Assembly (NCBI RefSeq): GCF_002494345.1
Contig: NZ_NXNI01000001.1
Location: 2,542,001 to 2,606,000 of the forward strand
Source of the DNA: Natrinema ejinorense
GTDB taxonomy: Archaea > Halobacteriota > Halobacteria > Halobacteriales > Natrialbaceae
Length of the DNA stretch: 64,000 nt
Direction of reading: 5' to 3'
Every line of letters starts with the position of its first letter. The first letter of the stretch is position 1. The notes below the pieces were generated by a model, which worked only from the letters and a program-made list of their open reading frames with translations, did no database searches and was not told where the DNA came from. The translations under genes and the position numbers were made by a program. Shown one piece after another: positions 1 through 64,000 of the stretch.

Positions 1-689
1 ACATGGACTTCCACGCGGTCTACGGCCCCGGCGGCGGAGCCGAGGCGACCACGATCGCGCCCGGCGACGACCCGGCCCGGATCAGCTTCACCGCCGACTA
101 CGCCGGCGTGTTCATCTACCACTGTGCGATCCCGAACATGGATCAACACATCAGTTCGGGGATGTTCGGCTCGATCCTCGTCGAGCCCGAAGACGGCCTC
201 CCCGAGGTCGACCACGAGTACTACCTCGGCCAACACGAGATCTACACCGACGGCGACGTCGGCGAAGCCGGCCACCACAGCTTCGACTTCGACGCCATGC
301 TCGAGGAGTCGCCGACCTACGTCGTCTTCAACGGCCAGGCCTACGGCTTCACCGAGAACGGCGTCGGGCCCATGACGGCCGAAACGGGCGACACCGCACG
401 CGTGTACTTCGCCAACGGCGGGCCCAACCTGCTGAGCTCGCTTCACCCCATCGGCAACGTCTGGAGCCGCTACTACCGCGACGGCGACCTCCTCAGCGAG
501 CCCGACCTGAACATCGAGACCGCGCCCGTCGCCCCCGGGACGACCACCGCCGGCGAGCTGGAGTTCCCCGTCCCCGGGCCGGTCAAAATCGTCGACCACG
601 CGCTGACGCGGGCCACTCGCCGCGGTGCCCTCGCCGTCATCGACGTCGACGGCGAGCCCACTCGAGACATCTACGACGAGGACCCGTAA
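1..689 (+). CDS. nirK: Copper-containing nitrite reductase, C-terminal part (5' end outside window)
   Basis: Two-domain cupredoxin nitrite reductase that reduces nitrite to nitric oxide on the outer face of the membrane in denitrification. The window opens inside the gene; the visible 228 residues follow the frame from base 3. The stretch FHA near the start and HCAIPNMDQH-ISSGM (about residues 40-54) give the type 1 copper ligands Cys, His and Met plus the type 2 copper His preceding the Cys. LHPIGNVW (about 147-154) corresponds to the third type 2 ligand in the second domain. The gene ends TAA at 687-689. A related multicopper oxidase is the only real alternative, but motif order and size fit NirK well. 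The signal peptide and the first half of domain 1 are not visible. Confidence 0.9.
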   Translation, partial: MDFHAVYGPGGGAEATTIAPGDDPARISFTADYAGVFIYHCAIPNMDQHISSGMFGSILVEPEDGLPEVDHEYYLGQHEIYTDGDVGEAGHHSFDFDAMLEESPTYVVFNGQAYGFTENGVGPMTAETGDTARVYFANGGPNLLSSLHPIGNVWSRYYRDGDLLSEPDLNIETAPVAPGTTTAGELEFPVPGPVKIVDHALTRATRRGALAVIDVDGEPTRDIYDEDP

Positions 690-791
690 GGGATCGACAC
701 GCACACCGTCGGCTCTTTTCCGGTATCGATTTCTCGCGTGGTAGCCAGCGGGCGGCGAACGCCGGTGACTTCCCGACCGCCGGAAACGGGG

Positions 792-806
792 CTATATACT
801 TATACC
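792..806 (+). promoter_or_regulatory. TATA box of the 830 membrane protein
   Basis: The run tatatacttatac lies 25-35 bp before the ATG at 830, the spacing expected of a haloarchaeal TATA box serving a leaderless transcript. Confidence 0.5.
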
Positions 807-829
807 GGTTCGGCCGCCAGTTTCACCCG

Positions 830-1621
830 ATGGTGTTCGCCCCGATTCCGTCGATCACGTTCGATGCCAGCGATCCGGCCACGACGGTCGCGATCGGGCG
901 GCTGTTCGCGTATCTCGCGATGGGCGTCGCAGCAGTGGTGTTGCTCTACTACGCTCGAATCTACGTCCGCGAGGTCCTCGCGGTCGATGCGGCTACCGAG
1001 CAGTGGTATCTCCTGATCGGGATCGGCGCGGCGATCGTCTACGCCGCCGCCGGCGTCGCCTCGCTGCTGCTCGAGCCCGACTGGATCGGCCGATTCGTCG
1101 ACGGCGCGATCCTCTTTTTCATCCTCTTTCTCGCGCTGGCGATCCGTGCGATGTACCACGACCAGCCGACCGGGGGCGACCGCTCTCGGCTGCTGCCCGC
1201 GTGGGCGGACTACGTCGTCATCGTCGGCTTCGTCGCCGCCTGGTGGGGGACGTTCCTCGTCGAGACCTCCTCGACTCGGCTGGTTGTCGCGATCGGCTGG
1301 GTCGTCACCTCCGCGTGGGCGGTTCTCTATGGCGTTCGGGCCGTCCGCGTCCACGAGGGAACGACGTTCGCCGCGTTGACCCGCCACCTGCTGCCGGCGA
1401 TCGTCTGTGTCACTGCGGTCATCTTCGTCGACTTGCTGACGAGTTACGCGGCCGGGTACGGCGCGCTCGCCGATGCCGCCTGGCTCGTCGGGACGACGCT
1501 CGTCGCCGCCTTCCTGTTCAACACCGCCGTCGCGATCCGCCAGCAAGGCGGGGAACTCGAGCGACTCTACGACTGGACGACCTGGCGCGAACAGTCCTTC
1601 GACGACGGCTCCATCGAATAA
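830..1621 (+). CDS. Multi-span membrane protein of unknown function
   Basis: 263 residues with about seven hydrophobic helices (roughly residues 20-45, 60-83, 90-108, 125-143, 147-165, 180-205, 210-232) and a short charged C-terminus. I do not recognise a family. It starts behind its own TATA box and ends 42 bp before a convergent gene, so it is a single-gene unit. It lies 140 bp downstream of the nitrite reductase, but the separate promoter gives no firm reason to link the functions. Confidence 0.75.
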   Translation: MVFAPIPSITFDASDPATTVAIGRLFAYLAMGVAAVVLLYYARIYVREVLAVDAATEQWYLLIGIGAAIVYAAAGVASLLLEPDWIGRFVDGAILFFILFLALAIRAMYHDQPTGGDRSRLLPAWADYVVIVGFVAAWWGTFLVETSSTRLVVAIGWVVTSAWAVLYGVRAVRVHEGTTFAALTRHLLPAIVCVTAVIFVDLLTSYAAGYGALADAAWLVGTTLVAAFLFNTAVAIRQQGGELERLYDWTTWREQSFDDGSIE

Positions 1622-1663
1622 GTCATTCCCCGTGCGATCTTGCGGAGGAGGCGTGCGGGCGTC

Positions 1664-1903
1664 TCAGAGTTCACCGCGCAACACGACGTCGGCGTCGACT
1701 CGCTCGAGCATGTCTTCGGTGACGACGTAGTCTTCCTCGTCCTCGCTACCCCAGCCGATCGACGCGAGTACCTGTTCGGCTAGACTGGGGTTCGGATCGA
1801 CGGCGGCCCGACCGTTCTCGACGGTCGCGACGATACCGAGTTCCGTTCCTTCGGCGTCGACGACCGTTTTGCCGACGTCGTCGTCGGTCAGTTGCGCTGT
1901 CAT
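1664..1903 (-). CDS. Small acidic PRC-barrel-like protein
   Basis: 79 residues. The opening pattern LTDDDVGKTVVDAEGTELG is that of PRC-barrel-like small haloarchaeal proteins, in which a short beta barrel binds RNA or protein partners. A central acidic loop and a C-terminal VVTEDMLERV strand complete the fold. It diverges from the 2058 gene, with the 154 bp between them carrying both promoters. No specific function can be assigned; the family call rests on the N-terminal motif alone. Confidence 0.65.
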   Translation of the reverse strand: MTAQLTDDDVGKTVVDAEGTELGIVATVENGRAAVDPNPSLAEQVLASIGWGSEDEEDYVVTEDMLERVDADVVLRGEL

Positions 1904-2057
1904 CGTCGAACCCTACCGCGACGAACCGGATAACCGAACGGCCGTCCCGTGCCGGTGTGGGTCCGGCCCGTCGACGCCGGCTGCGCACGCGCCCCGGGGC
2001 TATTTGCCGCTGCACCACGACGGATACGGTCGACGCGTTCCGACCCACACACCACCC

Positions 2058-2207
2058 ATGACACAGACACTCGAGATCAGCGACGATCTGAAGGACCGAC
2101 TCGACAGCCACTGCGAAGAAGGGCAGTCGCCGGCGGAACTCATCGAGGAACTGGTCTCGGTGTACGAGACCGAAGGGACGTTCCTGCAGGAAGGCTACTC
2201 CGAGTGA
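2058..2207 (+). CDS. 49-residue antitoxin-like / ribbon-helix-helix-like small protein
   Basis: Begins MTQTLEISDDLKDRLDSH, a beta strand followed by two helices (SPAELIEELVSVYETEG), as in small haloarchaeal proteins related to ribbon-helix-helix antitoxins. The ATG at 2058 is preferred because the strand-helix-helix pattern begins there; upstream extension in this frame is arginine/proline-rich and non-protein-like. No toxin gene is adjacent, so a DNA-binding or antitoxin role is only inferred from shape. Confidence 0.6.
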   Translation: MTQTLEISDDLKDRLDSHCEEGQSPAELIEELVSVYETEGTFLQEGYSE

Positions 2208-2415
2208 GACGGACTCCTGTCAGTGGGTGCCGACTCAGTCCCGACCCGCTGTGGGGATGCGACGAGACCCAGTGACAGCAGACCGTGTGAAGCGACGGAG
2301 TTCGAGGGTCCTGGAATTGCAGCCGTCGCCGCCGACAGTTGCTGGTCCGTGATTGCCAGCCCGCAACACGTGATAGTGGATGACACTCAAGTAATTGCTC
2401 CCCGTACGGGTCAGT

Positions 2416-2832
2416 ATGCATCTGCTGGTCGCACTCGACGACTCGGAACCGGGGTGGGCGGCACTCGAGTTCGCCTGTCGAGAACATCCCGACGACGAGG
2501 TGACGGTGGTCCACGCCGTCGATCCGACCAACAGCAGCTACGGTGAGGCGGCACACCTGGGGCCGGAGGTGTTGCTCGAGCGCCAGCAGGAGGCGTCACA
2601 GGAACTCCTCGCGGCGGCCGAGGACCGCGCGGCCGACGAGGGGTGTGCGATCGAGACGGAGACGGTCGTCGGACAGCCATCCGACGCCGTCGTCGACTAC
2701 GCCGTGGAAAACGAGGTCGATCGAATCATCGTCGGGAGTCACGGTCGGACCGGGTTCTCGAGGGTGTTGCTGGGCAGCGTCGCGGAGCGGATCGCCCGAC
2801 AGGCGCCCGTTCCGGTGACGATCGTCCGCTAG
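2416..2832 (+). CDS. Universal stress protein (UspA family)
   Basis: 138 residues with the Usp alpha/beta fold: N-terminal LLVALDDSEPG, and near the end GSHGRTGFSRVLLGSVAE, which matches the ATP-binding G-2X-G-9X-G(S/T) signature, so it is probably an ATP-binding Usp. Start chosen at MHLLVAL because the family begins directly with the first strand; seven upstream in-frame codons are not homologous. A cytosolic stress-tolerance role is known for the family in general only. A second, distinct Usp is at 8295. Confidence 0.9.
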   Translation: MHLLVALDDSEPGWAALEFACREHPDDEVTVVHAVDPTNSSYGEAAHLGPEVLLERQQEASQELLAAAEDRAADEGCAIETETVVGQPSDAVVDYAVENEVDRIIVGSHGRTGFSRVLLGSVAERIARQAPVPVTIVR

Positions 2833-2942
2833 CGGTCGGCCGGACGCGTCCGATCGACGGCCTCGCGTTCACCGCCCGTTATCTCTCCTCGAAACGGTCA
2901 AACAGAAAATATTTACTGAGAATGGGAGTAGTCGGACGCGAC

Positions 2943-3869
2943 ATGCCGCCATCCCTCCACCGAAGACAGGTCCTCGGGGCCGCCACTGCCGCGATTTCCG
3001 CGATGATCGCCGGATGCGTGGCTCACGGGCCGCACATGGAGATGCGAGAGACGTCCGACTCGGATCTCCTCTCGAGCGCGGTCAGTACGATCCCCGCCGA
3101 CACCACGTCCGACAGGCTCCGTCCGATCGTCGAGACGATCGAAAACGGCACCAACAAACGGAACAGTCCCTCCCCGGAGCCACACCCGAGGCCCGCGACG
3201 CCGGTCGCCGGCTCGTCGGTCGACCGGCCACTCGAGTACGACGGGGCGTACTATACGCTCTCGGTGACGAACACGGTCGAACTGACGTTAACCGAAGCCA
3301 AATTCCGGGTCGAAGCGTCGGAACCGCGGTCCGACGATGCGACGAACGCGGTCGAATACGAGACGCTTTCGGAGAAAGACAGAGCAGCACTTCGTGGCGC
3401 TCTCCCGCCGGAAACCGGCGAACGGGAGTACGAATCCGTTCACGAATACTACGACACACAGGAGATGGAAACGTCAGTCCTCGTCCCGGAGACGAAATAC
3501 GCTGCCGTCCTCCGGGACGGGCAGCGCTATCCGGTCGAACTGGCGAGTACCGAGGAAATACAGGGGTACACCTATCACTACGAGGCCGAGCGTGTCGCGT
3601 CGACGGCCGACGACTTCCTGACCTGGCTCCGATCGGAATACCGGTTCGATCTAACCGGGCTTTCGGACGACGAGCGGGCAATCGTCACCGAGGCGATCGA
3701 GGAGAGCAGGTACGTCGGTGATGAGGGAGACGAGGTATTTCGGTCGCTGTCCGAACGGTTTCTCTCGCAACCCGCGCTCGAGCGAAACGAGGAGACCGGA
3801 GACTGGTTCGTCCGGTACGACGGCAGTGAGTACAGAGCGGAACTCAGGCCACCACAAGCGTATCAATGA
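2943..3869 (+). CDS. Tat-exported lipoprotein, paralogue of the 24846 gene
   Basis: 308 residues. The N-terminus HRRQVLGAATAAISAMIAGC has a twin-arginine pair, a hydrophobic stretch and a lipobox ending in Cys, so the protein should be lipid-anchored outside the membrane. The mature part has no recognised domain. It is clearly homologous to the lipoprotein at 24846: both have VxVPExxY, a VAS...DF/TF segment and the block LSD-ERA-V-EAI at about 225-240 here. The TATA-like aaaatatttact at about 2906-2917 lies about 30 bp upstream of the ATG at 2943. An alternative ATG exists at 2922. Function unknown. Confidence 0.75.
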   Translation: MPPSLHRRQVLGAATAAISAMIAGCVAHGPHMEMRETSDSDLLSSAVSTIPADTTSDRLRPIVETIENGTNKRNSPSPEPHPRPATPVAGSSVDRPLEYDGAYYTLSVTNTVELTLTEAKFRVEASEPRSDDATNAVEYETLSEKDRAALRGALPPETGEREYESVHEYYDTQEMETSVLVPETKYAAVLRDGQRYPVELASTEEIQGYTYHYEAERVASTADDFLTWLRSEYRFDLTGLSDDERAIVTEAIEESRYVGDEGDEVFRSLSERFLSQPALERNEETGDWFVRYDGSEYRAELRPPQAYQ

Positions 3870-4131
3870 CGGTATCGGCGTGCGAACCGGGTCGGACGGA
3901 CTCCACCGAGAACCGAGCGATCGATCTCCGTTACCGCCCGCGATCACGCTGGTCCGTCGGACGTGTAACTCGTCGTTCGACCCATTCGAGCGACGGACTA
4001 TCGTGCGATACTGACGCGGTGATCACAGCAGTACGCTCTTCCAGTGTCAAGGCCGGTACTCAAGGGATCCCGCCACGTACCGGCGACCGTAACAGGACAA
4101 ACTAATTAAGGTCCACGACAGTCCCGATTAC

Positions 4132-5394
4132 ATGAACGACCGCTACGACGTAGTCATCGCCGGTGCCGGTCCCGCCGGCGCACAGTGTGCCCGCGACCTC
4201 GTCGCTAGGGGATACGACGTCGTCGTCCTCGAGACCGAGGCCGAGGCCGAGTTCCCGCGGCAGAGTAACAAGTCCACCGCGGGGACGTTCCCCTCCATGA
4301 TGGCCGCCTTCGGGATCCCCGACGACGTGGTGATGCAGTTCACCGACAGCGTCGTCCTCGAGTCCCCGATGGAGCACTACGTCCGCGAACAGAGCGGCGC
4401 GGTACTGGAGTTCGCCGATTTCAAGCGGTTCCTGGTGAACGACGGCCGCGACGACGGTGCCGAGTACCGCTTCGACGCCCGCGTCACCGCGCCGATCATG
4501 GAGGGCGGCGAAATCGTCGGCGTCACCTACAACGGCGACGAGGAGGTGTACGGCGACATCGTCATCGACGCAACTGGGCCGAGCGCACCCCTCGCGAAGA
4601 AACTCGGCGTCGTCGATCTCAAACGCGAGAACCACGCCATCGGGATCGAGTACGAGTTCGAGGGGATCGATATCGATCGTCCCGGCTTCGCGGACCTGCG
4701 CGATGCGATGATGCTACGGTTAGACCACGAGATCGCACCCGGCGGCTACTCCTGGATCTTCCACACCGGCGAGGACACCGCCAAGGTCGGCCTCTGTTAC
4801 ATCCAGAACGGCAGCCACGACCAGTACAGTCGCGACGATTTCACCATCGACGACTACCTCTCCCACTGGCTCGAGACGGATCCACGGTTCCAGGACGCCG
4901 AGCGGATCGAAGGCAAACAACACCGGGGCTCGGCTCACATTCAGGCACCCGGCGCACTCCACACCGATCGGTTCATGGCGATCGGCGACACCGTCCCGAG
5001 CCTCGACCCGCTCTGGGGCGAGGGGATCAACAAGTGCATGCAGTCCGGTCGCGCGGCCGCCGCCACCGCCGACAGCTGTCTCAAATACGATAGCGTCGAG
5101 CCGACTGCCGAGAACCTCGAGGTGTACGAGACCCTCTGGCACCGAGACGTCGCCCCCAACGCGAAAAGCCGGCTGCTGATGACCCAGCTCCTCTACCTGG
5201 CACCGAACGACCGCTACGACAGGCTCATGCAGGACCTCCAGCGGCTCGACGACGACACGCTGGCCGAGGCGAACAAGGGCGACCCCCTCGCCATCGCGCG
5301 CCTGCTCGAACTCGAGGACGCGCCGTTGCTCGCCCGGTTCGCGAAACAGCAGTTGGATCTCGATCTCGGCTCCCTGCTATCGATCGGTCGATAG
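4132..5394 (+). CDS. Geranylgeranyl reductase family FAD-dependent oxidoreductase
   Basis: 420 residues. The dinucleotide-binding motif GAGPAG is at residues 11-16. PGGYSWIF (about 203-210) matches the conserved substrate-site motif of geranylgeranyl reductases, and GDTVPSLDPLWGEGI (about 285-299) is the second FAD motif. Members saturate isoprenoid chains, for example of archaeal membrane lipids or menaquinone, using reduced flavin. The family has several paralogues per haloarchaeal genome, so the exact substrate cannot be read from this sequence. A TATA-like ctaattaag about 28 bp before the ATG suggests a leaderless single-gene transcript. Confidence 0.85.
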   Translation: MNDRYDVVIAGAGPAGAQCARDLVARGYDVVVLETEAEAEFPRQSNKSTAGTFPSMMAAFGIPDDVVMQFTDSVVLESPMEHYVREQSGAVLEFADFKRFLVNDGRDDGAEYRFDARVTAPIMEGGEIVGVTYNGDEEVYGDIVIDATGPSAPLAKKLGVVDLKRENHAIGIEYEFEGIDIDRPGFADLRDAMMLRLDHEIAPGGYSWIFHTGEDTAKVGLCYIQNGSHDQYSRDDFTIDDYLSHWLETDPRFQDAERIEGKQHRGSAHIQAPGALHTDRFMAIGDTVPSLDPLWGEGINKCMQSGRAAAATADSCLKYDSVEPTAENLEVYETLWHRDVAPNAKSRLLMTQLLYLAPNDRYDRLMQDLQRLDDDTLAEANKGDPLAIARLLELEDAPLLARFAKQQLDLDLGSLLSIGR

Positions 5395-5431
5395 CGACGC
5401 AACCGTTCTACACGCGGAGCAGGCCGAGCGC

Positions 5432-5450
5432 CTCGGGGCTTGACCCCGAG
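5432..5450. terminator. Hairpin between convergent genes
   Basis: CTCGGGG (5432-5438), a 5-nt loop, then CCCCGAG (5444-5450): a perfect 7-bp stem in the 61-bp gap between the convergent reductase and channel genes. Its position suits a bidirectional terminator. Archaeal termination does not need hairpins, so the role is inferred. Confidence 0.35.
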
Positions 5451-5455
5451 ACGGT

Positions 5456-7096
5456 TCACGCGAGGAATCGCTCCTCGAACGCCCGGACGCTCTCGTCCGT
5501 CCCGGCGAGAACGACCTCGTCGCGCTCCTCGAAAACGAACGAGCTCGGATCGAACTCGGTGATCGTCTCGCCGTCTCTCACCGCGGCGAGGACGGTACAG
5601 CCCGTCCGCGAGCGGACGTTGGCGTCGACGACCGTCCGTCCCGTCAGCCGGCCCGCCGGGAGTTTGACGACGTCGACCTGGCGGTCGATCGCCAGGACCT
5701 CCTCGTCCTCGAAGACGGTCGAAGCGAGCATCCGCCCGCTGACCGTCGCCAGCGACTGGACGTAGTCGGCACCCGCCCGATACAGCTTCTGGACGTTTTC
5801 CGTATCGTTCGCTCGGACGACGATATCGACCGACGGGTTCAGATCCCGCGCGACCAGCGTCGCGAAGATAGCGGTCGTGTCGTCGTCGAGGGTGACGATC
5901 ACCGCGGACGCGTCGTCGATACCGGTCTCACGGACCGCCGCTGGATCGCGGGCGTCGCCCACGATGTCGACGCCGTCCCTGTCGGCGCTGTCGAGGACGG
6001 TTACTCGCGTGTTCGTATCGGCGAGCGCATCGCCCGCTGCCACGCCCGCCTCTCCGTAGCCGGCGATTATCACGTTCTGGGCCGAAAACGGATGGACCGT
6101 CGACATCGCTTCCGCCCGCAAGGTGTCGATCCGTTCCGGCTCACCGGCGACGAGCAGCCGCATCCCCGTGTCGAACTCGCGGTCCGGCGGGATCGGACTC
6201 TCGAATTCCCCGTCGATCCAGGCACCGATCCCGTCGACGCGGAACCGTTCGCGGGGCTGGATTTCGTCCGCGGTCCGCCCACAGAGATCGCTTCCGTCAG
6301 CGATCGAGAGCTCGACCAGCTCCAGATCGTTCCCGATCTCGATCCCCTCGTCGACCGCGGTCGTCACGGCCGTCGGCACCCGGTGGGCGAGGCTCTCGCC
6401 GAGCAACTGGCGTGGCGATAGGACCTCGTCAGCGCCCGCGATTTCGTGGTACGCCGCGAGGCGCTGGTCCTCGACCAGCGTCACGATCCGCACGTCGGGG
6501 TTCGCCTCGCGCGCGGAGAGGACGATGCTCGCGTTCGTATCGTCGGCCGAATCGGCCACCACCGCCCTCGCCCGTTCGATCCCGGCGTTCTCGAGCACCG
6601 TCGTCGATTCCGGATCGCCGTGGACGACCCGGTGGTCGGCCTCGTGTAACCCCGTCGCCGTCTCCTCGTCGGATTCGACGACGACGAACGCCTCGCCGCG
6701 GGACTCGAGTTCCTCGATGAACGCCTCGCCGCGGGACGTGTACTCGCAGATGACGATGTGGTCCTCGAGGTCGGTAACCGCCGACGGCGGCGTGACCGCC
6801 AGCGTGTTTCGGAGCCACGGCACCGCGAAGATGTCGACCGCGGTGAGGATCAGGCCGATTCCCATGAGTTGCAGCCCGATCGTCAACATGTACATTTGCG
6901 GCGTCGCCCACCCAGCATCCTCGCCATAGCCGGTCGTCGTAAACGACTGAAAGACGATTCCAAGCGATCGAAAGAGCGGCTGCGGGTCGTTTTCCCACGT
7001 TGCCATTCCGTAATTGTACAGCAACGTGGAGCCAACGGTCGCCACGGCCACCAAAACGAGATAGTGGCGGGTGCGGCGGGATCGCCACAGGGACAT
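5456..7096 (-). CDS. Two-transmembrane potassium channel with two tandem RCK (TrkA-N/TrkA-C) modules
   Basis: 546 residues. TM1 is at about 12-30, then a pore helix and the filter TTTGYG (53-58), then TM2 at about 68-90. Two cytosolic RCK units follow: a nucleotide-binding fold from IVICEYTS (about 107) with a TrkA-C region, then a second from VIIAGYGEAG (about 330) with a C-terminal TrkA-C ending in VVLAG. This resembles MthK-type calcium- or nucleotide-gated channels, but with both RCK copies on one chain. Start set at MSLWRSRR because everything upstream in the frame is arginine-rich and lies in the promoter region of the divergent ZIP gene. Role inferred: potassium homeostasis. Confidence 0.9.
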   Translation of the reverse strand: MSLWRSRRTRHYLVLVAVATVGSTLLYNYGMATWENDPQPLFRSLGIVFQSFTTTGYGEDAGWATPQMYMLTIGLQLMGIGLILTAVDIFAVPWLRNTLAVTPPSAVTDLEDHIVICEYTSRGEAFIEELESRGEAFVVVESDEETATGLHEADHRVVHGDPESTTVLENAGIERARAVVADSADDTNASIVLSAREANPDVRIVTLVEDQRLAAYHEIAGADEVLSPRQLLGESLAHRVPTAVTTAVDEGIEIGNDLELVELSIADGSDLCGRTADEIQPRERFRVDGIGAWIDGEFESPIPPDREFDTGMRLLVAGEPERIDTLRAEAMSTVHPFSAQNVIIAGYGEAGVAAGDALADTNTRVTVLDSADRDGVDIVGDARDPAAVRETGIDDASAVIVTLDDDTTAIFATLVARDLNPSVDIVVRANDTENVQKLYRAGADYVQSLATVSGRMLASTVFEDEEVLAIDRQVDVVKLPAGRLTGRTVVDANVRSRTGCTVLAAVRDGETITEFDPSSFVFEERDEVVLAGTDESVRAFEERFLA

Positions 7097-7304
7097 ACAC
7101 GACCTATTCGGCGGACGACTGTTGACGGTATCGGTCGTTCGACGACGACCGGCTGCTGACAGTCTCCCGTGTCCGACGACGACCGGCTGCGCCGTTGATC
7201 GGTTCCCGACAGGACTGGCAGTGACCCGTCGGGCGCTGGTAGGCACCGCCATACCGAGGGTCTCACGCCGGTGACACGGCCAGCGTGTCCGCCTTCGCCG
7301 ACGA

Positions 7305-7310
7305 TTTATA
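7305..7310 (+). promoter_or_regulatory. TATA box fixing the start of the ZIP gene
   Basis: TTTATA is centred 26 bp before ATG 7334, so transcription should begin at or next to that ATG. This argues against the longer in-frame start at 7271, which would lie upstream of the promoter. Confidence 0.6.
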
Positions 7311-7333
7311 CGCCGGGTGCAATACTCCGGCAG

Positions 7334-8131
7334 ATGGTGCTCCTCGAGAACCTCCTGTTGGTGTTCGTCGCCGGCCTGATCACGGCGCTGGCGACGGGGA
7401 TCGGCGCGCTCCCGTTTTTCTTCTTCGAGGGGATCAGCGACCGACGAAACGTAATTCTCTGGGGGTTGTCCTCGGGCATCATGCTCTCGGCGTCGACGTT
7501 CGGCCTCGTCGATGAAGGACTGGCCGAGGGGACGCCCCTCGAGATCGCGATCGGCATGGCGGCCGGCGTCGCGCTCGTCGTCATCGCCCACGACGTACTG
7601 ATGGACACCGATATCGACCCAAAGCAGTACGAGACGGCGGATTTCAAGAAGCTCGTCCTCATCCTCGGCATCCTGACCGTCCACAGTTTTCCGGAAGGGG
7701 TCGCGATCGGCGTCTCCTTTGCCGATCTCGGGCTCGAGGGCGGGACCCAGTTCCTCGGCTTTACCGTTCCAGTGCTGGCGATCTTCATGACGGTCGCGAT
7801 CTCGATCCACAACATTCCGGAGGGAACCGCGATCTCGATTCCCCTGCGCTCGATGGACGTCGCGAACTGGAAGCTCGTCTGGTGGGCGGTCTTCTCGAGC
7901 CTTCCACAGCCGATCGGGGCCGTCCTCGCGTTCGGGTTCGTCCGGTACGCCCGCGAGTTCCTCCCCTATGGCTTTGGCTTCGCCGCGGGCGCGATGATCT
8001 ACCTCGTGCTCACGGAGTTCGTCCCCGAAGCGCTGGATATCGGCGAGCGGCTACCCAGCGGCGGCAAGCCGGAACTCGCGGGCGGTATCCTCGTCGGGAT
8101 TCTGGTTATGGTGCCCCTGACGTTCGTCTGA
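7334..8131 (+). CDS. ZIP family divalent metal transporter (GufA-like)
   Basis: 265 residues, about eight membrane spans. The paired metal-binding motifs of ZIP carriers are present: HSFPEGVAIG (about residues 117-126) and HNIPEGTAIS (about 159-168), each supplying His and Glu to the binuclear transport site. The family moves zinc, iron or manganese into the cytoplasm. Start at 7334 is supported by the TATA box 26 bp upstream. A palindromic MITE-like element begins 33 bp after the stop codon. Confidence 0.92.
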   Translation: MVLLENLLLVFVAGLITALATGIGALPFFFFEGISDRRNVILWGLSSGIMLSASTFGLVDEGLAEGTPLEIAIGMAAGVALVVIAHDVLMDTDIDPKQYETADFKKLVLILGILTVHSFPEGVAIGVSFADLGLEGGTQFLGFTVPVLAIFMTVAISIHNIPEGTAISIPLRSMDVANWKLVWWAVFSSLPQPIGAVLAFGFVRYAREFLPYGFGFAAGAMIYLVLTEFVPEALDIGERLPSGGKPELAGGILVGILVMVPLTFV

Positions 8132-8164
8132 CCCGTTGACGGGGCTTCTGGCAGTCGAGAGCTA

Positions 8165-8244
8165 TAGTAGCCACTGAAACGAGTGACACACTGACCGCAA
8201 CGCCGTCGTGCGGTCAGGTGTGCAGTGACGTTCAGTGGCTACTA
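8165..8244 (-). mobile_element. MITE-like palindromic element, copy 1
   Basis: 80 bp with terminal inverted repeats TAGTAGCCACTGAA / TTCAGTGGCTACTA and an internal inverted pair around ACTGACCGCA/TGCGGTCAG. The same sequence recurs at 45379 (same orientation) and, reversed, at 56129 and 57094. It holds no reading frame. It lies between the ZIP and Usp genes and ends 50 bp before the Usp ATG, so it probably replaces or displaces part of the Usp promoter. Confidence 0.8.
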
Positions 8245-8294
8245 ACCTGCCACTTCGGCAGGAATTTCACGGTCCTCGCCGTACGACCGGTACG

Positions 8295-8738
8295 ATGTTC
8301 GACACGATCTTGCTCCCGACGGACGGCAGCGAACACGCACGCGCGGCCGCCGAAACCGGTATCGAGCTCGCGGCGGTCCACGACGCGACCGTCCACGTCG
8401 CCTGTGTCGCCGATACTGGCCCGCTGGGTGACCTCCGTCTTCCGGGCGATGCCGCAAGCGCCGAAGACGCGATCCGGGGCCGAGCCCAGGAGTACGTCGA
8501 CGCGATCGTCGAACGAGTCGACGCAGCCGGACTCGCGGTCACCGGGACGGTACTCGACGGGCCACCGGAGGAGGCACTCCTCGAGTACGCTCGCGAGATC
8601 GACGCCGACCTGATCGTCATGGGAACGCGCGGTCGTGGCGGCGTCCACCGGATGGCACTCGGGAGCGTCACCGATCACGTGATCCGATTCGGCGATATTC
8701 CGGTCTTCGTCGCGAACTCGGCGTCACAGCCGGAGTGA
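8295..8738 (+). CDS. Universal stress protein (UspA family)
   Basis: 147 residues. Opens MFDTILLPTDGSEHA, the first Usp strand and loop, and carries GTRGRGGVHRMALGSVTDHV (about 119-138), the ATP-binding signature. Start at ATG 8295 is the usual family start; an upstream in-frame extension runs into the palindromic element and is rejected. Only about 45% similar by eye to the Usp at 2416, so it is a separate family member and not a recent duplicate. Confidence 0.9.
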   Translation: MFDTILLPTDGSEHARAAAETGIELAAVHDATVHVACVADTGPLGDLRLPGDAASAEDAIRGRAQEYVDAIVERVDAAGLAVTGTVLDGPPEEALLEYAREIDADLIVMGTRGRGGVHRMALGSVTDHVIRFGDIPVFVANSASQPE

Positions 8739-8773
8739 GCGTCGCGGTCGCGGACGGCATCGACCGCCGTCGA

Positions 8774-9178
8774 TCACCGCACGATCTCGTTGATCGCCGC
8801 CGTCCGGTGGCCGATCGACCAGCCGATCAGTGCGAGCCCGGCGTAGACCCCACTCGCGGGCAGGACGTACGGCCCGACGATCGACTCGAGCGGGACGCCG
8901 ACCGCGTCGAGTGCGAGCGCGAGCAGCAACGAAATGAGGAAGAGTGCGATCCCGATGTCCGCGAATCGCATGGTGGGCAACTCCTGGGGATCCGCCCGCA
9001 GTCGCCCGATCGAATAAAAGACGAGCGTGTAGCTCACCCAGCCGGCGACGAGCGCCAGCCCGCCCGAAAGCGGTTCGTTGGGAACGTATCGGGGCACCAG
9101 TGAGACGTGGACGGCCACCGTTACGAGTAGCGCACTCCCGAGCAACACGACCAACAGCGGTCGTTGATCTCCGCTCAT
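8774..9178 (-). CDS. Small four-helix membrane protein, unknown function
   Basis: 134 residues with four hydrophobic helices (about 7-26, 38-58, 72-93, 100-120), short loops and no recognisable catalytic motif. It is convergent with the Usp gene, 35 bp away. It shares the strand of the CoaD gene, 75 bp upstream of it. Not assignable to a family by reading. Confidence 0.65.
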   Translation of the reverse strand: MSGDQRPLLVVLLGSALLVTVAVHVSLVPRYVPNEPLSGGLALVAGWVSYTLVFYSIGRLRADPQELPTMRFADIGIALFLISLLLALALDAVGVPLESIVGPYVLPASGVYAGLALIGWSIGHRTAAINEIVR

Positions 9179-9253
9179 TGGCTACGCAGACTGTCTCCCG
9201 AGCTATTATTGTTGTGTCATCGACTCGTTCAGGGCCACACGGCTCGGACAGGG

Positions 9254-9721
9254 CTATTCGAGCACCCGTCCGTGCGCGTCGATCTCGCCGTTCACGATCC
9301 GCGTCGAGGAGATCCGTTCGCCGTCGTCGGCGTAGACGTATGGAGCGACGACCCCCGAGAGCGACTCGAAACCGCGGTCCCTGCGGCGATCGTTGATCGC
9401 CTCGAGTTCGGGGGCCGTTTCGGGAGAGACTACCAGCGCGTCGATCGACGGCTCGTCGGTCGCGATCCCGTACTCGCTCTCGAGGACGCGGAGTTCGACG
9501 TCGCGGCCCCACTCGTCGAGGTCGCGGATAGCGTCCGTCACGCCCCGCGTTCGTTCCTCGAGCGACGGGACGAAGCGGGGTTCGTGGCGCGTCTCGACTG
9601 CCAGTTCGTCGCTGGTCAGGGCGACGACGATGCCGTCCTCGCCGAATCGGAGCGCGTGCTCGAAGAGGGTTCGGTGGCCGTCGTGGAGCGGCCCGAACGT
9701 ACCGGCGACTGCGATTCGCAT
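9254..9721 (-). CDS. coaD: Archaeal phosphopantetheine adenylyltransferase
   Basis: 155 residues, the length of the archaeal PPAT family. It joins AMP to 4'-phosphopantetheine to give dephospho-CoA, the penultimate step of coenzyme A synthesis. Nucleotidyltransferase signature: GTFGPLHDGHR at 7-17, whose DGH corresponds to the HxGH motif, and ISSTRI (about 137-142) corresponds to the second ATP-binding motif. Cytosolic, apparently its own transcription unit. Confidence 0.88.
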   Translation of the reverse strand: MRIAVAGTFGPLHDGHRTLFEHALRFGEDGIVVALTSDELAVETRHEPRFVPSLEERTRGVTDAIRDLDEWGRDVELRVLESEYGIATDEPSIDALVVSPETAPELEAINDRRRDRGFESLSGVVAPYVYADDGERISSTRIVNGEIDAHGRVLE

Positions 9722-9820
9722 ACGAGGTGTCGAGCAGGAGCGGAGTTATACGTATGGGACGGAACACCCCGCCGGTCGAATCGACTGTCAGTCGTCGATC
9801 GCCGTCCCGAGCCGCCGGCG

Positions 9821-10414
9821 TCAGGAGTCGCGCTCGAGCAGGTCGGCGGTCGTCGTCACCGTCGCGAACTCGCCCTCGAGGTGGGCCAGCGCGGTCCGGT
9901 GAACCGTCGTCGCGTCGAAGCGCTCGCCGTCGAAGCGCCGATCGAAGGTCGCGGTCGCATCGCTGACGACGATCGGCTCGAACCCGAGGTTCTCGGCCAT
10001 CCGCGTACTCGTCGAAACACAGTGATCAGTCGTGAGACCGACGATGACGACCGTCTCGACGCCGGTCTCACGCAGCCAGTCCTCGAGGCCGGTCCCGATG
10101 AACGCGCTGTTGACGTCCTTGACCAGCGTCGGCTCGTCTTCGGCCGGTGCCGTCTCGGGCGCGAACGCAAAGCCCGGCCCGTCGGCCCGGAGCGGCGACT
10201 CCGGGTCCGTCGAGTCGTGGCGAACGTGGACTACCGGCCGCGCTCGCTCGCGCCAGTACTCGAGCAGCCGCGCCGCCTGGGTTTCGGCGTCCGGGTTGTT
10301 CCGCTCTCCCCACGAAGGGTCGTCGAACCCCTGCTGGAAGTCGATCAGGACGAGCGCGGCGTCCTCGAGTCGCTCGTCTCCGCCCCTGTTGTCAGTCGGC
10401 TGCTCGCCGTTCAT
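9821..10414 (-). CDS. Isochorismatase/nicotinamidase-family cysteine hydrolase
   Basis: 197 residues with the isochorismatase-like hydrolase fold: [11 protein letters not shown] (about 19-29, catalytic Asp), [11 protein letters not shown] (about 98-108, Lys-containing loop before it), and [13 protein letters not shown] (about 124-136) with the nucleophile Cys. Substrates in the family include isochorismate, nicotinamide and biuret; nothing here selects one. The ATG overlaps the stop of the upstream YqcI/YcgG-like gene (TGATG), so the two are very probably co-translated. Confidence 0.85.
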
Positions 10415-11211
10415 CACGGGAGTTTCGCCGCGGGTTTGGGATGCGTACGGGTCACCGTAATGGGACACGTCGACGGGGCCTGTTCGTCGTCGGCCGAGAG
10501 CATGTACTGGGGCCACTCCCGGTCGCCGTCGACGCCCCAGTCGCCGAGGTCGGCGTGTGGACAGACTCCATCGTAGCCCTCGAGTCGATCCTGAATCACG
10601 TCCCGGGCGTGCTGGCCGGCTTCGGTCTCGGCCGTGACGCCGAGCGACTCGAACAGCGCCCGCGGCTGGAACGTGATCTCGAGGCCGACCGGACAGTATC
10701 GGCTCTTGCGCGTGTCGTAGAACGGTGCCCGGCAGGTCGGGAACATGGGCTCGCCACCGAGACAGAACTCCCAGTAGGGGTCGTCGGGATCGGTCGGGAT
10801 CTCCGCGGGCCAGGGCTCGGGATCGTGGAGGTGGAGCGTCTGCAGGATGTGCCACAGCGCGTCGTGGTACTCCCGTTCGGACAGCGACTCCGCGGGCGGC
10901 TTGAAGAACGTGACCAGCGAGGCCCGCTCCGAGTGGTCCTCGTAGACCGCGAGGTACTCGAGGATTCGATCACGCAGCGTCAACAACGCGTCCGCATCGC
11001 TCAACGATGGGACTGCGGTGTAGAGCGGGTCGCCGTTCTCGACGGATTCTGCGCCGAAAAAACACGGAAACGGCGTCCCGTTTCGGTCGCCGAGTAGTCC
11101 GTCCTGGAACGAGCGCCAGTGATCGGCCACCCACTCCGGTGCCCGTCCGGTCCGAACGCGCTGATCGAGCGTTTCCTGGTCCAGCAGCGACTGGATCCCT
11201 GGTTCGTTCAT
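10414..11211 (-). CDS. YqcI/YcgG family protein
   Basis: 265 residues. The pattern of the YqcI/YcgG family is recognisable: a DGLL...FPCFFG start (about 37-52), a central [21 protein letters not shown] (two halves, about 114-134) and [20 protein letters not shown] (about 160-180). The biochemical function is unknown; bacterial relatives include products of antibiotic-associated clusters. It forms a two-gene unit with the isochorismatase-like gene, sharing one base with it. Confidence 0.8.
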
Positions 11212-11301
11212 CCTAGTATTTTCTTCGGGTTCGAGAAAATGTAGCTTCCGTTTCCGTCGATCGGCTCCCGACCGAAGACGCCCTGCTACCGTGGCACGGA
11301 C

Positions 11302-12786
11302 TCAGTCCGTCTCGGGCGGTCGCTCCGCGATGTCGTCGATCGCGTGGATGCTGACCGCGGTCGGCCGCTTGGTGAACTGCCCGAGCGAGCGCGCGACGAT
11401 CCGATCGACGCCGCGATCGGCCGCCAGATCGAGCAGCCGCTGGCCGAGAATGTCATCGAGTACGACCGTCGTCGGCACCGACTCGAGCGACTCGAGCGTG
11501 CTGTAGGCATCGCTCGCGTCGACGTCCGCGATCGGCTCGTTGTCCGCGTCGAGGAACCGAACGCGGTCTGTTTCGGCGCGGACGATCGCGGCCGCGTGGT
11601 CGTAGACGGTTTCGGAACTCCGATCCGACTCCGCCTGCGACCCCGTCGTCTCACCGTGGCGGTGGGCCGACTCGGCGTCGGTTCCGTCGCCGGGTTCTGC
11701 CGGTGGCTGCGTCCGGACCGACGCCGGGTTCGCGTCCGCCCGTTCGGTCTTCGCTTTCGCCGTCGGTCCGTCGGCAGCCTCGGCCGCCGTGGAATCGCTA
11801 CTCGAGTCGGGTGCCGTCTTCCCGCCCGAATCGGCCGTCGTCTCCGTTCCGATGGAATCGGCGTCGGGCTGGTCGGGTTCCTCGTCGATAGTCGCGGGCG
11901 ACGCGGCCCTGGGTTCGGACGGCGGCGGTGCCGGCGTCGTGCTCCCGTCAGTTGCGGCGACCGCCTCCCGCGGTTCGTTCAGTTCCGAGACGGTCTCGTA
12001 GGGGACCTTGTTCCGCAACGCGGCGAACAGTTCGTGGTGGTCGAGATCCTCGACGGAGCTATCGGCGGGTGCGAAGGCGACGTAATCGATGTCGCCGACC
12101 TGCGCGAGTTCCTCGAGGATGAGGTCGCCGCCGCGGTCGCCGTCGAGGAACGCGGTAACGGTCCGGTGGCGGGTCAGTTCGGCCACCGCGTCGGGGACGT
12201 TCGTTCCCTCGACGGCAATGGCGTTTTTGACGCCGTACTTGAGCAGGGTGAGCACGTCGGAGCGGCCCTCGACGACGATGATGGCGTCGCTATCGGTGAC
12301 CCGCGGACCCGCGGGAAGCCCCTCGTACTCGGTGATGTCCTCGACGCGAACCTGCTGGCGGACCTCCGCGAGGATCTCTTCGGAGGACATGATCGTATCG
12401 TCGAAGCCCGTCCGGAGCAACTCCTTGGCGCGATCGACGACTTCCTTTCGCTTTGCCGCACGGACGTCCTCGATCTCTCGAATCTGGAGGTCGGCCCGGC
12501 AGGGACCGACGCGGGTGATCGTCTCGAGGGAGGCCGCGAGCGTGGCGGTTTCGACCTTGTCGAGGCTGGTCGCGATCGTCGCGTTTCCGTGGGATTTGCC
12601 CTGTGTGCTTGCGATTTCGACATCGATACGGCCGACTTTGCCGGACTGTCGGAGGTCGCGGAGATCGAGGTCGTCGCCGAGGAGGCCTTCGGTCTGGCCG
12701 AAGATCGCACCGACGACGTCGCTTCGCTCGACGACCCCGTCAGCCGTGACGTCCGCGTGGATGAGGTATTTCGACGTGTCTTCCAT
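11302..12786 (-). CDS. dnaG: Archaeal DnaG-type primase / exosome-associated DnaG
   Basis: 494 residues. The N-terminal MEDTSKYLIHADVTADGVVE and the archaeal DnaG domain are followed by a TOPRIM domain with VVEGRSDVLTLL (about 171-182) and FLDGDRGGD (about 213-221), the acidic metal-binding residues. Archaeal DnaG has primase activity and is also a subunit of the RNA exosome cap. Residues about 290-400 form a long low-complexity acidic/Ser-Thr linker, common in haloarchaea. A TATA-like tatataaat on the minus strand at about 12840-12850 lies about 55-60 bp upstream. Confidence 0.93.
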   Translation of the reverse strand: MEDTSKYLIHADVTADGVVERSDVVGAIFGQTEGLLGDDLDLRDLRQSGKVGRIDVEIASTQGKSHGNATIATSLDKVETATLAASLETITRVGPCRADLQIREIEDVRAAKRKEVVDRAKELLRTGFDDTIMSSEEILAEVRQQVRVEDITEYEGLPAGPRVTDSDAIIVVEGRSDVLTLLKYGVKNAIAVEGTNVPDAVAELTRHRTVTAFLDGDRGGDLILEELAQVGDIDYVAFAPADSSVEDLDHHELFAALRNKVPYETVSELNEPREAVAATDGSTTPAPPPSEPRAASPATIDEEPDQPDADSIGTETTADSGGKTAPDSSSDSTAAEAADGPTAKAKTERADANPASVRTQPPAEPGDGTDAESAHRHGETTGSQAESDRSSETVYDHAAAIVRAETDRVRFLDADNEPIADVDASDAYSTLESLESVPTTVVLDDILGQRLLDLAADRGVDRIVARSLGQFTKRPTAVSIHAIDDIAERPPETD

Positions 12787-12933
12787 TGGAGATCTGTCCC
12801 CGCGAGGGGTGCGGTGACGCGGGAATCGCGTACAGAGACCGATTTATATACGAGTTCGTCCGTGGGGGGCAAATAGTTGTTGACCGTCGAGCGGTGGCTG
12901 CATCGAGATCGCGAGTGGCGACCCGCCGCTCGC

Positions 12934-13719
12934 TCAGATGTCTCTGCGAGTGAACCAGAACTGACTGACACCGAGGAGGACGAGCGTCATCAGTATCCCG
13001 ATCGCCGCCCCGACGAGGTCGTAGGTCCCCTCGAGCAGGATCTCGTTGGGATCGAAGTACCGCATCGGTGCCAGCGCCCCGACGACCTCGTAGGCGGTTC
13101 CCTCGAGCAGCGACTCGAGCAAGAACAGGCCGAACGCGGCTCCGATCGCGACCCGTTGTGCGATACTCGCCCGGTCGAAGACGACGGAACAGAGGATCCC
13201 GATGCCGGCACAGGCGAACAGGTACGGGATCGACAGGAGGTGGACCGCGAACACGTCGGCGATCGACAGGGGCTCGTCGATGAGTCGGCTACCGACGACC
13301 ATCACGGGCGGGAGGACGACGTTTACCGTGACGATCGGAACGCCAAGTGCGGCGAACTTCTCCGCGAGGAGCCGCCGTCGGGAGACCGGCATCGCCAGCA
13401 GGGTATCCATCCGGCCCCGATCGATGTCGTCGGCGATCACGCCCGCGCCGCTGTAGGCGAAATAGAGGCCGAGCAGGATCACCCAGCCGAACACGTACAA
13501 CTCGAACGCGAGAAACCCCCCGAGGGAGGTCATCGTCTCGACGTCGAACAGTCGAACGAGCTGTTGGGGGTACGCCGCCAGGAGTTCGTCCGCGGCGAAC
13601 GACTCCCGGAACGAGGGGTAGACCCAGAGTATCATCGCGGCCAGGAGCGCCATTCCGACGGTCAGCGACGCACTCTCCGTGAGCCGCTTGCGACCGTCGT
13701 ACCGGAGGAACTCAAGCAT
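12934..13719 (-). CDS. ABC-2 type transporter permease
   Basis: 261 residues, six membrane helices: about 21-38, 60-90 (containing FELYVFGWVILLGLYFAYSG), 130-150, 160-182, 190-205 and 235-255. The segment ADDIDRGRMDTLLAMPVSRRR between helices 2 and 3 is typical of ABC-2 export permeases. The ATG sits inside the end of the ATPase gene (8-base overlap), so the pair is translationally coupled. The substrate cannot be predicted. Confidence 0.85.
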   Translation of the reverse strand: MLEFLRYDGRKRLTESASLTVGMALLAAMILWVYPSFRESFAADELLAAYPQQLVRLFDVETMTSLGGFLAFELYVFGWVILLGLYFAYSGAGVIADDIDRGRMDTLLAMPVSRRRLLAEKFAALGVPIVTVNVVLPPVMVVGSRLIDEPLSIADVFAVHLLSIPYLFACAGIGILCSVVFDRASIAQRVAIGAAFGLFLLESLLEGTAYEVVGALAPMRYFDPNEILLEGTYDLVGAAIGILMTLVLLGVSQFWFTRRDI

Positions 13720-14635
13720 CGTCGGCCCCATAAAACCGCAGAAACACGTCTTCGAGCGGTGCTTCTTCGATCGAGCAGTCAAGCAGGACGTGCGTCGAGA
13801 GCGCCTCGAGAAGGGCGTTGATATCGCCCGTAAACGTGAACGCACACTCGGTGAACGTCCCGGTCGAGTCGGGGTCGTCCGTCCGGTCCGGACCGCTCGT
13901 CTCGAGGTCGTGTACCCCCTCGAGATCGAGCACCGCCGTCGGGATCGGGGTCGCGCTGTGGAGACGAACCGCCTTCCCGCTGCGAGTCAGCAGCGTCTCG
14001 ACGGGCTCGACCGTGACGAGACGCCCCTGGCGAACGATGCCGACGCGATCACAGAGCCGTCGCACCTCGCTCAGGACGTGTGAGGAGAAAAACACCGTGA
14101 CGCCGCGTTCGTTTTCCGCGCGGAGAAACTCGGCGAAGCGCTGTTTCATCAGCGGATCGAGCCCGCTGGTGGGCTCGTCGAGTACGACGAGGTCCGGATC
14201 GTGCATGAACGTCGTCACCAGCCCCAGCTTCTGGACGTTCCCGCTGGAGTACTCCCGGACCGGGCGATCGAGCGGGGGAGCGAACAACTCGAGGAGTTCG
14301 GCCCGTCGGTCGTCGCCTTTGACCGACGCGTGGAGGTCGAGCACCTCGGCACCGGTCGCCCGTTCGTCGAACCCCGGTTCGTCGGAGAGGTAGCCGATTC
14401 GTCGTTTCGCCTCGATCAGCCCGCTTCGATCCCGGACGTCGTGGCCGAGCACCCGCGCGGTCCCCGCCGTCGGCGAAATGAACCCGAGGAGCAATCGAAT
14501 CGTCGTCGTCTTGCCCGCCCCGTTCGGGCCGAGATAGCCGAAGATCTCGCCGGCCTCGACGTCGAACGTCAATTCGTCCGCGGCGAGGACCTCCCCGTAG
14601 TCCTTCGTGAGCCCCTCGAGCTCGATGGCAGCCAT
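13712..14635 (-). CDS. ABC-2 transporter ATP-binding protein
   Basis: 307 residues. Walker A GPNGAGKTT (about 36-44), Walker B LVVLDEPTSGLDP (about 148-160) and the switch histidine in FFSSHVLSE (about 180-188). The ABC signature reads YSSGNVQKL instead of LSGGQ, a variation seen in this exporter class. A C-terminal 80-residue extension follows the nucleotide-binding domain. Partner of the overlapping permease gene. Likely drives export of a hydrophobic compound or a copper/NosF-type cargo; not determinable. Confidence 0.88.
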   Translation of the reverse strand: MAAIELEGLTKDYGEVLAADELTFDVEAGEIFGYLGPNGAGKTTTIRLLLGFISPTAGTARVLGHDVRDRSGLIEAKRRIGYLSDEPGFDERATGAEVLDLHASVKGDDRRAELLELFAPPLDRPVREYSSGNVQKLGLVTTFMHDPDLVVLDEPTSGLDPLMKQRFAEFLRAENERGVTVFFSSHVLSEVRRLCDRVGIVRQGRLVTVEPVETLLTRSGKAVRLHSATPIPTAVLDLEGVHDLETSGPDRTDDPDSTGTFTECAFTFTGDINALLEALSTHVLLDCSIEEAPLEDVFLRFYGADDA

Positions 14636-14758
14636 GTGATACCTACGCGACCGTTCGGTTTGATTGTATTGGTTACATTACACTATGGCGGTCTCAGAAG
14701 AAAGGGCCACCGGGCAACACGGACGCGTCGTCACCGACCCTCGATTCGGACACACCGT

Positions 14759-16003
14759 CTACGCTCTCGTGACGAGTTTGATCGCCAGCACCCCTCCAGT
14801 GGTGGAGAACCCTGCGAGGACGACGAACATAACGGCAACGGAGGCGTAGGTGAGCACCGTTCCGACGATGGCCGCTCCGAGGGCACCGATCCCGAAGATG
14901 GCGAGGTAGGTGTAGCCAAACGAGAGCCCCCTGGATTCCGGGCTCGAGTATTTCGCGATCGTCGCCTGCGTGAGCGGTTGCATCGCGAAGATGGTGAACC
15001 CGAGGACGAAGCTGGCGATCAACAGCCCCCAGAGGCCCGCCTGGGCTGCGGGAAGGAATAGCAACGCGACGACCGTGAGGGCGGTCAGCATGATGATCAG
15101 TCCGCGGTCGGGTTCGATGGCGTCGGTGAGCCGGCCCCCGAGATACTGGCCGCCGATGCCGACGGTCAACAGTCCGGCGTAGAGGTACTGTGCGAGGTCG
15201 AACTCCTCGGCAACCGGGCTGTCGGGATCGAGGAACCCGGGCCGGACGTCGCCGACGGCCGCCGTCAGGAAGTCACCGAGGAGGTCGGGAAGGAAGGTCA
15301 ACACACCGCGGTAGTAGAGCCCATTGAACGCGACGATCACGAAAACCAGCAGAAAGCCGAGGCTAAACAGGCGTCGCGTCTCACCGACGAATTCGGCGGG
15401 CGACGCGGGGATCCGACGCTGTCCGCCGTCGTTCGTCAACTCGACCGCCGCGGTCGGATCGAACTCGACGGTCAGGCCGGCGGCAGCGGCGACCAGGGCC
15501 GGAACCGCGAGGACGACCGCCACGAGCCGCCAGTCGAACCTGAGCAACAGGACGGCGGTCACCAGCGGTCCGCCAGCGATGCCGACGTTCCCGGCCATTC
15601 CGTGGTAGGCGAACGCCCGTCCGCGTTCCTCGACGCCGTTGCTGATGAGCGTGAGCCCCGCCGGGTGATAGACGCTCGCCGTGGCTCCCCACAGCGCCAG
15701 CGCGACCGTCACGCCGACGACGCCCGGTGCCAGACTCAGGGCCAGAAACGAGAGCCCCATCCCGGCGAGACAGGCGGTAATCAACGTTCGAGAGCCAAAC
15801 CGGTCGACCAACAGCCCGGCCGGGAGCGCGCCGATGCCGAACAGTCCGTAGCCGATCGCGACCGAGACGCCCAACACCGCCGCCGTCGTCGAAAACTCCA
15901 GCAGCCAGATCGTCATCAGGATCGGAACCGATAGCTCGTAGGTGTGGACCATCGCGTGTCCGACGGTAACGAACCCGACGATCGACCGATCGTTGTCGTC
16001 CAC
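14759..16003 (-). CDS. Major facilitator superfamily transporter
   Basis: 414 residues if the GTG at 16003 is used, with twelve hydrophobic helices and the MFS loop motif GLLVDRFGSR after helix 2. GTG 16003 is preferred because a minus-strand TATA box (plus-strand 16031-16038) lies 31 bp upstream and the only in-frame ATG further out (16153) is on the far side of that promoter. Tripled Gly-rich helices and a large loop in the middle (about 190-225) are usual. The nearest-looking relatives are sugar or drug efflux carriers; substrate unknown. Confidence 0.82.
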   Translation of the reverse strand: MDDNDRSIVGFVTVGHAMVHTYELSVPILMTIWLLEFSTTAAVLGVSVAIGYGLFGIGALPAGLLVDRFGSRTLITACLAGMGLSFLALSLAPGVVGVTVALALWGATASVYHPAGLTLISNGVEERGRAFAYHGMAGNVGIAGGPLVTAVLLLRFDWRLVAVVLAVPALVAAAAGLTVEFDPTAAVELTNDGGQRRIPASPAEFVGETRRLFSLGFLLVFVIVAFNGLYYRGVLTFLPDLLGDFLTAAVGDVRPGFLDPDSPVAEEFDLAQYLYAGLLTVGIGGQYLGGRLTDAIEPDRGLIIMLTALTVVALLFLPAAQAGLWGLLIASFVLGFTIFAMQPLTQATIAKYSSPESRGLSFGYTYLAIFGIGALGAAIVGTVLTYASVAVMFVVLAGFSTTGGVLAIKLVTRA

Positions 16004-16030
16004 ACCGTCTGCTATTCGGCGAGTTCGAGT

Positions 16031-16038
16031 TATATATT
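16031..16038 (-). promoter_or_regulatory. TATA box of the MFS gene
   Basis: Plus-strand TATATATT reads AATATATA on the minus strand, 28-35 bp from GTG 16003. It decides the start of the transporter gene. Confidence 0.55.
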
Positions 16039-16198
16039 CTGGTACGTGAGACCTCTCAACACGAGCCGGGCAGGTCGCTGTGACCGACGACGCGAGTGTC
16101 ACAACTGCCCCGATCACGCCGGTGCGGTCGCGACGCTGTCGTTCGATTCGCACTCGCGGAGTCAGTTCTCAGGTAGCGGCGGACTCGACGGCAAAGGA

Positions 16199-16207
16199 TA
16201 GTATAAA
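16199..16207 (+). promoter_or_regulatory. TATA box of the AstE-like gene
   Basis: tagtataaa, about 29 bp before ATG 16233, giving a leaderless transcript and excluding the longer in-frame start at 16080. Confidence 0.6.
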
Positions 16208-16232
16208 GGCGAGCGGGTGCTACGTCAGGGAC

Positions 16233-17189
16233 ATGACGACGCTCGGAACGGCGAGCGCGGGGCCCGGCGAGATCGACACGGGCCGTCTCGAGGTCGGCGA
16301 GACGCGGGACGGAAGTCCGGTCGGGCTTCCGGTCGCCGTGGTAAACGGGGCAGCCGCGGGGAAGACCCTCTACATGCAGGCAGCAAGCGACGGCGACGAA
16401 CTCAACGGCGTCGGCGTCGTCCAGCGGGTCGTCCCACGGCTCGATCCTGCCGAGATCTCGGGGACGATCCTCATCGTGGGGATCGTCAACTACCACGCGT
16501 TTCAGGTCGCCGAACACCGCAACCCGATCGACGACACGAAGATGAATCGCGCCTACCCCGGCAACGAGGGGGGCACCTCGAGCGAGCGGATCGCCGCCGC
16601 GACGTTCGACATCGCCACCCGTGCGGACCTGATCCTCGACCTCCATCAGGGATCGACCAGTCGGATGCTCGACGAGGTCCGCGTCCGGTGTGGGAACCGA
16701 CACCGCCTTCACGAGCAGTGTCTCGAACTCGCGAAAGCGTTTGGCTGTGGCTACATCCTCGATCAGAAGGGGCCGGACGGACAGTTGGCCCGTGCAGCCC
16801 CCGACGATGGGATCCCGACCGTCGACCCCGAACTCGGCGGGGCCGTCGGCTGGGACGAGCGGAGTATTCGGAAAGGCGTCGACGGCGTGTTCAACGTGCT
16901 CCGATACTACGACTTCCTCCAGGGGAGTCACTCCCTCGAGACCCAGACCCGTGCCACGGGGTTCGAACAGTACGGCGCTCCCGCGGGCGGGCTGGTGACC
17001 CTGCAAAAGGAGCTCGGCGATCCGGTACGCCCCGGCGAGACGCTGTTCGAAGTCACCACCCCCTTCGGCGAACCGAAAGCCGAGGTGACCGCCGACGGCA
17101 ACGGCATCCTCTGGCGAGCACGGCGACTTCCCCAGGTCGCGACGGGTGAGTACGTTTGTTCGGTCGGGACCGACATCGGTGAGTACTGA
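16233..17189 (+). CDS. Succinylglutamate desuccinylase/aspartoacylase-family protein
   Basis: 318 residues of the AstE/AspA zinc carboxypeptidase-like family (M14 fold), which cleaves N-acyl groups from amino acids. The motif normally HGNE/HGDE reads SDGDE (52-56): an Asp sits where the zinc-binding His is expected, while Glu56 is kept. DTKMNRAYPG (101-110) and the second zinc His in DLHQG (His138) are intact. The C-terminal part is a beta domain. It overlaps the next gene by one base (TGATG). Whether it is an active deacylase is therefore open. Confidence 0.8.
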   Translation: MTTLGTASAGPGEIDTGRLEVGETRDGSPVGLPVAVVNGAAAGKTLYMQAASDGDELNGVGVVQRVVPRLDPAEISGTILIVGIVNYHAFQVAEHRNPIDDTKMNRAYPGNEGGTSSERIAAATFDIATRADLILDLHQGSTSRMLDEVRVRCGNRHRLHEQCLELAKAFGCGYILDQKGPDGQLARAAPDDGIPTVDPELGGAVGWDERSIRKGVDGVFNVLRYYDFLQGSHSLETQTRATGFEQYGAPAGGLVTLQKELGDPVRPGETLFEVTTPFGEPKAEVTADGNGILWRARRLPQVATGEYVCSVGTDIGEY

Positions 17190-18346
17190 TGCCCGCCGAT
17201 CTCAGTTGTCCCGACTGCGGTGCCGTCTACGAGGCCGGTCCGGACGAGCCGTGGCGCTGTGCCTGTGGCCGCGCCCTGGAGTTTACCGAACGCCCCCATC
17301 CGCAGGGCGAACCGCTCCCGCTGCAGAGTCTCGACACCACTGACGGGCTGTGGACGTTCTTCGAGTTCCTCCCGATCGAACAACACGTCACGTTTTTCGA
17401 GGGGTTTACGCCGATGGTCGACGCCCCCGCGTGGGACGCCCAGTTCAAACTCGAGTACGTCTTTCCGACGGGCTCGTTCAAGGACCGGGGCGCGACGACG
17501 ACCCTCTCGCGGGCCGTCGAACTCGGCGTCGAAACGGTGATCGAAGACTCCTCCGGAAACGCGGGTGCGTCGATCGCGACCTACGCTGCTCGAGCGGGGC
17601 TCGACGCGGAGATATACATGCCAGCGGACGTCAACCAGTCCAAACTGATGGCGATCCAGCGGGCCGACGCCCGTCCGGTTCGCATCGAGGGGGCGCGAGA
17701 GGACGTCACGGCGGCCTGTCTCGACGCCGTCGAGGGCGACTCGAGGACGGACGAGACGGCGACCGGCGGGCGTGACGCGCCGTATCAGACGGGACCAGGC
17801 TGGTACGCCAGCCACGCCTGGAACCCCGCGTTCTACGCCGGGACGATGACGTTCGCGTTCGAGGTGGCCGCCCAGCAGGGCTGGACGACCCCCGACGCCC
17901 TCGTCCTCCCGATCGGCCACGGAACCCTCTTCCTCGGCGCATATCGGGGGTTTTCGCTGCTGAACGAGGCGGGTATCGTCGACGAAATGCCCAGATTACT
18001 CGGCGCACAGGCGGCCGGCTACGCACCCATCGTCACCGCACTCGGCGGCGATCCCACTGACGCGGACGACGAGCGAACGGAAATCGCCGACGGGATCCAG
18101 ATCACCGAGCCCGCCCGCGGTACCGAGATCCTCGAGGCGATCGAGGAAACCGGCGGCGACGCGATCGCGATCGGCTCGGATCCGATCGAGACCGCACTCG
18201 ATCGACTCCACCGCAACGGGTTCTACGTCGAGCCGACCTGTGCGGTCGCGCCCGCGGCCCTCGAGCAGTACCGCGAGGACGGCGTCATCGACGCCGACGA
18301 CGACGTCGTCGTACCGCTGACCGGCAGCGGACTGAAAACCCTTTGA
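17189..18346 (+). CDS. Threonine synthase-like PLP-dependent enzyme
   Basis: 385 residues. A zinc-ribbon start (CPDC at about 7-10, CAC at about 24-26) precedes a fold type II PLP domain. FPTGSFKDRGA (about 91-101) contains the PLP lysine, and SSGNAGASIATYAAR (about 115-129) is the phosphate-proximal loop. Threonine synthase converts phosphohomoserine to threonine; haloarchaea have several paralogues, so thrC identity is uncertain. Translational coupling to the AstE-like gene suggests a shared amino-acid-derivative pathway. Confidence 0.8.
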   Translation: MPADLSCPDCGAVYEAGPDEPWRCACGRALEFTERPHPQGEPLPLQSLDTTDGLWTFFEFLPIEQHVTFFEGFTPMVDAPAWDAQFKLEYVFPTGSFKDRGATTTLSRAVELGVETVIEDSSGNAGASIATYAARAGLDAEIYMPADVNQSKLMAIQRADARPVRIEGAREDVTAACLDAVEGDSRTDETATGGRDAPYQTGPGWYASHAWNPAFYAGTMTFAFEVAAQQGWTTPDALVLPIGHGTLFLGAYRGFSLLNEAGIVDEMPRLLGAQAAGYAPIVTALGGDPTDADDERTEIADGIQITEPARGTEILEAIEETGGDAIAIGSDPIETALDRLHRNGFYVEPTCAVAPAALEQYREDGVIDADDDVVVPLTGSGLKTL

Positions 18347-18371
18347 CGGTCGAGTTCACATACCCCGGTAG

Positions 18372-18908
18372 ATGGTCAGCCGCCCGCCGACGTTTTGCCC
18401 CGACTGCGGTCGCTCCCTCGAGTCGACGACGATCGAGGACCGCGACCGGATGCGCTGTCCCGGTTGCGAAGCGATCGTCTGGCACAATCCGGTCCCCTGT
18501 GCCGGCGTCGCCGTGGTCGACCGATCGGGTCCAGCGCCCGCCGTGCTCTGTGTCGAACGCGGCGTCCCGCCGGGCGTCGGCGAGTGGACGATCCCCGGGG
18601 GCCACATGGAGACCGGCGAGGAACCCCCCGAGGCGGCCACTCGTGAACTTCGAGAGGAAACCGGCGTCGCCGTCGATCCGGCCGACCTCGAGATCCTGGC
18701 CGCGTCGGCGATGCCGCCTCGAGCGGGCAAACACGTCGTGACGGTCCACTACGTGGCCGACCGCGCCGACGCCGACGGCGAGCCGGTCGCGGGCAGCGAC
18801 GCCACGGACGCTCGGTTCTGGACGCCGGCCGCGTTCGACGCCTCCGAGGAGACGTTTCGACCGATCCACGAGGAGCGGTTCCGCGAGGCCGCCGCGGCCC
18901 TCGAGTAG
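18372..18908 (+). CDS. Nudix hydrolase with N-terminal zinc ribbon
   Basis: 178 residues. The zinc ribbon uses CPDC (9-12) and CPGC (about 29-32). The Nudix box GGHMETGEEPPEAATRELRE followed by ETG (about 77-99) fits GX5EX7REUXEEXGU exactly. Zinc-ribbon Nudix proteins include NADH pyrophosphatases, but this protein is shorter than NudC and the substrate is open. It follows the threonine-synthase-like gene by 25 bp, so it may be part of the same transcript. Confidence 0.88.
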   Translation: MVSRPPTFCPDCGRSLESTTIEDRDRMRCPGCEAIVWHNPVPCAGVAVVDRSGPAPAVLCVERGVPPGVGEWTIPGGHMETGEEPPEAATRELREETGVAVDPADLEILAASAMPPRAGKHVVTVHYVADRADADGEPVAGSDATDARFWTPAAFDASEETFRPIHEERFREAAAALE

Positions 18909-18995
18909 GACCGTGGCCGGCGGTCGGCCCCGTCCGACGCACCGGCACACGACGGGATCAGGGGATTCATTAGCGATCCGATCCAGATCCGGACG

Positions 18996-19673
18996 ATGAG
19001 TCTACCGTCGTTCGCCATCGGGATCGCTGGCGGCACGGGAGCCGGGAAGACGACGGTCGCACGCACGGTCGCGGAGACCGTCGGCGAGGCCGTCACGCGG
19101 ATCCCGCTCGACAACTATTATCGGGACCGCTCGCAGCTGACGTTCGAGGAGCGCGAGGAGATCAACTACGACCACCCCTCCGCGTTCGAGTGGGAACTGC
19201 TCCGGGAGCAACTCGACGCACTGTTGACCGGCCAGTCGATCGAGATGCCTCAGTACGACTTCGAACTGCACAACCGGACGGACGAGCGCGTCACGGTCGA
19301 GCCGTCCGACATCATCGTCCTCGAAGGGATCCTCGCGCTCCACGACGAAGCGATCCGCGAGATGCTCGACCTGCGAGTGTACGTGATGACCGACGCCGAC
19401 GTCCGCATCTTGCGTCGAATCGAACGCGACGTCATCGAGCGCGGGCGCGCTCTCGAGGGCGTCATCGACCAGTACCTCGAGACGGTCAAACCGATGCACG
19501 AGCGGTTCGTCGCCCCGACGAAGAAGCAGGCGGACGTGATCATTCCCGAGGGCGCAAACCGGATGGCGCTCGATCTCCTGATCGAGAAGATCCAGTCCGA
19601 GTTGTCGGACGACTCGCAACGACCCGGCGACACCGGCCGCGAGCGTTCCGTCGTCGATCAGTCGATGGACTGA
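18996..19673 (+). CDS. udk: Uridine kinase
   Basis: 225 residues. P-loop GGTGAGKTT (12-20) and the family blocks PLDNYYRD (about 37-44), YDHPSAFEW (about 58-66), MPQYDFELHNR (about 83-93) and IVLEGILAL (about 107-115) are those of uridine kinase, which phosphorylates uridine and cytidine in pyrimidine salvage. The last 25 residues are a variable polar tail. Confidence 0.93.
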   Translation: MSLPSFAIGIAGGTGAGKTTVARTVAETVGEAVTRIPLDNYYRDRSQLTFEEREEINYDHPSAFEWELLREQLDALLTGQSIEMPQYDFELHNRTDERVTVEPSDIIVLEGILALHDEAIREMLDLRVYVMTDADVRILRRIERDVIERGRALEGVIDQYLETVKPMHERFVAPTKKQADVIIPEGANRMALDLLIEKIQSELSDDSQRPGDTGRERSVVDQSMD

Positions 19674-19758
19674 CGGCCGTCGGTTCGGAGCGATGCTCCC
19701 CGACAGTACCGAGACGGAACCCGACATTCCTTTACTCCGGCCCTGAATACGGGCGGGT

Positions 19759-21537
19759 ATGTTCCTCTCCCTACGCGCGGAGGTCGAGGACGCCCTCGAG
19801 GGGGCGCTCTCGACGCTTGCCTTTCCGACGGACGATCTGGGAATCGAAGAACCGCCCGAGGACGTCGAAAGCGTTCTGGCCTCGAGCGTCGCCTTTCGCC
19901 TCGCCAGCGAGGCCGGCGCGCCGCCGCCGCAGGTCGCGGGGCAGATCGCCGACGAGATCGACGCCGACCAGTTGAGCTACGTCTCCGAAATTCGGACGCA
20001 GGGTCCCTATCTCAACTTCCTGCCGAGCGAGGCCTATCTCGCCGACACGCTCGCCGAAGCGACCGACGAGACGTACGGACACCTCGCCGACCGCGAGGAA
20101 TCGGTCGCCGTCGAGCACACGAGCGCGAACCCGACGGGGCCGGTCCACGTCGGCCGTGCTCGGAACCCGATCATCGGCGACGCCGTGGCCAACCTGCTGG
20201 ATTTCGCCGGCTACGACGTCGACCGTCACTACTACGTCAACGACGCCGGCCGGCAGATGGCCGTCTTCACCTGGGCCTACGAGACGTTCGACGAAGACGA
20301 TCTCGAGGGAGAGCCCGAGCGCGACCGCAAAGAGTACGACCTCGTGCGCTACTACCGCAAGGGCAACGCTTACCTCGAGAACGCCCCCGAGTCGGACGTC
20401 GAGGCCGCCGAGGCCGAAATCGAGTCGATCATGCAGGGCCTGGAGGCCGGCGAGGACGAGGCCTACGAACGGGTCAGCGAGGTCGTCGATCAGGTACTCG
20501 GGGGCATGACGGAGTGTCTCGCCCGCCTGCCCGCGGAGTTCGACGAGTTCGTCAAGGAGACGCGGTTCATGCGCTCGGGCGCGACCGACGACCTCGTCGA
20601 CCGGCTCAAGGAACTCGACGAATCGGTCTACGAGGAGGACGCCTGGCAACTCGAGCTCGCGGATCACGGCATCGACAAGAACCTCGTCTTCCTGCGCTCG
20701 GACGGCACCTCGCTGTACGCCACGCGCGATCTGGCCCACCACGAGTGGAAGTTCGACAACTACGACCGCGCGGTGACGGTGCTCGGCGAGGACCACAAGC
20801 TCCAGGCGAAACAGGTCCGGACGACGCTCGAACTGCTGGGCAACGAAACGGACCAGCTCCGGCAGGTCCTCTATTCGTACGTCAACCTCCCCGAGGGGAA
20901 GATGAGCACCCGCCGCGGAACCGGCGTCGACCTCGACGATCTGCTCGACGAGGCGATCGATCGCGCCCGCGAAGAAGTCGAGGATCGGCTCGACGACCGC
21001 ATCCGCGACGACGAACTCGACGACGAGGACATCGAGCGCATCGCCCACCAGGTCGGCATCGGGGCGGTCCGCTACGACATCGTCTCGAAACAGCCCACGA
21101 AGGCGATTACCTTCGAGTGGGAGCAGGCACTCGACTTCGAGGCCCAGTCTGCCCCCTACGTCCAGTACGTCCACGCGCGGTGCTGTGGCATCCTCGAGGA
21201 AGCGGGAATCGACACCGAAGCCGGAATGGACGACGTCGAGACCGCCGTCGACGCCGACCGCCTCGAGACCGAGGCCGAGCGGGACCTCCTCGAGACGATC
21301 GCGCGGTTCCCGGCGGTCGTCGACGAGGCCGCCGACGACCTCGAGCCCCACCGGATCGCGACCTACACGCGCGAGTTCGCCGATCGGTTCAACGGCTTCT
21401 ACCGGGAGTGTCCGGTGCTAGCCGACGACGTCGATCCCGAGGTCCGCGAGGCGCGGCTGGCGCTGGTCGCGGCCTCGAAACACGCAGTCGCGAACGCGCT
21501 CTCGATCCTCGGCGTGGCCGCACCGCGGTCGATGTGA
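19759..21537 (+). CDS. argS: Arginyl-tRNA synthetase
   Basis: 592 residues, class I synthetase. The HIGH-equivalent motif is in [19 protein letters not shown] (about 122-140), and the KMSKS equivalent is [10 protein letters not shown] (about 380-389). The N-terminal tRNA-recognition domain and C-terminal DALR anticodon-binding domain (from about 465) are present. It charges tRNA-Arg. It has a long acidic insertion around 190-235, as expected in halophiles. Own promoter region of 85 bp; nothing abnormal. Confidence 0.95.
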
Positions 21538-21642
21538 GCGGCCGCCGCTCGCCGCCATCACTGCTCCCGTAACGCCGGGTGGCCACACGGCTGGTCGCCG
21601 TTGCGACCGAAAGAACACCGTCTGCAGGCGCTCCCGTACGGA

Positions 21643-22176
21643 CTACGTCTCGTCGCTGGTCTCGAGGACGGTCTCGACGAACTCGTCCTCGCTCATCTCG
21701 TCGTTGATGTATGCGATCGCCCACTGGACGTCGACGTAGAACGACATCACCTTCGCGCCGTCGTTTTCGAGCACCCACGTGACGCTCTTGATCGCGGCTT
21801 TGAACGCGTCGGGATCGGTGATCGCCGCGGCGATGGTCTCCCCAAGTGACTCCAGTTCCGCGGCCAGCGTCTCGGGATCCGTCGTGGTCGTCGTCGCGAC
21901 GATATCGACCTCGTCGCCGTCCTTGTTGACGTCTTTGATCGTCAGCTTGTCGCTGTCGAATTTCAGTTTGTCCCGGTCGAGCCCCGGAACCTCGGAGTCG
22001 TCGTCAGTGCCGTCGGTATCGTCTCCCCCGTCGTCGTTGAGGGATTCGTCGGAGTCGTCGTTCGGGTCGGAGTCGTCGTTCGGGTCGGAGTCGTCGTCGG
22101 TCTCGTCACTGGAACAACCCGCGAGGACGGTTGCGAGCGCTGCGCCACTGCCGAGGAGGATCTTTCGTCGCTCCAT
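21643..22176 (-). CDS. Tat lipoprotein with Asp-rich repeat linker
   Basis: 177 residues. MERRKILLGSGAALATVLAGC is a twin-arginine lipoprotein signal with the lipobox Cys at 21. It is followed by about 45 residues of almost only Asp, Ser, Glu, Asn and Gly, including two copies of DDSDPN encoded by an 18-bp DNA repeat. The C-terminal 100 residues form an alpha/beta domain I do not recognise. Start at ATG 22176 puts the signal at the N-terminus. It is convergent with argS. Function unknown; exposed at the cell surface. Confidence 0.75.
   Translation of the reverse strand: MERRKILLGSGAALATVLAGCSSDETDDDSDPNDDSDPNDDSDESLNDDGGDDTDGTDDDSEVPGLDRDKLKFDSDKLTIKDVNKDGDEVDIVATTTTTDPETLAAELESLGETIAAAITDPDAFKAAIKSVTWVLENDGAKVMSFYVDVQWAIAYINDEMSEDEFVETVLETSDET
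22051..22098. repeat. 18-bp tandem repeat inside the lipoprotein gene
   Basis: The unit ggagtcgtcgttcgggtc occurs twice (22051-22068, 22069-22086) followed by a partial third copy. It encodes the DDSDPN repeats and is likely to vary in number between strains. Confidence 0.7.
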
Positions 22177-22461
22177 GGGCGATCCATCGAGAACAGTCAT
22201 GATTAGTAATCAGTTCGTTATCGTTTCTGTTCTCGCGACCGACGAATCCGACCGCTCGCGCTCGCGGAACGGGGAGCGGAAACGGCGGACAAACGCGTCC
22301 AAAGCGAGCGCGTTCCGTGTCGGAACGGGCGGAAAACCGGTCCACCGAGTGAGAGACGATGACAGTCACGTGCTGGTGGTAATCATCGCATTCGATGGCA
22401 GTGACGCCGTTGTGCGACGACTCGAGCGCGGAAGGCACCGCTTACCGACCGATTTCGCGGT
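22177..22461. other. Non-coding gap between lipoprotein and MinD genes
   Basis: 285 bp upstream of the lipoprotein and downstream of minD, both on the minus strand. It should contain the lipoprotein promoter; the AT-richer patch around 22200-22225 is the best candidate. No gene or repeat is seen. Confidence 0.4.
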
Positions 22462-23313
22462 TCAGGGGTCGGACTCGGCTTCCGTGATCGCACTCGAGAC
22501 GTCGTCGTGTGCAGCCTCCCGTTCGTCGGCGTCGGAATCCGAATCGACTGGCGCGGAACCGTCCGTCGAGTCGGTCTCCTCGCCAGCCGTCGAAACCGGG
22601 ATGTCGACCCCGGTCAACTCCGCTGCGAGACGGCGGTAGGCGACCGCGGCGGGTCCGTGGGGTTCGAAGACGACCAGCGGCGTCCCAGCATAGACGCTAT
22701 CGCGGGCCGCAGGATCTTCGGGGATCGTTCCCAGCAGGGACGCCTCGAGGCGGTCGGCGATTTCGGTGTGGGAGATATCGCCGTCCGGGCGGGTCCGGGT
22801 GAGGACGAGCCCAGCGACGGCACCGCCCGAGCGATCGGTCAACTCGACGGTTTTCTTCGTGTCGTGGACGGCGGCGGGTTCGGGCGTCGAGACGAGGACG
22901 ACGGAATCGGCCAGTCCAAGCGGGAGGACCGTCTCGTGGCTGACGCCCGCACCGACGTCGAGAAAGACGTAGTCGAACCTCGATCGTAGATCCGCGACGA
23001 CCTCCCGCAGCCCTTCGGGGGAGGTTTCGGCGTAGTCGTCGAGGCTGGTACCGCTTGGAACCGCGACGATATTCTCCGCCAGTCGATAGGTGGCGTCGTC
23101 GACCGATGCATCTCCGGCTAACACGTCGTGTAGGGTCGTCGAGTCGGGGGTGAGGCTGACGAACCCGCCGAGGTTCGCCATGCCGAGGTCGGCGTCGACG
23201 ACGGCGACGCGCTTGCCGGCCTCGGCCAGCGCCGTCCCGAGGTTTACCGTCGTCGTCGTCTTCCCGACACCGCCTTTCCCGCTCGCGATAGCGTAGACCG
23301 TCTCCTGAGACAT
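22462..23313 (-). CDS. minD: MinD/ParA-type deviant Walker ATPase
   Basis: 283 residues. KGGVGKTTTTVNLG (about 13-26) is the deviant Walker A motif with the signature Lys, VVDADLGMANL (about 38-48) is the A' motif, and FLDVGAG (about 116-122) is Walker B. Members position surface structures such as archaella and chemoreceptors in haloarchaea instead of division sites. The last 45 residues are an acidic tail. Haloarchaea carry several paralogues, so which MinD this is cannot be stated. Confidence 0.88.
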   Translation of the reverse strand: MSQETVYAIASGKGGVGKTTTTVNLGTALAEAGKRVAVVDADLGMANLGGFVSLTPDSTTLHDVLAGDASVDDATYRLAENIVAVPSGTSLDDYAETSPEGLREVVADLRSRFDYVFLDVGAGVSHETVLPLGLADSVVLVSTPEPAAVHDTKKTVELTDRSGGAVAGLVLTRTRPDGDISHTEIADRLEASLLGTIPEDPAARDSVYAGTPLVVFEPHGPAAVAYRRLAAELTGVDIPVSTAGEETDSTDGSAPVDSDSDADEREAAHDDVSSAITEAESDP

Positions 23314-23520
23314 ATTCGGATACTGTCCGGATCCTAGAACGGCAACACCTTAAATCGTGACCTCACCCGACGAGTCGTGGCGAGTGGCCGACAGATCGTG
23401 AGCGACGGCGATGCGGTCGCTTGGCTGCCCAGCACCGCCGAGCACGTCCGCAGCGTCACCGGTCCCGCGTCAACCGGTGTGTCAAAGGATTCTTACCCAC
23501 AGCCCCGTTTTATACGGCTA

Positions 23521-24780
23521 ATGAGCCAGGAGGCCGCACAGGAGCAATCCGACCGGAAAAAGTACGAGTTCCGGAAGGTCATCGAGGACCTCAAGGACTA
23601 CGACGGCTCCGGAACGCAGCTCGTGACGATCTACGTTCCCGACGACAGACAGATCAGTGACGTCGTACAACACGTCACCCAGGAACACAGCGAAGCGGCC
23701 AACATCAAATCGAAGCAGACGCGAACGGCCGTTCAGGACGCGCTGACGAGTATCAAAGACCGGCTGCGATACTACGATACCTTTCCGCCGGACAACGGCA
23801 TCGTGTTGTTTTCGGGTGCCGTCGACTCCGGTGGCGGCCGGACCGACATGGTCACGAAGGTCCTCGAGAGCCCGCCCCAGCCCATCGAATCGTTCCGCTA
23901 TCACTGCGACTCGGACTTCCTGACCGAACCGTTAGAGGAAATGCTGGCCGACAAGGGCCTCTACGGCCTGATCGTCCTCGACCGCCGCGAGGCCAACGTC
24001 GGCTGGCTGAAGGGCAAGCGCATCGAGCCGGTCAAGTCAGCATCCTCGCTGGTCCCCGGCAAGCAGCGCAAAGGTGGCCAGTCCGCCCAGCGATTCGCCC
24101 GCCTGCGACTCGAGGCCATCGACAACTTCTATCAGGAGGTCGCGGGGATGGCAAACGACCTGTTCGTGCCGCGACGCCACGAACTCGACGGGATCCTCGT
24201 CGGCGGTCCCTCGCCGACCAAAGACGAGTTCCTCGACGGCGACTACCTTCACCACGAGATCCAGGACAACGTCATCGGGAAGTTCGACGTCGCTTACACG
24301 GACGAATCCGGCCTGAAAGACCTCGTCGACAACGCCGAAGACGCGCTGGCCGACGCCGAGGTGATGAAGGACAAGAAGGTGATGGAGGAGTTCTTCGAGG
24401 AGCTCAACGCCGGCGAGCTGGCGACCTACGGCTTCGAGCAGACCCGGCGAAACCTCATGATGGGGTCGGTCGACCGACTCCTGATCAGCGAGGACCTCCG
24501 GAAGGACGTCATCACCTACGACTGTCCCGAATGCGGGGCCACCGAGCGCGAGGTGATCGATCGGCGCAAGTCGATGCCGACCCACACCTGCACCGAGTGT
24601 GGCACCGACGTCGAGGGGTCCGAGGAGGACCGCGAGGACGCGATCGACCACCTCATCGAGATCGCCGAACAGCGTGGCACCGAGACCAAGTTCATCTCCA
24701 CGGACTTCGAGAAGGGCGAACAGCTCCTCAACGCCTTCGGCGGCTTCGCCGGTCTCCTGCGCTACTCGACCGGGGTCTAA
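23521..24780 (+). CDS. prf1: Peptide chain release factor aRF1
   Basis: 419 residues. It recognises all three stop codons and triggers peptidyl-tRNA hydrolysis. NIKS at 61-64 (codon recognition) and GGQ at 185-187 (catalytic) are intact. A C-terminal zinc-ribbon-like segment has CPEC (about 336-339) and CTEC (about 360-363). Start at ATG 23521 matches the usual MS...SDRKKYEFRKVIE opening. A ttttatac only 10 bp upstream is too close to be its TATA box; the AT-richer segment near 23486-23495 fits better. Confidence 0.95.
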   Translation: MSQEAAQEQSDRKKYEFRKVIEDLKDYDGSGTQLVTIYVPDDRQISDVVQHVTQEHSEAANIKSKQTRTAVQDALTSIKDRLRYYDTFPPDNGIVLFSGAVDSGGGRTDMVTKVLESPPQPIESFRYHCDSDFLTEPLEEMLADKGLYGLIVLDRREANVGWLKGKRIEPVKSASSLVPGKQRKGGQSAQRFARLRLEAIDNFYQEVAGMANDLFVPRRHELDGILVGGPSPTKDEFLDGDYLHHEIQDNVIGKFDVAYTDESGLKDLVDNAEDALADAEVMKDKKVMEEFFEELNAGELATYGFEQTRRNLMMGSVDRLLISEDLRKDVITYDCPECGATEREVIDRRKSMPTHTCTECGTDVEGSEEDREDAIDHLIEIAEQRGTETKFISTDFEKGEQLLNAFGGFAGLLRYSTGV

Positions 24781-24845
24781 CCACTCCCTTCGCTCTCGAT
24801 CGGCGAATCGGAACGCTTTCGTTCCGGTTCGCTGTCAGTTATGGT

Positions 24846-25703
24846 ATGCGACGCCGTCAGTTCCTCGCAAGCGGAACAGCCCTCCTCACCGTCGCTCTCG
24901 CCGGCTGTGGCCACCCGCCCGTCGTCCTCGATATGGACGAAGCGACGACAGACGACATCGCGAACGAAGTCTCGATGACGGTCGAGCCCGATTCCGAGGA
25001 GTACTCGGTCGTTTCGTCGGCCCGTGAGAACGGCTCGGCAACGCGGAGAGGGCGGTCCGAACTGTTCGATCGTACCGAGACGGTTCGGGTCGACGACTCC
25101 TTCTACGACGTCTCGGAGACTCGACTCGGGAGCAACGAGGAGACCGTCTACGAACTCCGCATCGATTTCGACCCCGCCGATTCCACGCCCGAGCGCGGCG
25201 AGATCGAATACGGCGACCTCCCCGAGGCGGACCGCCAACGCCTCGATCGACTCTTCTCGGAAGACGACCCGCCGACGCAGGACGGAGACGATATCGGCGT
25301 CGAGTACGGAACCGCCGAGGAGGTCGGGAACGGGTCGGTGTTCGTGCCGGAACCCGAGTACGATATCGTCATCCACGACGGGGATCGGTCCCGAGTCACA
25401 GTCGATTCGCGAACCGCGACCGAGGCCGAGTATCGGTACGAGGTGACCGAAGTCGCGTCCGACGTCGACACGTTCGCCGACCAGGTCCGAGAGCAGTACC
25501 TGTTCACGCTCGAGGGTCTTTCCGACGCCGAAAGGGCGGTCGTCGAGGAGGCGATCGACGGCGGGTACTTCGAAGACGACGACGCCTTCCGGTCGGTGGT
25601 CGACCGCATTCGGGAGCACGAGGGGATAGACGTGGAGGATTTCTACGGGACGTGGCTCCTGGAGTACGAGGGCGTTGCGTATCTCACCTATGTCGAATGG
25701 TAG
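24846..25703 (+). CDS. Tat-exported lipoprotein, paralogue of the 2943 gene
   Basis: 285 residues. MRRRQFLASGTALLTVALAGC is a twin-arginine lipoprotein signal with the lipobox Cys at 21. The mature domain shares with the 2943 protein the segments VFVPEPEYDIVIHDGD and LEGLSDAERAVVEEAIDGG (about 220-240) and the same overall strand/helix order. No catalytic motif is visible. It stands alone, 65 bp after prf1. Function unknown; surface-anchored. Confidence 0.78.
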   Translation: MRRRQFLASGTALLTVALAGCGHPPVVLDMDEATTDDIANEVSMTVEPDSEEYSVVSSARENGSATRRGRSELFDRTETVRVDDSFYDVSETRLGSNEETVYELRIDFDPADSTPERGEIEYGDLPEADRQRLDRLFSEDDPPTQDGDDIGVEYGTAEEVGNGSVFVPEPEYDIVIHDGDRSRVTVDSRTATEAEYRYEVTEVASDVDTFADQVREQYLFTLEGLSDAERAVVEEAIDGGYFEDDDAFRSVVDRIREHEGIDVEDFYGTWLLEYEGVAYLTYVEW

Positions 25704-25895
25704 GTGAAGGGGTCGAGACCGGAGCGTCGGGTGATTCCGATGTCGTTCGGGACGGGTATCTCCCAAGAGAACAAGCGGTGATGAAACACGCGCCATCGAA
25801 AAACGGCGACCGTGGAAAAACGGCCGTCGTCGCTTTCAGGCACCGCCCATGCCGGAACACAACAGCGTTAACACCACGTCCGTGAACACTCGAGT

Positions 25896-26825
25896 ATGTC
25901 CATTTCGAACCGAGACGTGCTCGTCACGGGTGGTGCCGGGTTCATCGGCTCGCATCTCACCGAGCGCTTGCTCGCGGACGGCGCGACCGTGACGGTCGTC
26001 GACGACCTCTCGAACGGCGAGCCCGACCGCGTGCCCGAGGCGGCCACGTTCCTCGAGGCCGACCTCACCGATCCCGACGCCCTCGAGGGTCACCTCGACG
26101 ATATCGACCTCGTCGTCCACCTCGCGGCGTCGAAACACGTCGACACGGACCGGCCCCACGCCCAGTTCGACGACAACACGCGGATGACCCGCAACATTCT
26201 CGAGGCGATGGCCGAGGCCGACGTGACCGAAATCGCCTACACCTCCTCGTCGACGGTGTACGGCGAGGCCCCCCGGCCGACGCCGGAGGATTACGCGCCC
26301 CTCGAGCCGATCAGCGCCTACGGGGCGAGCAAACTCGCGGATGAGGGCCTACTCTCCGCGCGGGCGCACAGCCACGACCTGACGGTCTGGAACTTCCGAT
26401 TCGCGAACGTGGTCGGGCCGCGCCTGCGGGGAGCGGTGATCCCCGACTTCATCGAGAAACTCCGGGAGAACCCGGAGACCCTCACGGTTCTCGGCGACGG
26501 CCGGCAGGAGAAGTCCTACCTCCACATCGAGGACTGTCTCGACGCGATTCTCCACACCGTCGAGCACGCTGACGACGCGATGAACACGTACAATCTCGGC
26601 ACGCGTACGACGACTTCGGTCGACCGGATCGCAGCCATCGTCGCCGAGGAGTTGGGCGTCGATCCCGAACACGAATACACCGGCGGCGAGCGGGGGTGGA
26701 CCGGCGACGTGCCGAAGATGCGCCTCTCGATCGAGAAGCTCTCCGCGCTTGGCTGGGAGCCCCGCCACTCGAGCGACGAGGCGGTCCGCCGGTCGACGCG
26801 CGAGATCATCGACGAGCTGCAGTAA
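25896..26825 (+). CDS. NAD-dependent sugar-nucleotide epimerase/dehydratase
   Basis: 309 residues, extended short-chain dehydrogenase family. GGAGFIGSHL (about 12-21) binds NAD; TSSSTVYG (about 119-126) and YGASK (about 145-149) supply the catalytic Ser, Tyr and Lys. FRFANVVGPRLRG and the downstream substrate domain resemble UDP-glucose 4-epimerase-like enzymes. It precedes the iron-box-controlled flippase and glycosyltransferase genes by 112 bp, so a role in making a sugar donor for that cluster is plausible but inferred. Confidence 0.88.
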   Translation: MSISNRDVLVTGGAGFIGSHLTERLLADGATVTVVDDLSNGEPDRVPEAATFLEADLTDPDALEGHLDDIDLVVHLAASKHVDTDRPHAQFDDNTRMTRNILEAMAEADVTEIAYTSSSTVYGEAPRPTPEDYAPLEPISAYGASKLADEGLLSARAHSHDLTVWNFRFANVVGPRLRGAVIPDFIEKLRENPETLTVLGDGRQEKSYLHIEDCLDAILHTVEHADDAMNTYNLGTRTTTSVDRIAAIVAEELGVDPEHEYTGGERGWTGDVPKMRLSIEKLSALGWEPRHSSDEAVRRSTREIIDELQ

Positions 26826-26898
26826 GCGCGGCCTCCGTCCTCGTCCGTTCCGATGGAATCTAACTCGAGAGCGACAGTCGAGCCCCTCCGATCCCGTT

Positions 26899-26912
26899 TT
26901 AGGTGGGCTTAA
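26899..26912. promoter_or_regulatory. Iron-box-like operator 1 (imperfect)
   Basis: TTAGG-TGGG-CTTAA, within gTTTTAGGTGGGCTTAAAt. One mismatch from TTAGG-N4-CCTAA. Its right arm runs into TTAAATAT (26909-26916), the TATA box about 25 bp upstream of ATG 26938, so a bound repressor would block promoter recognition. Confidence 0.55.
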
Positions 26913-26937
26913 ATATCTGGCCTCGAGAGGAATCGCT

Positions 26938-28095
26938 ATGAACGACGGGGGGGAGCGATCGAGGTCGGAAGCACCCGCCGACGGCTCCGGGAGCGGCGGG
27001 CTCGCCGGGGCGCTGACCCGCCGTCGACTGACGATTGCGGGAACCGCTCTCGTCGTACTCGGCCTGCTCGTCGCCCTTCGGGAGATCGATCCCCGGACCG
27101 TCGCCGCCGAGATCTCGAGTGCCGATCCGCTCGTGCTCGTGGCGGCAGTCGCAGTGTACGTCGCCTCGTGGCCGCTCAGAGGTCGCCGGTACGGCGACGT
27201 GCTGGCCGCGATCGGCCACCGTGGGGGGACGGCGTTTGCCACGGGAGCCGTCTTCGTCAGCCAGACGGCGAACCTCGTGATCCCGGCGCGGGGAGGCGAT
27301 GCGGTCCGCGCATACGTGATGAACACCTATCGAGACGTTCCCTACACCGCCGGCTTCGCGTCGCTGGCCGTCGAACGGGTGTTCGATCTGGCGACGATCG
27401 CCGCCCTCGCGGGGCTCGCGACGACGTGGCTCGCACTGGGCGGCGCGGCCGGTCCCCTCGAGATCCTCGCGGAGGCCGGCGGCGCGCGGACCGCGCTCGT
27501 CGCTGCAGCCGCCGTGAGTACGGCGACCGTCGGCGTCGGGTTCGTGGTCGTGACGTCCGCTCGAGCCGATCACGGCCTTGGGTCGTGGCTTCGGACGCGG
27601 GTCGACGGTCGATCGCGCCTCGAAGGACTGCTCGAGACGGCGCTCCGATTCGCGGGCGACGTACAGGTGGTCGCCCGGAAGCCGCGAGCGCTGGCAACCA
27701 TCGGGATGGGGAGTCTACTGGTGTGGGTGCTCGACGTGCTCACCGCGGTCCTCGTCCTCGCGGCGCTTGGCAGCGGGCTCGCGGTCGGCCCGCTGCTGGC
27801 GGTCGGAACGCTGGCGGTGAGCGTGGGGAACCTCGCGAAGGTCCTGCCGCTGTCCCAGGGCGGCGTCGGGCTCTACGAGGCCGCGTTCACGGCACTGGTC
27901 GTCGGACTGACACCGATCGGCGCGAGTACGGCCCTGGCCGCGGCGATCGTCGATCACGCACTGAAAAACGGCGTCACGCTGGTCGGCGGTGCCGGTTCGG
28001 TCGCCTCGCTTGGGATTTCGCTTTCCGACGCTGCGGAGTCGAACACGGACGCGACGCGGGGGACCGATACGCTTTTAGGAGAGCCTAAAAAATAG
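26938..28095 (+). CDS. Flippase-like integral membrane protein (LPG synthase TM / COG0392 family)
   Basis: 385 residues with about eight membrane helices. Family features are AARGGDAVRAY-type loop (here PARGGDAVRAYVM, about 119-131) and the late block LPLSQGGVGLYEAAFTALV (about 303-321). In haloarchaea this fold occurs in AglD and in lipid-carrier-related proteins of glycosylation clusters. Start ATG 26938 follows its TATA box by about 25 bp. The 3' end of the gene contains the iron box of the next gene. Inferred role: handling a lipid-linked glycan. Confidence 0.8.
   Translation: MNDGGERSRSEAPADGSGSGGLAGALTRRRLTIAGTALVVLGLLVALREIDPRTVAAEISSADPLVLVAAVAVYVASWPLRGRRYGDVLAAIGHRGGTAFATGAVFVSQTANLVIPARGGDAVRAYVMNTYRDVPYTAGFASLAVERVFDLATIAALAGLATTWLALGGAAGPLEILAEAGGARTALVAAAAVSTATVGVGFVVVTSARADHGLGSWLRTRVDGRSRLEGLLETALRFAGDVQVVARKPRALATIGMGSLLVWVLDVLTAVLVLAALGSGLAVGPLLAVGTLAVSVGNLAKVLPLSQGGVGLYEAAFTALVVGLTPIGASTALAAAIVDHALKNGVTLVGGAGSVASLGISLSDAAESNTDATRGTDTLLGEPKK
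28075..28088. promoter_or_regulatory. Iron-box operator 2
   Basis: TTAGG-AGAG-CCTAA, extended palindrome TTTTAGGAGAGCCTAAAA (28073-28090). It lies inside the last codons of the flippase gene, ending 13 bp before ATG 28103, around the expected transcription start of that gene. Confidence 0.7.
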
Positions 28096-28102
28096 CGGAG
28101 CA

Positions 28103-29263
28103 ATGAGTCAGGATATCTGCGTGATCGTCCCGACGATCCGGGAGTACGAGTGCATGCGCTCGTACTTCGCGAACGCTCGCAACCACGGCTTCGACCTCTC
28201 ACGGTTGCACGTCGTCCTCGTCACCGAGGATTTCTGTGACACCGACGAGATGGAAGCGATGCTCGAGGCGGAAGGCGTCTCGGGCGAGGTCTTCGACGGG
28301 AGCCGTCGCGAGGAGTGGTACGACGACCACGACGTAGCGGAGTACGGCCACGTCGTTCCGGCCGCCAGTCACGCCGAGACGAGCTTCGGCCTGCTCTACA
28401 TGTGGGCCCACGACGAGTTCGACTACGGCTTTTTCATCGACGACGACACGCTTCCCCACGAGGATCAGGACTTCTTCGGGATGCACATGGAAAACATCGC
28501 TTTCGAGGGCGAGATCGAGGAAGTCTCCTCCGACGAACAGTGGGTCAACGTTCTCTACCAGAACGCCGACGACCACGGCCTCTACCCGCGTGGCTACCCC
28601 TACTCGGCGATGAACGAAACGGTCGAAACGGGGACGACCGAGATCGACGGCGGCGACGTCGTCGCCTCCCAGGGACTGTGGACCAACGTCCCCGATCTCG
28701 ACGCCGTCCGCATCCTCATGGACGGCGACCTCGAGGGTCAGGCCCAGACCCGCACCTCGAGCGACGACTTCGGCGACGACTTCGTCGCCGCTCGCGGCAA
28801 CTACCTCACCGTCTGCTCGATGAACCTCGCCTTCCGGCGCGAGGTGATCCCCGCGTTCTACCAGCTGCCGATGGACGACAACGAGTGGGAGGTCGGCCGC
28901 TTCGACGACATCTGGTCGGGCGTCTTCCTCAAACGGGCCTGCGACGTGCTCGGCAAGCGGATCTACAACGGCGCGCCGCTGTGCGAGCACAACAAGGCAC
29001 CCCGGAGCACGTTCGACGACCTCAACAACGAAGTGCCGGGCCTCGAACTCAACGAGCATCTCTGGCGCGTAATCGACGATGTCGGCGGCGACGCGGACGA
29101 CTACGCCGACGTCTTCGAAGCGATGGCCACTGAACTCGCCGACGGCGACTGGGACGCGTACAACAACGGCGCGTTCTTCAACGACGTCGGCGAACACATG
29201 CTCGACTGGCTCGAGTGTCTCTCGGCCCTCGAGCGACCCTCGGCCGTTGTGGGGAATCGATGA
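28103..29263 (+). CDS. Reversibly glycosylated polypeptide (RGP)-like protein / UDP-sugar mutase-like
   Basis: 386 residues. The architecture matches plant RGP/UDP-arabinopyranose mutase: N-terminal CVIVPTIRE (6-14), acidic triplet in FIDDD (111-115), then GYPYS, SQGLWTNVPDLDAVR (about 190-204), CSMNLAFRREVIPAFY and RFDDIWSGVFLKRACD (about 271-286). Plant enzymes interconvert UDP-arabinopyranose and furanose and self-glycosylate; the archaeal substrate is unknown. Flanked by iron boxes on both sides, between the flippase and the iron-binding lipoprotein gene. Confidence 0.82.
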   Translation: MSQDICVIVPTIREYECMRSYFANARNHGFDLSRLHVVLVTEDFCDTDEMEAMLEAEGVSGEVFDGSRREEWYDDHDVAEYGHVVPAASHAETSFGLLYMWAHDEFDYGFFIDDDTLPHEDQDFFGMHMENIAFEGEIEEVSSDEQWVNVLYQNADDHGLYPRGYPYSAMNETVETGTTEIDGGDVVASQGLWTNVPDLDAVRILMDGDLEGQAQTRTSSDDFGDDFVAARGNYLTVCSMNLAFRREVIPAFYQLPMDDNEWEVGRFDDIWSGVFLKRACDVLGKRIYNGAPLCEHNKAPRSTFDDLNNEVPGLELNEHLWRVIDDVGGDADDYADVFEAMATELADGDWDAYNNGAFFNDVGEHMLDWLECLSALERPSAVVGNR

Positions 29264-29275
29264 CTATAAGTACAT

Positions 29276-29289
29276 TTAGGGCAGCCTAA
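29276..29289. promoter_or_regulatory. Iron-box operator 3
   Basis: TTAGG-GCAG-CCTAA in TTTAGGGCAGCCTAAA (29275-29290). The TATA box actataag (29263-29270) lies just upstream and ATG 29295 five bases downstream, so the operator spans the region from TATA to transcription start of the iron-binding protein gene. Confidence 0.75.
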
Positions 29290-29294
29290 AACCC

Positions 29295-30419
29295 ATGACG
29301 AAGGAATACGACTCCGCGGGCCGACGGGCGTTTCTCGCCGGCTCTGCCGCGCTCGGTACGGCCGGTCTGGCCGGCTGTACTGGCCTGATCGGGGGCGAAG
29401 AGGAAACCGAAGAGAACGTCTTCAACCAGATCGGCTCCGGCCGCGCGGGTCGCGACCAGCCGGGCGGGACGCCGATGGCGGACCTCCCCGACCTCGAGGG
29501 GGAACTCCACATCTACTCCGGGCGAAACGAGTTCCTCGTCGGGACGCTCATCAACAGCCTCGTAGACATGTACGACGGGTTCGATGTCGTCGGGCCGCGA
29601 TACAACGAATCCTCGAATCTGGCGAACCAGATCGCCGAGGAGGGGGCGGGAACGGACGCGGACGTCTTCTTTACCGTCGACTCGGCCGCGCTCGGCGAGG
29701 TCGCGAACGAGGGCCTGTCGCGGTCGCTCTCGGACGACGTTCTGGAGATGGTTCCCCAGGAGTTCCGAACCGACCAGTGGGTCGGAACCTCCGGCCGTAT
29801 CCGAACGATTCCGTACAACACGGACGCGTTCTCCGAGAGCGACATGCCGACGAGCATCGACGCCTACACCGACTTCGAGGGCGACCTCGGCTGGGCCCCC
29901 TCCTATGGCTCCTGCCAGTCGTTCGTCACCGCGATGCGGCTGCTCGAGGGCGAGGAGGCGACCCGCGAGTGGCTCGAGGGCGTCGTCGACGCGGGAATCT
30001 CGGCGTACAACAACGAGATGGCGGTCTGTCAGGCCGTCGCGGACGGCGAGATCGACGCCGGCTTCACGAACCACTACTACATCCAGCGCGTTCTCGAGGG
30101 ATCGCCCGACGCACCCCTCGACACCGTGTTTACCGACGGTGACGCGGGCGCCACCTTCGACATCGCGGGCGCAACCGTTATCGAAAACACGGACGTGCCC
30201 GATCTGGCGGAGAACTTCGTCCGACACTTGCTCTCGGCGGAAGTCCAGGAGTACTTCGCGGTCGAAACGTTCGAATATCCGCTCATCCCCGAGGGCAATC
30301 CGGTCGGCGAACTCCCGACGATCCCCGAACTGGACGTTCCGGACATCGACCCGTCCGAACTGTCCGACCTCCAGCCGACGCTGGATCTCATGCGCAGCGT
30401 CGAGGGCATCAACGTCTAA
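29295..30419 (+). CDS. Iron ABC transporter substrate-binding lipoprotein (FbpA type)
   Basis: 374 residues. GRRAFLAGSAALGTAGLAGC gives a twin-arginine lipoprotein signal. The mature protein is a type II periplasmic-binding fold: LHIYSGRNEFLV (about 72-83), FFTVDSAALGEV (about 125-136), RTIPYNTDAF and a TNHYYIQ segment (about 258-264) whose tandem tyrosines match the ferric-iron ligands of FbpA-type proteins. Captures Fe(III) outside the membrane. Transcribed from an iron-boxed promoter, with the membrane glycosyltransferase gene 18 bp downstream. The matching permease is 6.6 kb away. Confidence 0.85.
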   Translation: MTKEYDSAGRRAFLAGSAALGTAGLAGCTGLIGGEEETEENVFNQIGSGRAGRDQPGGTPMADLPDLEGELHIYSGRNEFLVGTLINSLVDMYDGFDVVGPRYNESSNLANQIAEEGAGTDADVFFTVDSAALGEVANEGLSRSLSDDVLEMVPQEFRTDQWVGTSGRIRTIPYNTDAFSESDMPTSIDAYTDFEGDLGWAPSYGSCQSFVTAMRLLEGEEATREWLEGVVDAGISAYNNEMAVCQAVADGEIDAGFTNHYYIQRVLEGSPDAPLDTVFTDGDAGATFDIAGATVIENTDVPDLAENFVRHLLSAEVQEYFAVETFEYPLIPEGNPVGELPTIPELDVPDIDPSELSDLQPTLDLMRSVEGINV

Positions 30420-30437
30420 CGACCCGCCACAGACCTC

Positions 30438-32639
30438 GTGATCCGTGATCCCGTTCACACGTTCCGGTCGGTAGTGTCCGACCGGCAACGCCGTCTCGAC
30501 CTGGCCGCACTCACCGTCGCCTGTCTCGCCGGCGTCGCGGTATTCGTCCTCGCGACGGAGCTCTTTCCCTACCACTCGAGCAACGACGACGAGGGCGTCT
30601 ATCTCCTCCAGGCCGCACTGTTACTCGAGGGGCAACTCGAGATTCACGCCGGCGACCTCGCCGACGCGTTCCGCCCGTGGTTCTTCATCGAGGACGGCGG
30701 CAGACTCTACGCGAAGTACTCGCCGGTCGTGCCCGCGATGTACGCCGTTTCGATCGCGCTGTTTGGCGAGCCACGGGTAACCCTCGCAGCCGTCGCGGCG
30801 GGCAACGCCGCGCTCGTCTACGCGCTCGGCTCGATGGTCTTCGACCGTCGAGTCGGCGTCGTCGCAGCGGCGATCTTCGCCGCCTCGCCGCTGGCACTGC
30901 TGACGTCGTCCGTGTTTCTCCCCTACGCGCCGACGACGTTGCTGAACCTCGTCTTCGCGGTGTGGTACCTCCGGGGGGTCCGCGACGGCCGGCTTCGAGA
31001 CGCCGCCGTGGCCGGCACGGCGATCGGGCTCGCCTTCTTCGCCCGGCCTTACACCGCCGTCCTGTTCGCGGCCCCGTTCATCTGTCACGCGGGCTGGACG
31101 GTTCTGGGCTCCGTTCGGCGTCGCTGGCAGGACCGACGGCTCCGCCCGCTTCCGGATCCCCTTCGGCGCAACGCGGTCACCGCCGCGATCGGAGTCGGGT
31201 TCGTCGGGCTGGCGCTGGCGTACAACGCACGGCTTACCGGCTCGCCCCTCGTCTTTCCCTACGAAGCGTTCGCCCCGCTGGACGGTCCCGGCTTCGGCTA
31301 TCGTGAGATCACCGGCCACTCCCTCGAGTACACGCCGGCGCTCGCCCTCGAGGCGAACGGGGCTGCGCTCTGGTACTTCGCCACGCGGTGGTTCACGGCC
31401 GGCCCGCTCGGGGCGGTCGCCGCCCTGTTCGGGGTGACGGTCGCGTTCCGGCGCTGGCTCGCCGCTCGTCGATCCGACCGCGAACGCGACCACGCTCGAA
31501 CTTCGGGACTCCTCCTGGCCGGACTCCTCGTTTCCGTGCCGCTGGGAAACGTTCCGTTCTGGGGCAACTTCAACATCCACGCGGGGATCGACGACCCGAC
31601 GACCGGGCTGCTCTCGCAGTTCGGGCCGTTCTACCACTTCGACCTGCTCGTTCCGCTCTCGATCTTCGCCGCGTTCGCCGTCGTCGCTGGCTGGCAGCAG
31701 TGGCGCGACGCCGCGGTTCGAGACCGAATCGCCACCGTCGCATCGCCGCGAGCCGCCCGCGCTGTGGTCCTCTCCGTCCTCCTCGTTAGCGTGCTCGTCG
31801 CCGGCGCGGCCAACGCCGCGGTCCTGTCGACGCCGATCGAGCGCAACGCCGCCCATACCGATCGGTTCGAGTCCGCCTACGAGCCCATCGAGGAACGCGA
31901 CTTCGAGAACGCGCTGGTCTTCCTGCCGACGCCGTACGGCCAGTGGCAGGGCCATCCGTTCCAGGCGCTCCGAAACGACCCCGATCTCGACGGCGAGGTC
32001 GTCTACGCGCTCGACGGACCGCCCGAACGGGACTTCGCCGTGCTCGACGCCTATCCCGATCGCACCACCTATCGCTACGCGTATCGCGGTGAGTGGACAC
32101 CGACTCCCAGCGACCGGATCACCGCCCAGCTCGAGGAGCTGTCGGTTCGATCGGGCGAGCGCCTCGAGGGCGAAACCACCGTCGGGATCGCAAACCGGGT
32201 CGATCGGGCGTACGTTCGACTCGAGAACGACGGGGCAGTCGCCAGCGAGACGATCGTGAATCCCGACGACGAACTGTCTATCGCGTGGTCGCTCGAGCGC
32301 GCTGCAGGCTCCGAAACCGATGGGAACGCGAGCGCCGGCGACGGCGGTATCGCTCGGCTGAACGGATCGACGACCGAGACGGTGTCGTTCGACGGGGCCG
32401 ACGAGCTCGTCCTGACGATCACACAGGTCCAGCCGGAGGGGGCGACCCACACCTACCGCCAGGAGATAACCGTCCGGACGACCGACGACGGCGTCGAGGC
32501 GGTCTGGCCGCCCGAACGGACTGCCTGTCCGCTCGTTACCGATTGCGGGGCCGACGGGACCTACCTCCCCGACCGGCCCGACAGCCACAGCGAGTGGGAG
32601 CGCTTCGAGACCCGACTCGAGGCGAGCGAGCCCGAATAG
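30438..32639 (+). CDS. GT39/ArnT-like polytopic membrane glycosyltransferase
   Basis: 733 residues starting at GTG. About eleven helices in the first 460 residues, with an acidic pair in the first outer loop (SSNDDEGVYLLQA, about 49-61), as in lipid-carrier-dependent mannosyltransferase/ArnT (GT-C) enzymes, then a soluble C-terminal domain of about 270 residues outside the membrane. It probably transfers a sugar from a polyprenyl carrier to a surface acceptor. Only 18 bp separate it from the iron-binding lipoprotein gene, so it shares that iron-box promoter. The acceptor is unknown. Confidence 0.78.
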   Translation: MIRDPVHTFRSVVSDRQRRLDLAALTVACLAGVAVFVLATELFPYHSSNDDEGVYLLQAALLLEGQLEIHAGDLADAFRPWFFIEDGGRLYAKYSPVVPAMYAVSIALFGEPRVTLAAVAAGNAALVYALGSMVFDRRVGVVAAAIFAASPLALLTSSVFLPYAPTTLLNLVFAVWYLRGVRDGRLRDAAVAGTAIGLAFFARPYTAVLFAAPFICHAGWTVLGSVRRRWQDRRLRPLPDPLRRNAVTAAIGVGFVGLALAYNARLTGSPLVFPYEAFAPLDGPGFGYREITGHSLEYTPALALEANGAALWYFATRWFTAGPLGAVAALFGVTVAFRRWLAARRSDRERDHARTSGLLLAGLLVSVPLGNVPFWGNFNIHAGIDDPTTGLLSQFGPFYHFDLLVPLSIFAAFAVVAGWQQWRDAAVRDRIATVASPRAARAVVLSVLLVSVLVAGAANAAVLSTPIERNAAHTDRFESAYEPIEERDFENALVFLPTPYGQWQGHPFQALRNDPDLDGEVVYALDGPPERDFAVLDAYPDRTTYRYAYRGEWTPTPSDRITAQLEELSVRSGERLEGETTVGIANRVDRAYVRLENDGAVASETIVNPDDELSIAWSLERAAGSETDGNASAGDGGIARLNGSTTETVSFDGADELVLTITQVQPEGATHTYRQEITVRTTDDGVEAVWPPERTACPLVTDCGADGTYLPDRPDSHSEWERFETRLEASEPE

Positions 32640-32703
32640 TCCGTCGACAGGAGTGCGGTAATTCAGGCACCAACGTTAGGAGCCGACTTCCCGCAGAACG
32701 CCT

Positions 32704-33747
32704 ATGACCGAGAAGCGTTGCGGTCACGTGACGAACAGCAGCGGCGTCGACGAAGTGGGGGCGATCTGTTGCTGGCGGCCCACGTGGAGGGAGACCGACT
32801 ACTGTCTCTGGCACACCGAGCGCGTCGTTCCGAGGAACGAATACGAGCGCAACGCCCCGGAGCCAAACGAACGACTCGACGGGGCGGACTTCCGAGAAAC
32901 GACGTTGAGCGGAGCGTCGTTCCTCGCGGGCCGATCACTCCTCGAGGCGGATTTCACGAACGCAGTCCTCGACGGTGCCGACCTCTCGGAGACGGATCTC
33001 CGGCGGGCCACGTTTCGGGACATCGACGCCCACGGGACGTCGTTCCGGAACGCGAACCTCCACGACGCGGTGTTCGTCTTCGCCGATCTCCGCGGTGCGG
33101 ATTTCCGCGGTGCGAGGCTCTATCGCGCGGGCCTGACCGACGTCCGGCTGAACCTCGAGACGGCGTTCGACGAGCGGTCGGTGTACGAGGACGACATCGT
33201 CGGGTCGCCGCCGAGCGACGAGGGTACCGAACCGGTCGACTCCGCAAAATGGGTGTATCGGGAGCTACAGCGACTGTACGACGAGAACGCGTTTCCGGAG
33301 AAGGTCCACGCGTACTACCTCCGCGAGATGGACCTTCGCCGGAAACAGGCGTGGCGGGTCGGTGCGTACCTCCAGGCGATAAAGCTCGCCGGCTCGCGCT
33401 GGGTCATGCACTACGGGACGAGCCCGTGGCGCGTCGTGGCGACGTCGGTGCTCCTGATTCTCGTCTGTGCCGCGCTGTACCCGCTGACCGGCGGCATTCA
33501 GGAAGTCGGGACGGAGACCGCGGTTACGTACCAGATCGAAGACCCTGCCGAGACGCCGGGCCCTGTTCTCGTTCGAGCGTTCCTCAAGAGCCTCTACTTC
33601 AGCATCATCACGTTCGCCACGCTCGGGTACGGCGACATCCAGCCGGTCGCCGGCTTCGCTCGCGCGATCGCCAGCATCGAGACCCTGCTCGGCTCGGTAC
33701 TGATGGCGCTGCTCGTTTTCGTCCTGACGAGGAGCGTCCACTATTGA
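32704..33747 (+). CDS. Pentapeptide-repeat protein fused to a two-TM potassium channel pore
   Basis: 347 residues. The first 50 residues carry several Cys and His (CGHV, CCW, CLWH) suggestive of a metal-binding knuckle. Residues about 57-150 are pentapeptide repeats of A(D/N)LXX/ADFXX type (GADFRETTLSGASF and so on), which fold as a right-handed beta helix. A linker of about 90 residues leads to TM helix, pore loop with TLGYGD (about 308-313) and TM helix, an Ion_trans_2 channel. The combination is unusual; the repeats could be a cytoplasmic sensor or scaffold. Convergent with the GT2 gene. Confidence 0.85.
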   Translation: MTEKRCGHVTNSSGVDEVGAICCWRPTWRETDYCLWHTERVVPRNEYERNAPEPNERLDGADFRETTLSGASFLAGRSLLEADFTNAVLDGADLSETDLRRATFRDIDAHGTSFRNANLHDAVFVFADLRGADFRGARLYRAGLTDVRLNLETAFDERSVYEDDIVGSPPSDEGTEPVDSAKWVYRELQRLYDENAFPEKVHAYYLREMDLRRKQAWRVGAYLQAIKLAGSRWVMHYGTSPWRVVATSVLLILVCAALYPLTGGIQEVGTETAVTYQIEDPAETPGPVLVRAFLKSLYFSIITFATLGYGDIQPVAGFARAIASIETLLGSVLMALLVFVLTRSVHY

Positions 33748-33844
33748 GCGGCGCTGAACCGCTGACAATCGGTCTTCGGGGGAAGCAGTCGAGCGGGCTG
33801 GGGTGCGTTCGGTCGAAAGGGATCGCCGACGCTCGACTCGGTGC

Positions 33845-34594
33845 TTACTGCGTCGGCCGGTGTGGCAGCTCCCGCAACCGCTCCTCGAGCGAGACCTTGA
33901 CGATCGACCGCGCGATTTCGGCGCCGCCTTTGAGCGGATCGAGTTTCGTCTGGCCGGCTCGTTCGCGGTACTCGATGGGGTGTTCGCGAACGTCGTAGCC
34001 TCGCATCAGCGGGCGGATCAGTAGTTCGGCCGATAGCCCGGTGTTCTCGGTCCACTCGATCGATTCGACGACGTCGCGGCGGTAGGCCCGCATTCCGGTG
34101 GTCGTGTCGTGGACGCGGGTTCCCATGAGGACGCTCGCGATCGCCGCGAACGCGTGGTTACCCAAGCGATTGAATCCCGGCATCGCGTCGGCCCCGTGGT
34201 AGAGCCGGTCGCCGCTGACGACGTCGTAGCCCTCGTTGATCAACGCGAGGAACTCGGGGAGTTGCTCCATCGGGTACGTATCGTCACAGTCGGTCGTCAC
34301 GACGATCGGGCGATCGGGCTCGAGGATCGCCGCGCGCACGGCGACGCCGTACCCCTGCGGTTCTTGCTCGATGACCGTCGCGCCGTGCTCGCGAGCGATT
34401 TCGGGCGTCCGGTCGGCCGAGCCGTCGACGCAGACGACCGCCGCCTTCCCGTCGGCGACGTCCTCGATGTCCGCGAGCACTTTGCCGATCGCTTCCTCCT
34501 CGTTGTAGGTCCCCATGACGACGCTGAGATCGTCGAACGTGTACTCCGCCTCGCCGGTTTCGGTCGTCGTCTCGGTCTGCTCTCCGCTACTCAT
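33845..34594 (-). CDS. GT2 family glycosyltransferase (dolichyl-phosphate sugar synthase-like)
   Basis: 249 residues. GT-A fold: LSVVMGTYNEEEAIGKVL (about 24-41), VVCVDGSADRTPEIA (about 53-67), QEPQGYGVAVRAAI, then VVTTDCDDTYPMEQLPEFL (about 98-116) with the metal-binding Asp residues. GMRAYRRDVV and the absence of membrane helices resemble soluble dolichyl-phosphate glucose/mannose synthases. Makes a lipid-linked sugar donor, probably for the GT39-like enzyme. Its minus-strand TATA box (34612-34625) abuts iron box 4. Confidence 0.87.
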   Translation of the reverse strand: MSSGEQTETTTETGEAEYTFDDLSVVMGTYNEEEAIGKVLADIEDVADGKAAVVCVDGSADRTPEIAREHGATVIEQEPQGYGVAVRAAILEPDRPIVVTTDCDDTYPMEQLPEFLALINEGYDVVSGDRLYHGADAMPGFNRLGNHAFAAIASVLMGTRVHDTTTGMRAYRRDVVESIEWTENTGLSAELLIRPLMRGYDVREHPIEYRERAGQTKLDPLKGGAEIARSIVKVSLEERLRELPHRPTQ

Positions 34595-34627
34595 TGGCGG
34601 TACTCTCGGCCCCCCGTATTTATATTT

Positions 34628-34641
34628 TTAGGTTTGCCTAA
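34628..34641. promoter_or_regulatory. Iron-box operator 4
   Basis: TTAGG-TTTG-CCTAA, extended TTTTAGGTTTGCCTAAAA (34626-34643). It lies directly upstream of the minus-strand TATA sequence aaaatataaat of the GT2 gene, overlapping the BRE position, and 16 bp after the GMC gene stop. Confidence 0.72.
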
Positions 34642-34656
34642 AAGAGAGTGTCGACG

Positions 34657-36294
34657 CTAAACCGATTCGAGGACGTGGTCTCCGGCCTTGAGCGCGAGCG
34701 CCGCGATCGTCAGCGTCGGATTCATCGCCCCGCCGGTGGGGAAGACGCTACTCGAGGCGATCCAGCAGTTCTCGAGGTCGTGGGTCCGCAGGTCGGGGCC
34801 GACGACGCTCTCCGCCGGATCGGTCCCCATCCGGGTCGTGCCCATGTGATGGTAGGCCGGGCCCGTGTTCTCGGGCCCGACCTGCCAGGTGATCTCCGCG
34901 CCGAGTTCCGCGAGGATCCGCGCTTGGATCTCGTTGACGCGCTCGATGGTCCGTAGCGCCCGATCGTCGACCGTCCAGTGGACGTCGGGAACGGGGTTGC
35001 CGCGGTCGTCGGTCCGGTCGGGGTCGAGTCCGACGTAACTGTCCTCCCGTGGGAGTTGCTCGACCAGCCCGCCCATGCCGACGTTGTTCCCGTAGCCCTC
35101 GCGGAGCCGCTCGAGCAGGTCGTCGCCCCAGTCGTCGCCGGTCAGTGCCATCTCGACCGGCGAGGGACCGGCGTAGTTGAAGAACTCGAGTTTGAACGGC
35201 GCGAACTCCTCGTCGGCGTCGTCGTAGAACTGGTGGGACTCGCTGGTCAGGAAGCCGACGTGGTTCTGACGGGTCGGCTCCTCGAGAACCCCGCCCGTCC
35301 CCGCAAAGAGGTGGTCCATGAAGAACCGCCCCACGAGGCCACTCGAGTTCGCGAGTCCGTCGGGGTAGTGCGTCGACTCCGAGAGGAGCAGCAGGCGGGG
35401 CGTTTCGACGCCGCCGCAGGCGACGACGAACGCGTCGGCTTCCTGGCGGTGGCGCTCGTCGTCGGGGGTCGCGTAGACGGCCGCCTCGATCTCGTCGGCG
35501 TCGTGTACGAGACGCTGGACCGGCGCGCGATCGATCACCGTCGCCCCCTTCTCCTCGGCGCGTTCGACGTGGACGGTCGCGTCGTATTTCGCCCCGGAGG
35601 GACAGACCGGCTGGCAGGTGCCATAGCCCACGCAGGCGCTGCGGTCGTCGTACCCCTCCGAGTTGCGCGCGTTCGGAACGGAGTGCATCGCGATCTCGAG
35701 GTCGTCGCAGGCCTCGGCGAACAGCGAGTCGCTGTAGGAGGGCGGAAACGCCGGCATCGGATGTGGCTCCTCTCGGGGCGGCGCGAAGGGATTGTCGTCG
35801 GCACCGGCGACGCCCAGTTCCCGCTCGGCCGCCGCGTAGTACGGTCGGAGGTCATCGTAGTCGATCGGCCAATCCCTGCCGACGCCGCGGGCGCTTCGAG
35901 CGTTGAAGTCGTCCTCGTGGAGGCGCATCACCATTCCCTGCCAGTGGAGCGTCGAACCGCCGACGCCGCGCGCTCGAGCGTGATTGAGCGGATAGAAGCG
36001 GTCGCTCGAGGACGAGTACGCGTCGCGTTCGGGATCGCCGTCCCAGACGGCCGGCCGGTCGTAGAACGGGCGGATCGCCCGCTCCTGTCTGGCGAGCCTG
36101 TCGGCCGGATCGAACCGCGGCCCGGCCTCCAGGATCGCGACCTCGCGACCCGCCTCGGCGAGGCGGTCCGCGACGATCCCGCCCGCGGGCCCCGCGCCGA
36201 TCACGCAGACGTCGGCGTCCGCGACGGGCGTTCGGTCGACAGCTTCCTCAGTGGCGGGCGCCGCCGATTCGGGGGGCGACCGAGCCCCGCTCAC
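34657..36294 (-). CDS. GMC-family FAD oxidoreductase (gluconate/glucose dehydrogenase large-subunit type)
   Basis: 545 residues from GTG 36294. FAD-binding VIGAGPAGGIVADRLAEAG (about 32-50), GVGGSTLHWQGM (about 116-127), CQPVCPSGAKYDA (about 224-236) and the C-terminal catalytic region GPAYHHMGTTRMG (about 478-490) plus NPTLTIAALALKAGD (about 524-538). It oxidises sugar or alcohol substrates and passes electrons to the membrane chain. The GTG start overlaps the stop of the upstream gene by four bases (GTGA), and the frame before it is arginine-rich. With its small subunit it is expected outside or at the membrane. Confidence 0.87.
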   Translation of the reverse strand: MSGARSPPESAAPATEEAVDRTPVADADVCVIGAGPAGGIVADRLAEAGREVAILEAGPRFDPADRLARQERAIRPFYDRPAVWDGDPERDAYSSSSDRFYPLNHARARGVGGSTLHWQGMVMRLHEDDFNARSARGVGRDWPIDYDDLRPYYAAAERELGVAGADDNPFAPPREEPHPMPAFPPSYSDSLFAEACDDLEIAMHSVPNARNSEGYDDRSACVGYGTCQPVCPSGAKYDATVHVERAEEKGATVIDRAPVQRLVHDADEIEAAVYATPDDERHRQEADAFVVACGGVETPRLLLLSESTHYPDGLANSSGLVGRFFMDHLFAGTGGVLEEPTRQNHVGFLTSESHQFYDDADEEFAPFKLEFFNYAGPSPVEMALTGDDWGDDLLERLREGYGNNVGMGGLVEQLPREDSYVGLDPDRTDDRGNPVPDVHWTVDDRALRTIERVNEIQARILAELGAEITWQVGPENTGPAYHHMGTTRMGTDPAESVVGPDLRTHDLENCWIASSSVFPTGGAMNPTLTIAALALKAGDHVLESV

Positions 36295-36836
36295 GACCGT
36301 GGCCCCCGCTGATAGCTTTCGATCCCGCCCGCGTGGCCTTGCGGGTTCTCGATGCCGACCAGTTCCCCGCCCGTCGGCGAGGCGTACAGTGCCACCAGGA
36401 GTTCGTTGACGACGTAGTACCGGACCCGTTGGGCGGTCGTCCCGTCCGGGTTCTCCTCGGCGGTATCGGCGCGGAGTTCCCGGAAGAACCGATCGCGTTC
36501 GGCCACGGACAGCGCCGCGACGCCGTCGGCGTACCACGCGTCGGCGAGTTCGTCCAGTTCCGCGACCACCGCGTCCAGTTCGGCGGCGTGTGCCGGATCC
36601 GCCAGTCGACCCTCGAGGAACCGCTCGACGAACGGTCGCGTCCCGGTAACCGCGCTTGGATAGACGACCTCGGCAGCCGCGACCATCGTCTCCCGAATCC
36701 GTTCGGTGTCGATGTCGGTCCCCGAATCGGTGCCGCTCCCATCGGGAGGCGCTCCTCTGGGAGCGGCACAGCCCGCCAGCGTCCCCCCGCCGAGCGCAGC
36801 CAGCGCGGCGACCGCGTCCCGTCTGGTCAGCTCCAT
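36291..36836 (-). CDS. Gluconate 2-dehydrogenase subunit 3 family Tat lipoprotein
   Basis: 181 residues. TRRDAVAALAALGGGTLAGC is a twin-arginine lipoprotein signal. The rest matches the gluconate-2-dehydrogenase small-subunit family: AAEVVYPSAVTGTRPFVERFL (about 54-74), a YY VNELLVALY core (about 139-149) and the C-terminal GIENPQGHAGGIESYQRG. In bacterial enzymes this subunit accompanies the GMC flavoprotein and carries the Tat signal for export. First gene of the pair, promoter with iron box 5. Confidence 0.85.
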   Translation of the reverse strand: MELTRRDAVAALAALGGGTLAGCAAPRGAPPDGSGTDSGTDIDTERIRETMVAAAEVVYPSAVTGTRPFVERFLEGRLADPAHAAELDAVVAELDELADAWYADGVAALSVAERDRFFRELRADTAEENPDGTTAQRVRYYVVNELLVALYASPTGGELVGIENPQGHAGGIESYQRGPRS

Positions 36837-36845
36837 GCGAGCGGA

Positions 36846-36859
36846 TTAGGTAAACCTAA
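36846..36859. promoter_or_regulatory. Iron-box operator 5
   Basis: TTAGG-TAAA-CCTAA. The minus-strand TATA box agtataag (plus 36863-36870) lies just upstream, ATG 36836 ten bases downstream, so the operator covers the transcription start of the dehydrogenase operon. Confidence 0.75.
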
Positions 36860-37066
36860 AACTTATACTCGTTGGAACGAGACGCTCCAGTGATGGGTCA
36901 CCGACACAGCGGAATGGCTTCGGGTCGGCCCGAGGGCGACGGTCGCCGTCGGGTAACGAGTCGATGACGGTCGACGCGGAACCGCCAACTATTCCGCACT
37001 GTCGGACCGATTATCCCACAACGGTCGCCAATCCCGTCCAACAGTACCACCAACGACGAATTACGT

Positions 37067-38701
37067 ATGAAATCTCTGCTCTCACGACGACGCGACACGA
37101 CCGACGGACCGACGCTCGGGCTGTTGTTCCTGTCCGGTGCCATCGCCGTCATCGTCCTGTTCCCGCTTACGTACCTCCTCTTCGAGGCGATGACCGTCGA
37201 CACGGGCCGGCTCTGGGAGATGCTCGTCCGCCCGCAAACCGCGACCATCGTTACGAACAGCCTCCTGCTGATGACGGGCGTCACGGTCCTTTCGGCGCTG
37301 CTCGGCGTCCCGCTGGCGTGGCTCACCGTCCAGACGGACCTCCCGTTTCGCCGCTTTTGGTCCGTCGTCGCGGCCCTCCCGCTGGTCATCCCGAGCTACA
37401 TCGGCGCGTTCGCGTTCGTCTCGGCGTTCGGGCCACAGGGCGAGTTCCAGTCGATCCTCGAGCCACTGGGGATCCAGCGGTTGCCCGAAATCTACGGCCT
37501 CCCCGGTGCAACCCTGGTCATCACGCTCTACACCTATCCATACGTCTACCTGACGGTCCGGGCCGCGTTGCTGTCGTTCGACACGACGCTGCTCGACGCC
37601 GCCCGCACCCTGAACCACGATACGTGGACGGCGTTTCGCCGCGTGACGCTCCCACAGATCCGGCCCGCCGTCGTCGCCGGGGCGTTGCTCGCGGCGCTGT
37701 ACGCCGTCTCCGACTTCGGGACGCCGGCGATCATGCGACTGCCCGTGTTCACCCAGCAGATCTACGTCGAATATCGCTCCTTCGGCCGGGACTACGCGGC
37801 CTTTCTCTCGTTGCAACTGCTCGTCATCGTCCTCGTCGTCCTGGTCCTCGAGTGGTGGGTCCGACCCGACCGGACTGTCCAGGGCGACGGGTCGGAGGGG
37901 GCGGACGGCCCCGTCGTGGAACTCGGGCGATGGCGCTGGCCGGCGACGCTCCTTCCCGCCGGCGTGACCGGCATCGCGTTGCTGGTGCCGCTGTGGATCC
38001 TCGGCCTCTGGCTCGTGACCGCCGATCCGGACGCACGGCCCGAGCTCGCGTTCGAACTCGAGTACGCGCTGAACTCCCTGCTGGTGGCCGGCGCGGCCGC
38101 GTTCGTCGCCGTCCTGGTCGCCCTGCCGGTCGCGTACGTCGCGGCCAGAGACGAGTCGCCGCTGTCGACGCTGTTCGAGCGATCGACCTACGTCGGCTTC
38201 GCCGTGCCGGGTATCGTACTCGGGCTCGCGCTCGTCTCGTTTGCGACGACCTACGAGACCCTTCGACAGTCGTACGGCCTTACCGCCCTCCCGGCGCTCT
38301 ACCAGACGATTCCGCTGTTGGTGTTCGCCTACGTCGTCCGATTCATGCCCCAGGCCGTCGGCTCGATCCGGACGACGACGCTACAGGTCGATACGAAACT
38401 GGTCGAAGCTGCACACACGCTCGGCGAGACGCCGCTGCGGACGTTCCGAAAGGTGACGCTGCCGCTCATCGCCCCGGGCGTGACCGCCGGCGCGGCACTG
38501 GTCTTCCTGACGACGATGAAGGAACTCCCGGCAACGCTGCTCCTTCGGCCGACCGGCTTCGAAACCCTCGTCACGATCATCTGGAAGGCACAGGGCGAGG
38601 CGTTCTTCCAGTACGCCGTCATCCCCGCACTGCTGTTGCTCACCGTCTCCGGGCTCTCGCTGCTCGTCCTCCTCACCCAGGGCGGTCGGGAGGGGCTGTA
38701 A
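37067..38701 (+). CDS. Iron ABC transporter permease (FbpB type)
   Basis: 544 residues, about twelve membrane helices in two homologous halves. Each half carries an EAA-type ATPase contact loop: LLDAARTLNHDTWTAFRRVTLPQI (in two parts, about 175-198) and LVEAAHTLGETPLRTFRKVTLPLI (about 445-468). This is the fused permease of ferric-iron uptake systems and should work with the FbpA-type lipoprotein at 29295. No ATP-binding subunit follows. No iron box was found directly upstream; the nearest is the divergent one at 36846. Confidence 0.88.
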   Translation: MKSLLSRRRDTTDGPTLGLLFLSGAIAVIVLFPLTYLLFEAMTVDTGRLWEMLVRPQTATIVTNSLLLMTGVTVLSALLGVPLAWLTVQTDLPFRRFWSVVAALPLVIPSYIGAFAFVSAFGPQGEFQSILEPLGIQRLPEIYGLPGATLVITLYTYPYVYLTVRAALLSFDTTLLDAARTLNHDTWTAFRRVTLPQIRPAVVAGALLAALYAVSDFGTPAIMRLPVFTQQIYVEYRSFGRDYAAFLSLQLLVIVLVVLVLEWWVRPDRTVQGDGSEGADGPVVELGRWRWPATLLPAGVTGIALLVPLWILGLWLVTADPDARPELAFELEYALNSLLVAGAAAFVAVLVALPVAYVAARDESPLSTLFERSTYVGFAVPGIVLGLALVSFATTYETLRQSYGLTALPALYQTIPLLVFAYVVRFMPQAVGSIRTTTLQVDTKLVEAAHTLGETPLRTFRKVTLPLIAPGVTAGAALVFLTTMKELPATLLLRPTGFETLVTIIWKAQGEAFFQYAVIPALLLLTVSGLSLLVLLTQGGREGL

Positions 38702-38728
38702 CCCGCGGTCACCGCTCCGCTCGCGGAT

Positions 38729-39445
38729 CTAGATCGGCTCGATCAGCGACGGCTCGTCCGTCGCCGGATCGTTCACCGCCGTCGAGACCGGATACGCCGC
38801 CATCCCGTCGGACGGATACGGCTCGAGCAGTTCCTGGGGCTCGTCGCCCGACAGCCACCGTTCTTCCGCATCCGGCTCGAGAACGACGGCCATCCGGTGG
38901 TGGAGCTCCGAGACGAGGTCGTTGGGGTCGGTCGTGACGATGGTAAACGTCTCGAGGGGGCCACTCTCGGATGGCTCCTCGACGCCGCCACCGAAGGCGT
39001 CGAGCCCCGTCTGGGTCGTTTCCGGTTCCCAGCGCTCCCAGAGGCCCGCCATCGCGAACACGCGATCGTCCTCGAAGGTCACCCGGTAGGGCCGTTTTCC
39101 GTCCGCAGTCTCGACCCACTCGTAGAACCCGTCCGCAGGGACGATGCATCGCCGCCGCTCGTAGGCCGACTCGAAGCTCGGCTTCTCGTCGATGGACTCT
39201 GCCCGCGCGTTGATCAGCCCGCCGCTGTCGTCGTCGGCCCACGACGGCACCAGACCCCACTCGAGGCGCTGGATCGTCTCCGGCTCTTCGTTCGTGATCA
39301 CCGGCAGCTCCTGGCCGGGCGCCATGTTGTACCGCGGCGTAAACGTCGCGTCCGATCCCGAGCCCGACTCAGCGGCTCGAAACCGGGCGTCGAACCGGGT
39401 CTCGAGGTCGTCCCCTGTGACGGTGAGCGTGTAGCGACCGCACAT
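38729..39445 (-). CDS. SRAP (HMCES/YedK) abasic-site-sensing protein
   Basis: 238 residues. MCGRYTL places the catalytic Cys at position 2, exposed after Met removal; YNMAPGQELPVI (about 39-50), GLVPSWAD, NARAESIDEKPSF (about 79-91), RRCIVPADGFYEW (about 97-109) and HHRM (about 181-184) complete the family active site. SRAP proteins form a thiazolidine cross-link with abasic sites in single-stranded DNA to protect them. Start fixed by the need for Cys2. Divergent from the endonuclease IV gene. Confidence 0.92.
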   Translation of the reverse strand: MCGRYTLTVTGDDLETRFDARFRAAESGSGSDATFTPRYNMAPGQELPVITNEEPETIQRLEWGLVPSWADDDSGGLINARAESIDEKPSFESAYERRRCIVPADGFYEWVETADGKRPYRVTFEDDRVFAMAGLWERWEPETTQTGLDAFGGGVEEPSESGPLETFTIVTTDPNDLVSELHHRMAVVLEPDAEERWLSGDEPQELLEPYPSDGMAAYPVSTAVNDPATDEPSLIEPI

Positions 39446-39582
39446 ACTGGTGTCCTCGGAGCACTGGCCCAAAGGCCTATCCGGTCACGACCGTGAACGA
39501 ATCGAACCACGCGGGCCTGCTCGGAACCACCGCGTGAATCCGCTCCGAAGTACCTATCACGAACGGGTACTGACGAGTGGCC

Positions 39583-40452
39583 ATGAAAGTCGGAGCACAC
39601 GTTTCGATTTCCGGTTCGCGCGTCTCCTCGGACGACGAAACGCCGCCCTACGACGACGTTCGCAACGCCGTCCACCGTCAAGTCGCGTTCGGCGGCAACT
39701 GCGGGCAGATCTTCACGACCTCGCCGCAGGTCTGGGCCCAGCCCGACCTCAGCGACGAGGCCGCCGAGGGCTTTCGCGCGGAGAGCGACGAGCAACTCGA
39801 GGGGCCGTGGGTGATCCACTCCGCGTACCTCGTGAACCTCTGTACGCCCAAAGACGACCTCCGGCGGAAGTCCATAGAAAGCATGCAGGCCGAACTCGAC
39901 GCCGCCGACAAACTGGGTATTCCGTACGTAAACGTCCACCTCGGGGCCCACACGGGTGCCGGCGTCGAGGGTGGCCTCGACAACGCCGCGAGCGTCATCG
40001 ACGAACTCGAGGTCCCCGAGGACGTACGGATCCTCATCGAGTCCGACGCGGGCAGCGGGACGAAGCTCGGCGGGGAGTTCGAGCACCTCGCGGGGATCAT
40101 CGATCGCACGGAAACGGACATCGGCATCTGTATCGACACCGCCCACACGCTGGTCGCGGGCAACGACCTCACGACGCCCGAGGCCGTCGACGAGACGATC
40201 GGCCGGTTCGACGACGAGGTCGGCCTCGAGTATCTGGAGTACATCCATCTCAACGACTCGAAACACGACGTCGGCACGCACAAGGACGAACACGCCCACA
40301 TCGGCGAGGGCTACATCGGCGAGGACGGGATGAAGGCCATCGTGAACCATCCCGACCTGCGGGAGTTGCCCTTTGCACTCGAGACGCCGACCGAAGACGG
40401 CCGCGGCTTCGCGTGGAACATCGAGAAAGTCAAGCAACTGCAGGAGTCGTAA
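39583..40452 (+). CDS. nfo: Endonuclease IV (AP endonuclease)
   Basis: 289 residues, TIM barrel of the Nfo family: VGAHVSISG (3-11), [12 protein letters not shown] (about 78-89), NVHLGAHTG (about 112-120), [11 protein letters not shown] (about 174-184), [20 protein letters not shown] (about 216-235), giving the His, Asp and Glu ligands of three metal ions. Cleaves DNA 5' of abasic sites in base-excision repair. A GTG two codons upstream is possible; ATG 39583 matches the family start MKVGAH. Confidence 0.92.
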
Positions 40453-40544
40453 CCCGTCGCACCGGCGAAGCCCACGACCACGTGTCCCCCCTCGATCGTT
40501 CGAGAAACCGACCCGTTTTTACTCGAGGCGCCGTATCCGGAGCC

Positions 40545-41342
40545 GTGCGCGAGTTCTCCGAATCCTATCTCAGCCGGACCCGCGAAGGGATGTGGGCCGA
40601 TTCCCGCGACGCGCTCGAGCCACTCGAACTCGAGTCCCGCGATCGGATTCTCGACGTGGGCTGTGGAACCGGCGAGTTGAGTCGCGTGCTCGCGGCGGAG
40701 TCGCCGGGCGAGGTGATCGGCTGCGATGCGGATCTCGACCTGCTCGGGGCCGCCGGCGAGCACGTCCCGGTCGTGGCCGGCGACGCCGGTCGGCTGCCCT
40801 TTCCCGACGGTGCGTTCGATCTCGTGGTCTGCCAGGCGCTGTTGATCAACCTCCCCGAACCCGCACGCGCCGTCGCCGAGTTCGCACGCGTCTCGAGTGA
40901 CCTCGTCGCGGCCGTCGAACCGGACAACGCCGCGGTCGAAATCGACTCGAGCGTCGACGCCGAAGGTCGACTCGAGGGCCGGGCACGGCGGGCTTACATC
41001 GACGGTGTGGACACGGACGTCACGCTCGGGGCCGACGCCCGCGAGGCCGTCGAAGCGGCGGGGCTCGAGGTACTCGCGACCCGCCGGTACGACCACGTTC
41101 GAACGGTCGAGCCGCCCTACAGCACCGGTGCACTGACCGCCGCTCGTCGGAAGGCGACCGGCGAGGGGCTGGCCGACGACCGGGCGACGATGCTTTCGGG
41201 TGCGTTGACCGAATCGGAGTACGACGACCTTCGCGGTTCGTGGCGGGAGATGGGGCGGGACGTAATCGACCAGATGGAAACACGGGAGTACCGCCGCGAA
41301 GAGGTCGTGCCGTTTTTCGTGACGGTCGGCCGGGTGCCGTGA
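40545..41342 (+). CDS. Class I SAM-dependent methyltransferase
   Basis: 265 residues from GTG 40545. SAM motif I ILDVGCGTGELSRVL (about 33-47), GCDADLDLLGAAGEHV (acidic end of strand 2) and DLVVCQALLINLPEPARAV (motif IV region) are clear. The GTG start is supported by ttttactcg centred 26 bp upstream, suggesting a leaderless transcript. Substrate unknown. Follows nfo by 92 bp. Confidence 0.82.
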   Translation: MREFSESYLSRTREGMWADSRDALEPLELESRDRILDVGCGTGELSRVLAAESPGEVIGCDADLDLLGAAGEHVPVVAGDAGRLPFPDGAFDLVVCQALLINLPEPARAVAEFARVSSDLVAAVEPDNAAVEIDSSVDAEGRLEGRARRAYIDGVDTDVTLGADAREAVEAAGLEVLATRRYDHVRTVEPPYSTGALTAARRKATGEGLADDRATMLSGALTESEYDDLRGSWREMGRDVIDQMETREYRREEVVPFFVTVGRVP

Positions 41343-41352
41343 TCGGAACGGG

Positions 41353-41778
41353 TCACCACGGGAGCAACGCGCGCAACAGGCTGCCCACGACGCCGCCGAC
41401 GAGCCCGTCGACGACGGTCAGCAGCGAGAACGCGAGTGCGATCAGGACGATACTCGGCAGTCCGAGTCCTGAAAGCATCGGGCTGATCGGACCGATGGAT
41501 GCGAATATCAACAGCGGCGGTTCGTTGTATAGTCCCAGTAGCGTTCCGAGAGAGGCGGTCACCGTTCCCGCGACGCCGCCGACGAGCGCGCTCGCGATCG
41601 CCGCGTGAACGATGCCGGACGTAACCCGTCCGGCGGCGTAGGCGGCGATGAATCCGGCGACGACGCCACCGCCGATACGAGTGAGCAACGGCACCAGCAA
41701 CGCGTTGAGATTGATGAGGATCCCGACGAGAGTCGCCCCAACGATGATCCACGTGTCGATCACCTCGGATTCAGTCAT
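41353..41778 (-). CDS. DUF5518-like membrane protein
   Basis: 141 residues, four hydrophobic helices rich in Gly and Ala; AAYAAGRVTSGIVHAAIASALVGG and the GTVTASLGTLLGLY segment resemble the haloarchaeal DUF5518 family. Function unknown. Ends 11 bp from the convergent methyltransferase gene. It may belong with the DUF6114/DUF6230 genes upstream on the same strand (91 bp gap). Confidence 0.6.
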   Translation of the reverse strand: MTESEVIDTWIIVGATLVGILINLNALLVPLLTRIGGGVVAGFIAAYAAGRVTSGIVHAAIASALVGGVAGTVTASLGTLLGLYNEPPLLIFASIGPISPMLSGLGLPSIVLIALAFSLLTVVDGLVGGVVGSLLRALLPW

Positions 41779-41869
41779 CCGTACCACTCATCGGATATTC
41801 GAACGGAGTACTGGTAACGCATGCCGATTTCGCGCAGTGAACGCGTCCATCGATGTGGTCGATCCCCCT

Positions 41870-42421
41870 TCACTTACCCATGGTCCGCCGTTTGATGTGT
41901 TCGACGTGCTCGCGCAGTTGCGAGGTTGCCCTCGCGACGACCGATCGAAACGGGCGACACACTCGCGCAACCGTCGCGTCGACTTTGCTCGGGTCCGTCG
42001 TGCTCTCGTCATCGGGTTTCCACGCGAGACAGAGGTTCCCGCCGATGATCCCGAGCAGCATGCCGACCAGTAGTCCGCCGAGCGAACCGAAAATCGAGAG
42101 GATCGAGAGGGCGACGCCGACGACTCCGATCACGTCGGCGAGCTCCGGTCGGTACAGTGCGAATACTCCCGTCAGAAAGACGAACACCCCGAACGCCGCT
42201 CCGATGGCGAGAAAGCCAGCCATCTCACCGCCGATGAAGATGATCTCCGGCAGGATCTGCATCGGGACCCACGCGATCAAAACGCCGGCAATGCACAGCA
42301 ACATACCGCCGAGGAACGGCCGCTGCAACCGCCATCGTGTGAACCGCTGCCATCGAGTCGCGATCCACTGGGTGGGGAGCCTGGAGTCGTCCCGACCGTC
42401 TTTCGTTGCCATCGGAATCAC
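41870..42421 (-). CDS. DUF6114-like membrane protein
   Basis: 183 residues. RWRLQRPFLGGMLLCIAGVLI (about 28-48) matches the opening of the DUF6114 family, followed by three more helices and a basic cytosolic C-terminus. In actinobacteria DUF6114 proteins are encoded next to DUF6230 proteins, exactly as here. A GTG at 42421 overlaps the stop of the DUF6230-like gene (GTGA); an ATG at 42412 is an alternative start. Function unknown. Confidence 0.68.
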   Translation of the reverse strand: MIPMATKDGRDDSRLPTQWIATRWQRFTRWRLQRPFLGGMLLCIAGVLIAWVPMQILPEIIFIGGEMAGFLAIGAAFGVFVFLTGVFALYRPELADVIGVVGVALSILSIFGSLGGLLVGMLLGIIGGNLCLAWKPDDESTTDPSKVDATVARVCRPFRSVVARATSQLREHVEHIKRRTMGK

Positions 42422-43041
42422 TCGTCACCATCGGGGTTGTAATTCAGGTCGACGCTGAGACCGGGGAGCGTAATCTCGTTCGAGGCGAGGTACAGCATAT
42501 CGATCTCGACGTCTTTCTGTACCGTTCCGGGGCTCTCACCTTCGATATCGGTGATAAAGCCGTCTTCGGGGTTGGCGTTCTCGCCGGCCGCCTGCTGGAA
42601 CTGCCGGTTGGGATCGTCGTGGTACTGGGTCTTGATGACCTGTCCGTTGAACGACGCCTCCTCGGCGTCGAGTCCCGTCATCTTGATGTACTGCTGATCC
42701 GCCTCGACAGTCTCGTCGGCAGTGAACGAGATCTCCATCGTGCCGCTGAGTCCGGGCAGTTCGTCGACCGATTGTTCTCTGGTCAGTCTCAGTCCGTCGA
42801 TTTCGACATCCCGTTGTTCGACGATGAGGGCTGGCGTCGCTTCCGCGTTATCGCTCTCTCCGACGCCGGGATAGAGGAGGAACTCATCGGATCTGATTTC
42901 GTCGGCTTCGACGGTGAACCCGCCAGCACCGGCCAGCGGTGCAGCGTACGCCGTTGCCGAGGAGAGAATAATGAGTCCCACGATCGCAACAGCGAGCATC
43001 GAGATACCGGTTCCGGCCACTAGCCGCTTCTTTTCATACAT
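42418..43041 (-). CDS. DUF6230-like secreted/membrane-anchored protein
   Basis: 207 residues. An N-terminal helix (about 8-33, ending SSATAYAAP) acts as signal or anchor. The mature part is a beta-rich domain with repeated I/V-D-G-L and V-x-I-D-x-L strands, resembling DUF6230 proteins of actinobacteria. Coupled to the DUF6114-like gene by a four-base overlap. The minus-strand TATA candidate agtataaat (43192-43200) would give a leader of about 120 nt. Function unknown. Confidence 0.68.
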   Translation of the reverse strand: MYEKKRLVAGTGISMLAVAIVGLIILSSATAYAAPLAGAGGFTVEADEIRSDEFLLYPGVGESDNAEATPALIVEQRDVEIDGLRLTREQSVDELPGLSGTMEISFTADETVEADQQYIKMTGLDAEEASFNGQVIKTQYHDDPNRQFQQAAGENANPEDGFITDIEGESPGTVQKDVEIDMLYLASNEITLPGLSVDLNYNPDGDE

Positions 43042-43356
43042 ACTCCGTCCTCCGCTCGATCGACGAGTTCATCCTCCCCAGACGATTGCAGGATCCATTC
43101 ACACGCTGGCTGAATCGGTACTTCGCTCGCATGGCACAGAACCACACACAACGCAACCTCCAATCTGTTTTCCCCCTCGGATACGGGGGCATTTATACTG
43201 TGGTATGGCCGACTCACTGCGCGACCGATAGCGACACCCTCCCCGCCTCAGTACGGAGCAACGCGGGACCGATCGGCTCGCCGCTCGAGTGAATAGTATA
43301 AAAAAACGTGTATTTCCGGGGTAATAACTATTGGAGAGAGTGGTCCCTGTGGGAGC
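43042..43356. other. Divergent intergenic region with two TATA candidates
   Basis: 315 bp. A minus-strand TATA candidate lies at about 43192-43200, preceded by a CCCCC/GGGGG stem (43172-43176 with 43185-43189). A plus-strand TATA box agtataaaaaaa at about 43293-43304 serves the 43357 gene. No gene found. Confidence 0.45.
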
Positions 43357-43722
43357 ATGCAACGGAAGCGGTTCGACACCGAAGCAATCGTCGACTTCTA
43401 CAACGACACTGCGTGGGAATATCGCTTCTTCCGGAGCGACGCCAACCTCCACTATGGCTTTTACGACGACGACCACACGAGCCATCGGGAGGCCATGGAA
43501 CGCTCCAACGGCGTTTGCGCCGCCAAACTCGACGTGGACGCGACGGATACGCTGCTGGACATCGGGACGGGACGTGGCAGCGTTCCCACGCGGGTCGCAG
43601 CCACGATCGACATCAAAAGCGAGTCGTCGGTCGAGCAGGCCGTGACGCTGTACCACCAGTGCGAGATCCTCGAGGGCGGGATCGCGATTCACGGCGACTT
43701 CACCGCGGATTTCCCGGCGTAG
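43357..43722 (+). pseudogene. Truncated class I methyltransferase, possibly decayed
   Basis: 121 residues. The N-terminal half looks like a SAM methyltransferase of the MPBQ/Coq5-like group: LHYGFYDDDHTSHREAMER (about 32-50) and the SAM motif LDIGTGRGS (about 67-75). Normal members have about 270 residues; here the sequence changes character right after motif I and ends. The tail SVEQAVTLYHQCEILEGGIA belongs to nothing I recognise. An internal deletion is the simplest explanation, though a short functional protein cannot be excluded. It retains a TATA box about 55 bp upstream. Confidence 0.5.
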
Positions 43723-43892
43723 ATGAGACCGATGATGACAGCAATGACCGCTCGAGGCGTTCGGTTGGCGTATCGTTGCCGACGGCGATCAGTCCGTCGA
43801 GTCGTCACCGGTCGACGTCGACCGTCTCGGGGCGACACGGAGCAGTCCCATCCCAGCGGCCGGCCAGTTCGAAACGCGGTGAGTATCGTGCC

Positions 43893-44543
43893 ATGAGATA
43901 CGCAAAGTGCATCATCATTACCGACGAGGCGGGATTACATCCCGTCGACAAGCGGATCGCCGAACACACGGACCTCACGCGTGAACTCCTTCACAACGTC
44001 AGTCTCCTCGAGGACGAAACGATCGTGACCCTCTTTCAACTGTCGGGTGACCGAACGGCCCTCGAGGAGGTTCTGACCGACTCCCGGATGGTTCGGAAGT
44101 TTCACCTCTCGGGGCGGGCCGACACGATACACGCCTATCTCCATCTCGAGCGATACGACAGGCTCGTCCGACTGATGAAGATGCTCAGACAGTTCGAATT
44201 CATCATCGATACGCCCCTGGAGTACACGCGACGCGGTGGGCTCTGTGTCACGCTGATCGGCGACGTGGTGAGTTTTCAAAACGCCGTGCCGAACATTCCC
44301 GACGGGATCACGCTCAAGCTCCTCAAGACCGGGACCTACGAACCGAACACGGACCGATTGTTCTCCCAGCTCACCGATCGACAACAGGAGATCCTTCGGA
44401 CCGCCGTCGATATGGGCTACTACAACGTTCCTCGAGAAGCGACCCACGACGCCATCGGCGAGGAACTGGACTGTACGGGCGGGACGGTCGGCGGTCATCT
44501 GCGGAAAATCGAGGCCAAAATCCTCTCACAGATCGTTCCGTGA
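43893..44543 (+). CDS. Bat-type helix-turn-helix transcriptional regulator (HTH_10)
   Basis: 216 residues. The C-terminal LTDRQQEILRTAVDMGYYNV (about 158-177) and ELDCTGGTVGGHLRKIEAKI (about 190-209) form the HTH_10 domain of bacterioopsin-activator-like regulators. The N-terminal 150 residues are an effector domain without PAS or GAF hallmarks. Target unknown; the adjacent membrane protein or the MT remnant are possible. Confidence 0.85.
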   Translation: MRYAKCIIITDEAGLHPVDKRIAEHTDLTRELLHNVSLLEDETIVTLFQLSGDRTALEEVLTDSRMVRKFHLSGRADTIHAYLHLERYDRLVRLMKMLRQFEFIIDTPLEYTRRGGLCVTLIGDVVSFQNAVPNIPDGITLKLLKTGTYEPNTDRLFSQLTDRQQEILRTAVDMGYYNVPREATHDAIGEELDCTGGTVGGHLRKIEAKILSQIVP

Positions 44544-44640
44544 ATCGGCTCACGATCGCTCCGCCAAGCCGTATAAACCACCGTCGATACCCGGACCAAC
44601 ACTGAGACACGTTACCGACGAACGACGACAGGAGGCGAGT

Positions 44641-45261
44641 ATGACAGACGCCGACGCCAGTACGGAACCCGATGGTTCGAACGCGACCGCGGATCGGCCG
44701 CCGTACCGCGTGGCACTGGCCCCGTTCTTCGAGGCGGCCGACTCGGTCTCGTTCGACCCTCGCGAGGTCGAAGCCGCGATCGCCGGCGGACTCGCCGGGG
44801 CGTTTCCGGCGGCATTGTTGATCCAGCGGTGGGATACCGACGCGATCAGACGGGTCGGCGCGGTCTTCGGTGCCTCGACGCTCGACGGCGGCTGGCTCGC
44901 GATGTTCACCCTCGGGGTCCTGTTTGCACTGCCGTTTATCGCGTTCGTCTCGATCTGTCTCGACCCGTTCGTGGAGTGGCTGCTGGGAATCGTCCGTCAC
45001 AACGCATCCCTCCGGGCGGTACTCGTGGCGCTCCTCGATCGATCCGCCCTCGCGACGATCACGTTCGGACTCGGCAACGGCTATGGAGCCGCCGTGGGAG
45101 TTGGCTTCGGGCTGCTCCTACAGCCCCTGTGGGTGACGGTCGTACTGGACGTTCCGACGGCCGTTCCCATCCTCTCGCTCGAGCGAGTCGTCGCCGTCGT
45201 CGCGTGGACCGTCTACGGTGGCACGCTCGGGCTGGTATACGGGCTGCTCCTCGAACACTGA
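44641..45261 (+). CDS. Membrane protein of unknown function
   Basis: 206 residues: a polar 35-residue N-terminus, then about four helices (roughly 45-63, 90-112, 138-165, 178-202). No known motif. It lies 97 bp after the Bat-type regulator on the same strand and ends 117 bp before MITE copy 2. Confidence 0.65.
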   Translation: MTDADASTEPDGSNATADRPPYRVALAPFFEAADSVSFDPREVEAAIAGGLAGAFPAALLIQRWDTDAIRRVGAVFGASTLDGGWLAMFTLGVLFALPFIAFVSICLDPFVEWLLGIVRHNASLRAVLVALLDRSALATITFGLGNGYGAAVGVGFGLLLQPLWVTVVLDVPTAVPILSLERVVAVVAWTVYGGTLGLVYGLLLEH

Positions 45262-45378
45262 TACGGCTTGCTGTCCCGATTTCCCGGTGGGACCGCAGGG
45301 CGGTCCCCGTCCCACCGGCACTGACGGCGAGGAGACCGTATGAACCGGCGCTTCGTCGCGGGCCAGCGATTCGAACGA

Positions 45379-45457
45379 TGGAAGCCACCGAAACGAGGAC
45401 ACACTACTCGCAACGCTATCGTACGAGCCGGTGTGCAGTGACGTTCAGTGGCTACGA
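45379..45457 (-). mobile_element. MITE-like palindromic element, copy 2 (diverged)
   Basis: Aligns over its whole length with copy 1: tggaagccaccgaaacgag at the left end versus tagtagccactgaaacgag, and an identical right part gtgtgcagtgacgttcagtg followed by gctac. The left end has three or more substitutions, so the terminal repeat is eroded. It sits between the membrane protein and the SCP2-like gene. Confidence 0.7.
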
Positions 45458-45471
45458 TGGGGACCACGCAC

Positions 45472-46197
45472 TCAGAACAGAAACCGCGAGTCGACAGCGG
45501 CGGCGACGTCGGCCAGGCCGACCGCCGCGTCGGAGTATTGCAGGAGCCGCTGGATGTCACCGTCCAGCTCCAGCTCGCCGGCCATGAGCATGTCGACGAT
45601 GCCGCCGTCGCCCCGAACGAGTTTCGTCCATGTCTCGTACTCGCCGGCGAGCCGGAAGCCGTATTCGTGCTCGTCGGGCTCGGTGAGCACCTCGACCCCT
45701 CGGCACTCGCCGTCGTAGAGATCCAGATACGAGTAGATGGTCCCGTCCACGACGTTCGCCGCCGCTTGCCCGGTCAAATCCTCGAGGATGTCGGGACCTG
45801 CCGTCAGGAGTTCCGGCCACGTCCGGGCGGGAAGGTCCGCGATCGTCGTCCGGCAGAGTTCGGCAGTGAGCCGGTCCTCGAGCGCACCCTCGCGGGCGTC
45901 GATCCGCTCGCGGACGTCCGCCGGTGCCGCCTCGACGATCGGTTCGATCGCGTCCGCCGAGCGATCCGAAAGCTCGTCCTCGATCGCGTCGACGATCTCC
46001 GGTGGCAAACCGGCGAGCGTCGTCGTCTCGAGTGGCACGTCCTTGATCTGGAAGACGAACGAGCCGTCGAAATCGACGCCCCACCCCTCCGAGCGATCGG
46101 CGTAGTCGTCGTTCTCGTTGATCGCTCGCCGGTACTGTTCGAGCCACGGTTCCGTCGGGAAGTACTGTTCGATCGGTCGAACTCGTTGCGTGCTCAT
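45472..46197 (-). CDS. SCP2 sterol-binding-domain-like protein
   Basis: 241 residues, strongly acidic. The C-terminal half has the SCP2 pattern: a strand pair GTIYSYLDLYDGECRGVEV, then GEYETWTKLVRGDGGIVDML and AGELELDGDIQRLLQYSDA (about 195-227). The family binds lipids or acyl-CoAs. The N-terminal half is an unassigned helical region. Ends 15 bp from MITE copy 2. Confidence 0.75.
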   Translation of the reverse strand: MSTQRVRPIEQYFPTEPWLEQYRRAINENDDYADRSEGWGVDFDGSFVFQIKDVPLETTTLAGLPPEIVDAIEDELSDRSADAIEPIVEAAPADVRERIDAREGALEDRLTAELCRTTIADLPARTWPELLTAGPDILEDLTGQAAANVVDGTIYSYLDLYDGECRGVEVLTEPDEHEYGFRLAGEYETWTKLVRGDGGIVDMLMAGELELDGDIQRLLQYSDAAVGLADVAAAVDSRFLF

Positions 46198-46534
46198 TGT
46201 GTGTGTTCGGGTCGCCCCGATAGCGACGGCCGAGCCGAGACGGATACGGGAGGGCGACTATCGTTCGGTCGAACCCCGCACCGACTCGCGGCCGGCCATA
46301 TGGGTGTACGATTACTGTGAACGCTTGTTGTGGTTGCTCCAGTCATCCGAGGGCTGTTATTAGTGACGGAGGAGACGAACACGACGTCTCCCCCCGGACG
46401 CATACGTGATGACGCCCCACACGTGCGGGGACCCCACCAAGACGGAAACCGAGGGCTCGAACGCGCTCGTCTGGCCTTCAACGACTGGTTATTCGAGCGA
46501 GTAGGTTGATCAGCGACTCGGTCAAACTACGTCT
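46198..46534. other. Divergent intergenic region upstream of the R2lox operon
   Basis: 337 bp between the divergent SCP2-like and R2lox genes. It should hold both promoters; ggttattcg at about 46486-46494 is the best TATA candidate for the plus strand. No gene or repeat recognised. Confidence 0.4.
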
Positions 46535-47587
46535 GTGTCACAAGCTATCACATCAACCGACTTTCGGGCGGAGCGGATCGATACCTCGAACAAGTGGTAC
46601 GACCTCTTCCAGAAGGGCGTCGAACTCGGAACCTGGGACGTCGAAACGCTGTTCGAGGAGGTCGACTTCCGGCGTGATCGCGAACGCTGGGCGTCCCTCG
46701 AGGCCGACGAGCGAAAGCAAATCAGATACCTGCTGTCGGGCTTTCTCGACGGCGAGTTCGCGGTCGGGGAGGACGCGAGTCACCACCTCCAGCGCATCGT
46801 CGGAGCGCCGTGTTTCGACCACAGCGAGGAGATGGGGATGTATATGACGATGTTTACGCTGACCGAACACAAACACACGCAGTTCCTCGACGTCTACATG
46901 CACGAGGTGATGGGCGATCAGGACGTGTTCGCCGAGTTGAACCCGAAACGAGGCGGTGCTCGAATCCCGATCGTACAGGCGACCGGGCTCGGCGAGATCT
47001 TCGATCGACAGGGACAGCTAACCGCGCGGGCCGCACATTCACAGGACCCCGTCGACATCGCGGAGGCGTTGACGGTGTATCACATGATCGTGGAGGGGCT
47101 GCTCGCCCGCGGCGGTTTCTACTCGGTCAACAAGCTCTCGGCGAACGCGCCGCTCCCGCTGTTGAACCACGGGTTCAAGCTCATCAGCACCGACGAAGGC
47201 CGTCACATCACCCACGGCGTCGAGGCGTTGGGCGAACTGATCGAAAAGGAACGCGCCGGCAAACCCGAGTTCCAGGGAGTCAGTGAGGCGATCGTCGACG
47301 TCCTCTACGAGAACGTCGGGGCGGTCGCGGACTTCGGCTACATGTTCACGGACGCCGTCGGCGATCCCCTCGAGATCGAGTTCGACGATCTCCTGTTCCG
47401 TGTCGGCCATCTCATCGACGGCCAGTTCAACGAGGCGCTCGACCTCGATATCGACCACCGCACGATCCTCGAACTCGTCGCCGACCGCCACGAAGACTGT
47501 CTGGAGACGGACATCGACGAGGCAGTCCGGGAGTACCGGGACCGCTACCAGCGCCAGCGCGGCGTCGAAATCGATGGTGGGCGATAA
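46535..47587 (+). CDS. R2-like ligand-binding oxidase (R2lox), annotated elsewhere as ribonucleotide reductase beta
   Basis: 350 residues from GTG. Ferritin-like di-metal oxidase with ligands Glu74, Glu111, His114, Glu187, Glu221 and His224. The class I R2 radical Tyr position four residues after His114 is Leu118. Instead, Val77 (Glu74+3) and Tyr182 (Glu187-5) match the Val-Tyr ether cross-link pair of R2lox. So it is more likely a Mn/Fe oxidase of unknown hydrophobic substrate than a nucleotide reductase subunit. One base separates it from the next gene; a ferredoxin gene follows. Confidence 0.82.
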   Translation: MSQAITSTDFRAERIDTSNKWYDLFQKGVELGTWDVETLFEEVDFRRDRERWASLEADERKQIRYLLSGFLDGEFAVGEDASHHLQRIVGAPCFDHSEEMGMYMTMFTLTEHKHTQFLDVYMHEVMGDQDVFAELNPKRGGARIPIVQATGLGEIFDRQGQLTARAAHSQDPVDIAEALTVYHMIVEGLLARGGFYSVNKLSANAPLPLLNHGFKLISTDEGRHITHGVEALGELIEKERAGKPEFQGVSEAIVDVLYENVGAVADFGYMFTDAVGDPLEIEFDDLLFRVGHLIDGQFNEALDLDIDHRTILELVADRHEDCLETDIDEAVREYRDRYQRQRGVEIDGGR

Positions 47588-47588
47588 C

Positions 47589-47876
47589 ATGTCCGGCGAG
47601 ACCGAACTCGACGAGCTGGCCCGCGGTGCAGCGTTTACCGCCTCGGAGGAGGAGGTACGCGATGCGATCGAGACGGCTGCGGACGAACTCGATCAGCGCT
47701 TCGAGGACGTTCGCGACAACGTCGCCTATATCATGGACTCGACGTTCGAGGACGAGGGCGTCAGCACGTCGTTCAACGAGAGCATCAGCGGTGCCAGCCT
47801 GGACCACGACGCGGTCGGGACCGGTGATCCCCGTCTCGAGGCGCTGGAACTGTACAAACTTCGCCAACGGCTCTAG
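47589..47876 (+). CDS. Small acidic protein in the R2lox operon
   Basis: 95 residues, mostly helical (DELARGAAFTASEEEVRDAI and LDQRFEDVRDNVAYIMDSTF), no known motif. It starts one base after the R2lox stop and its stop abuts the ferredoxin ATG. Position suggests an accessory subunit linking oxidase and ferredoxin; this is inference from the operon only. Confidence 0.75.
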   Translation: MSGETELDELARGAAFTASEEEVRDAIETAADELDQRFEDVRDNVAYIMDSTFEDEGVSTSFNESISGASLDHDAVGTGDPRLEALELYKLRQRL

Positions 47877-48182
47877 ATGTACGACGTCACGTTCTCCCTC
47901 GAGGAGGGAGCGGAAACCGTCGCGGTCGCCCCGGACGAATCCGTCCTCGACGCGGCGGAACGGGCGGGGCTCGACCTCCCACACTCCTGTCGGAACGGCA
48001 TGTGTACCGCCTGTGCGGGCGAACTGCTTTCGGGCGAACTCGAGAGCAACGGAACGGCGCTCTCCCCAGAACAGGAAGCCGACGGGTACGTGTTGCTTTG
48101 CTGTTCGTCCCCGCGTACCGACTGCGTGATTCGAGTTGGGGAACGCGTTCAAGACGAACTACTCGGTCTCGACGCCTTCTGA
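47877..48182 (+). CDS. Plant-type 2Fe-2S ferredoxin
   Basis: 101 residues. CRNGMCTAC (38-46, C-x4-C-x2-C) plus the late cysteine in LLCCSSPRTDC (about 74-84) give the 2Fe-2S ligands. Lacks the long N-terminal insertion of the main haloarchaeal ferredoxin. As last gene of the R2lox operon it is the likely electron donor to the oxidase. Confidence 0.9.
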   Translation: MYDVTFSLEEGAETVAVAPDESVLDAAERAGLDLPHSCRNGMCTACAGELLSGELESNGTALSPEQEADGYVLLCCSSPRTDCVIRVGERVQDELLGLDAF

Positions 48183-48509
48183 TCGGACGCCCCGCTTTCC
48201 CCCGATCGATGCCGAGTTTCGATACCGGCCGACGGGGAGCGCCATCGATGGCGCTCGGGAACGACGGGAACAGTTTAAAATAACCGCGTTTCCGAGGGGT
48301 CACGCTAACGATAATCCGGAGCGATGCCCTCTACAGATCATGTATGGTACTACCGTATCACACGCGTGACCGTCTCTCCATCAGCCCCCGTCGAAGCGGT
48401 TGTACGTATCAGCACCATCCTGCGGCCGAGAGGCGTCACGGCTCGTTTACACGGCAGAACCGACGCCTGCTGTGGCCGTCCGAAAGCACAGCTATCCGCC
48501 CGAACACCC
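48183..48509. other. Intergenic region with an 18-bp perfect palindrome
   Basis: 327 bp. AGCGCCATCGATGGCGCT at 48238-48255 is a perfect palindrome, 56 bp after the ferredoxin stop. A TATA-like agtttaaaataa follows at about 48270-48281. No protein-like frame before ATG 48510. Confidence 0.45.
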
Positions 48510-48881
48510 ATGAGTAACCAGAACAAGAAGCGAGCGAGAGAACCCGACTCGATCGACCAGTCGTTCGACGTGTTGCGCGATCCGTGCCGCCGGTCGCTCT
48601 GTCGATACGTGATGCAAACGGAGACGGCGGTCATCACACACGAGGAAGCCGTCGACTACGTCGTCGATCGAGTCTCGGCATCGATCGAAACGACCCCGGA
48701 TCGAACGGCCGTTGCGACGGAGCTTCGCCATATTCACCTGCCGAAGCTCGACGAAGCCGGCCTCATCGAATACGACCGGGAGAGCGGCGCCGTTCACGTC
48801 GATCGCGCGACGACTGAAGCGTGTCTCGAGCAGGTCCGTGCGACCGTCGCGGAGCTGCAGGGGACGCAACTCGACCGGTAA
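48510..48881 (+). CDS. DUF7344-type winged-helix protein
   Basis: 123 residues. SFDVLRDPCRRSLCRYVMQ (about 17-35), then RTAVATELRHIHLPKLDEAG (about 66-85) and LIEYDRESGAVHV, the pattern of haloarchaeal winged-helix DUF7344 regulators. ATG 48510 is preferred over an upstream in-frame ATG at 48324 because the extension has no homology-like features. Ends 6 bp from a convergent gene. Confidence 0.75.
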   Translation: MSNQNKKRAREPDSIDQSFDVLRDPCRRSLCRYVMQTETAVITHEEAVDYVVDRVSASIETTPDRTAVATELRHIHLPKLDEAGLIEYDRESGAVHVDRATTEACLEQVRATVAELQGTQLDR

Positions 48882-48887
48882 CTTCCG

Positions 48888-49577
48888 TCAGACGATGTCG
48901 CCGCGGACCGTCCGCCCGTCCTGTTGGGCTCGCCAGTCGGACAGCTCTCGAGCCGCCGTTTCGGCCTCGTCACCGTCCATTCCGAGCATCTCGAGCGCGG
49001 CCGACAGCGTCGGCAACGCCAGTTCACCCGCCCGAAGCTTTCGGAACGCGTCGTGGCTCCTGGTACCGTCGGCCCAGAGGCAGACCCCACGCGGGTCGAG
49101 CAACTGCGTGTAATCCTCGCGCAGTTGGGCGCCGCGCAACCGCTGGGTGACGTTGTCCTCGAACGACGCGTTACAGACCTCGAGGTGAACCGGTTCGTCC
49201 TCCTCGAGGAGGTGGGCGGCGAGACACCGTTCGGGGGCCGCGTGGCCGTTTCGATTGGCCCGGAGGTAGTGGGGGTAGTCCACGGCCCAGTCGGCCCGCA
49301 CCGATTTGCCGACGCCACTGACGCCGTGGGACTCGCGGAATCGCGCGGCGGGCGCTTGGGAATCCCCCTCGGGACCCGCGGAAGCGGACTCGCTGTCGTC
49401 GCCCAGCAAAATATCCTTGGTCACGTACACGTCCAGTCGCTCGACGGGATCGAGGCCGAGCGCGACGTCGCCGAAGGCCCATACTTCGCGGACGGGCACC
49501 GGCATCCGCTCGGCTTCAACGGTGTCCACGAGTCGCTCGAGGCGGTCGACCGCGTCACTGCGGTCCAGTCCAGTCAT
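48888..49577 (-). CDS. Haloarchaeal conserved protein of unknown function (DUF7095-like)
   Basis: 229 residues, soluble. Features: PVPVREVWAFGDVALGLDPV (about 26-45) followed by ERLDVYVTKDILL, a pattern seen in a conserved haloarchaeal family, and a C-terminal helical part (HDAFRKLRAGELALPTLSAA). A Ser-rich acidic insertion lies around 63-80. Divergent from the hydrolase gene at 49738. Function unknown. Confidence 0.7.
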   Translation of the reverse strand: MTGLDRSDAVDRLERLVDTVEAERMPVPVREVWAFGDVALGLDPVERLDVYVTKDILLGDDSESASAGPEGDSQAPAARFRESHGVSGVGKSVRADWAVDYPHYLRANRNGHAAPERCLAAHLLEEDEPVHLEVCNASFEDNVTQRLRGAQLREDYTQLLDPRGVCLWADGTRSHDAFRKLRAGELALPTLSAALEMLGMDGDEAETAARELSDWRAQQDGRTVRGDIV

Positions 49578-49737
49578 CGATCGCCCTTTGGTGTGGACGC
49601 GCAAAGTCGTTTCTTCCGCTGTCGCAAGCGCAATCGGACACGACGAGACGGCAGGGCGATCCCCACGGCGACCGGACCGTCTCGCAACCCGGCTCGAGTG
49701 ATCAGGTTTTTTATCCGTTCCCGGTGAACGGAACGCT

Positions 49738-50457
49738 ATGCGACACCGGATCTTCAACGAGGACGGCGACGAGGAACTCGTCTTCGTCATGGGTTGGGGC
49801 AACCGCTGGACCCACGAGAACGTCAGCTGGCTCATCGGCCAGTTGACCGAGGCCGACTACCGGGTTCACGCGTTCGAACTCCCCACGAACATCGACGACT
49901 TCAAAGCCGACTGGCTCGAGCCCGTCGCCGAATACGTCCGCGACCTCGAGGAGTACCAGCTGCTGGGCCACAGCGCGGGTTCGCTCGTCGCCCAGGCTCT
50001 CGACGGTGCGGACAACCACGTCTACCTGAGTCCGTGGTGGGGCTACGGCGAGGGCTTCCCGGAACCGGTGTTGGACGCGGTCTCGAAACTCGCGACCTCG
50101 TTCCCCTGTCTCCCGACGGGCGGCTTCGACAGGGAGGCACTCGGGAAGCGGGCGACCGACCACCAACTCGAGACGACGCCGTCGTGGATCTCACCCGCCT
50201 TCGTCCGGGAAACCCGCCGCGCACAGGACGAGCTATTGACGATCGACCACGATGCGGTCGTTTTCTGCTCGCTGCGCGATCCCGTCGTGAGTCTCCGGCC
50301 GATCGGCGAGCGGGTTCCCGCCGAGCACGTCGTTCTCTACAACGGCGGCCACGAACTGTTTTCCTCGTCCGGTCGCGATCGGTACGTCGACCTCCTGCTC
50401 GCCGCACTCGAGGAGGGCTCGGAAGCCGTCGAGCACCGGGAACGGCTCCCCGCCTGA
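49738..50457 (+). CDS. Alpha/beta hydrolase
   Basis: 239 residues. LVFVMGWGNRWTHE gives the first strand and oxyanion region, and LLGHSAGSLVAQAL (about 79-92) the nucleophile Ser elbow; DPVVSL (about 182-187) and NGGHELF (about 202-208) supply the acid and His. TATA-like tttttatcc about 28 bp before the ATG. Substrate unknown. Confidence 0.85.
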   Translation: MRHRIFNEDGDEELVFVMGWGNRWTHENVSWLIGQLTEADYRVHAFELPTNIDDFKADWLEPVAEYVRDLEEYQLLGHSAGSLVAQALDGADNHVYLSPWWGYGEGFPEPVLDAVSKLATSFPCLPTGGFDREALGKRATDHQLETTPSWISPAFVRETRRAQDELLTIDHDAVVFCSLRDPVVSLRPIGERVPAEHVVLYNGGHELFSSSGRDRYVDLLLAALEEGSEAVEHRERLPA

Positions 50458-50571
50458 GACGGGCTGGTGCCACTGGGTCCCGGCCCAGTCGTGCCCGCCG
50501 TGCGGGTGTGCCGGCACTGATTGACAGGAGTCCGGCTGTATCCGCTCGATATCCGACCCTCGGCGACTCGC

Positions 50572-51270
50572 TCAGAGGGCGTCGACCAGCGCACGTAATT
50601 GAGACCTCCCCTCGAGCAGGGCACGGGGAAACCGTGGTCGTGCAGTCGCGAGCGCGTCGGCGAGAACGGCCGCGGCGTCCGTGAAAACCCCAGTTCCATG
50701 TCCGAGGAGGATCCGTTTCGGCGCGATTCCTTCGAAGACGCCCGTCGGGACGACCGGCCGAAGCAGCAGGTAGACGGCGAGCCGTTCGTCGCCGGCGAGA
50801 TACGGCGGTGCAGTTCCCAGGAGATCGGGGACGTACAGCGTGCCGTCGGAGCGCCGATATGCGATCGCTTCGGACCAGCCCGGTACCGGGCTCACTTCGC
50901 GGACCGCGAACCCCGACCCCTCGAGTTCGCCGTCGAACCGCTCGCGGGGCGCGTCGAGTCGCTCGGAAACCCGCTCCAGCCACCGGGGAACGTACACGGG
51001 GACGTCGAACCGACGGGCGAACCGATCGGCGTCGCGAGCGTGGTAGGCCGAGCAGACGACGACACCCGCCACCTCGCCGAGGGCGTCGATCGCCTCGTCG
51101 GTTCCGGGTGCCTCGAGCGGGTCGAACAGCCAGACGCCGCCCTCGTCGCCGAGCAGGGCGTGACTCGCCCGCCTCCCGGCTTCGTCGGGATGGGCGAGCC
51201 ACCCGATACCGCCGTCGAACTCGTCGATCAGTCGAGTCGAGGCCGATGACGACCTGTCGTATATCACCAT
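50572..51270 (-). CDS. Metallo-beta-lactamase-fold-like protein lacking the HxHxDH motif
   Basis: 232 residues. Fold-level similarity to MBL hydrolases: VWLFDPLEAPGTDEAI (about 47-62), VVVCSAYHARDADRFARRFD (about 70-89), YVPDLLG (about 146-152), LLGHGTGVFTDAA (about 187-199). Where HxHxDH is expected the sequence reads AYHARD, so zinc binding is doubtful. The start is uncertain: a TATA-like gatatac lies just inside the proposed 5' end. Divergent from ncsA. Confidence 0.65.
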   Translation of the reverse strand: MVIYDRSSSASTRLIDEFDGGIGWLAHPDEAGRRASHALLGDEGGVWLFDPLEAPGTDEAIDALGEVAGVVVCSAYHARDADRFARRFDVPVYVPRWLERVSERLDAPRERFDGELEGSGFAVREVSPVPGWSEAIAYRRSDGTLYVPDLLGTAPPYLAGDERLAVYLLLRPVVPTGVFEGIAPKRILLGHGTGVFTDAAAVLADALATARPRFPRALLEGRSQLRALVDAL

Positions 51271-51481
51271 GTATTCGCCGTCTCGAGGCTACTCGAAGTT
51301 ACTTTCGGACGACCGAATCTCGGTTTCGGGTTCGGGCCGAATCGGTCGACAGCGCCGTCTCGAGACGGTAGAGACGCGTCCTATCTTCGTGTCACACGGT
51401 CCGTAAGACACCGGTAGCAGCCGCCGCTTTCGTCTCCGGCAGACGAAACCGTGATTGGCAGCGACCGACAACGGACCGCTA

Positions 51482-52441
51482 ATGGACTGTAACCGGTGCA
51501 ACGAGGAGGCGGTCATGCACGCCGCCTACTCCGGGGCACACCTCTGTGAAGACCACTTCCGCGAGTCGGTCGAAAAACGGGTGCGTCGCCGGGTCCGACG
51601 GGACGACCTCGTCCCCCACGACGTAACGCCAGCGGACCCCCAGACCTGGGTGATCGGCCTCTCGGGCGGGAAAGACAGCGTCGTCCTCACGCGGATCCTC
51701 CACGATACGTTCGCCGACGACCCCCGCATCGAACTCGTCGGACTGACGATTCACGAGGGGATCGAGGGCTACCGCGACAAGTCGGTCGAGGCCTGCGTCG
51801 AACTCTGCGAGGACCTCGAAATCCGCCACGAACTCGTCAGCTACGAGGACGAGTTCGGCGTCCGAATGGACGACGTCGTCGAGGACGACCCCGAAAACAT
51901 GGCCGCCTGCGCCTACTGTGGGGTCTTCCGGCGGGACCTCCTCTCGAAATACGCCGAGGAACTCGAGGCCGACCTCCTCTTGACCGGCCACAATCTGGAC
52001 GACGAGGCCCAAACCGCGTTGATGAACGTCCTCGAAGGCGACGTCGAGCAGATGGCGAAACACTTCGACGCCAGCCTCGGCCCACTCTCCGAGCGCGAGG
52101 AGCAAGACGAGTTCGTCCCGCGAGCGAAGCCGCTTCGTGACGTGCCAGAAAAGGAGGTCGCCCTCTACGCCCACATCGACGACCTTCCCGCCCACATCAC
52201 CGAGTGTCCACACGCCAGCGAGGCCTACCGTGGCGAGATCCAGCAACTCCTCTACGACCTCGAGGAGAACCATCCCGGGACTCGCCACTCGATCCTCTCG
52301 GGGTACGAGGAACTGGCGGACATCGCCGCCGAGAAGTACGCCGGCGACGGCGGTGCCGACCTGCAGGAGTGTGTCGAGTGTGGATCGACGACCACGCGCG
52401 AGGTCTGTCGAAAGTGTTCGCTGCTCGAGTCGCTCGTCTGA
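51482..52441 (+). CDS. ncsA: tRNA 2-thiolation protein NcsA (TtcA/Ctu1 family)
   Basis: 319 residues. N-terminal zinc site CNRC (3-6), PP-loop SGGKDS (about 60-65), central CAYCG (about 144-148), ALLTGHNLDD-type block and C-terminal CVECGS/CRKC zinc site (about 299-314). Adenylates U34 of certain tRNAs before sulfur transfer, in haloarchaea together with the ubiquitin-like SAMP2. Start at ATG 51482 places the first Cys pair at the N-terminus. Confidence 0.9.
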   Translation: MDCNRCNEEAVMHAAYSGAHLCEDHFRESVEKRVRRRVRRDDLVPHDVTPADPQTWVIGLSGGKDSVVLTRILHDTFADDPRIELVGLTIHEGIEGYRDKSVEACVELCEDLEIRHELVSYEDEFGVRMDDVVEDDPENMAACAYCGVFRRDLLSKYAEELEADLLLTGHNLDDEAQTALMNVLEGDVEQMAKHFDASLGPLSEREEQDEFVPRAKPLRDVPEKEVALYAHIDDLPAHITECPHASEAYRGEIQQLLYDLEENHPGTRHSILSGYEELADIAAEKYAGDGGADLQECVECGSTTTREVCRKCSLLESLV

Positions 52442-52775
52442 GGGGGCTCTCGTTCCCTCCTCGGGTCGACGGACTCGATCCCGGCCGGCGACGACCGCCG
52501 GTTGCAGCCGATCGGGATCCGCCCGCCGGCCCCGCGAACGGACCGGTTTTCGGCCGTATACGGTCGTAAACGGACGGGTTACCGAACGGCGAGCGGAGTC
52601 GGCTACGCCGCCGGCCCGCCGGTATCGGTCGTCCGACGCGATACCGTGTCGAGACGCGTGTCGTCACTCGCGAGTCGAACTGTGAGAAAAGACGACCGAC
52701 GAAACCGAACGGAGACCGGCACGACGGTGGTGTGTCGACCGCGTGTCCGTGCCGGATCGGTCCGCTCCGTCGCGA
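52442..52775. other. Convergent intergenic region, nothing recognised
   Basis: 334 bp between the ncsA and ftsZ2 stop codons, GC-rich, with no open frame of protein-like composition and no clear repeat. Confidence 0.5.
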
Positions 52776-53963
52776 TTACCGGATCACGTCGACGCCGTTC
52801 TGTCGCTCGAGTTCTTCACGGCCGCCGTCGCTCTGTGCGCCGTATCCGGAGTCGGCGTTGTTGACGTTGTTGCTCGCATCGAAGTCGGCCTCGTTCAGCC
52901 CCTCGATGCTCTGGCGGGACTTGTCGGCCTGTTTCTGCGTCGTCGGTCCGAGGACCTGGGCGCTCTGGACGCCGGTCATGATCGCCATGACCCGCACCTT
53001 GCCCTTGTAGGACTCCTGGATTCGGGCGCCCCAGATGACGTTCGCCGAGGCCTCGAGGCGCTCGGTGATGTTGTCGGCGATGCCCTCGGCCTCTTTCAGC
53101 GTGAGGTCGGGGCCGCCGGTGATGTGGACGAGTCCGCCCGAGGCACCGCGATAGTCGACGTCCAGCAACGGATGGTTCATCGCGTCCTTGACGACCTCGT
53201 CGGTCTTGTTCTTGTCCTGGGTCTCGCCGACGAGCATCACGGCGACGCCGCCCTGGTTCATGATCGTGGACATGTCGGCGTAGTCCAGGTTGATCAGCGA
53301 GGGCTGGGTGATCGTCTCCGAGATCCCCTTGACGGTCTCGGCGATGATCTGGTCCATCACCGAGAACGCCTTCCCGATCGGCAGGTTCGGGACGTAATCG
53401 AGCAACCGGTTGTTGTCCAGCACGATGATCGAGTCGGCCTGCTCGCGCAATTTCTCGAGGCCTTCCTCGGCTTTGACCGTGCGGGCACGCTCGACGTTGA
53501 ACGGGGTCGAGACCATGCCGACAACGATCGCGCCCTGTTCTTTGGCGATCTTCGAGACGACGGGGGCGGCACCCGTACCGGTGCCACCGCCCATGCCGGC
53601 AGTCACGAAGACGAGGTCGGCATCGCCCAGCACTTCCTTGATCGTGCCCTGGGCCATCTCGGTCGCACGCTCGCCCATCGACGGGTCGCCGCCGGCGCCG
53701 AGCCCGTTCGTGAGCGATTTGCCGACGAGGATCTTCGTGTCGGCCTCGATCATCTTGAGGTGCTGTTTGTCCGTGTTGATCGCGATGGTGTCTGCACCGT
53801 CGACGCCGATGTTATACAGCCGGTTGATCGTGTTGTTCCCGGCACCGCCAGCGCCGATGATGACGATTCGAGGGTCGCCGAACTCGTCGTCGTCCATCGA
53901 GGCGTCCATCTCCCGGGCCTCTTCTTCCGCGTTCTCGAGGGCGTCTTGAACGATATCCTGCAT
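52776..53963 (-). CDS. ftsZ2: Cell division GTPase FtsZ2
   Basis: 395 residues. Nucleotide-binding GAGGAGNN (about 37-44), tubulin signature GMGGGTGTG (about 123-131) and the T7-loop region with NLDYADM. The opening MQDIV and the ending GVDVIR are those of haloarchaeal FtsZ2, which drives ring constriction, distinguishing it from FtsZ1. It starts 2 bp after the cdrS stop, as in other haloarchaea, so cdrS-ftsZ2 is one transcript. Confidence 0.95.
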
Positions 53964-53965
53964 CG

Positions 53966-54145
53966 TTACACCTTCGCCCAGTTGCGTTTACCGGACTGTT
54001 CGCTGGGCCCGTCCTGTTGCTCGTTGATCATTTCGCGGACGGCCGACCGGATCGCCTCGCTCCGGTTCGGAAACTCGCCCGAGTCGACCAGTTGCTCTAC
54101 TTCTTCGATCTGCTGTTTCGGGATTCGCAGTGTCACACGCTCCAT
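53966..54145 (-). CDS. cdrS: Cell division regulator CdrS (short ribbon-helix-helix protein)
   Basis: 59 residues. [20 protein letters not shown] (1-20), then [18 protein letters not shown]: a beta strand and two helices of the ribbon-helix-helix fold that binds DNA as a dimer. Known in Halobacterium and Haloferax as a master regulator of cell division expressed with ftsZ2. ATG 54145 is chosen over an upstream in-frame start because the family begins MERVT. Confidence 0.9.
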
Positions 54146-54163
54146 GGTTGTATTCCCCGTTGG

Positions 54164-54335
54164 GTAAGACGGTGGCGCGCCCCTGTCAGACGCGGCGTGT
54201 CTTACGACGGAACCGCCCGACATCGGGCGGTTTGCTTTTATTCCGACGGTTGTAAGACAATCCGTCTTACGCGACTAAGGGGATGTCCGGCATTGATAAT
54301 AAAACTTTCGTCAGACGTGACTTTCATCGTCTTAC
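54164..54335. promoter_or_regulatory. Array of five GTCTTAC/GTAAGAC sites at the cdrS promoter
   Basis: GTAAGAC at 54164-54170 and 54252-54258; GTCTTAC at 54199-54205, 54264-54270 and 54329-54335. The pair at 54252-54270 forms an inverted repeat with a 5-bp spacer. They surround the probable minus-strand TATA aataaaagc (54233-54241). Short inverted heptamers are typical ribbon-helix-helix operators, so CdrL and/or CdrS binding is the likely explanation (inference). Confidence 0.65.
54211..54232. promoter_or_regulatory. Perfect 10-bp-arm hairpin in the cdrS leader
   Basis: AACCGCCCGA (54211-54220), loop CA, TCGGGCGGTT (54223-54232). It lies just downstream of the cdrS TATA box on the minus strand, so it would fold at or near the 5' end of the cdrS-ftsZ2 mRNA, or serve as a protein site in DNA. 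Confidence 0.5.
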
Positions 54336-54340
54336 ACCAA

Positions 54341-54985
54341 TTAGTAGTGACCAGTGTCCGACTCGAGGACGTCGGCCGCGGGCGTCCGACGACCGCAGCT
54401 GGGACAGAACGACCAGTCCGACCGGATCTCGTCGCCACAGTCACAGAACAGTCGCCGCGAGGCCTTCTCGCCGCAGTTGGGACAGTAGACGTGATCGCCC
54501 TCGAGAGTGTCACCACACTGGGTACACTGGACGGTCTCCTCGCCGGCTCGGGCATCCCTCGACCCCTGTGTCTGACTCCGCTGGTGACCTCGATCAGGCT
54601 GCCGTCCGTCCGCGGGCGGTGTCTCACGCGTCCGCTCGTCGTCGACACGGACCCCCTCGTCGGACCGGACGGTCGCCCCCTCGAGCGAGATCGAGACGGA
54701 GACGTCTCGGGGATCGGCGGACCTCGGTTCGTGTGCGCGCGAGTTCGGCTGCTCGATTCCGAGCTCCCGGAGTCGCGTCGCGAGTCGCTCGTCGACCAGT
54801 TCGCGAACCAGTTCCTCGATCGCCCCCTCCCCGTCACGTTCCGACCGCTCGCCGCCGACCGCCGTTCCACCGTCGCCCTCGAGATACGCACGCAGTGCCT
54901 CGCGCATCGCTTCGCTCTTGGAGGTCTCGAGGTCCTCGAGTTCCTCGACGAGGTCGTCGTCGGCGCGGAACGTGATCTTGCTCAT
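54341..54985 (-). CDS. cdrL: Cell division regulator CdrL (RHH plus zinc ribbons)
   Basis: 214 residues. N-terminal MSKITFRADDDLVEELEDLE and SKSEAMREALRAYL form a ribbon-helix-helix domain. After a low-complexity linker, two zinc ribbons: CTQC...CPNC (about 151-170) and CDC...CPSC (about 181-199). This is the CdrL architecture, a regulator of cdrS-ftsZ2. Separate promoter: 195 bp lie between it and cdrS, holding the GTCTTAC array. Confidence 0.88.
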   Translation of the reverse strand: MSKITFRADDDLVEELEDLETSKSEAMREALRAYLEGDGGTAVGGERSERDGEGAIEELVRELVDERLATRLRELGIEQPNSRAHEPRSADPRDVSVSISLEGATVRSDEGVRVDDERTRETPPADGRQPDRGHQRSQTQGSRDARAGEETVQCTQCGDTLEGDHVYCPNCGEKASRRLFCDCGDEIRSDWSFCPSCGRRTPAADVLESDTGHY

Positions 54986-55111
54986 GGGCCAGTTGCTCCC
55001 GTGTTATCACGCCTCCTATATCAATCATTCTTCCGTTCACGATCAGTGACCTGAGCTGGCGTCGAATAATAACCCTTATGTGCACCTCGCGGACTACGTA
55101 GAAGTGCCTGC

Positions 55112-55185
55112 CCGCCCTTAGCTCAGACTGGTAGAGCAGTCGACTGTAGATCGACTTGCCCCCCGTTCAAATCGGGGAGGGCGGA
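55112..55185 (+). tRNA. tRNA-Tyr (GTA anticodon)
   Basis: 74 nt cloverleaf. Acceptor CCGCCCT (55112-55118) pairs with AGGGCGG (55178-55184), discriminator A. D arm GCTC...GAGC, anticodon stem GTCGA/TCGAC with loop CTGTAGA and anticodon GTA at 55146-55148, T arm CCCCG TTCAAAT CGGGG. The C1-G72 pair is the archaeal/eukaryal tyrosine identity element. A TATA-like aataataaccc lies about 40 bp upstream. Confidence 0.95.
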
Positions 55186-55449
55186 TCCTCTTTCCTGTCG
55201 AAGTATGGTTGACCCCCGAATAGACCGCCGTCTCGCACTTTTACCCGATCTCAGACGGCTCAAAATTCGGAGTAGAACTTGTTACAAAACGATGGTCCGC
55301 GCCCGCTTGCGAATTGCAGAGCTATCCACAGGGGGCCGCGTGAACCGCTACTGTCCTCACTGCGGTGGCTGGATGGTCACCGAGACATCAGCCGGCGGTA
55401 TTCCGTCGTGTCTGTGTAAACGGACCTCACGACGTTCAGGAGGTGTCTC
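55186..55449. other. Decayed segment with a zinc-ribbon-like remnant
   Basis: Directly after tRNA-Tyr. A fragment reading CPHCGGWMVTETSAGG..CLC (about 55350-55420) resembles a small zinc-ribbon protein, but the frame around it is arginine-rich on both sides and I would not call it an intact gene. Confidence 0.4.
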
Positions 55450-55794
55450 GAGACCAATGCATACCTTCCCAGAACTACCGATGAGGAGCCCGTCGACTAC
55501 CTTGAAGAACGCGATGAAAGAAGCGAGTCGTGGACTCGAGCGCACCCGCGTGAGGCGCTGATCGAATCGTTCGGACGGCTCGGTTACAAGGTGCGCTCAG
55601 AGATAGCAAGGACGTCCACTACTGCGCTCTCGAACTTGAGGACGACGAGTATCTCGGCCGGTGCGACTGCAAAAGGCTGGCAGTACCACGACGGCCCCTG
55701 TGCGCATCTCTGCACGCTTCGGAAGGCCGATTGCCTCGAGATGATCGATGTCGAACCAACCGACGGCAGCGTGTCGGACAGGTGTAAGATGTAA
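55450..55794 (+). pseudogene. SWIM zinc-finger protein, frameshifted
   Basis: The reading passes through three segments. Frame A gives DYLEERDERSESWTRAHPRE and LIESFGRLGYKVRSE; then frame B gives SKDVHYCALELEDDEYLGRC DCK; then frame A again gives GWQYHDGPCAHLCTLRKAD. Together they restore the SWIM motif CDC...CAH. One G is missing near 55600 and one A is extra in the AAAA run near 55669, two compensating single-base changes. Ends TAA at 55792-55794. Small SWIM proteins are common on haloarchaeal plasmids and proviruses. A short coding-like piece continues to 55914. Confidence 0.65.
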
Positions 55795-56002
55795 CAGGCT
55801 ATCGGCGAGACATTTGAGGGAGAGCCACACGACACCGCGATCGAACGGGCGGCCCAGCATGAACGGGACGTGGAGTCTCGCATAGCGTGCACGCACACTC
55901 GCGCGAAGCCATGACAAAGACTCCCTTCCTCCCTTGATACGAACTGCCGATCCCAACGCCGTCCCCGTATTCACGGGAGATGCAAATCAGGGTGAGCCAC
56001 TG

Positions 56003-56546
56003 ATGTCCCGGATGGATTACGACCCCTCGAGTCGCGTCTCGTTCGGTTGTCCCGACGACCTGCTCGAGACGCTCGACGAGATCGCCGACCGGGAGGACAA
56101 GAATCGGAGCGAGAAGCTTCGCGAGCTATAGTAGCAACTGAAAGTCATTGCACACCTGATCGCACGACAGCGTTGCGATCAGTGTGTAAATCGTTTCAGT
56201 TGCTACTATAGTCGAGAAAGAAGTCGAGGCGAAGGGGCGATCTGAACGAACTCCAGCCAATACTACCTGATGACGAGCGACTCGCCGAAGCCTACCGGAT
56301 GCTTCATGAGAGAGCGTCTGCTCCCCATAAGATCAAGCGACGGATGAAACTCGAGACGGCGAAAAAAAGCTCTACGACAACAGTACGCCCAAGATCGCCG
56401 TTTTCGAGGAGCTCATCAAGCCGCTCGAGAGTATGAACTACATCTCGGTGGCGACTGGGCACGAAAACGGGTGGATCGTCGTCCCGCCAATGACCGACAC
56501 TGACGGCGAAGACGTGGCCTCACCTGACGAAAAGGCTGCCGTGTAA
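56003..56546 (+). pseudogene. Ribbon-helix-helix protein gene disrupted by a MITE and frameshifts
   Basis: The first 42 residues (FGCPDDLLETLDEIADREDK, RSEKLREL) are a CopG-like ribbon-helix-helix domain. The frame then hits TAG, which is the first codon of the palindromic element at 56129-56208. After the element the same gene goes on: VEKEVEAKG, then one extra G near 56240 shifts to NELQPILPDDERLAEAYRML, then one missing A in an A7 run near 56362 shifts to KLYDNSTPKIAVFEELIKPL and GHENGWIVVPPMTD, ending TAA at 56544-56546. Undamaged it would have encoded about 155 residues. Confidence 0.7.
56129..56208 (+). mobile_element. MITE-like palindromic element, copy 3 (inserted in a gene)
   Basis: 80 bp, terminal repeats TAGTAGCAACTGAAA / TTTCAGTTGCTACTA perfect, and flanked on each side by TA (56127-56128 and 56209-56210), consistent with a 2-bp target duplication. 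Including flanks the inverted repeat is an unbroken 18 bp. The best preserved copy, so probably the youngest of the four. Confidence 0.85.
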
Positions 56547-56714
56547 GCGATACCCCGCCGCTTTTTCCATCAGATTTTTTCAGTAGTCCGATTTTTGTAA
56601 CCTACACCAAGAAGTAGAGATGATGGCTGTACCGTTCGATCCTCTCGAAAATCACATAGTAGCGGTCTTCGGTTTACGATAGCTATTTACATTTTCGAGA
56701 GAATATTCCGTTCT
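56547..56714. other. AT-rich spacer with the promoter of the 56715 gene
   Basis: 168 bp, much richer in A and T than the rest of the window. gctatttacat at about 56681-56690 is a TATA candidate 25-30 bp before GTG 56715. Confidence 0.45.
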
Positions 56715-57014
56715 GTGTCCTTCAACATCAGAGATATTGTTTTTAGTGAGCCAAGTGGTGGACTATACCCAATTATACAGTTCACCATCTCACTCTTTTT
56801 ACTGGTTTTCTACGTCTACTACGGTATTCTACTCGATGTTCCCTCTTTGAATCTCCTCATTATGGCGGTTGGATTCGCTTTGGCCGGGGCCGCTGAATTT
56901 CTCCCAACGGAGCGGCGACGGACAGCAGGTGTACTGCGTGTCTCCGCGATTCTCCTGTTGATTGGTCTACTTGCCCTCATCGTATTCGCTCCCGAAATTC
57001 TTTTCCGAGGGTGA
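56715..57014 (+). CDS. Small membrane protein of foreign base composition
   Basis: 99 residues from GTG, three hydrophobic helices (about 18-38, 47-61, 72-95). Codon use is AT-rich (many TTT, ATT, TTA) unlike the GC-rich chromosomal genes, so recent acquisition is likely. It has no recognised family. Supported as a gene by the TATA box at leaderless spacing and the intact frame among decayed neighbours. Confidence 0.6.
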   Translation: MSFNIRDIVFSEPSGGLYPIIQFTISLFLLVFYVYYGILLDVPSLNLLIMAVGFALAGAAEFLPTERRRTAGVLRVSAILLLIGLLALIVFAPEILFRG

Positions 57015-57093
57015 CTCTATGAGTGATCCTTAAGAGAGTATCAAACAGCACTGGTGAATCGCTGTACAGCGTCGACTTTAACCGTCAGAACTA

Positions 57094-57173
57094 TACTAGC
57101 CACTGAAAGTCAATGCACACCTGACCGCATGATGGCGTTGCGGTCAGTGTGCAATTCGTTTCAATAGCTACTA
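57094..57173 (+). mobile_element. MITE-like palindromic element, copy 4 (diverged)
   Basis: 80 bp, same orientation as copy 3, sharing ACTGAAAGTCA.TGCACACCTGA and the central GGCGTTGCGGTCAGTGTG. Ends degraded (TACTAGCC / ATAGCTACTA). Directly followed by a transposase remnant. Confidence 0.75.
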
Positions 57174-57331
57174 TTGGAAAGTAAAGCGATCCAGTTAGCT
57201 AAAAATGCTGTTGGTGGGCGATGCGAAGTCGCCGCCCCCGAATGGGGTGGCGGCTTCGCCGAGTACGCGGTGCTGTCGCTGCACTGTCCGCGGGTTTATC
57301 TGGAGAAAGCGTACCGAGAAACCCACCGCGC
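57174..57331 (+). pseudogene. IS5-type transposase N-terminal remnant
   Basis: Reading gives IQLAKNAVGGRCEVAAPE followed by GGGFAEYAVLSLHCPRVYLE and KAYRET, which resembles the N-terminus of haloarchaeal IS5-group transposases (AxNAVG, APEGGGG, VSLHGLRVYL). Similarity stops after about 50 residues, no DDE residues or terminal repeats follow. Confidence 0.5.
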
Positions 57332-57742
57332 TTATCGACACAGACAGCCACGCGATTCTGTATGTCCGCGAATCCGGTCTTCGAGGACGATTCGTCACCG
57401 GATCGGGGTCGGTTCCCGTACTGACAGCTCCATTATTCATGACTCGGTGGGATGGAACTGAACATCGAGGACATCCTCGAAGGGCCGTAAACGTTCGCGA
57501 ACGGCAACGTGTACGGGCCCGTTTCAGTAGGCGACCGGGGCACAACATACACCTACTCTGTCAGACGGTCCGCGAGCGGCCGACGGCCAGTCGACGAGAC
57601 GGACAGCCGCTGTGACGAGTCTCTCGGCACGGACCCGCCGGCCACACGACCCCATACAAAACGTGTAGCAGTCGTCTGACAGGGGTAAAGGGATCGAAAC
57701 AATGAGTCGGTGGCCCGTCCGCTGGCAGTGAGACCGCTGTGG
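57332..57742. other. Non-coding tail of the decayed region
   Basis: About 410 bp. Several open frames exist but none has protein-like composition throughout. It ends with the promoter region of the ABC cassette at 57743. Confidence 0.4.
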
Positions 57743-58504
57743 ATGTTTACCCACTCAGTTCCGGATTCGCGATCGTCGGCGGAGAATCGAACGGACGAAC
57801 GCGAATCGTCGACCGCCGTTCGACTCGAGGGCGTTACCCACCGGTACGGAGCCACCGGCGGGCGGTTCCGCTCGAGCGCCGAGCGGACGGTGACCGCGCT
57901 TCGCGACGTTTCCCTGGAGGTATCGACGGGAACGATCGTCGGACTCGAGGGACCGAGCGGGAGCGGGAAGTCGACGGTGCTGCATGCCGTTTCGGGGTTG
58001 CTGGTGCCGTCGGACGGGAGCGTCGAACTCCTGGGAACCGATCTCGCTGGGCTGTCGGACGCGGAGCGAACGCGGCTGCGGCGACGCCACATCGGGATCG
58101 TGTTCCAGCGGTTCCATCTCCTCCCGTCGCTGTCCGCCCGCGCGAACGTCGCGTTGCCGCTCGTGCAGACGGGGCTCCCGCGCCGGGATCGGCGCAAGCG
58201 CGCGGCGGCGCTGCTCGAGGCCGTCGGTCTCGGTGACCGCACGACCCACCTGCCCGGCGAACTCAGCGGCGGCGAGCGACAGCGCGTCGCGATCGCACGG
58301 GCGCTGTCGACGGACCCGGACGTCATCGTCGCCGACGAGCCGACCGGCGAACTCGACACGGCGACCGGCGCGGACGTCCTCGAGTTGTTGACCGACGTCG
58401 GACGGGATCGGGCGGTGTTAGTGGCCTCGCACGACGAGGCGACGCTCGAGGTCGCGGATCGGGTTGTCACACTGTGCGATGGACGGGTTGACGATGTCCG
58501 ATGA
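57743..58504 (+). CDS. MacB/LolD-type ABC transporter ATPase
   Basis: 253 residues. Walker A GPSGSGKST (about 71-79), Q-loop FQRFHLL, signature LSGGERQRVAIARAL (about 173-187), Walker B VIVADEPTGELD (about 193-204), switch His in ASHDEAT. The VxLEGVTHRYG start and TGELD are typical of MacB/LolD enzymes that power extrusion of lipoproteins or peptides. ATG 57743 is preferred; GTG 57710 is possible. Overlaps the next gene by 11 bp. Confidence 0.9.
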   Translation: MFTHSVPDSRSSAENRTDERESSTAVRLEGVTHRYGATGGRFRSSAERTVTALRDVSLEVSTGTIVGLEGPSGSGKSTVLHAVSGLLVPSDGSVELLGTDLAGLSDAERTRLRRRHIGIVFQRFHLLPSLSARANVALPLVQTGLPRRDRRKRAAALLEAVGLGDRTTHLPGELSGGERQRVAIARALSTDPDVIVADEPTGELDTATGADVLELLTDVGRDRAVLVASHDEATLEVADRVVTLCDGRVDDVR

Positions 58505-59774
58505 GCGCGACGGGCGAGGAAGGGCGGACGGTCCGCGACGAACCCGGTGGCTCGGGATCGTCGGGGTGACGCTACGCAGGTGGTGGCAGCGGGCGACGGG
58601 AACGACGGTCGGCAGAATCGCATCGACGATCGCCGCCGTCGCGCTGACGATCGCGTTGCTGGTAGTCGTCACTGGGATCGCGCTGGCGCTTGCCGACGGC
58701 GGCGTGGCGAGCACGGACGACGCCGACATCCGCGTGACGCCCGAAGCGAGCGGGACGCTGTCGTCCGTCGACGGAGTCGAGGGGCCGCGGCTCGGGGCGA
58801 CCAACGAACGGGCCGAAACGATCCGTTCGGCGGGCGGCGTCGAGCACGCGTCACCGGTCTTGCTCGAGACGGTCCGATTCGAGTCGTCGGACGGCGACCC
58901 ACGGCCGGTCCGTCTCGTCGGCGTCGTTCCCGACGACGAGCCACGGACCGTCGCGGGGCTGTCGACGGCCGCCCTCAAGCCGGGTGATCCCCACTACGCC
59001 AACGGCTCGTACGACGGCCGATTGACGAGGGAGATCGTCCTCTCGCCCACTGCAGCGGACCGGCTCGGCGCGTCCGTGGGCGACGAACTCGCCGTTTCGG
59101 GGGGTGGACAAGAGCGGACGAACGCCGCTGCACCCTCGGTGACGGTGACGGCGATCGCGGACGAGCGGACCGGCGGAACAGGGGCACCGATCGCGCTCGT
59201 GCACCTGAGCGAGCTCCAGTCGCTCGCCGGGGCCGACGACGGCGAACTCGCCGATCGACTGGTGGTCTGGGGGAACCCTCAGGCGGCACAGTCGGCTGCC
59301 ACCGACGCGTACCCGACCGCGGCGGTCGAACCGGTGAGTGGCCCCGATCCGTCGGCGCTGTTCGAGGACGGCCTGGCGTTCGCAACGAGCGTGATCGCGT
59401 TGCTGGTCGGCGTGACGATCTGTGCGTCCTTCGTTGCGACGACGATGGGGATGACCATCGACGAGGACCGTCGGATGCTCGCCGTCCTCGAGTCGGTCGG
59501 CTTCCCCGCCCGGAGCCGGCTCGCCGTCGTCGCGGTGTCGACGGGGACCACGACGCTGGTGGGGTCGATCGTCGGCATCGGTCTCGGGATGGCGGGGATC
59601 GTCGGCGTCAATGCCGTCGCCGGCGCGACCGTCGCACCGGGTACGGTCGCCCGGTTTCACCCGGTGTTCGTCCCATACGCGATCGCGGTCGCGCTCCTAT
59701 CGGGGCTGGTCGCCGTTCCGTACCCGCTTGCCGTTGCCGCGCGAACGTCCGTCCTCGAGGAGGTGGGGCGATAA
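58494..59774 (+). CDS. FtsX/MacB-type ABC permease 1
   Basis: 426 residues. One helix near the N-terminus (about 40-66), a large extracellular domain (about 70-300), then three helices at about 300-325, 350-380 and 390-415. This is the four-helix FtsX/MacB topology. Extended loop VLESVGFPARSRL after helix 2 is the ATPase contact. Pairs with the downstream permease, probably as a heterodimer. Confidence 0.85.
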   Translation: MSDERDGRGRADGPRRTRWLGIVGVTLRRWWQRATGTTVGRIASTIAAVALTIALLVVVTGIALALADGGVASTDDADIRVTPEASGTLSSVDGVEGPRLGATNERAETIRSAGGVEHASPVLLETVRFESSDGDPRPVRLVGVVPDDEPRTVAGLSTAALKPGDPHYANGSYDGRLTREIVLSPTAADRLGASVGDELAVSGGGQERTNAAAPSVTVTAIADERTGGTGAPIALVHLSELQSLAGADDGELADRLVVWGNPQAAQSAATDAYPTAAVEPVSGPDPSALFEDGLAFATSVIALLVGVTICASFVATTMGMTIDEDRRMLAVLESVGFPARSRLAVVAVSTGTTTLVGSIVGIGLGMAGIVGVNAVAGATVAPGTVARFHPVFVPYAIAVALLSGLVAVPYPLAVAARTSVLEEVGR

Positions 59775-59776
59775 CG

Positions 59777-61003
59777 ATGTGGCGGAAGGCAGTTCGAATC
59801 CGTGCGGTGATCGGGCTCGCCGTCGCACAGCTCCGGCGGTCGCCCGGCCGAACCGCACTCTCCGTGCTCGCGGTCGCGCTGGCCGTGCTCTCGGTAACGG
59901 TGCTCGCGAGCCTCGGCGTCGGCGTCGTCGAGAAGGGCGAGGAGGGACTCGACAGGGCGAACCGGGACATCTGGATGACGAGCGACCCGGTCGATCCGGC
60001 CGCGAGCGGGACCGAAAACCCGATCGTCGGGGCCCACGGGATAGCGGCGGAAATGACCGCACGCGACGACGTTCAGACTGCATCCCCGATCGCGATGTAC
60101 GACGTCTATCTCGGAACGAATACGACTGCGCTCCAGCGCAGGCCTGCGGTCGGCGTCCAGCGGACCCACCACGAGTTCGACTTTCAGGCGGGTGGCGGGT
60201 TCGAGGTCGACGAGGAGGCCGCCGCCAGTCCACCGCCAGCGGAGCCGTCGGTCGAGGAGATCGTGATCGACCCGCGAGTCGCGGACGATCTGAACGTCTC
60301 GGTCGGCGACACGCTCTACGTCGGGACGAGCAGGCAGACCGCACGGGCAAACGAGTTTACCGTCGTCGGTATCTCCGGTTACTACTCGCAGTATCTCGGC
60401 TCGCCGGCAGTGACGGTTCCCCTCGGGGACTTACAGGCAGTCGCGGGGACATCGGGCACCGACCGAGCGACGTTTATCATCGCCAACGTGGCGGACGGTG
60501 CCGACCGGAACGCCGTCGCGGACGATTTGAGCGCGGAGTACCCCGGATACGACGTTCGGACCAGTGACGATCAGGTCGAGTCGATGATCGAGGAGCGCAC
60601 GATCGTCCTCGCGAGCGGTGTGACGCTGGTCGGTCTCGCCATCGTCGGCGGTGTCGTCCTGACGGCGAACCTGTTCGCGCTCGTGGCCCACCAGCAGCGC
60701 CAACAGCTCGCAGCGCTCCGTGCGATCGGCCTCTCCCGGCGGCTGCTCGCCGGAACGATCGGTGCACAGGGGCTCCTGATCGGTCTCGTCGGCGGCCTCG
60801 TCGGCCTCGCGGCGACGCCGTTGGCCGTGACCGGCCTGAACCGTTTCTCGGCATCCGTGCTGGGATTCGAGCGGCTCCTTCGGACGACGAGCGGGATCTA
60901 CGCCGGCGGCATCGCGCTCGCACTCGTCGTCGGGACGGTCGTCGCACTCGTTTCGGGGTGGCGGGCCGGCCGATACGCCCGTATCGAACACCTCGAGGCC
61001 TGA
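59777..61003 (+). CDS. FtsX/MacB-type ABC permease 2
   Basis: 408 residues, same topology: helix about 27-50, extracellular domain about 55-275, helices about 278-305, 330-355 and 375-397. QQLAALRAIGLSRRLLAGTI (about 311-330) is the FtsX cytoplasmic loop. Starts 2 bp after permease 1. The cassette has no adjacent substrate gene that identifies its cargo. Confidence 0.85.
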   Translation: MWRKAVRIRAVIGLAVAQLRRSPGRTALSVLAVALAVLSVTVLASLGVGVVEKGEEGLDRANRDIWMTSDPVDPAASGTENPIVGAHGIAAEMTARDDVQTASPIAMYDVYLGTNTTALQRRPAVGVQRTHHEFDFQAGGGFEVDEEAAASPPPAEPSVEEIVIDPRVADDLNVSVGDTLYVGTSRQTARANEFTVVGISGYYSQYLGSPAVTVPLGDLQAVAGTSGTDRATFIIANVADGADRNAVADDLSAEYPGYDVRTSDDQVESMIEERTIVLASGVTLVGLAIVGGVVLTANLFALVAHQQRQQLAALRAIGLSRRLLAGTIGAQGLLIGLVGGLVGLAATPLAVTGLNRFSASVLGFERLLRTTSGIYAGGIALALVVGTVVALVSGWRAGRYARIEHLEA

Positions 61004-61089
61004 CCGCGAGTGCGTCGGTTCCGGGTCGACGACCGGTGCCGGCTTTCGCACCCCGAACCCACTTGCCGGCTGGAGCCGTAGCGGTCGCA

Positions 61090-61713
61090 ATGGGACTTCG
61101 AACATCCATCGGTGAACGGTCGACCGCCGCGTCCGGGTCGGAATCGACGGCTGCCCGCTCGCGCTGGCGGCATCTCGGCGGCCATCTCCTCACCGCGGTC
61201 GGGCTGGTCGCGTTCACCTACGCCGTCTTGCGAGTACTGGGGCCCCGAGACGACGTGCCCGTCCAGTCCGTCGACGAAGTACGGGCCGAGATGGACGACG
61301 TCGTCCCCGAGGAACTCCAGCGTCTGGCCGACGACGCCCCGGACGATCGGTCGAGTTCGATCGACACGATTCGGAATCGGGTGGGGTCGTCCGTCCCCGA
61401 CGAGATCACGGAGATCGCCATCGACGGTCCCGGAAGCGATGCGTCCGAGACCGACCCGGACGTGGCGTCGGCTCCCGACGCAAACGAGAGCGAGGGCGGT
61501 GGTGACGCACTCGGCGAGGCGGCGACCAGCGCCGAGTATACCGCCGGCGAACGAGCCGACGAGGAGATCGCCGAGCGAGCGGCGTCGAACGTGCAGGCGG
61601 ACCCGGCGGAGCCGGGCGAGCTGACGGTCGCGGAAGACATCGCGGACGAACTCCTCGACACCGGACCGGATGCCGATGCCGAAAGCGAGGACGACGCCGA
61701 CGCCGAGGAGTGA
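61090..61713 (+). CDS. Single-pass acidic protein, unknown function
   Basis: 207 residues. One hydrophobic helix (about 28-46, HLLTAVGLVAFTYAVLRVLG), then about 160 very acidic, Ala-, Asp- and Glu-rich residues that are probably disordered and outside. No motif. It lies 86 bp after the ABC cassette on the same strand, so it could be cotranscribed. Confidence 0.6.
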   Translation: MGLRTSIGERSTAASGSESTAARSRWRHLGGHLLTAVGLVAFTYAVLRVLGPRDDVPVQSVDEVRAEMDDVVPEELQRLADDAPDDRSSSIDTIRNRVGSSVPDEITEIAIDGPGSDASETDPDVASAPDANESEGGGDALGEAATSAEYTAGERADEEIAERAASNVQADPAEPGELTVAEDIADELLDTGPDADAESEDDADAEE

Positions 61714-61812
61714 CTCCGCCGCCGACCGCGACGGCGTGACGCTGGCTCGAGCGACCGCCTCGCGCCACCGGAAACGTGGGCCTTATCCGCCGGTCGCCCC
61801 TAGCGCGTTCCG

Positions 61813-64000
61813 ATGACTGAGGGGGACGTCGCGGCGTTTACGCATCTCGGAGCGACGGTTCGCGGTGCGCTCTCCGAACGCGGGTTCTCGCAGCCGACGG
61901 CTCCACAGCGACTGGCGATTCCGCCGCTGTCGGCCGGCGAGAACACGCTCGTGATCGCGCCCACCGGGAGCGGCAAGACCGAGACGGCGATGTTGCCCGT
62001 CTTCGATCACCTCGTCGCCGAGGAGGGGCCGCCCGAGGGGTTCGGCGCGCTCTACGTCACCCCGCTGCGGGCCTTGAACCGCGACATGCGCGAGCGCCTC
62101 GAGTGGTGGGGCGAGTACCTGGATCTCGAGGTCGACGTCCGCCACGGCGACACGACCCAGTACCAGCGCGGGAAACAGGCCGAAGACCCGCCGGACGTGC
62201 TGATCACGACGCCCGAGACCGTCCAGGCGATGCTCACCGGCGAACGGCTGCGCGAGGCGCTACAGGACGTCTCCCACGTCGTGATCGACGAAGTCCACGA
62301 ACTCGCCGCGTCCAAGCGGGGTGCGCAACTGGCCATCGGTCTCGAACGACTCCACGACCTTGCCGGGCGGTTTCAGCGGATCGGCCTCTCGGCGACGGTC
62401 GGCGATCCGGGAGAGGTCGGGCAGTTCCTCACGGGCGGTCGCCCCTGCGAGATCAGGGAGATCGACGTCGGGAGCAACGTCGACGTGACGGTCCGCGAAC
62501 CGGAGATCACCGAGGCGGACGAGCGATTGGCCGGCGAGCTCATGACCGAAGCCGACACGGCCAGCCACGTCCGACTGATTCGGGGCCTGGTCGCGGACCA
62601 CGAGTCGACGCTGATCTTCGTGAATACGCGCCAGACGGCGGAGGCGCTGGGGTCGCGATTCAAGGAGCTCGACTTACCGATCGGGGTCCACCACGGCTCG
62701 CTCTCGAAGGAGGCCCGGATCGACGTCGAGGACCGGTTCAAGGCCGGGGAACTCGACGGGTTGCTGTGTACGTCCTCGATGGAACTCGGGATCGACGTCG
62801 GACAGGTCGATCACGTGATCCAGTACAAGAGCCCGCGGCAGGTCACCCGACTCCTCCAGCGGATCGGCCGCGCGGGGCATCGCCAGGACGAGGTCTCGAG
62901 GGGCACGATCGTCACGACGCGGCCCGACGATACGTTCGAGGCGTTGTCGATCGCGCGCCGGGCCCGCGACGGCGAGGTCGAGCCGGCGGCGATCCACGAG
63001 GGGAGCCTGGACGTAGTCGCCAACCAGTTGCCGGCGATCGTCCAGAGTCGCGGGGACACGTACGTCGACGAGGCCGTCGAAACCGTCACGCGGTCGTATC
63101 CGTTCCGGAACGTCCCCGAAGCCACCGTCCGCGAGATCATCTCGGAACTCGACCGGAACCGGGTCCTCTGGTTCGACGAGGGGGAAGACCGCATCGAGAC
63201 CACCGGCGGCACGTGGCAGTACGTCTACGCGAATCTCTCGATGATCCCCGACGAGGAGACCTACGAGGTCCACGACATCGCCTCGGGAGGCCAGATCGGG
63301 ACCCTGGACGAGCGCTTCGTCGTCAACTTCGCCCAGCCCGGCGAAGTGTTCATCCAGCGGGGCGAGATGTGGCGGATCGCGGAAATCGACGACGAAGAGG
63401 CGCGGGTCAAGGTCAGCCCGATCGAGGACCCCGCCGGCGAGGTGCCCTCCTGGATCGGCCAGGAGATCCCCGTCCCCGCCGCGGTCGCGGGCGAGGTCGG
63501 CGAGATCCGGGCCGTCGCGGAACCGCAACTCGGAGCCGGGGCCGACGCCGCTGCGGTCGGTCACGAACTCGCAGGCCGCTATCCGGCCGACGAGTACACG
63601 CTGGCCGAGGCCTGCGAGCAACTCGAGGCTCAAGTCGAGAGCGAGTCGCCGATGCCGACGGCGGATCGACTGGTGCTCGAGCGACAGGGGCGGACGCTCG
63701 TGCTCAACGCGCCCTTCGGCCATACGGCCAACGAGACGCTCGGTCGGGTCCTCTCGGCACTGCTGGGCCAGCAGGCGGGCTCCTCGGTCGGCCTCGAGAC
63801 CGACCCCTACCGTATCGAACTCGAGGTGCCGAACTCGATCGCGACCAGCGACGTGGTCGCGGTGCTCGAGGAGACCGATCCCGATCACGTCGAGGCGATC
63901 GTCGAACTCGGACTCAAGCGCTCGGACGCGCTCGCCTTCCGGCTCGCGCAGGTCTCGGCGAAGTTCGGCGCGCTCAAACGCTGGCAAAACCGGGGCTCGG
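61813..64000 (+). CDS. lhr: Lhr-type superfamily 2 helicase, N-terminal 729 residues (3' end outside window)
   Basis: ATP-dependent 3'-5' nucleic-acid helicase with a repair role in archaea. Motif Q/PTAPQ, Walker A APTGSGKTET (about 49-58), motif II DEVHEL (about 159-164), motif III LSATVGD (about 193-199), motif V SSMELGIDVGQVDHVI, and motif VI QRIGRAGHR (about 352-360), followed by the Lhr winged-helix and core domain. The frame stays open to the window end. TATA-like ccttatcc about 25 bp upstream of ATG 61813. Confidence 0.9.
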   Translation, partial: MTEGDVAAFTHLGATVRGALSERGFSQPTAPQRLAIPPLSAGENTLVIAPTGSGKTETAMLPVFDHLVAEEGPPEGFGALYVTPLRALNRDMRERLEWWGEYLDLEVDVRHGDTTQYQRGKQAEDPPDVLITTPETVQAMLTGERLREALQDVSHVVIDEVHELAASKRGAQLAIGLERLHDLAGRFQRIGLSATVGDPGEVGQFLTGGRPCEIREIDVGSNVDVTVREPEITEADERLAGELMTEADTASHVRLIRGLVADHESTLIFVNTRQTAEALGSRFKELDLPIGVHHGSLSKEARIDVEDRFKAGELDGLLCTSSMELGIDVGQVDHVIQYKSPRQVTRLLQRIGRAGHRQDEVSRGTIVTTRPDDTFEALSIARRARDGEVEPAAIHEGSLDVVANQLPAIVQSRGDTYVDEAVETVTRSYPFRNVPEATVREIISELDRNRVLWFDEGEDRIETTGGTWQYVYANLSMIPDEETYEVHDIASGGQIGTLDERFVVNFAQPGEVFIQRGEMWRIAEIDDEEARVKVSPIEDPAGEVPSWIGQEIPVPAAVAGEVGEIRAVAEPQLGAGADAAAVGHELAGRYPADEYTLAEACEQLEAQVESESPMPTADRLVLERQGRTLVLNAPFGHTANETLGRVLSALLGQQAGSSVGLETDPYRIELEVPNSIATSDVVAVLEETDPDHVEAIVELGLKRSDALAFRLAQVSAKFGALKRWQNRGS

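Follow-up and report, generated by a model that had tools for sequence, protein, structure and literature searches.

Glycosylation in archaea has mostly been studied on S-layers and archaella. In the haloarchaeal AglD, AglR and AglS systems, a GT2 glycosyltransferase loads dolichyl phosphate (Dol-P), a flippase-like protein takes part, and a membrane transferase acts outside. The same kinds of parts occur in an island of Natrinema ejinorense, where they surround the gene for a ferric-iron-binding lipoprotein. We analysed this island within a stretch of 64,000 nucleotides (hereafter the window) and compared it with related haloarchaeal loci.

Genes in the window were called by Pfam and NCBIfam scans, and promoters were searched for the palindrome TTAGG-N4-CCTAA, referred to here as the iron box. 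The 5'-most gene of the island encodes a UDP-glucose 4-epimerase-like SDR protein (25896-26825, plus strand; Pfam Epimerase, E 1.5e-55), which has a probable role in sugar-nucleotide supply and lacks an iron box. Upstream of it, at 24531-25796, long frames overlap on both strands (390 aa on plus, 339 aa on minus) without a Pfam match. A box with one mismatch, TTAGGTGGGCTTAA (26899-26912), lies 25 bp 5' of the ATG (26938) of a flippase-like membrane protein (26938-28095, plus; PF03706 and TIGR00374). The perfect box TTAGGAGAGCCTAA (28075-28088) is located 14 bp 5' of the ATG of an RGP/GT75 protein (28103-29263, plus; PF03214, E 7e-19), a probable NDP-pyranose/furanose mutase as judged from its match to MtdL. 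Only 5 bp separate the perfect box TTAGGGCAGCCTAA (29276-29289) from the ATG of an FbpA-type ferric-iron-binding Tat lipoprotein (29295-30419, plus; RR at 10-11, Cys28, GSG linker motif at 47-49). Its gene forms an operon with that of a GT39-like GT-C membrane glycosyltransferase carrying PMT_2 and the C-terminal beta domain DUF7846 (30438-32639, plus).

The GT39-like gene is separated from the GT2 gene by a pentapeptide-repeat/ion-channel gene (32704-33747) that has no counterpart among the 62 related loci. The GT2 protein (33845-34594, minus) scores 407 bits against the NF041391 profile for dolichyl-phosphate hexose transferases (curated cut-off 375), and a perfect box, TTAGGTTTGCCTAA (34628-34641), lies 33 bp before its start. 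Next to it are genes for a GMC-family oxidoreductase (34657-36294, minus) and its partner, a Gluconate_2-dh3-like (GDH3) Tat lipoprotein (36291-36836, minus). The perfect box TTAGGTAAACCTAA (36846-36859) is situated between GDH3 on the minus strand and an FbpB-type fused ABC permease on the plus strand (37067-38701; BPD_transp_1, E 2e-26). Profile scans and a PDB match thus confirm the gene identities proposed in the preliminary description (epimerase, flippase-like, RGP, GT39-like, GT2 and iron-binding lipoprotein), and the box positions agree with its assignment of own boxes to three glycan genes (flippase, RGP and GT2) and of the lipoprotein promoter to the fourth (GT39). Its statement that glycan and iron genes share the same operators holds for a conserved box-controlled set but not for the epimerase, and its gene list, correct in its members, lacked FbpB and the GDH3/GMC pair (34657-36836), which is also box-controlled.

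Across the whole genome (4.48 Mb), 26 perfect TTAGG-N4-CCTAA sites were found versus 2 for the reversed control. Perfect boxes elsewhere in the genome precede a DtxR-like gene and siderophore-uptake genes, including those for siderophore-binding proteins, which supports the name iron box. DtxR-like genes are present in the genome, and the DtxR-family gene at C1:700786 (minus strand) has a box upstream. In the window, 5 to 33 bp separate each box from the start codon downstream of it, a position that would fit repression at putative operator sites. At the 62 related loci and the window, a box with at most one mismatch close to the gene start was scored at 59/63 RGP, 53/57 FbpA, 36/38 GT2, 22/25 flippase and 14/19 GDH3 genes, and at 18/404 other genes. 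Six control palindromes gave zero hits at RGP, FbpA and flippase genes and at most one at GT2 (63 loci). The one-mismatch form ending in CTTAA recurs upstream of the flippase gene in related loci. None of the GT39 genes in the 63 loci has its own box, and the epimerase has none in the window or at the other 14 family members in related loci. The palindromic operator of a DtxR-type regulon is found at promoters both in the window and in its relatives, and we are highly confident that an iron-box regulon joins iron import and glycosylation.

To obtain the comparison loci, genome contigs were scanned with the RGP protein, which yielded 62 haloarchaeal loci from many genera, or 63 with the window. 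Among these 63, RGP is present in all (by selection), GT39 in 60, FbpB in 58 and FbpA in 57; without the window, the last three counts are 59, 57 and 56. GT2 was found in 38 loci, GMC in 31, FbpC in 28 and the flippase in 25, and unrelated flanking families each occur in at most 14 of the 63. Gene order is kept across the 62 loci while the flanks are scrambled, and FbpB directly follows FbpA on its 3' side in many relatives. More variable are the flippase and the epimerase, which are missing from some islands, the epimerase adjoining the island 5' in some lineages and 3' in others. About half of the loci retain the GMC/GDH3 pair beside the island, and many islands lack it. The closest named RGP relatives (89-93% identity) are mostly from Natrinema. 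Conservation of the neighbourhood across haloarchaea had been proposed as a check of the preliminary description: all four core genes occur together in 53/63 loci (some of the remaining loci are cut by contig ends), and a conserved iron-box-controlled set in 62 related loci speaks strongly against a neighbourhood shared by no relative.

RGP was found in 309 of 392 class-level genomes and 65 of 84 genera, and GT39 (E up to 1e-40) likewise in 309/392 genomes and 65/84 genera. The two genome lists, compared by eye, agree wherever compared, and the 20 listed negatives are identical. Among 40 genomes chosen from one family, 20/20 RGP-positive and 0/20 RGP-negative ones carried GT39. Since five genera (g1, g6, g8, g13 and g15) hold both RGP/GT39-positive and -negative genomes, the two genes were gained or lost together several times. 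For the 18 positive genomes with coordinates listed for both RGP and FbpA, the distance between these two genes is 35 to 325 bp. In one genome (G206), RGP and GT39 are both present in two copies, and each RGP copy adjoins a GT39 copy. In nine genomes, several of them Haloferax, the island stretch lacks GT2 and the gene lies elsewhere; a box (perfect or with one mismatch) is found close upstream in 9/9.

An FbpA-like protein is still present in 18/20 RGP-negative genomes. At 19 FbpA places from such genomes, FbpA is accompanied by FbpB and in most cases by perfect iron boxes, and RGP, GT39, GT2 and flippase genes were all absent. Because FbpAB exists without any glycan gene, the glycan genes are an optional add-on: they nearly always lie beside FbpA or its permease, whereas FbpAB often stands without them, and glycan genes distant from FbpA or FbpB were seen only at broken contigs or in MAGs. 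At loci L125, L127 and L129-L142 a second FbpAB type occurs that lacks glycan genes and is often preceded by two or three iron boxes spaced ~30 and 100-140 bp.

The lipoprotein in the window has a ferric iron-binding protein as its best PDB match (E 9e-54) and keeps the YY motif, so that both the FbpA family and its tyrosine ligands are recognisable. Its permease partner, FbpB, is encoded in the window. An orthologue of the ATPase FbpC (70% identity) lies past the window end, ~39 kb beyond the island (C1:2617953-2619032), with its own perfect box 35 bp before the start. Together, these proteins are predicted to form an FbpABC importer that binds and transports Fe3+.

For the RGP protein, a relationship to the MtdL/UAM family is indicated by matches to structures of MtdL, a GT75 NDP-pyranose mutase (E 1.5e-23). 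Across 63 sequences, residues D113-115, R163, D198, S239, R266, D269 and H296 show conservation of 95% or more; they match the catalytic residues Asp109-111 (DDD), Arg159, Asp195, Ser228, Arg257, Asp260 and His287 of MtdL. The MtdL substrate-site residues Asp87 and Gln229 are not kept and correspond to His90 and Met240 in a phmmer alignment, both conserved in the haloarchaeal set. Changing either Asp87 or Gln229 nearly or fully abolishes MtdL activity (PMC9937993). As these two residues differ, the specificity or even the activity of RGP may differ as well, and we classify it as GT75-like only; judged from its sequence, mutase chemistry is likely.

Among the marks of a GT39 protein mannosyltransferase proper, the GT39-like protein shows only the Pfam match to PMT_2 (E 3e-8), and protein O-mannosylation is a candidate activity. 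A sequence search against solved structures returned nothing useful for this protein; a fold search with a structure modelled from 46 sequences (pLDDT 88.9) succeeded. The best fold matches were oligosaccharyltransferases, ALG9, ArnT, Pmt4 and mycobacterial Emb, all of them GT-C enzymes, with ArnT giving the highest TM-scores, and in this model the protein folds as GT-C. The first outer loop carries an acidic motif with invariant N49, D51 and E52, to which a putative role can be assigned by analogy with GT-C enzymes.

The best solved relative of the epimerase is GalE-1 (E 1.4e-86). In Haloferax volcanii, HVO_0655 (GalE family, +12.7) and HVO_1859 (UPF0104, +11.6) are among the proteins most induced by iron starvation, each increasing about 12-fold, and offer possible functional parallels to the island (PMC11349517, Table 1). 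We considered them as orthologues of the epimerase and the flippase and dropped this assignment, because searching near relatives with the flippase gives an AglD-like protein instead. The nearest Haloferax match of the flippase-like protein lies in a longer, AglD-like frame. Seven genomes, including several from Haloferax, yielded a single flippase match each; it is always part of a long open frame, and in three genomes it immediately follows a GT2 domain, the arrangement known from AglD.

Between the lipobox Cys28 and the start of the domain at about residue 66, the FbpA linker has only six invariant residues in 57 glycan-type proteins (G47, S48, G49, R53, G58 and P65), and their surroundings vary. 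GSG is present in 57/57 glycan-type FbpA proteins and missing in 18/19 FbpA proteins from glycan-less genomes. The exception, L124 (G087, 5315-9293), is an FbpA of the glycan-type clade that has GSG in a genome without RGP and GT39. Frames resembling a lysine/ornithine monooxygenase and a glycosyltransferase lie close to this FbpA gene. The GSG contrast follows a single deep split in the FbpA tree and hence counts as about one event; together with L124, this weakens the motif as proof of an acceptor, and we regard GSG as a candidate acceptor site. A GSG-like stretch in the GDH3 lipoprotein of the window is not conserved. With an invariant GSG...R behind the lipobox of FbpA and a GT-C transferase fold for GT39, a glycosylated anchor is plausible.

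We favour, with moderate confidence, a model in which an iron-repressed island couples the FbpABC importer to a glycosylation line that is membrane-based and lipid-linked. When iron is sufficient, a DtxR-family repressor would occupy TTAGG-N4-CCTAA at the promoters, and the island genes would be released from repression as iron falls. In the direction of flow that we infer, the epimerase and the GT75 enzyme would generate a sugar nucleotide of an unusual kind, with the sugar probably in furanose form, and the GT2 enzyme would load this sugar onto dolichyl phosphate. The PF03706 protein would then help the loaded sugar across the membrane, and the GT-C enzyme would transfer it outside. The acceptor would most likely be tied to the importer, with FbpA as first choice given the invariant GSG beside its lipid anchor. 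A glycosylation line of the Dol-P type is probable, and FbpA as its acceptor is a serious but tentative possibility. The most specific version, dedicated iron-repressed O-glycosylation that places a furanose on the GSG beside the FbpA lipid anchor and is needed for function or stability at the salt-exposed surface in most haloarchaea, is rather doubtful; it would give a nutrient importer its own substrate-specific glycosylation module. The data suggest a special sugar on the iron-uptake machinery, or on the surface around it, that is made only when iron is short.

Alternatively, a general surface glycan or S-layer sugar could be altered under iron limitation, with FbpA being a neighbour and not an acceptor. 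In its GT2, flippase and GT-C parts, the line is similar to Dol-P-sugar addition of the AglD/AglR/AglS type, and many known haloarchaeal glycans sit on the S-layer. However, RGP and GT39 flank FbpA in nearly all loci examined, a linkage that a general S-layer pathway would not need, and we consider this explanation unlikely. Following the idea of an iron-binding glycan in the preliminary description, the product could be a surface polymer or glycolipid that itself binds iron and hands it to FbpA; this would call on the co-regulation with an Fe3+ importer and on GMC and GDH3, which could oxidise sugars to iron-binding acids under the same box. Yet the conserved set contains no recognised polymerase or chain-length gene and many islands do without GMC/GDH3, making this idea quite improbable. 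That glycan and iron genes are functionally unrelated and adjoin by chance or through shared promoters, as FbpAB without glycan genes in other genomes might indicate, is hardly credible in view of the order conserved across 62 loci with scrambled flanks, the boxes kept after relocation, and the joint gain and loss.

If the coupling of importer and glycosylation line is correct, the island would represent a nutrient-specific, iron-switched use of protein or surface glycosylation that is inherited with the iron importer. Roughly four in five of the sampled haloarchaeal genomes carry the island; a testable role is offered for at least five gene families that lack characterisation, and the question of how haloarchaea take up ferric iron becomes concrete. 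In the open literature other than the main haloarchaeal iron-regulon studies, we found no earlier description of an iron-linked glycosylation island, and its novelty is provisional.

In comparison with known systems, the importer shares with FbpABC importers (FbpA/HitA/FutA) the FbpA family, the YY iron-ligand motif, a fused FbpB, an FbpC ATPase and iron-box control, but its FbpA is a haloarchaeal Tat lipoprotein flanked by RGP and GT-C genes, and a box-controlled form without glycan genes also exists. As in haloarchaeal DtxR-family regulons (SirR/Idr/FerR), the palindromic box also precedes siderophore-binding-protein and DtxR-like genes; here, in contrast, the set with predicted iron repression via DtxR includes glycosylation genes. 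RGP has the DDD motif, nucleophilic Arg, Asp base, His metal ligand and Arg phosphate ligand of GT75 enzymes (MtdL, plant UAM, reversibly glycosylated polypeptides), differs at two substrate-site residues, and is linked to iron uptake instead of an antibiotic or the plant wall. The GT2 protein is related to ArnC by sequence and GT39 has a GT-C fold close to those of ArnT and Emb, which recalls the ArnC/ArnT and actinobacterial arabinofuranosyl systems (Emb, AftD), although the lipid carrier is presumably archaeal and the acceptor would not be lipid A or arabinogalactan. Compared with AglD/AglR/AglS, finally, the island uses different genes, is under iron control, and probably handles a different sugar and acceptor.
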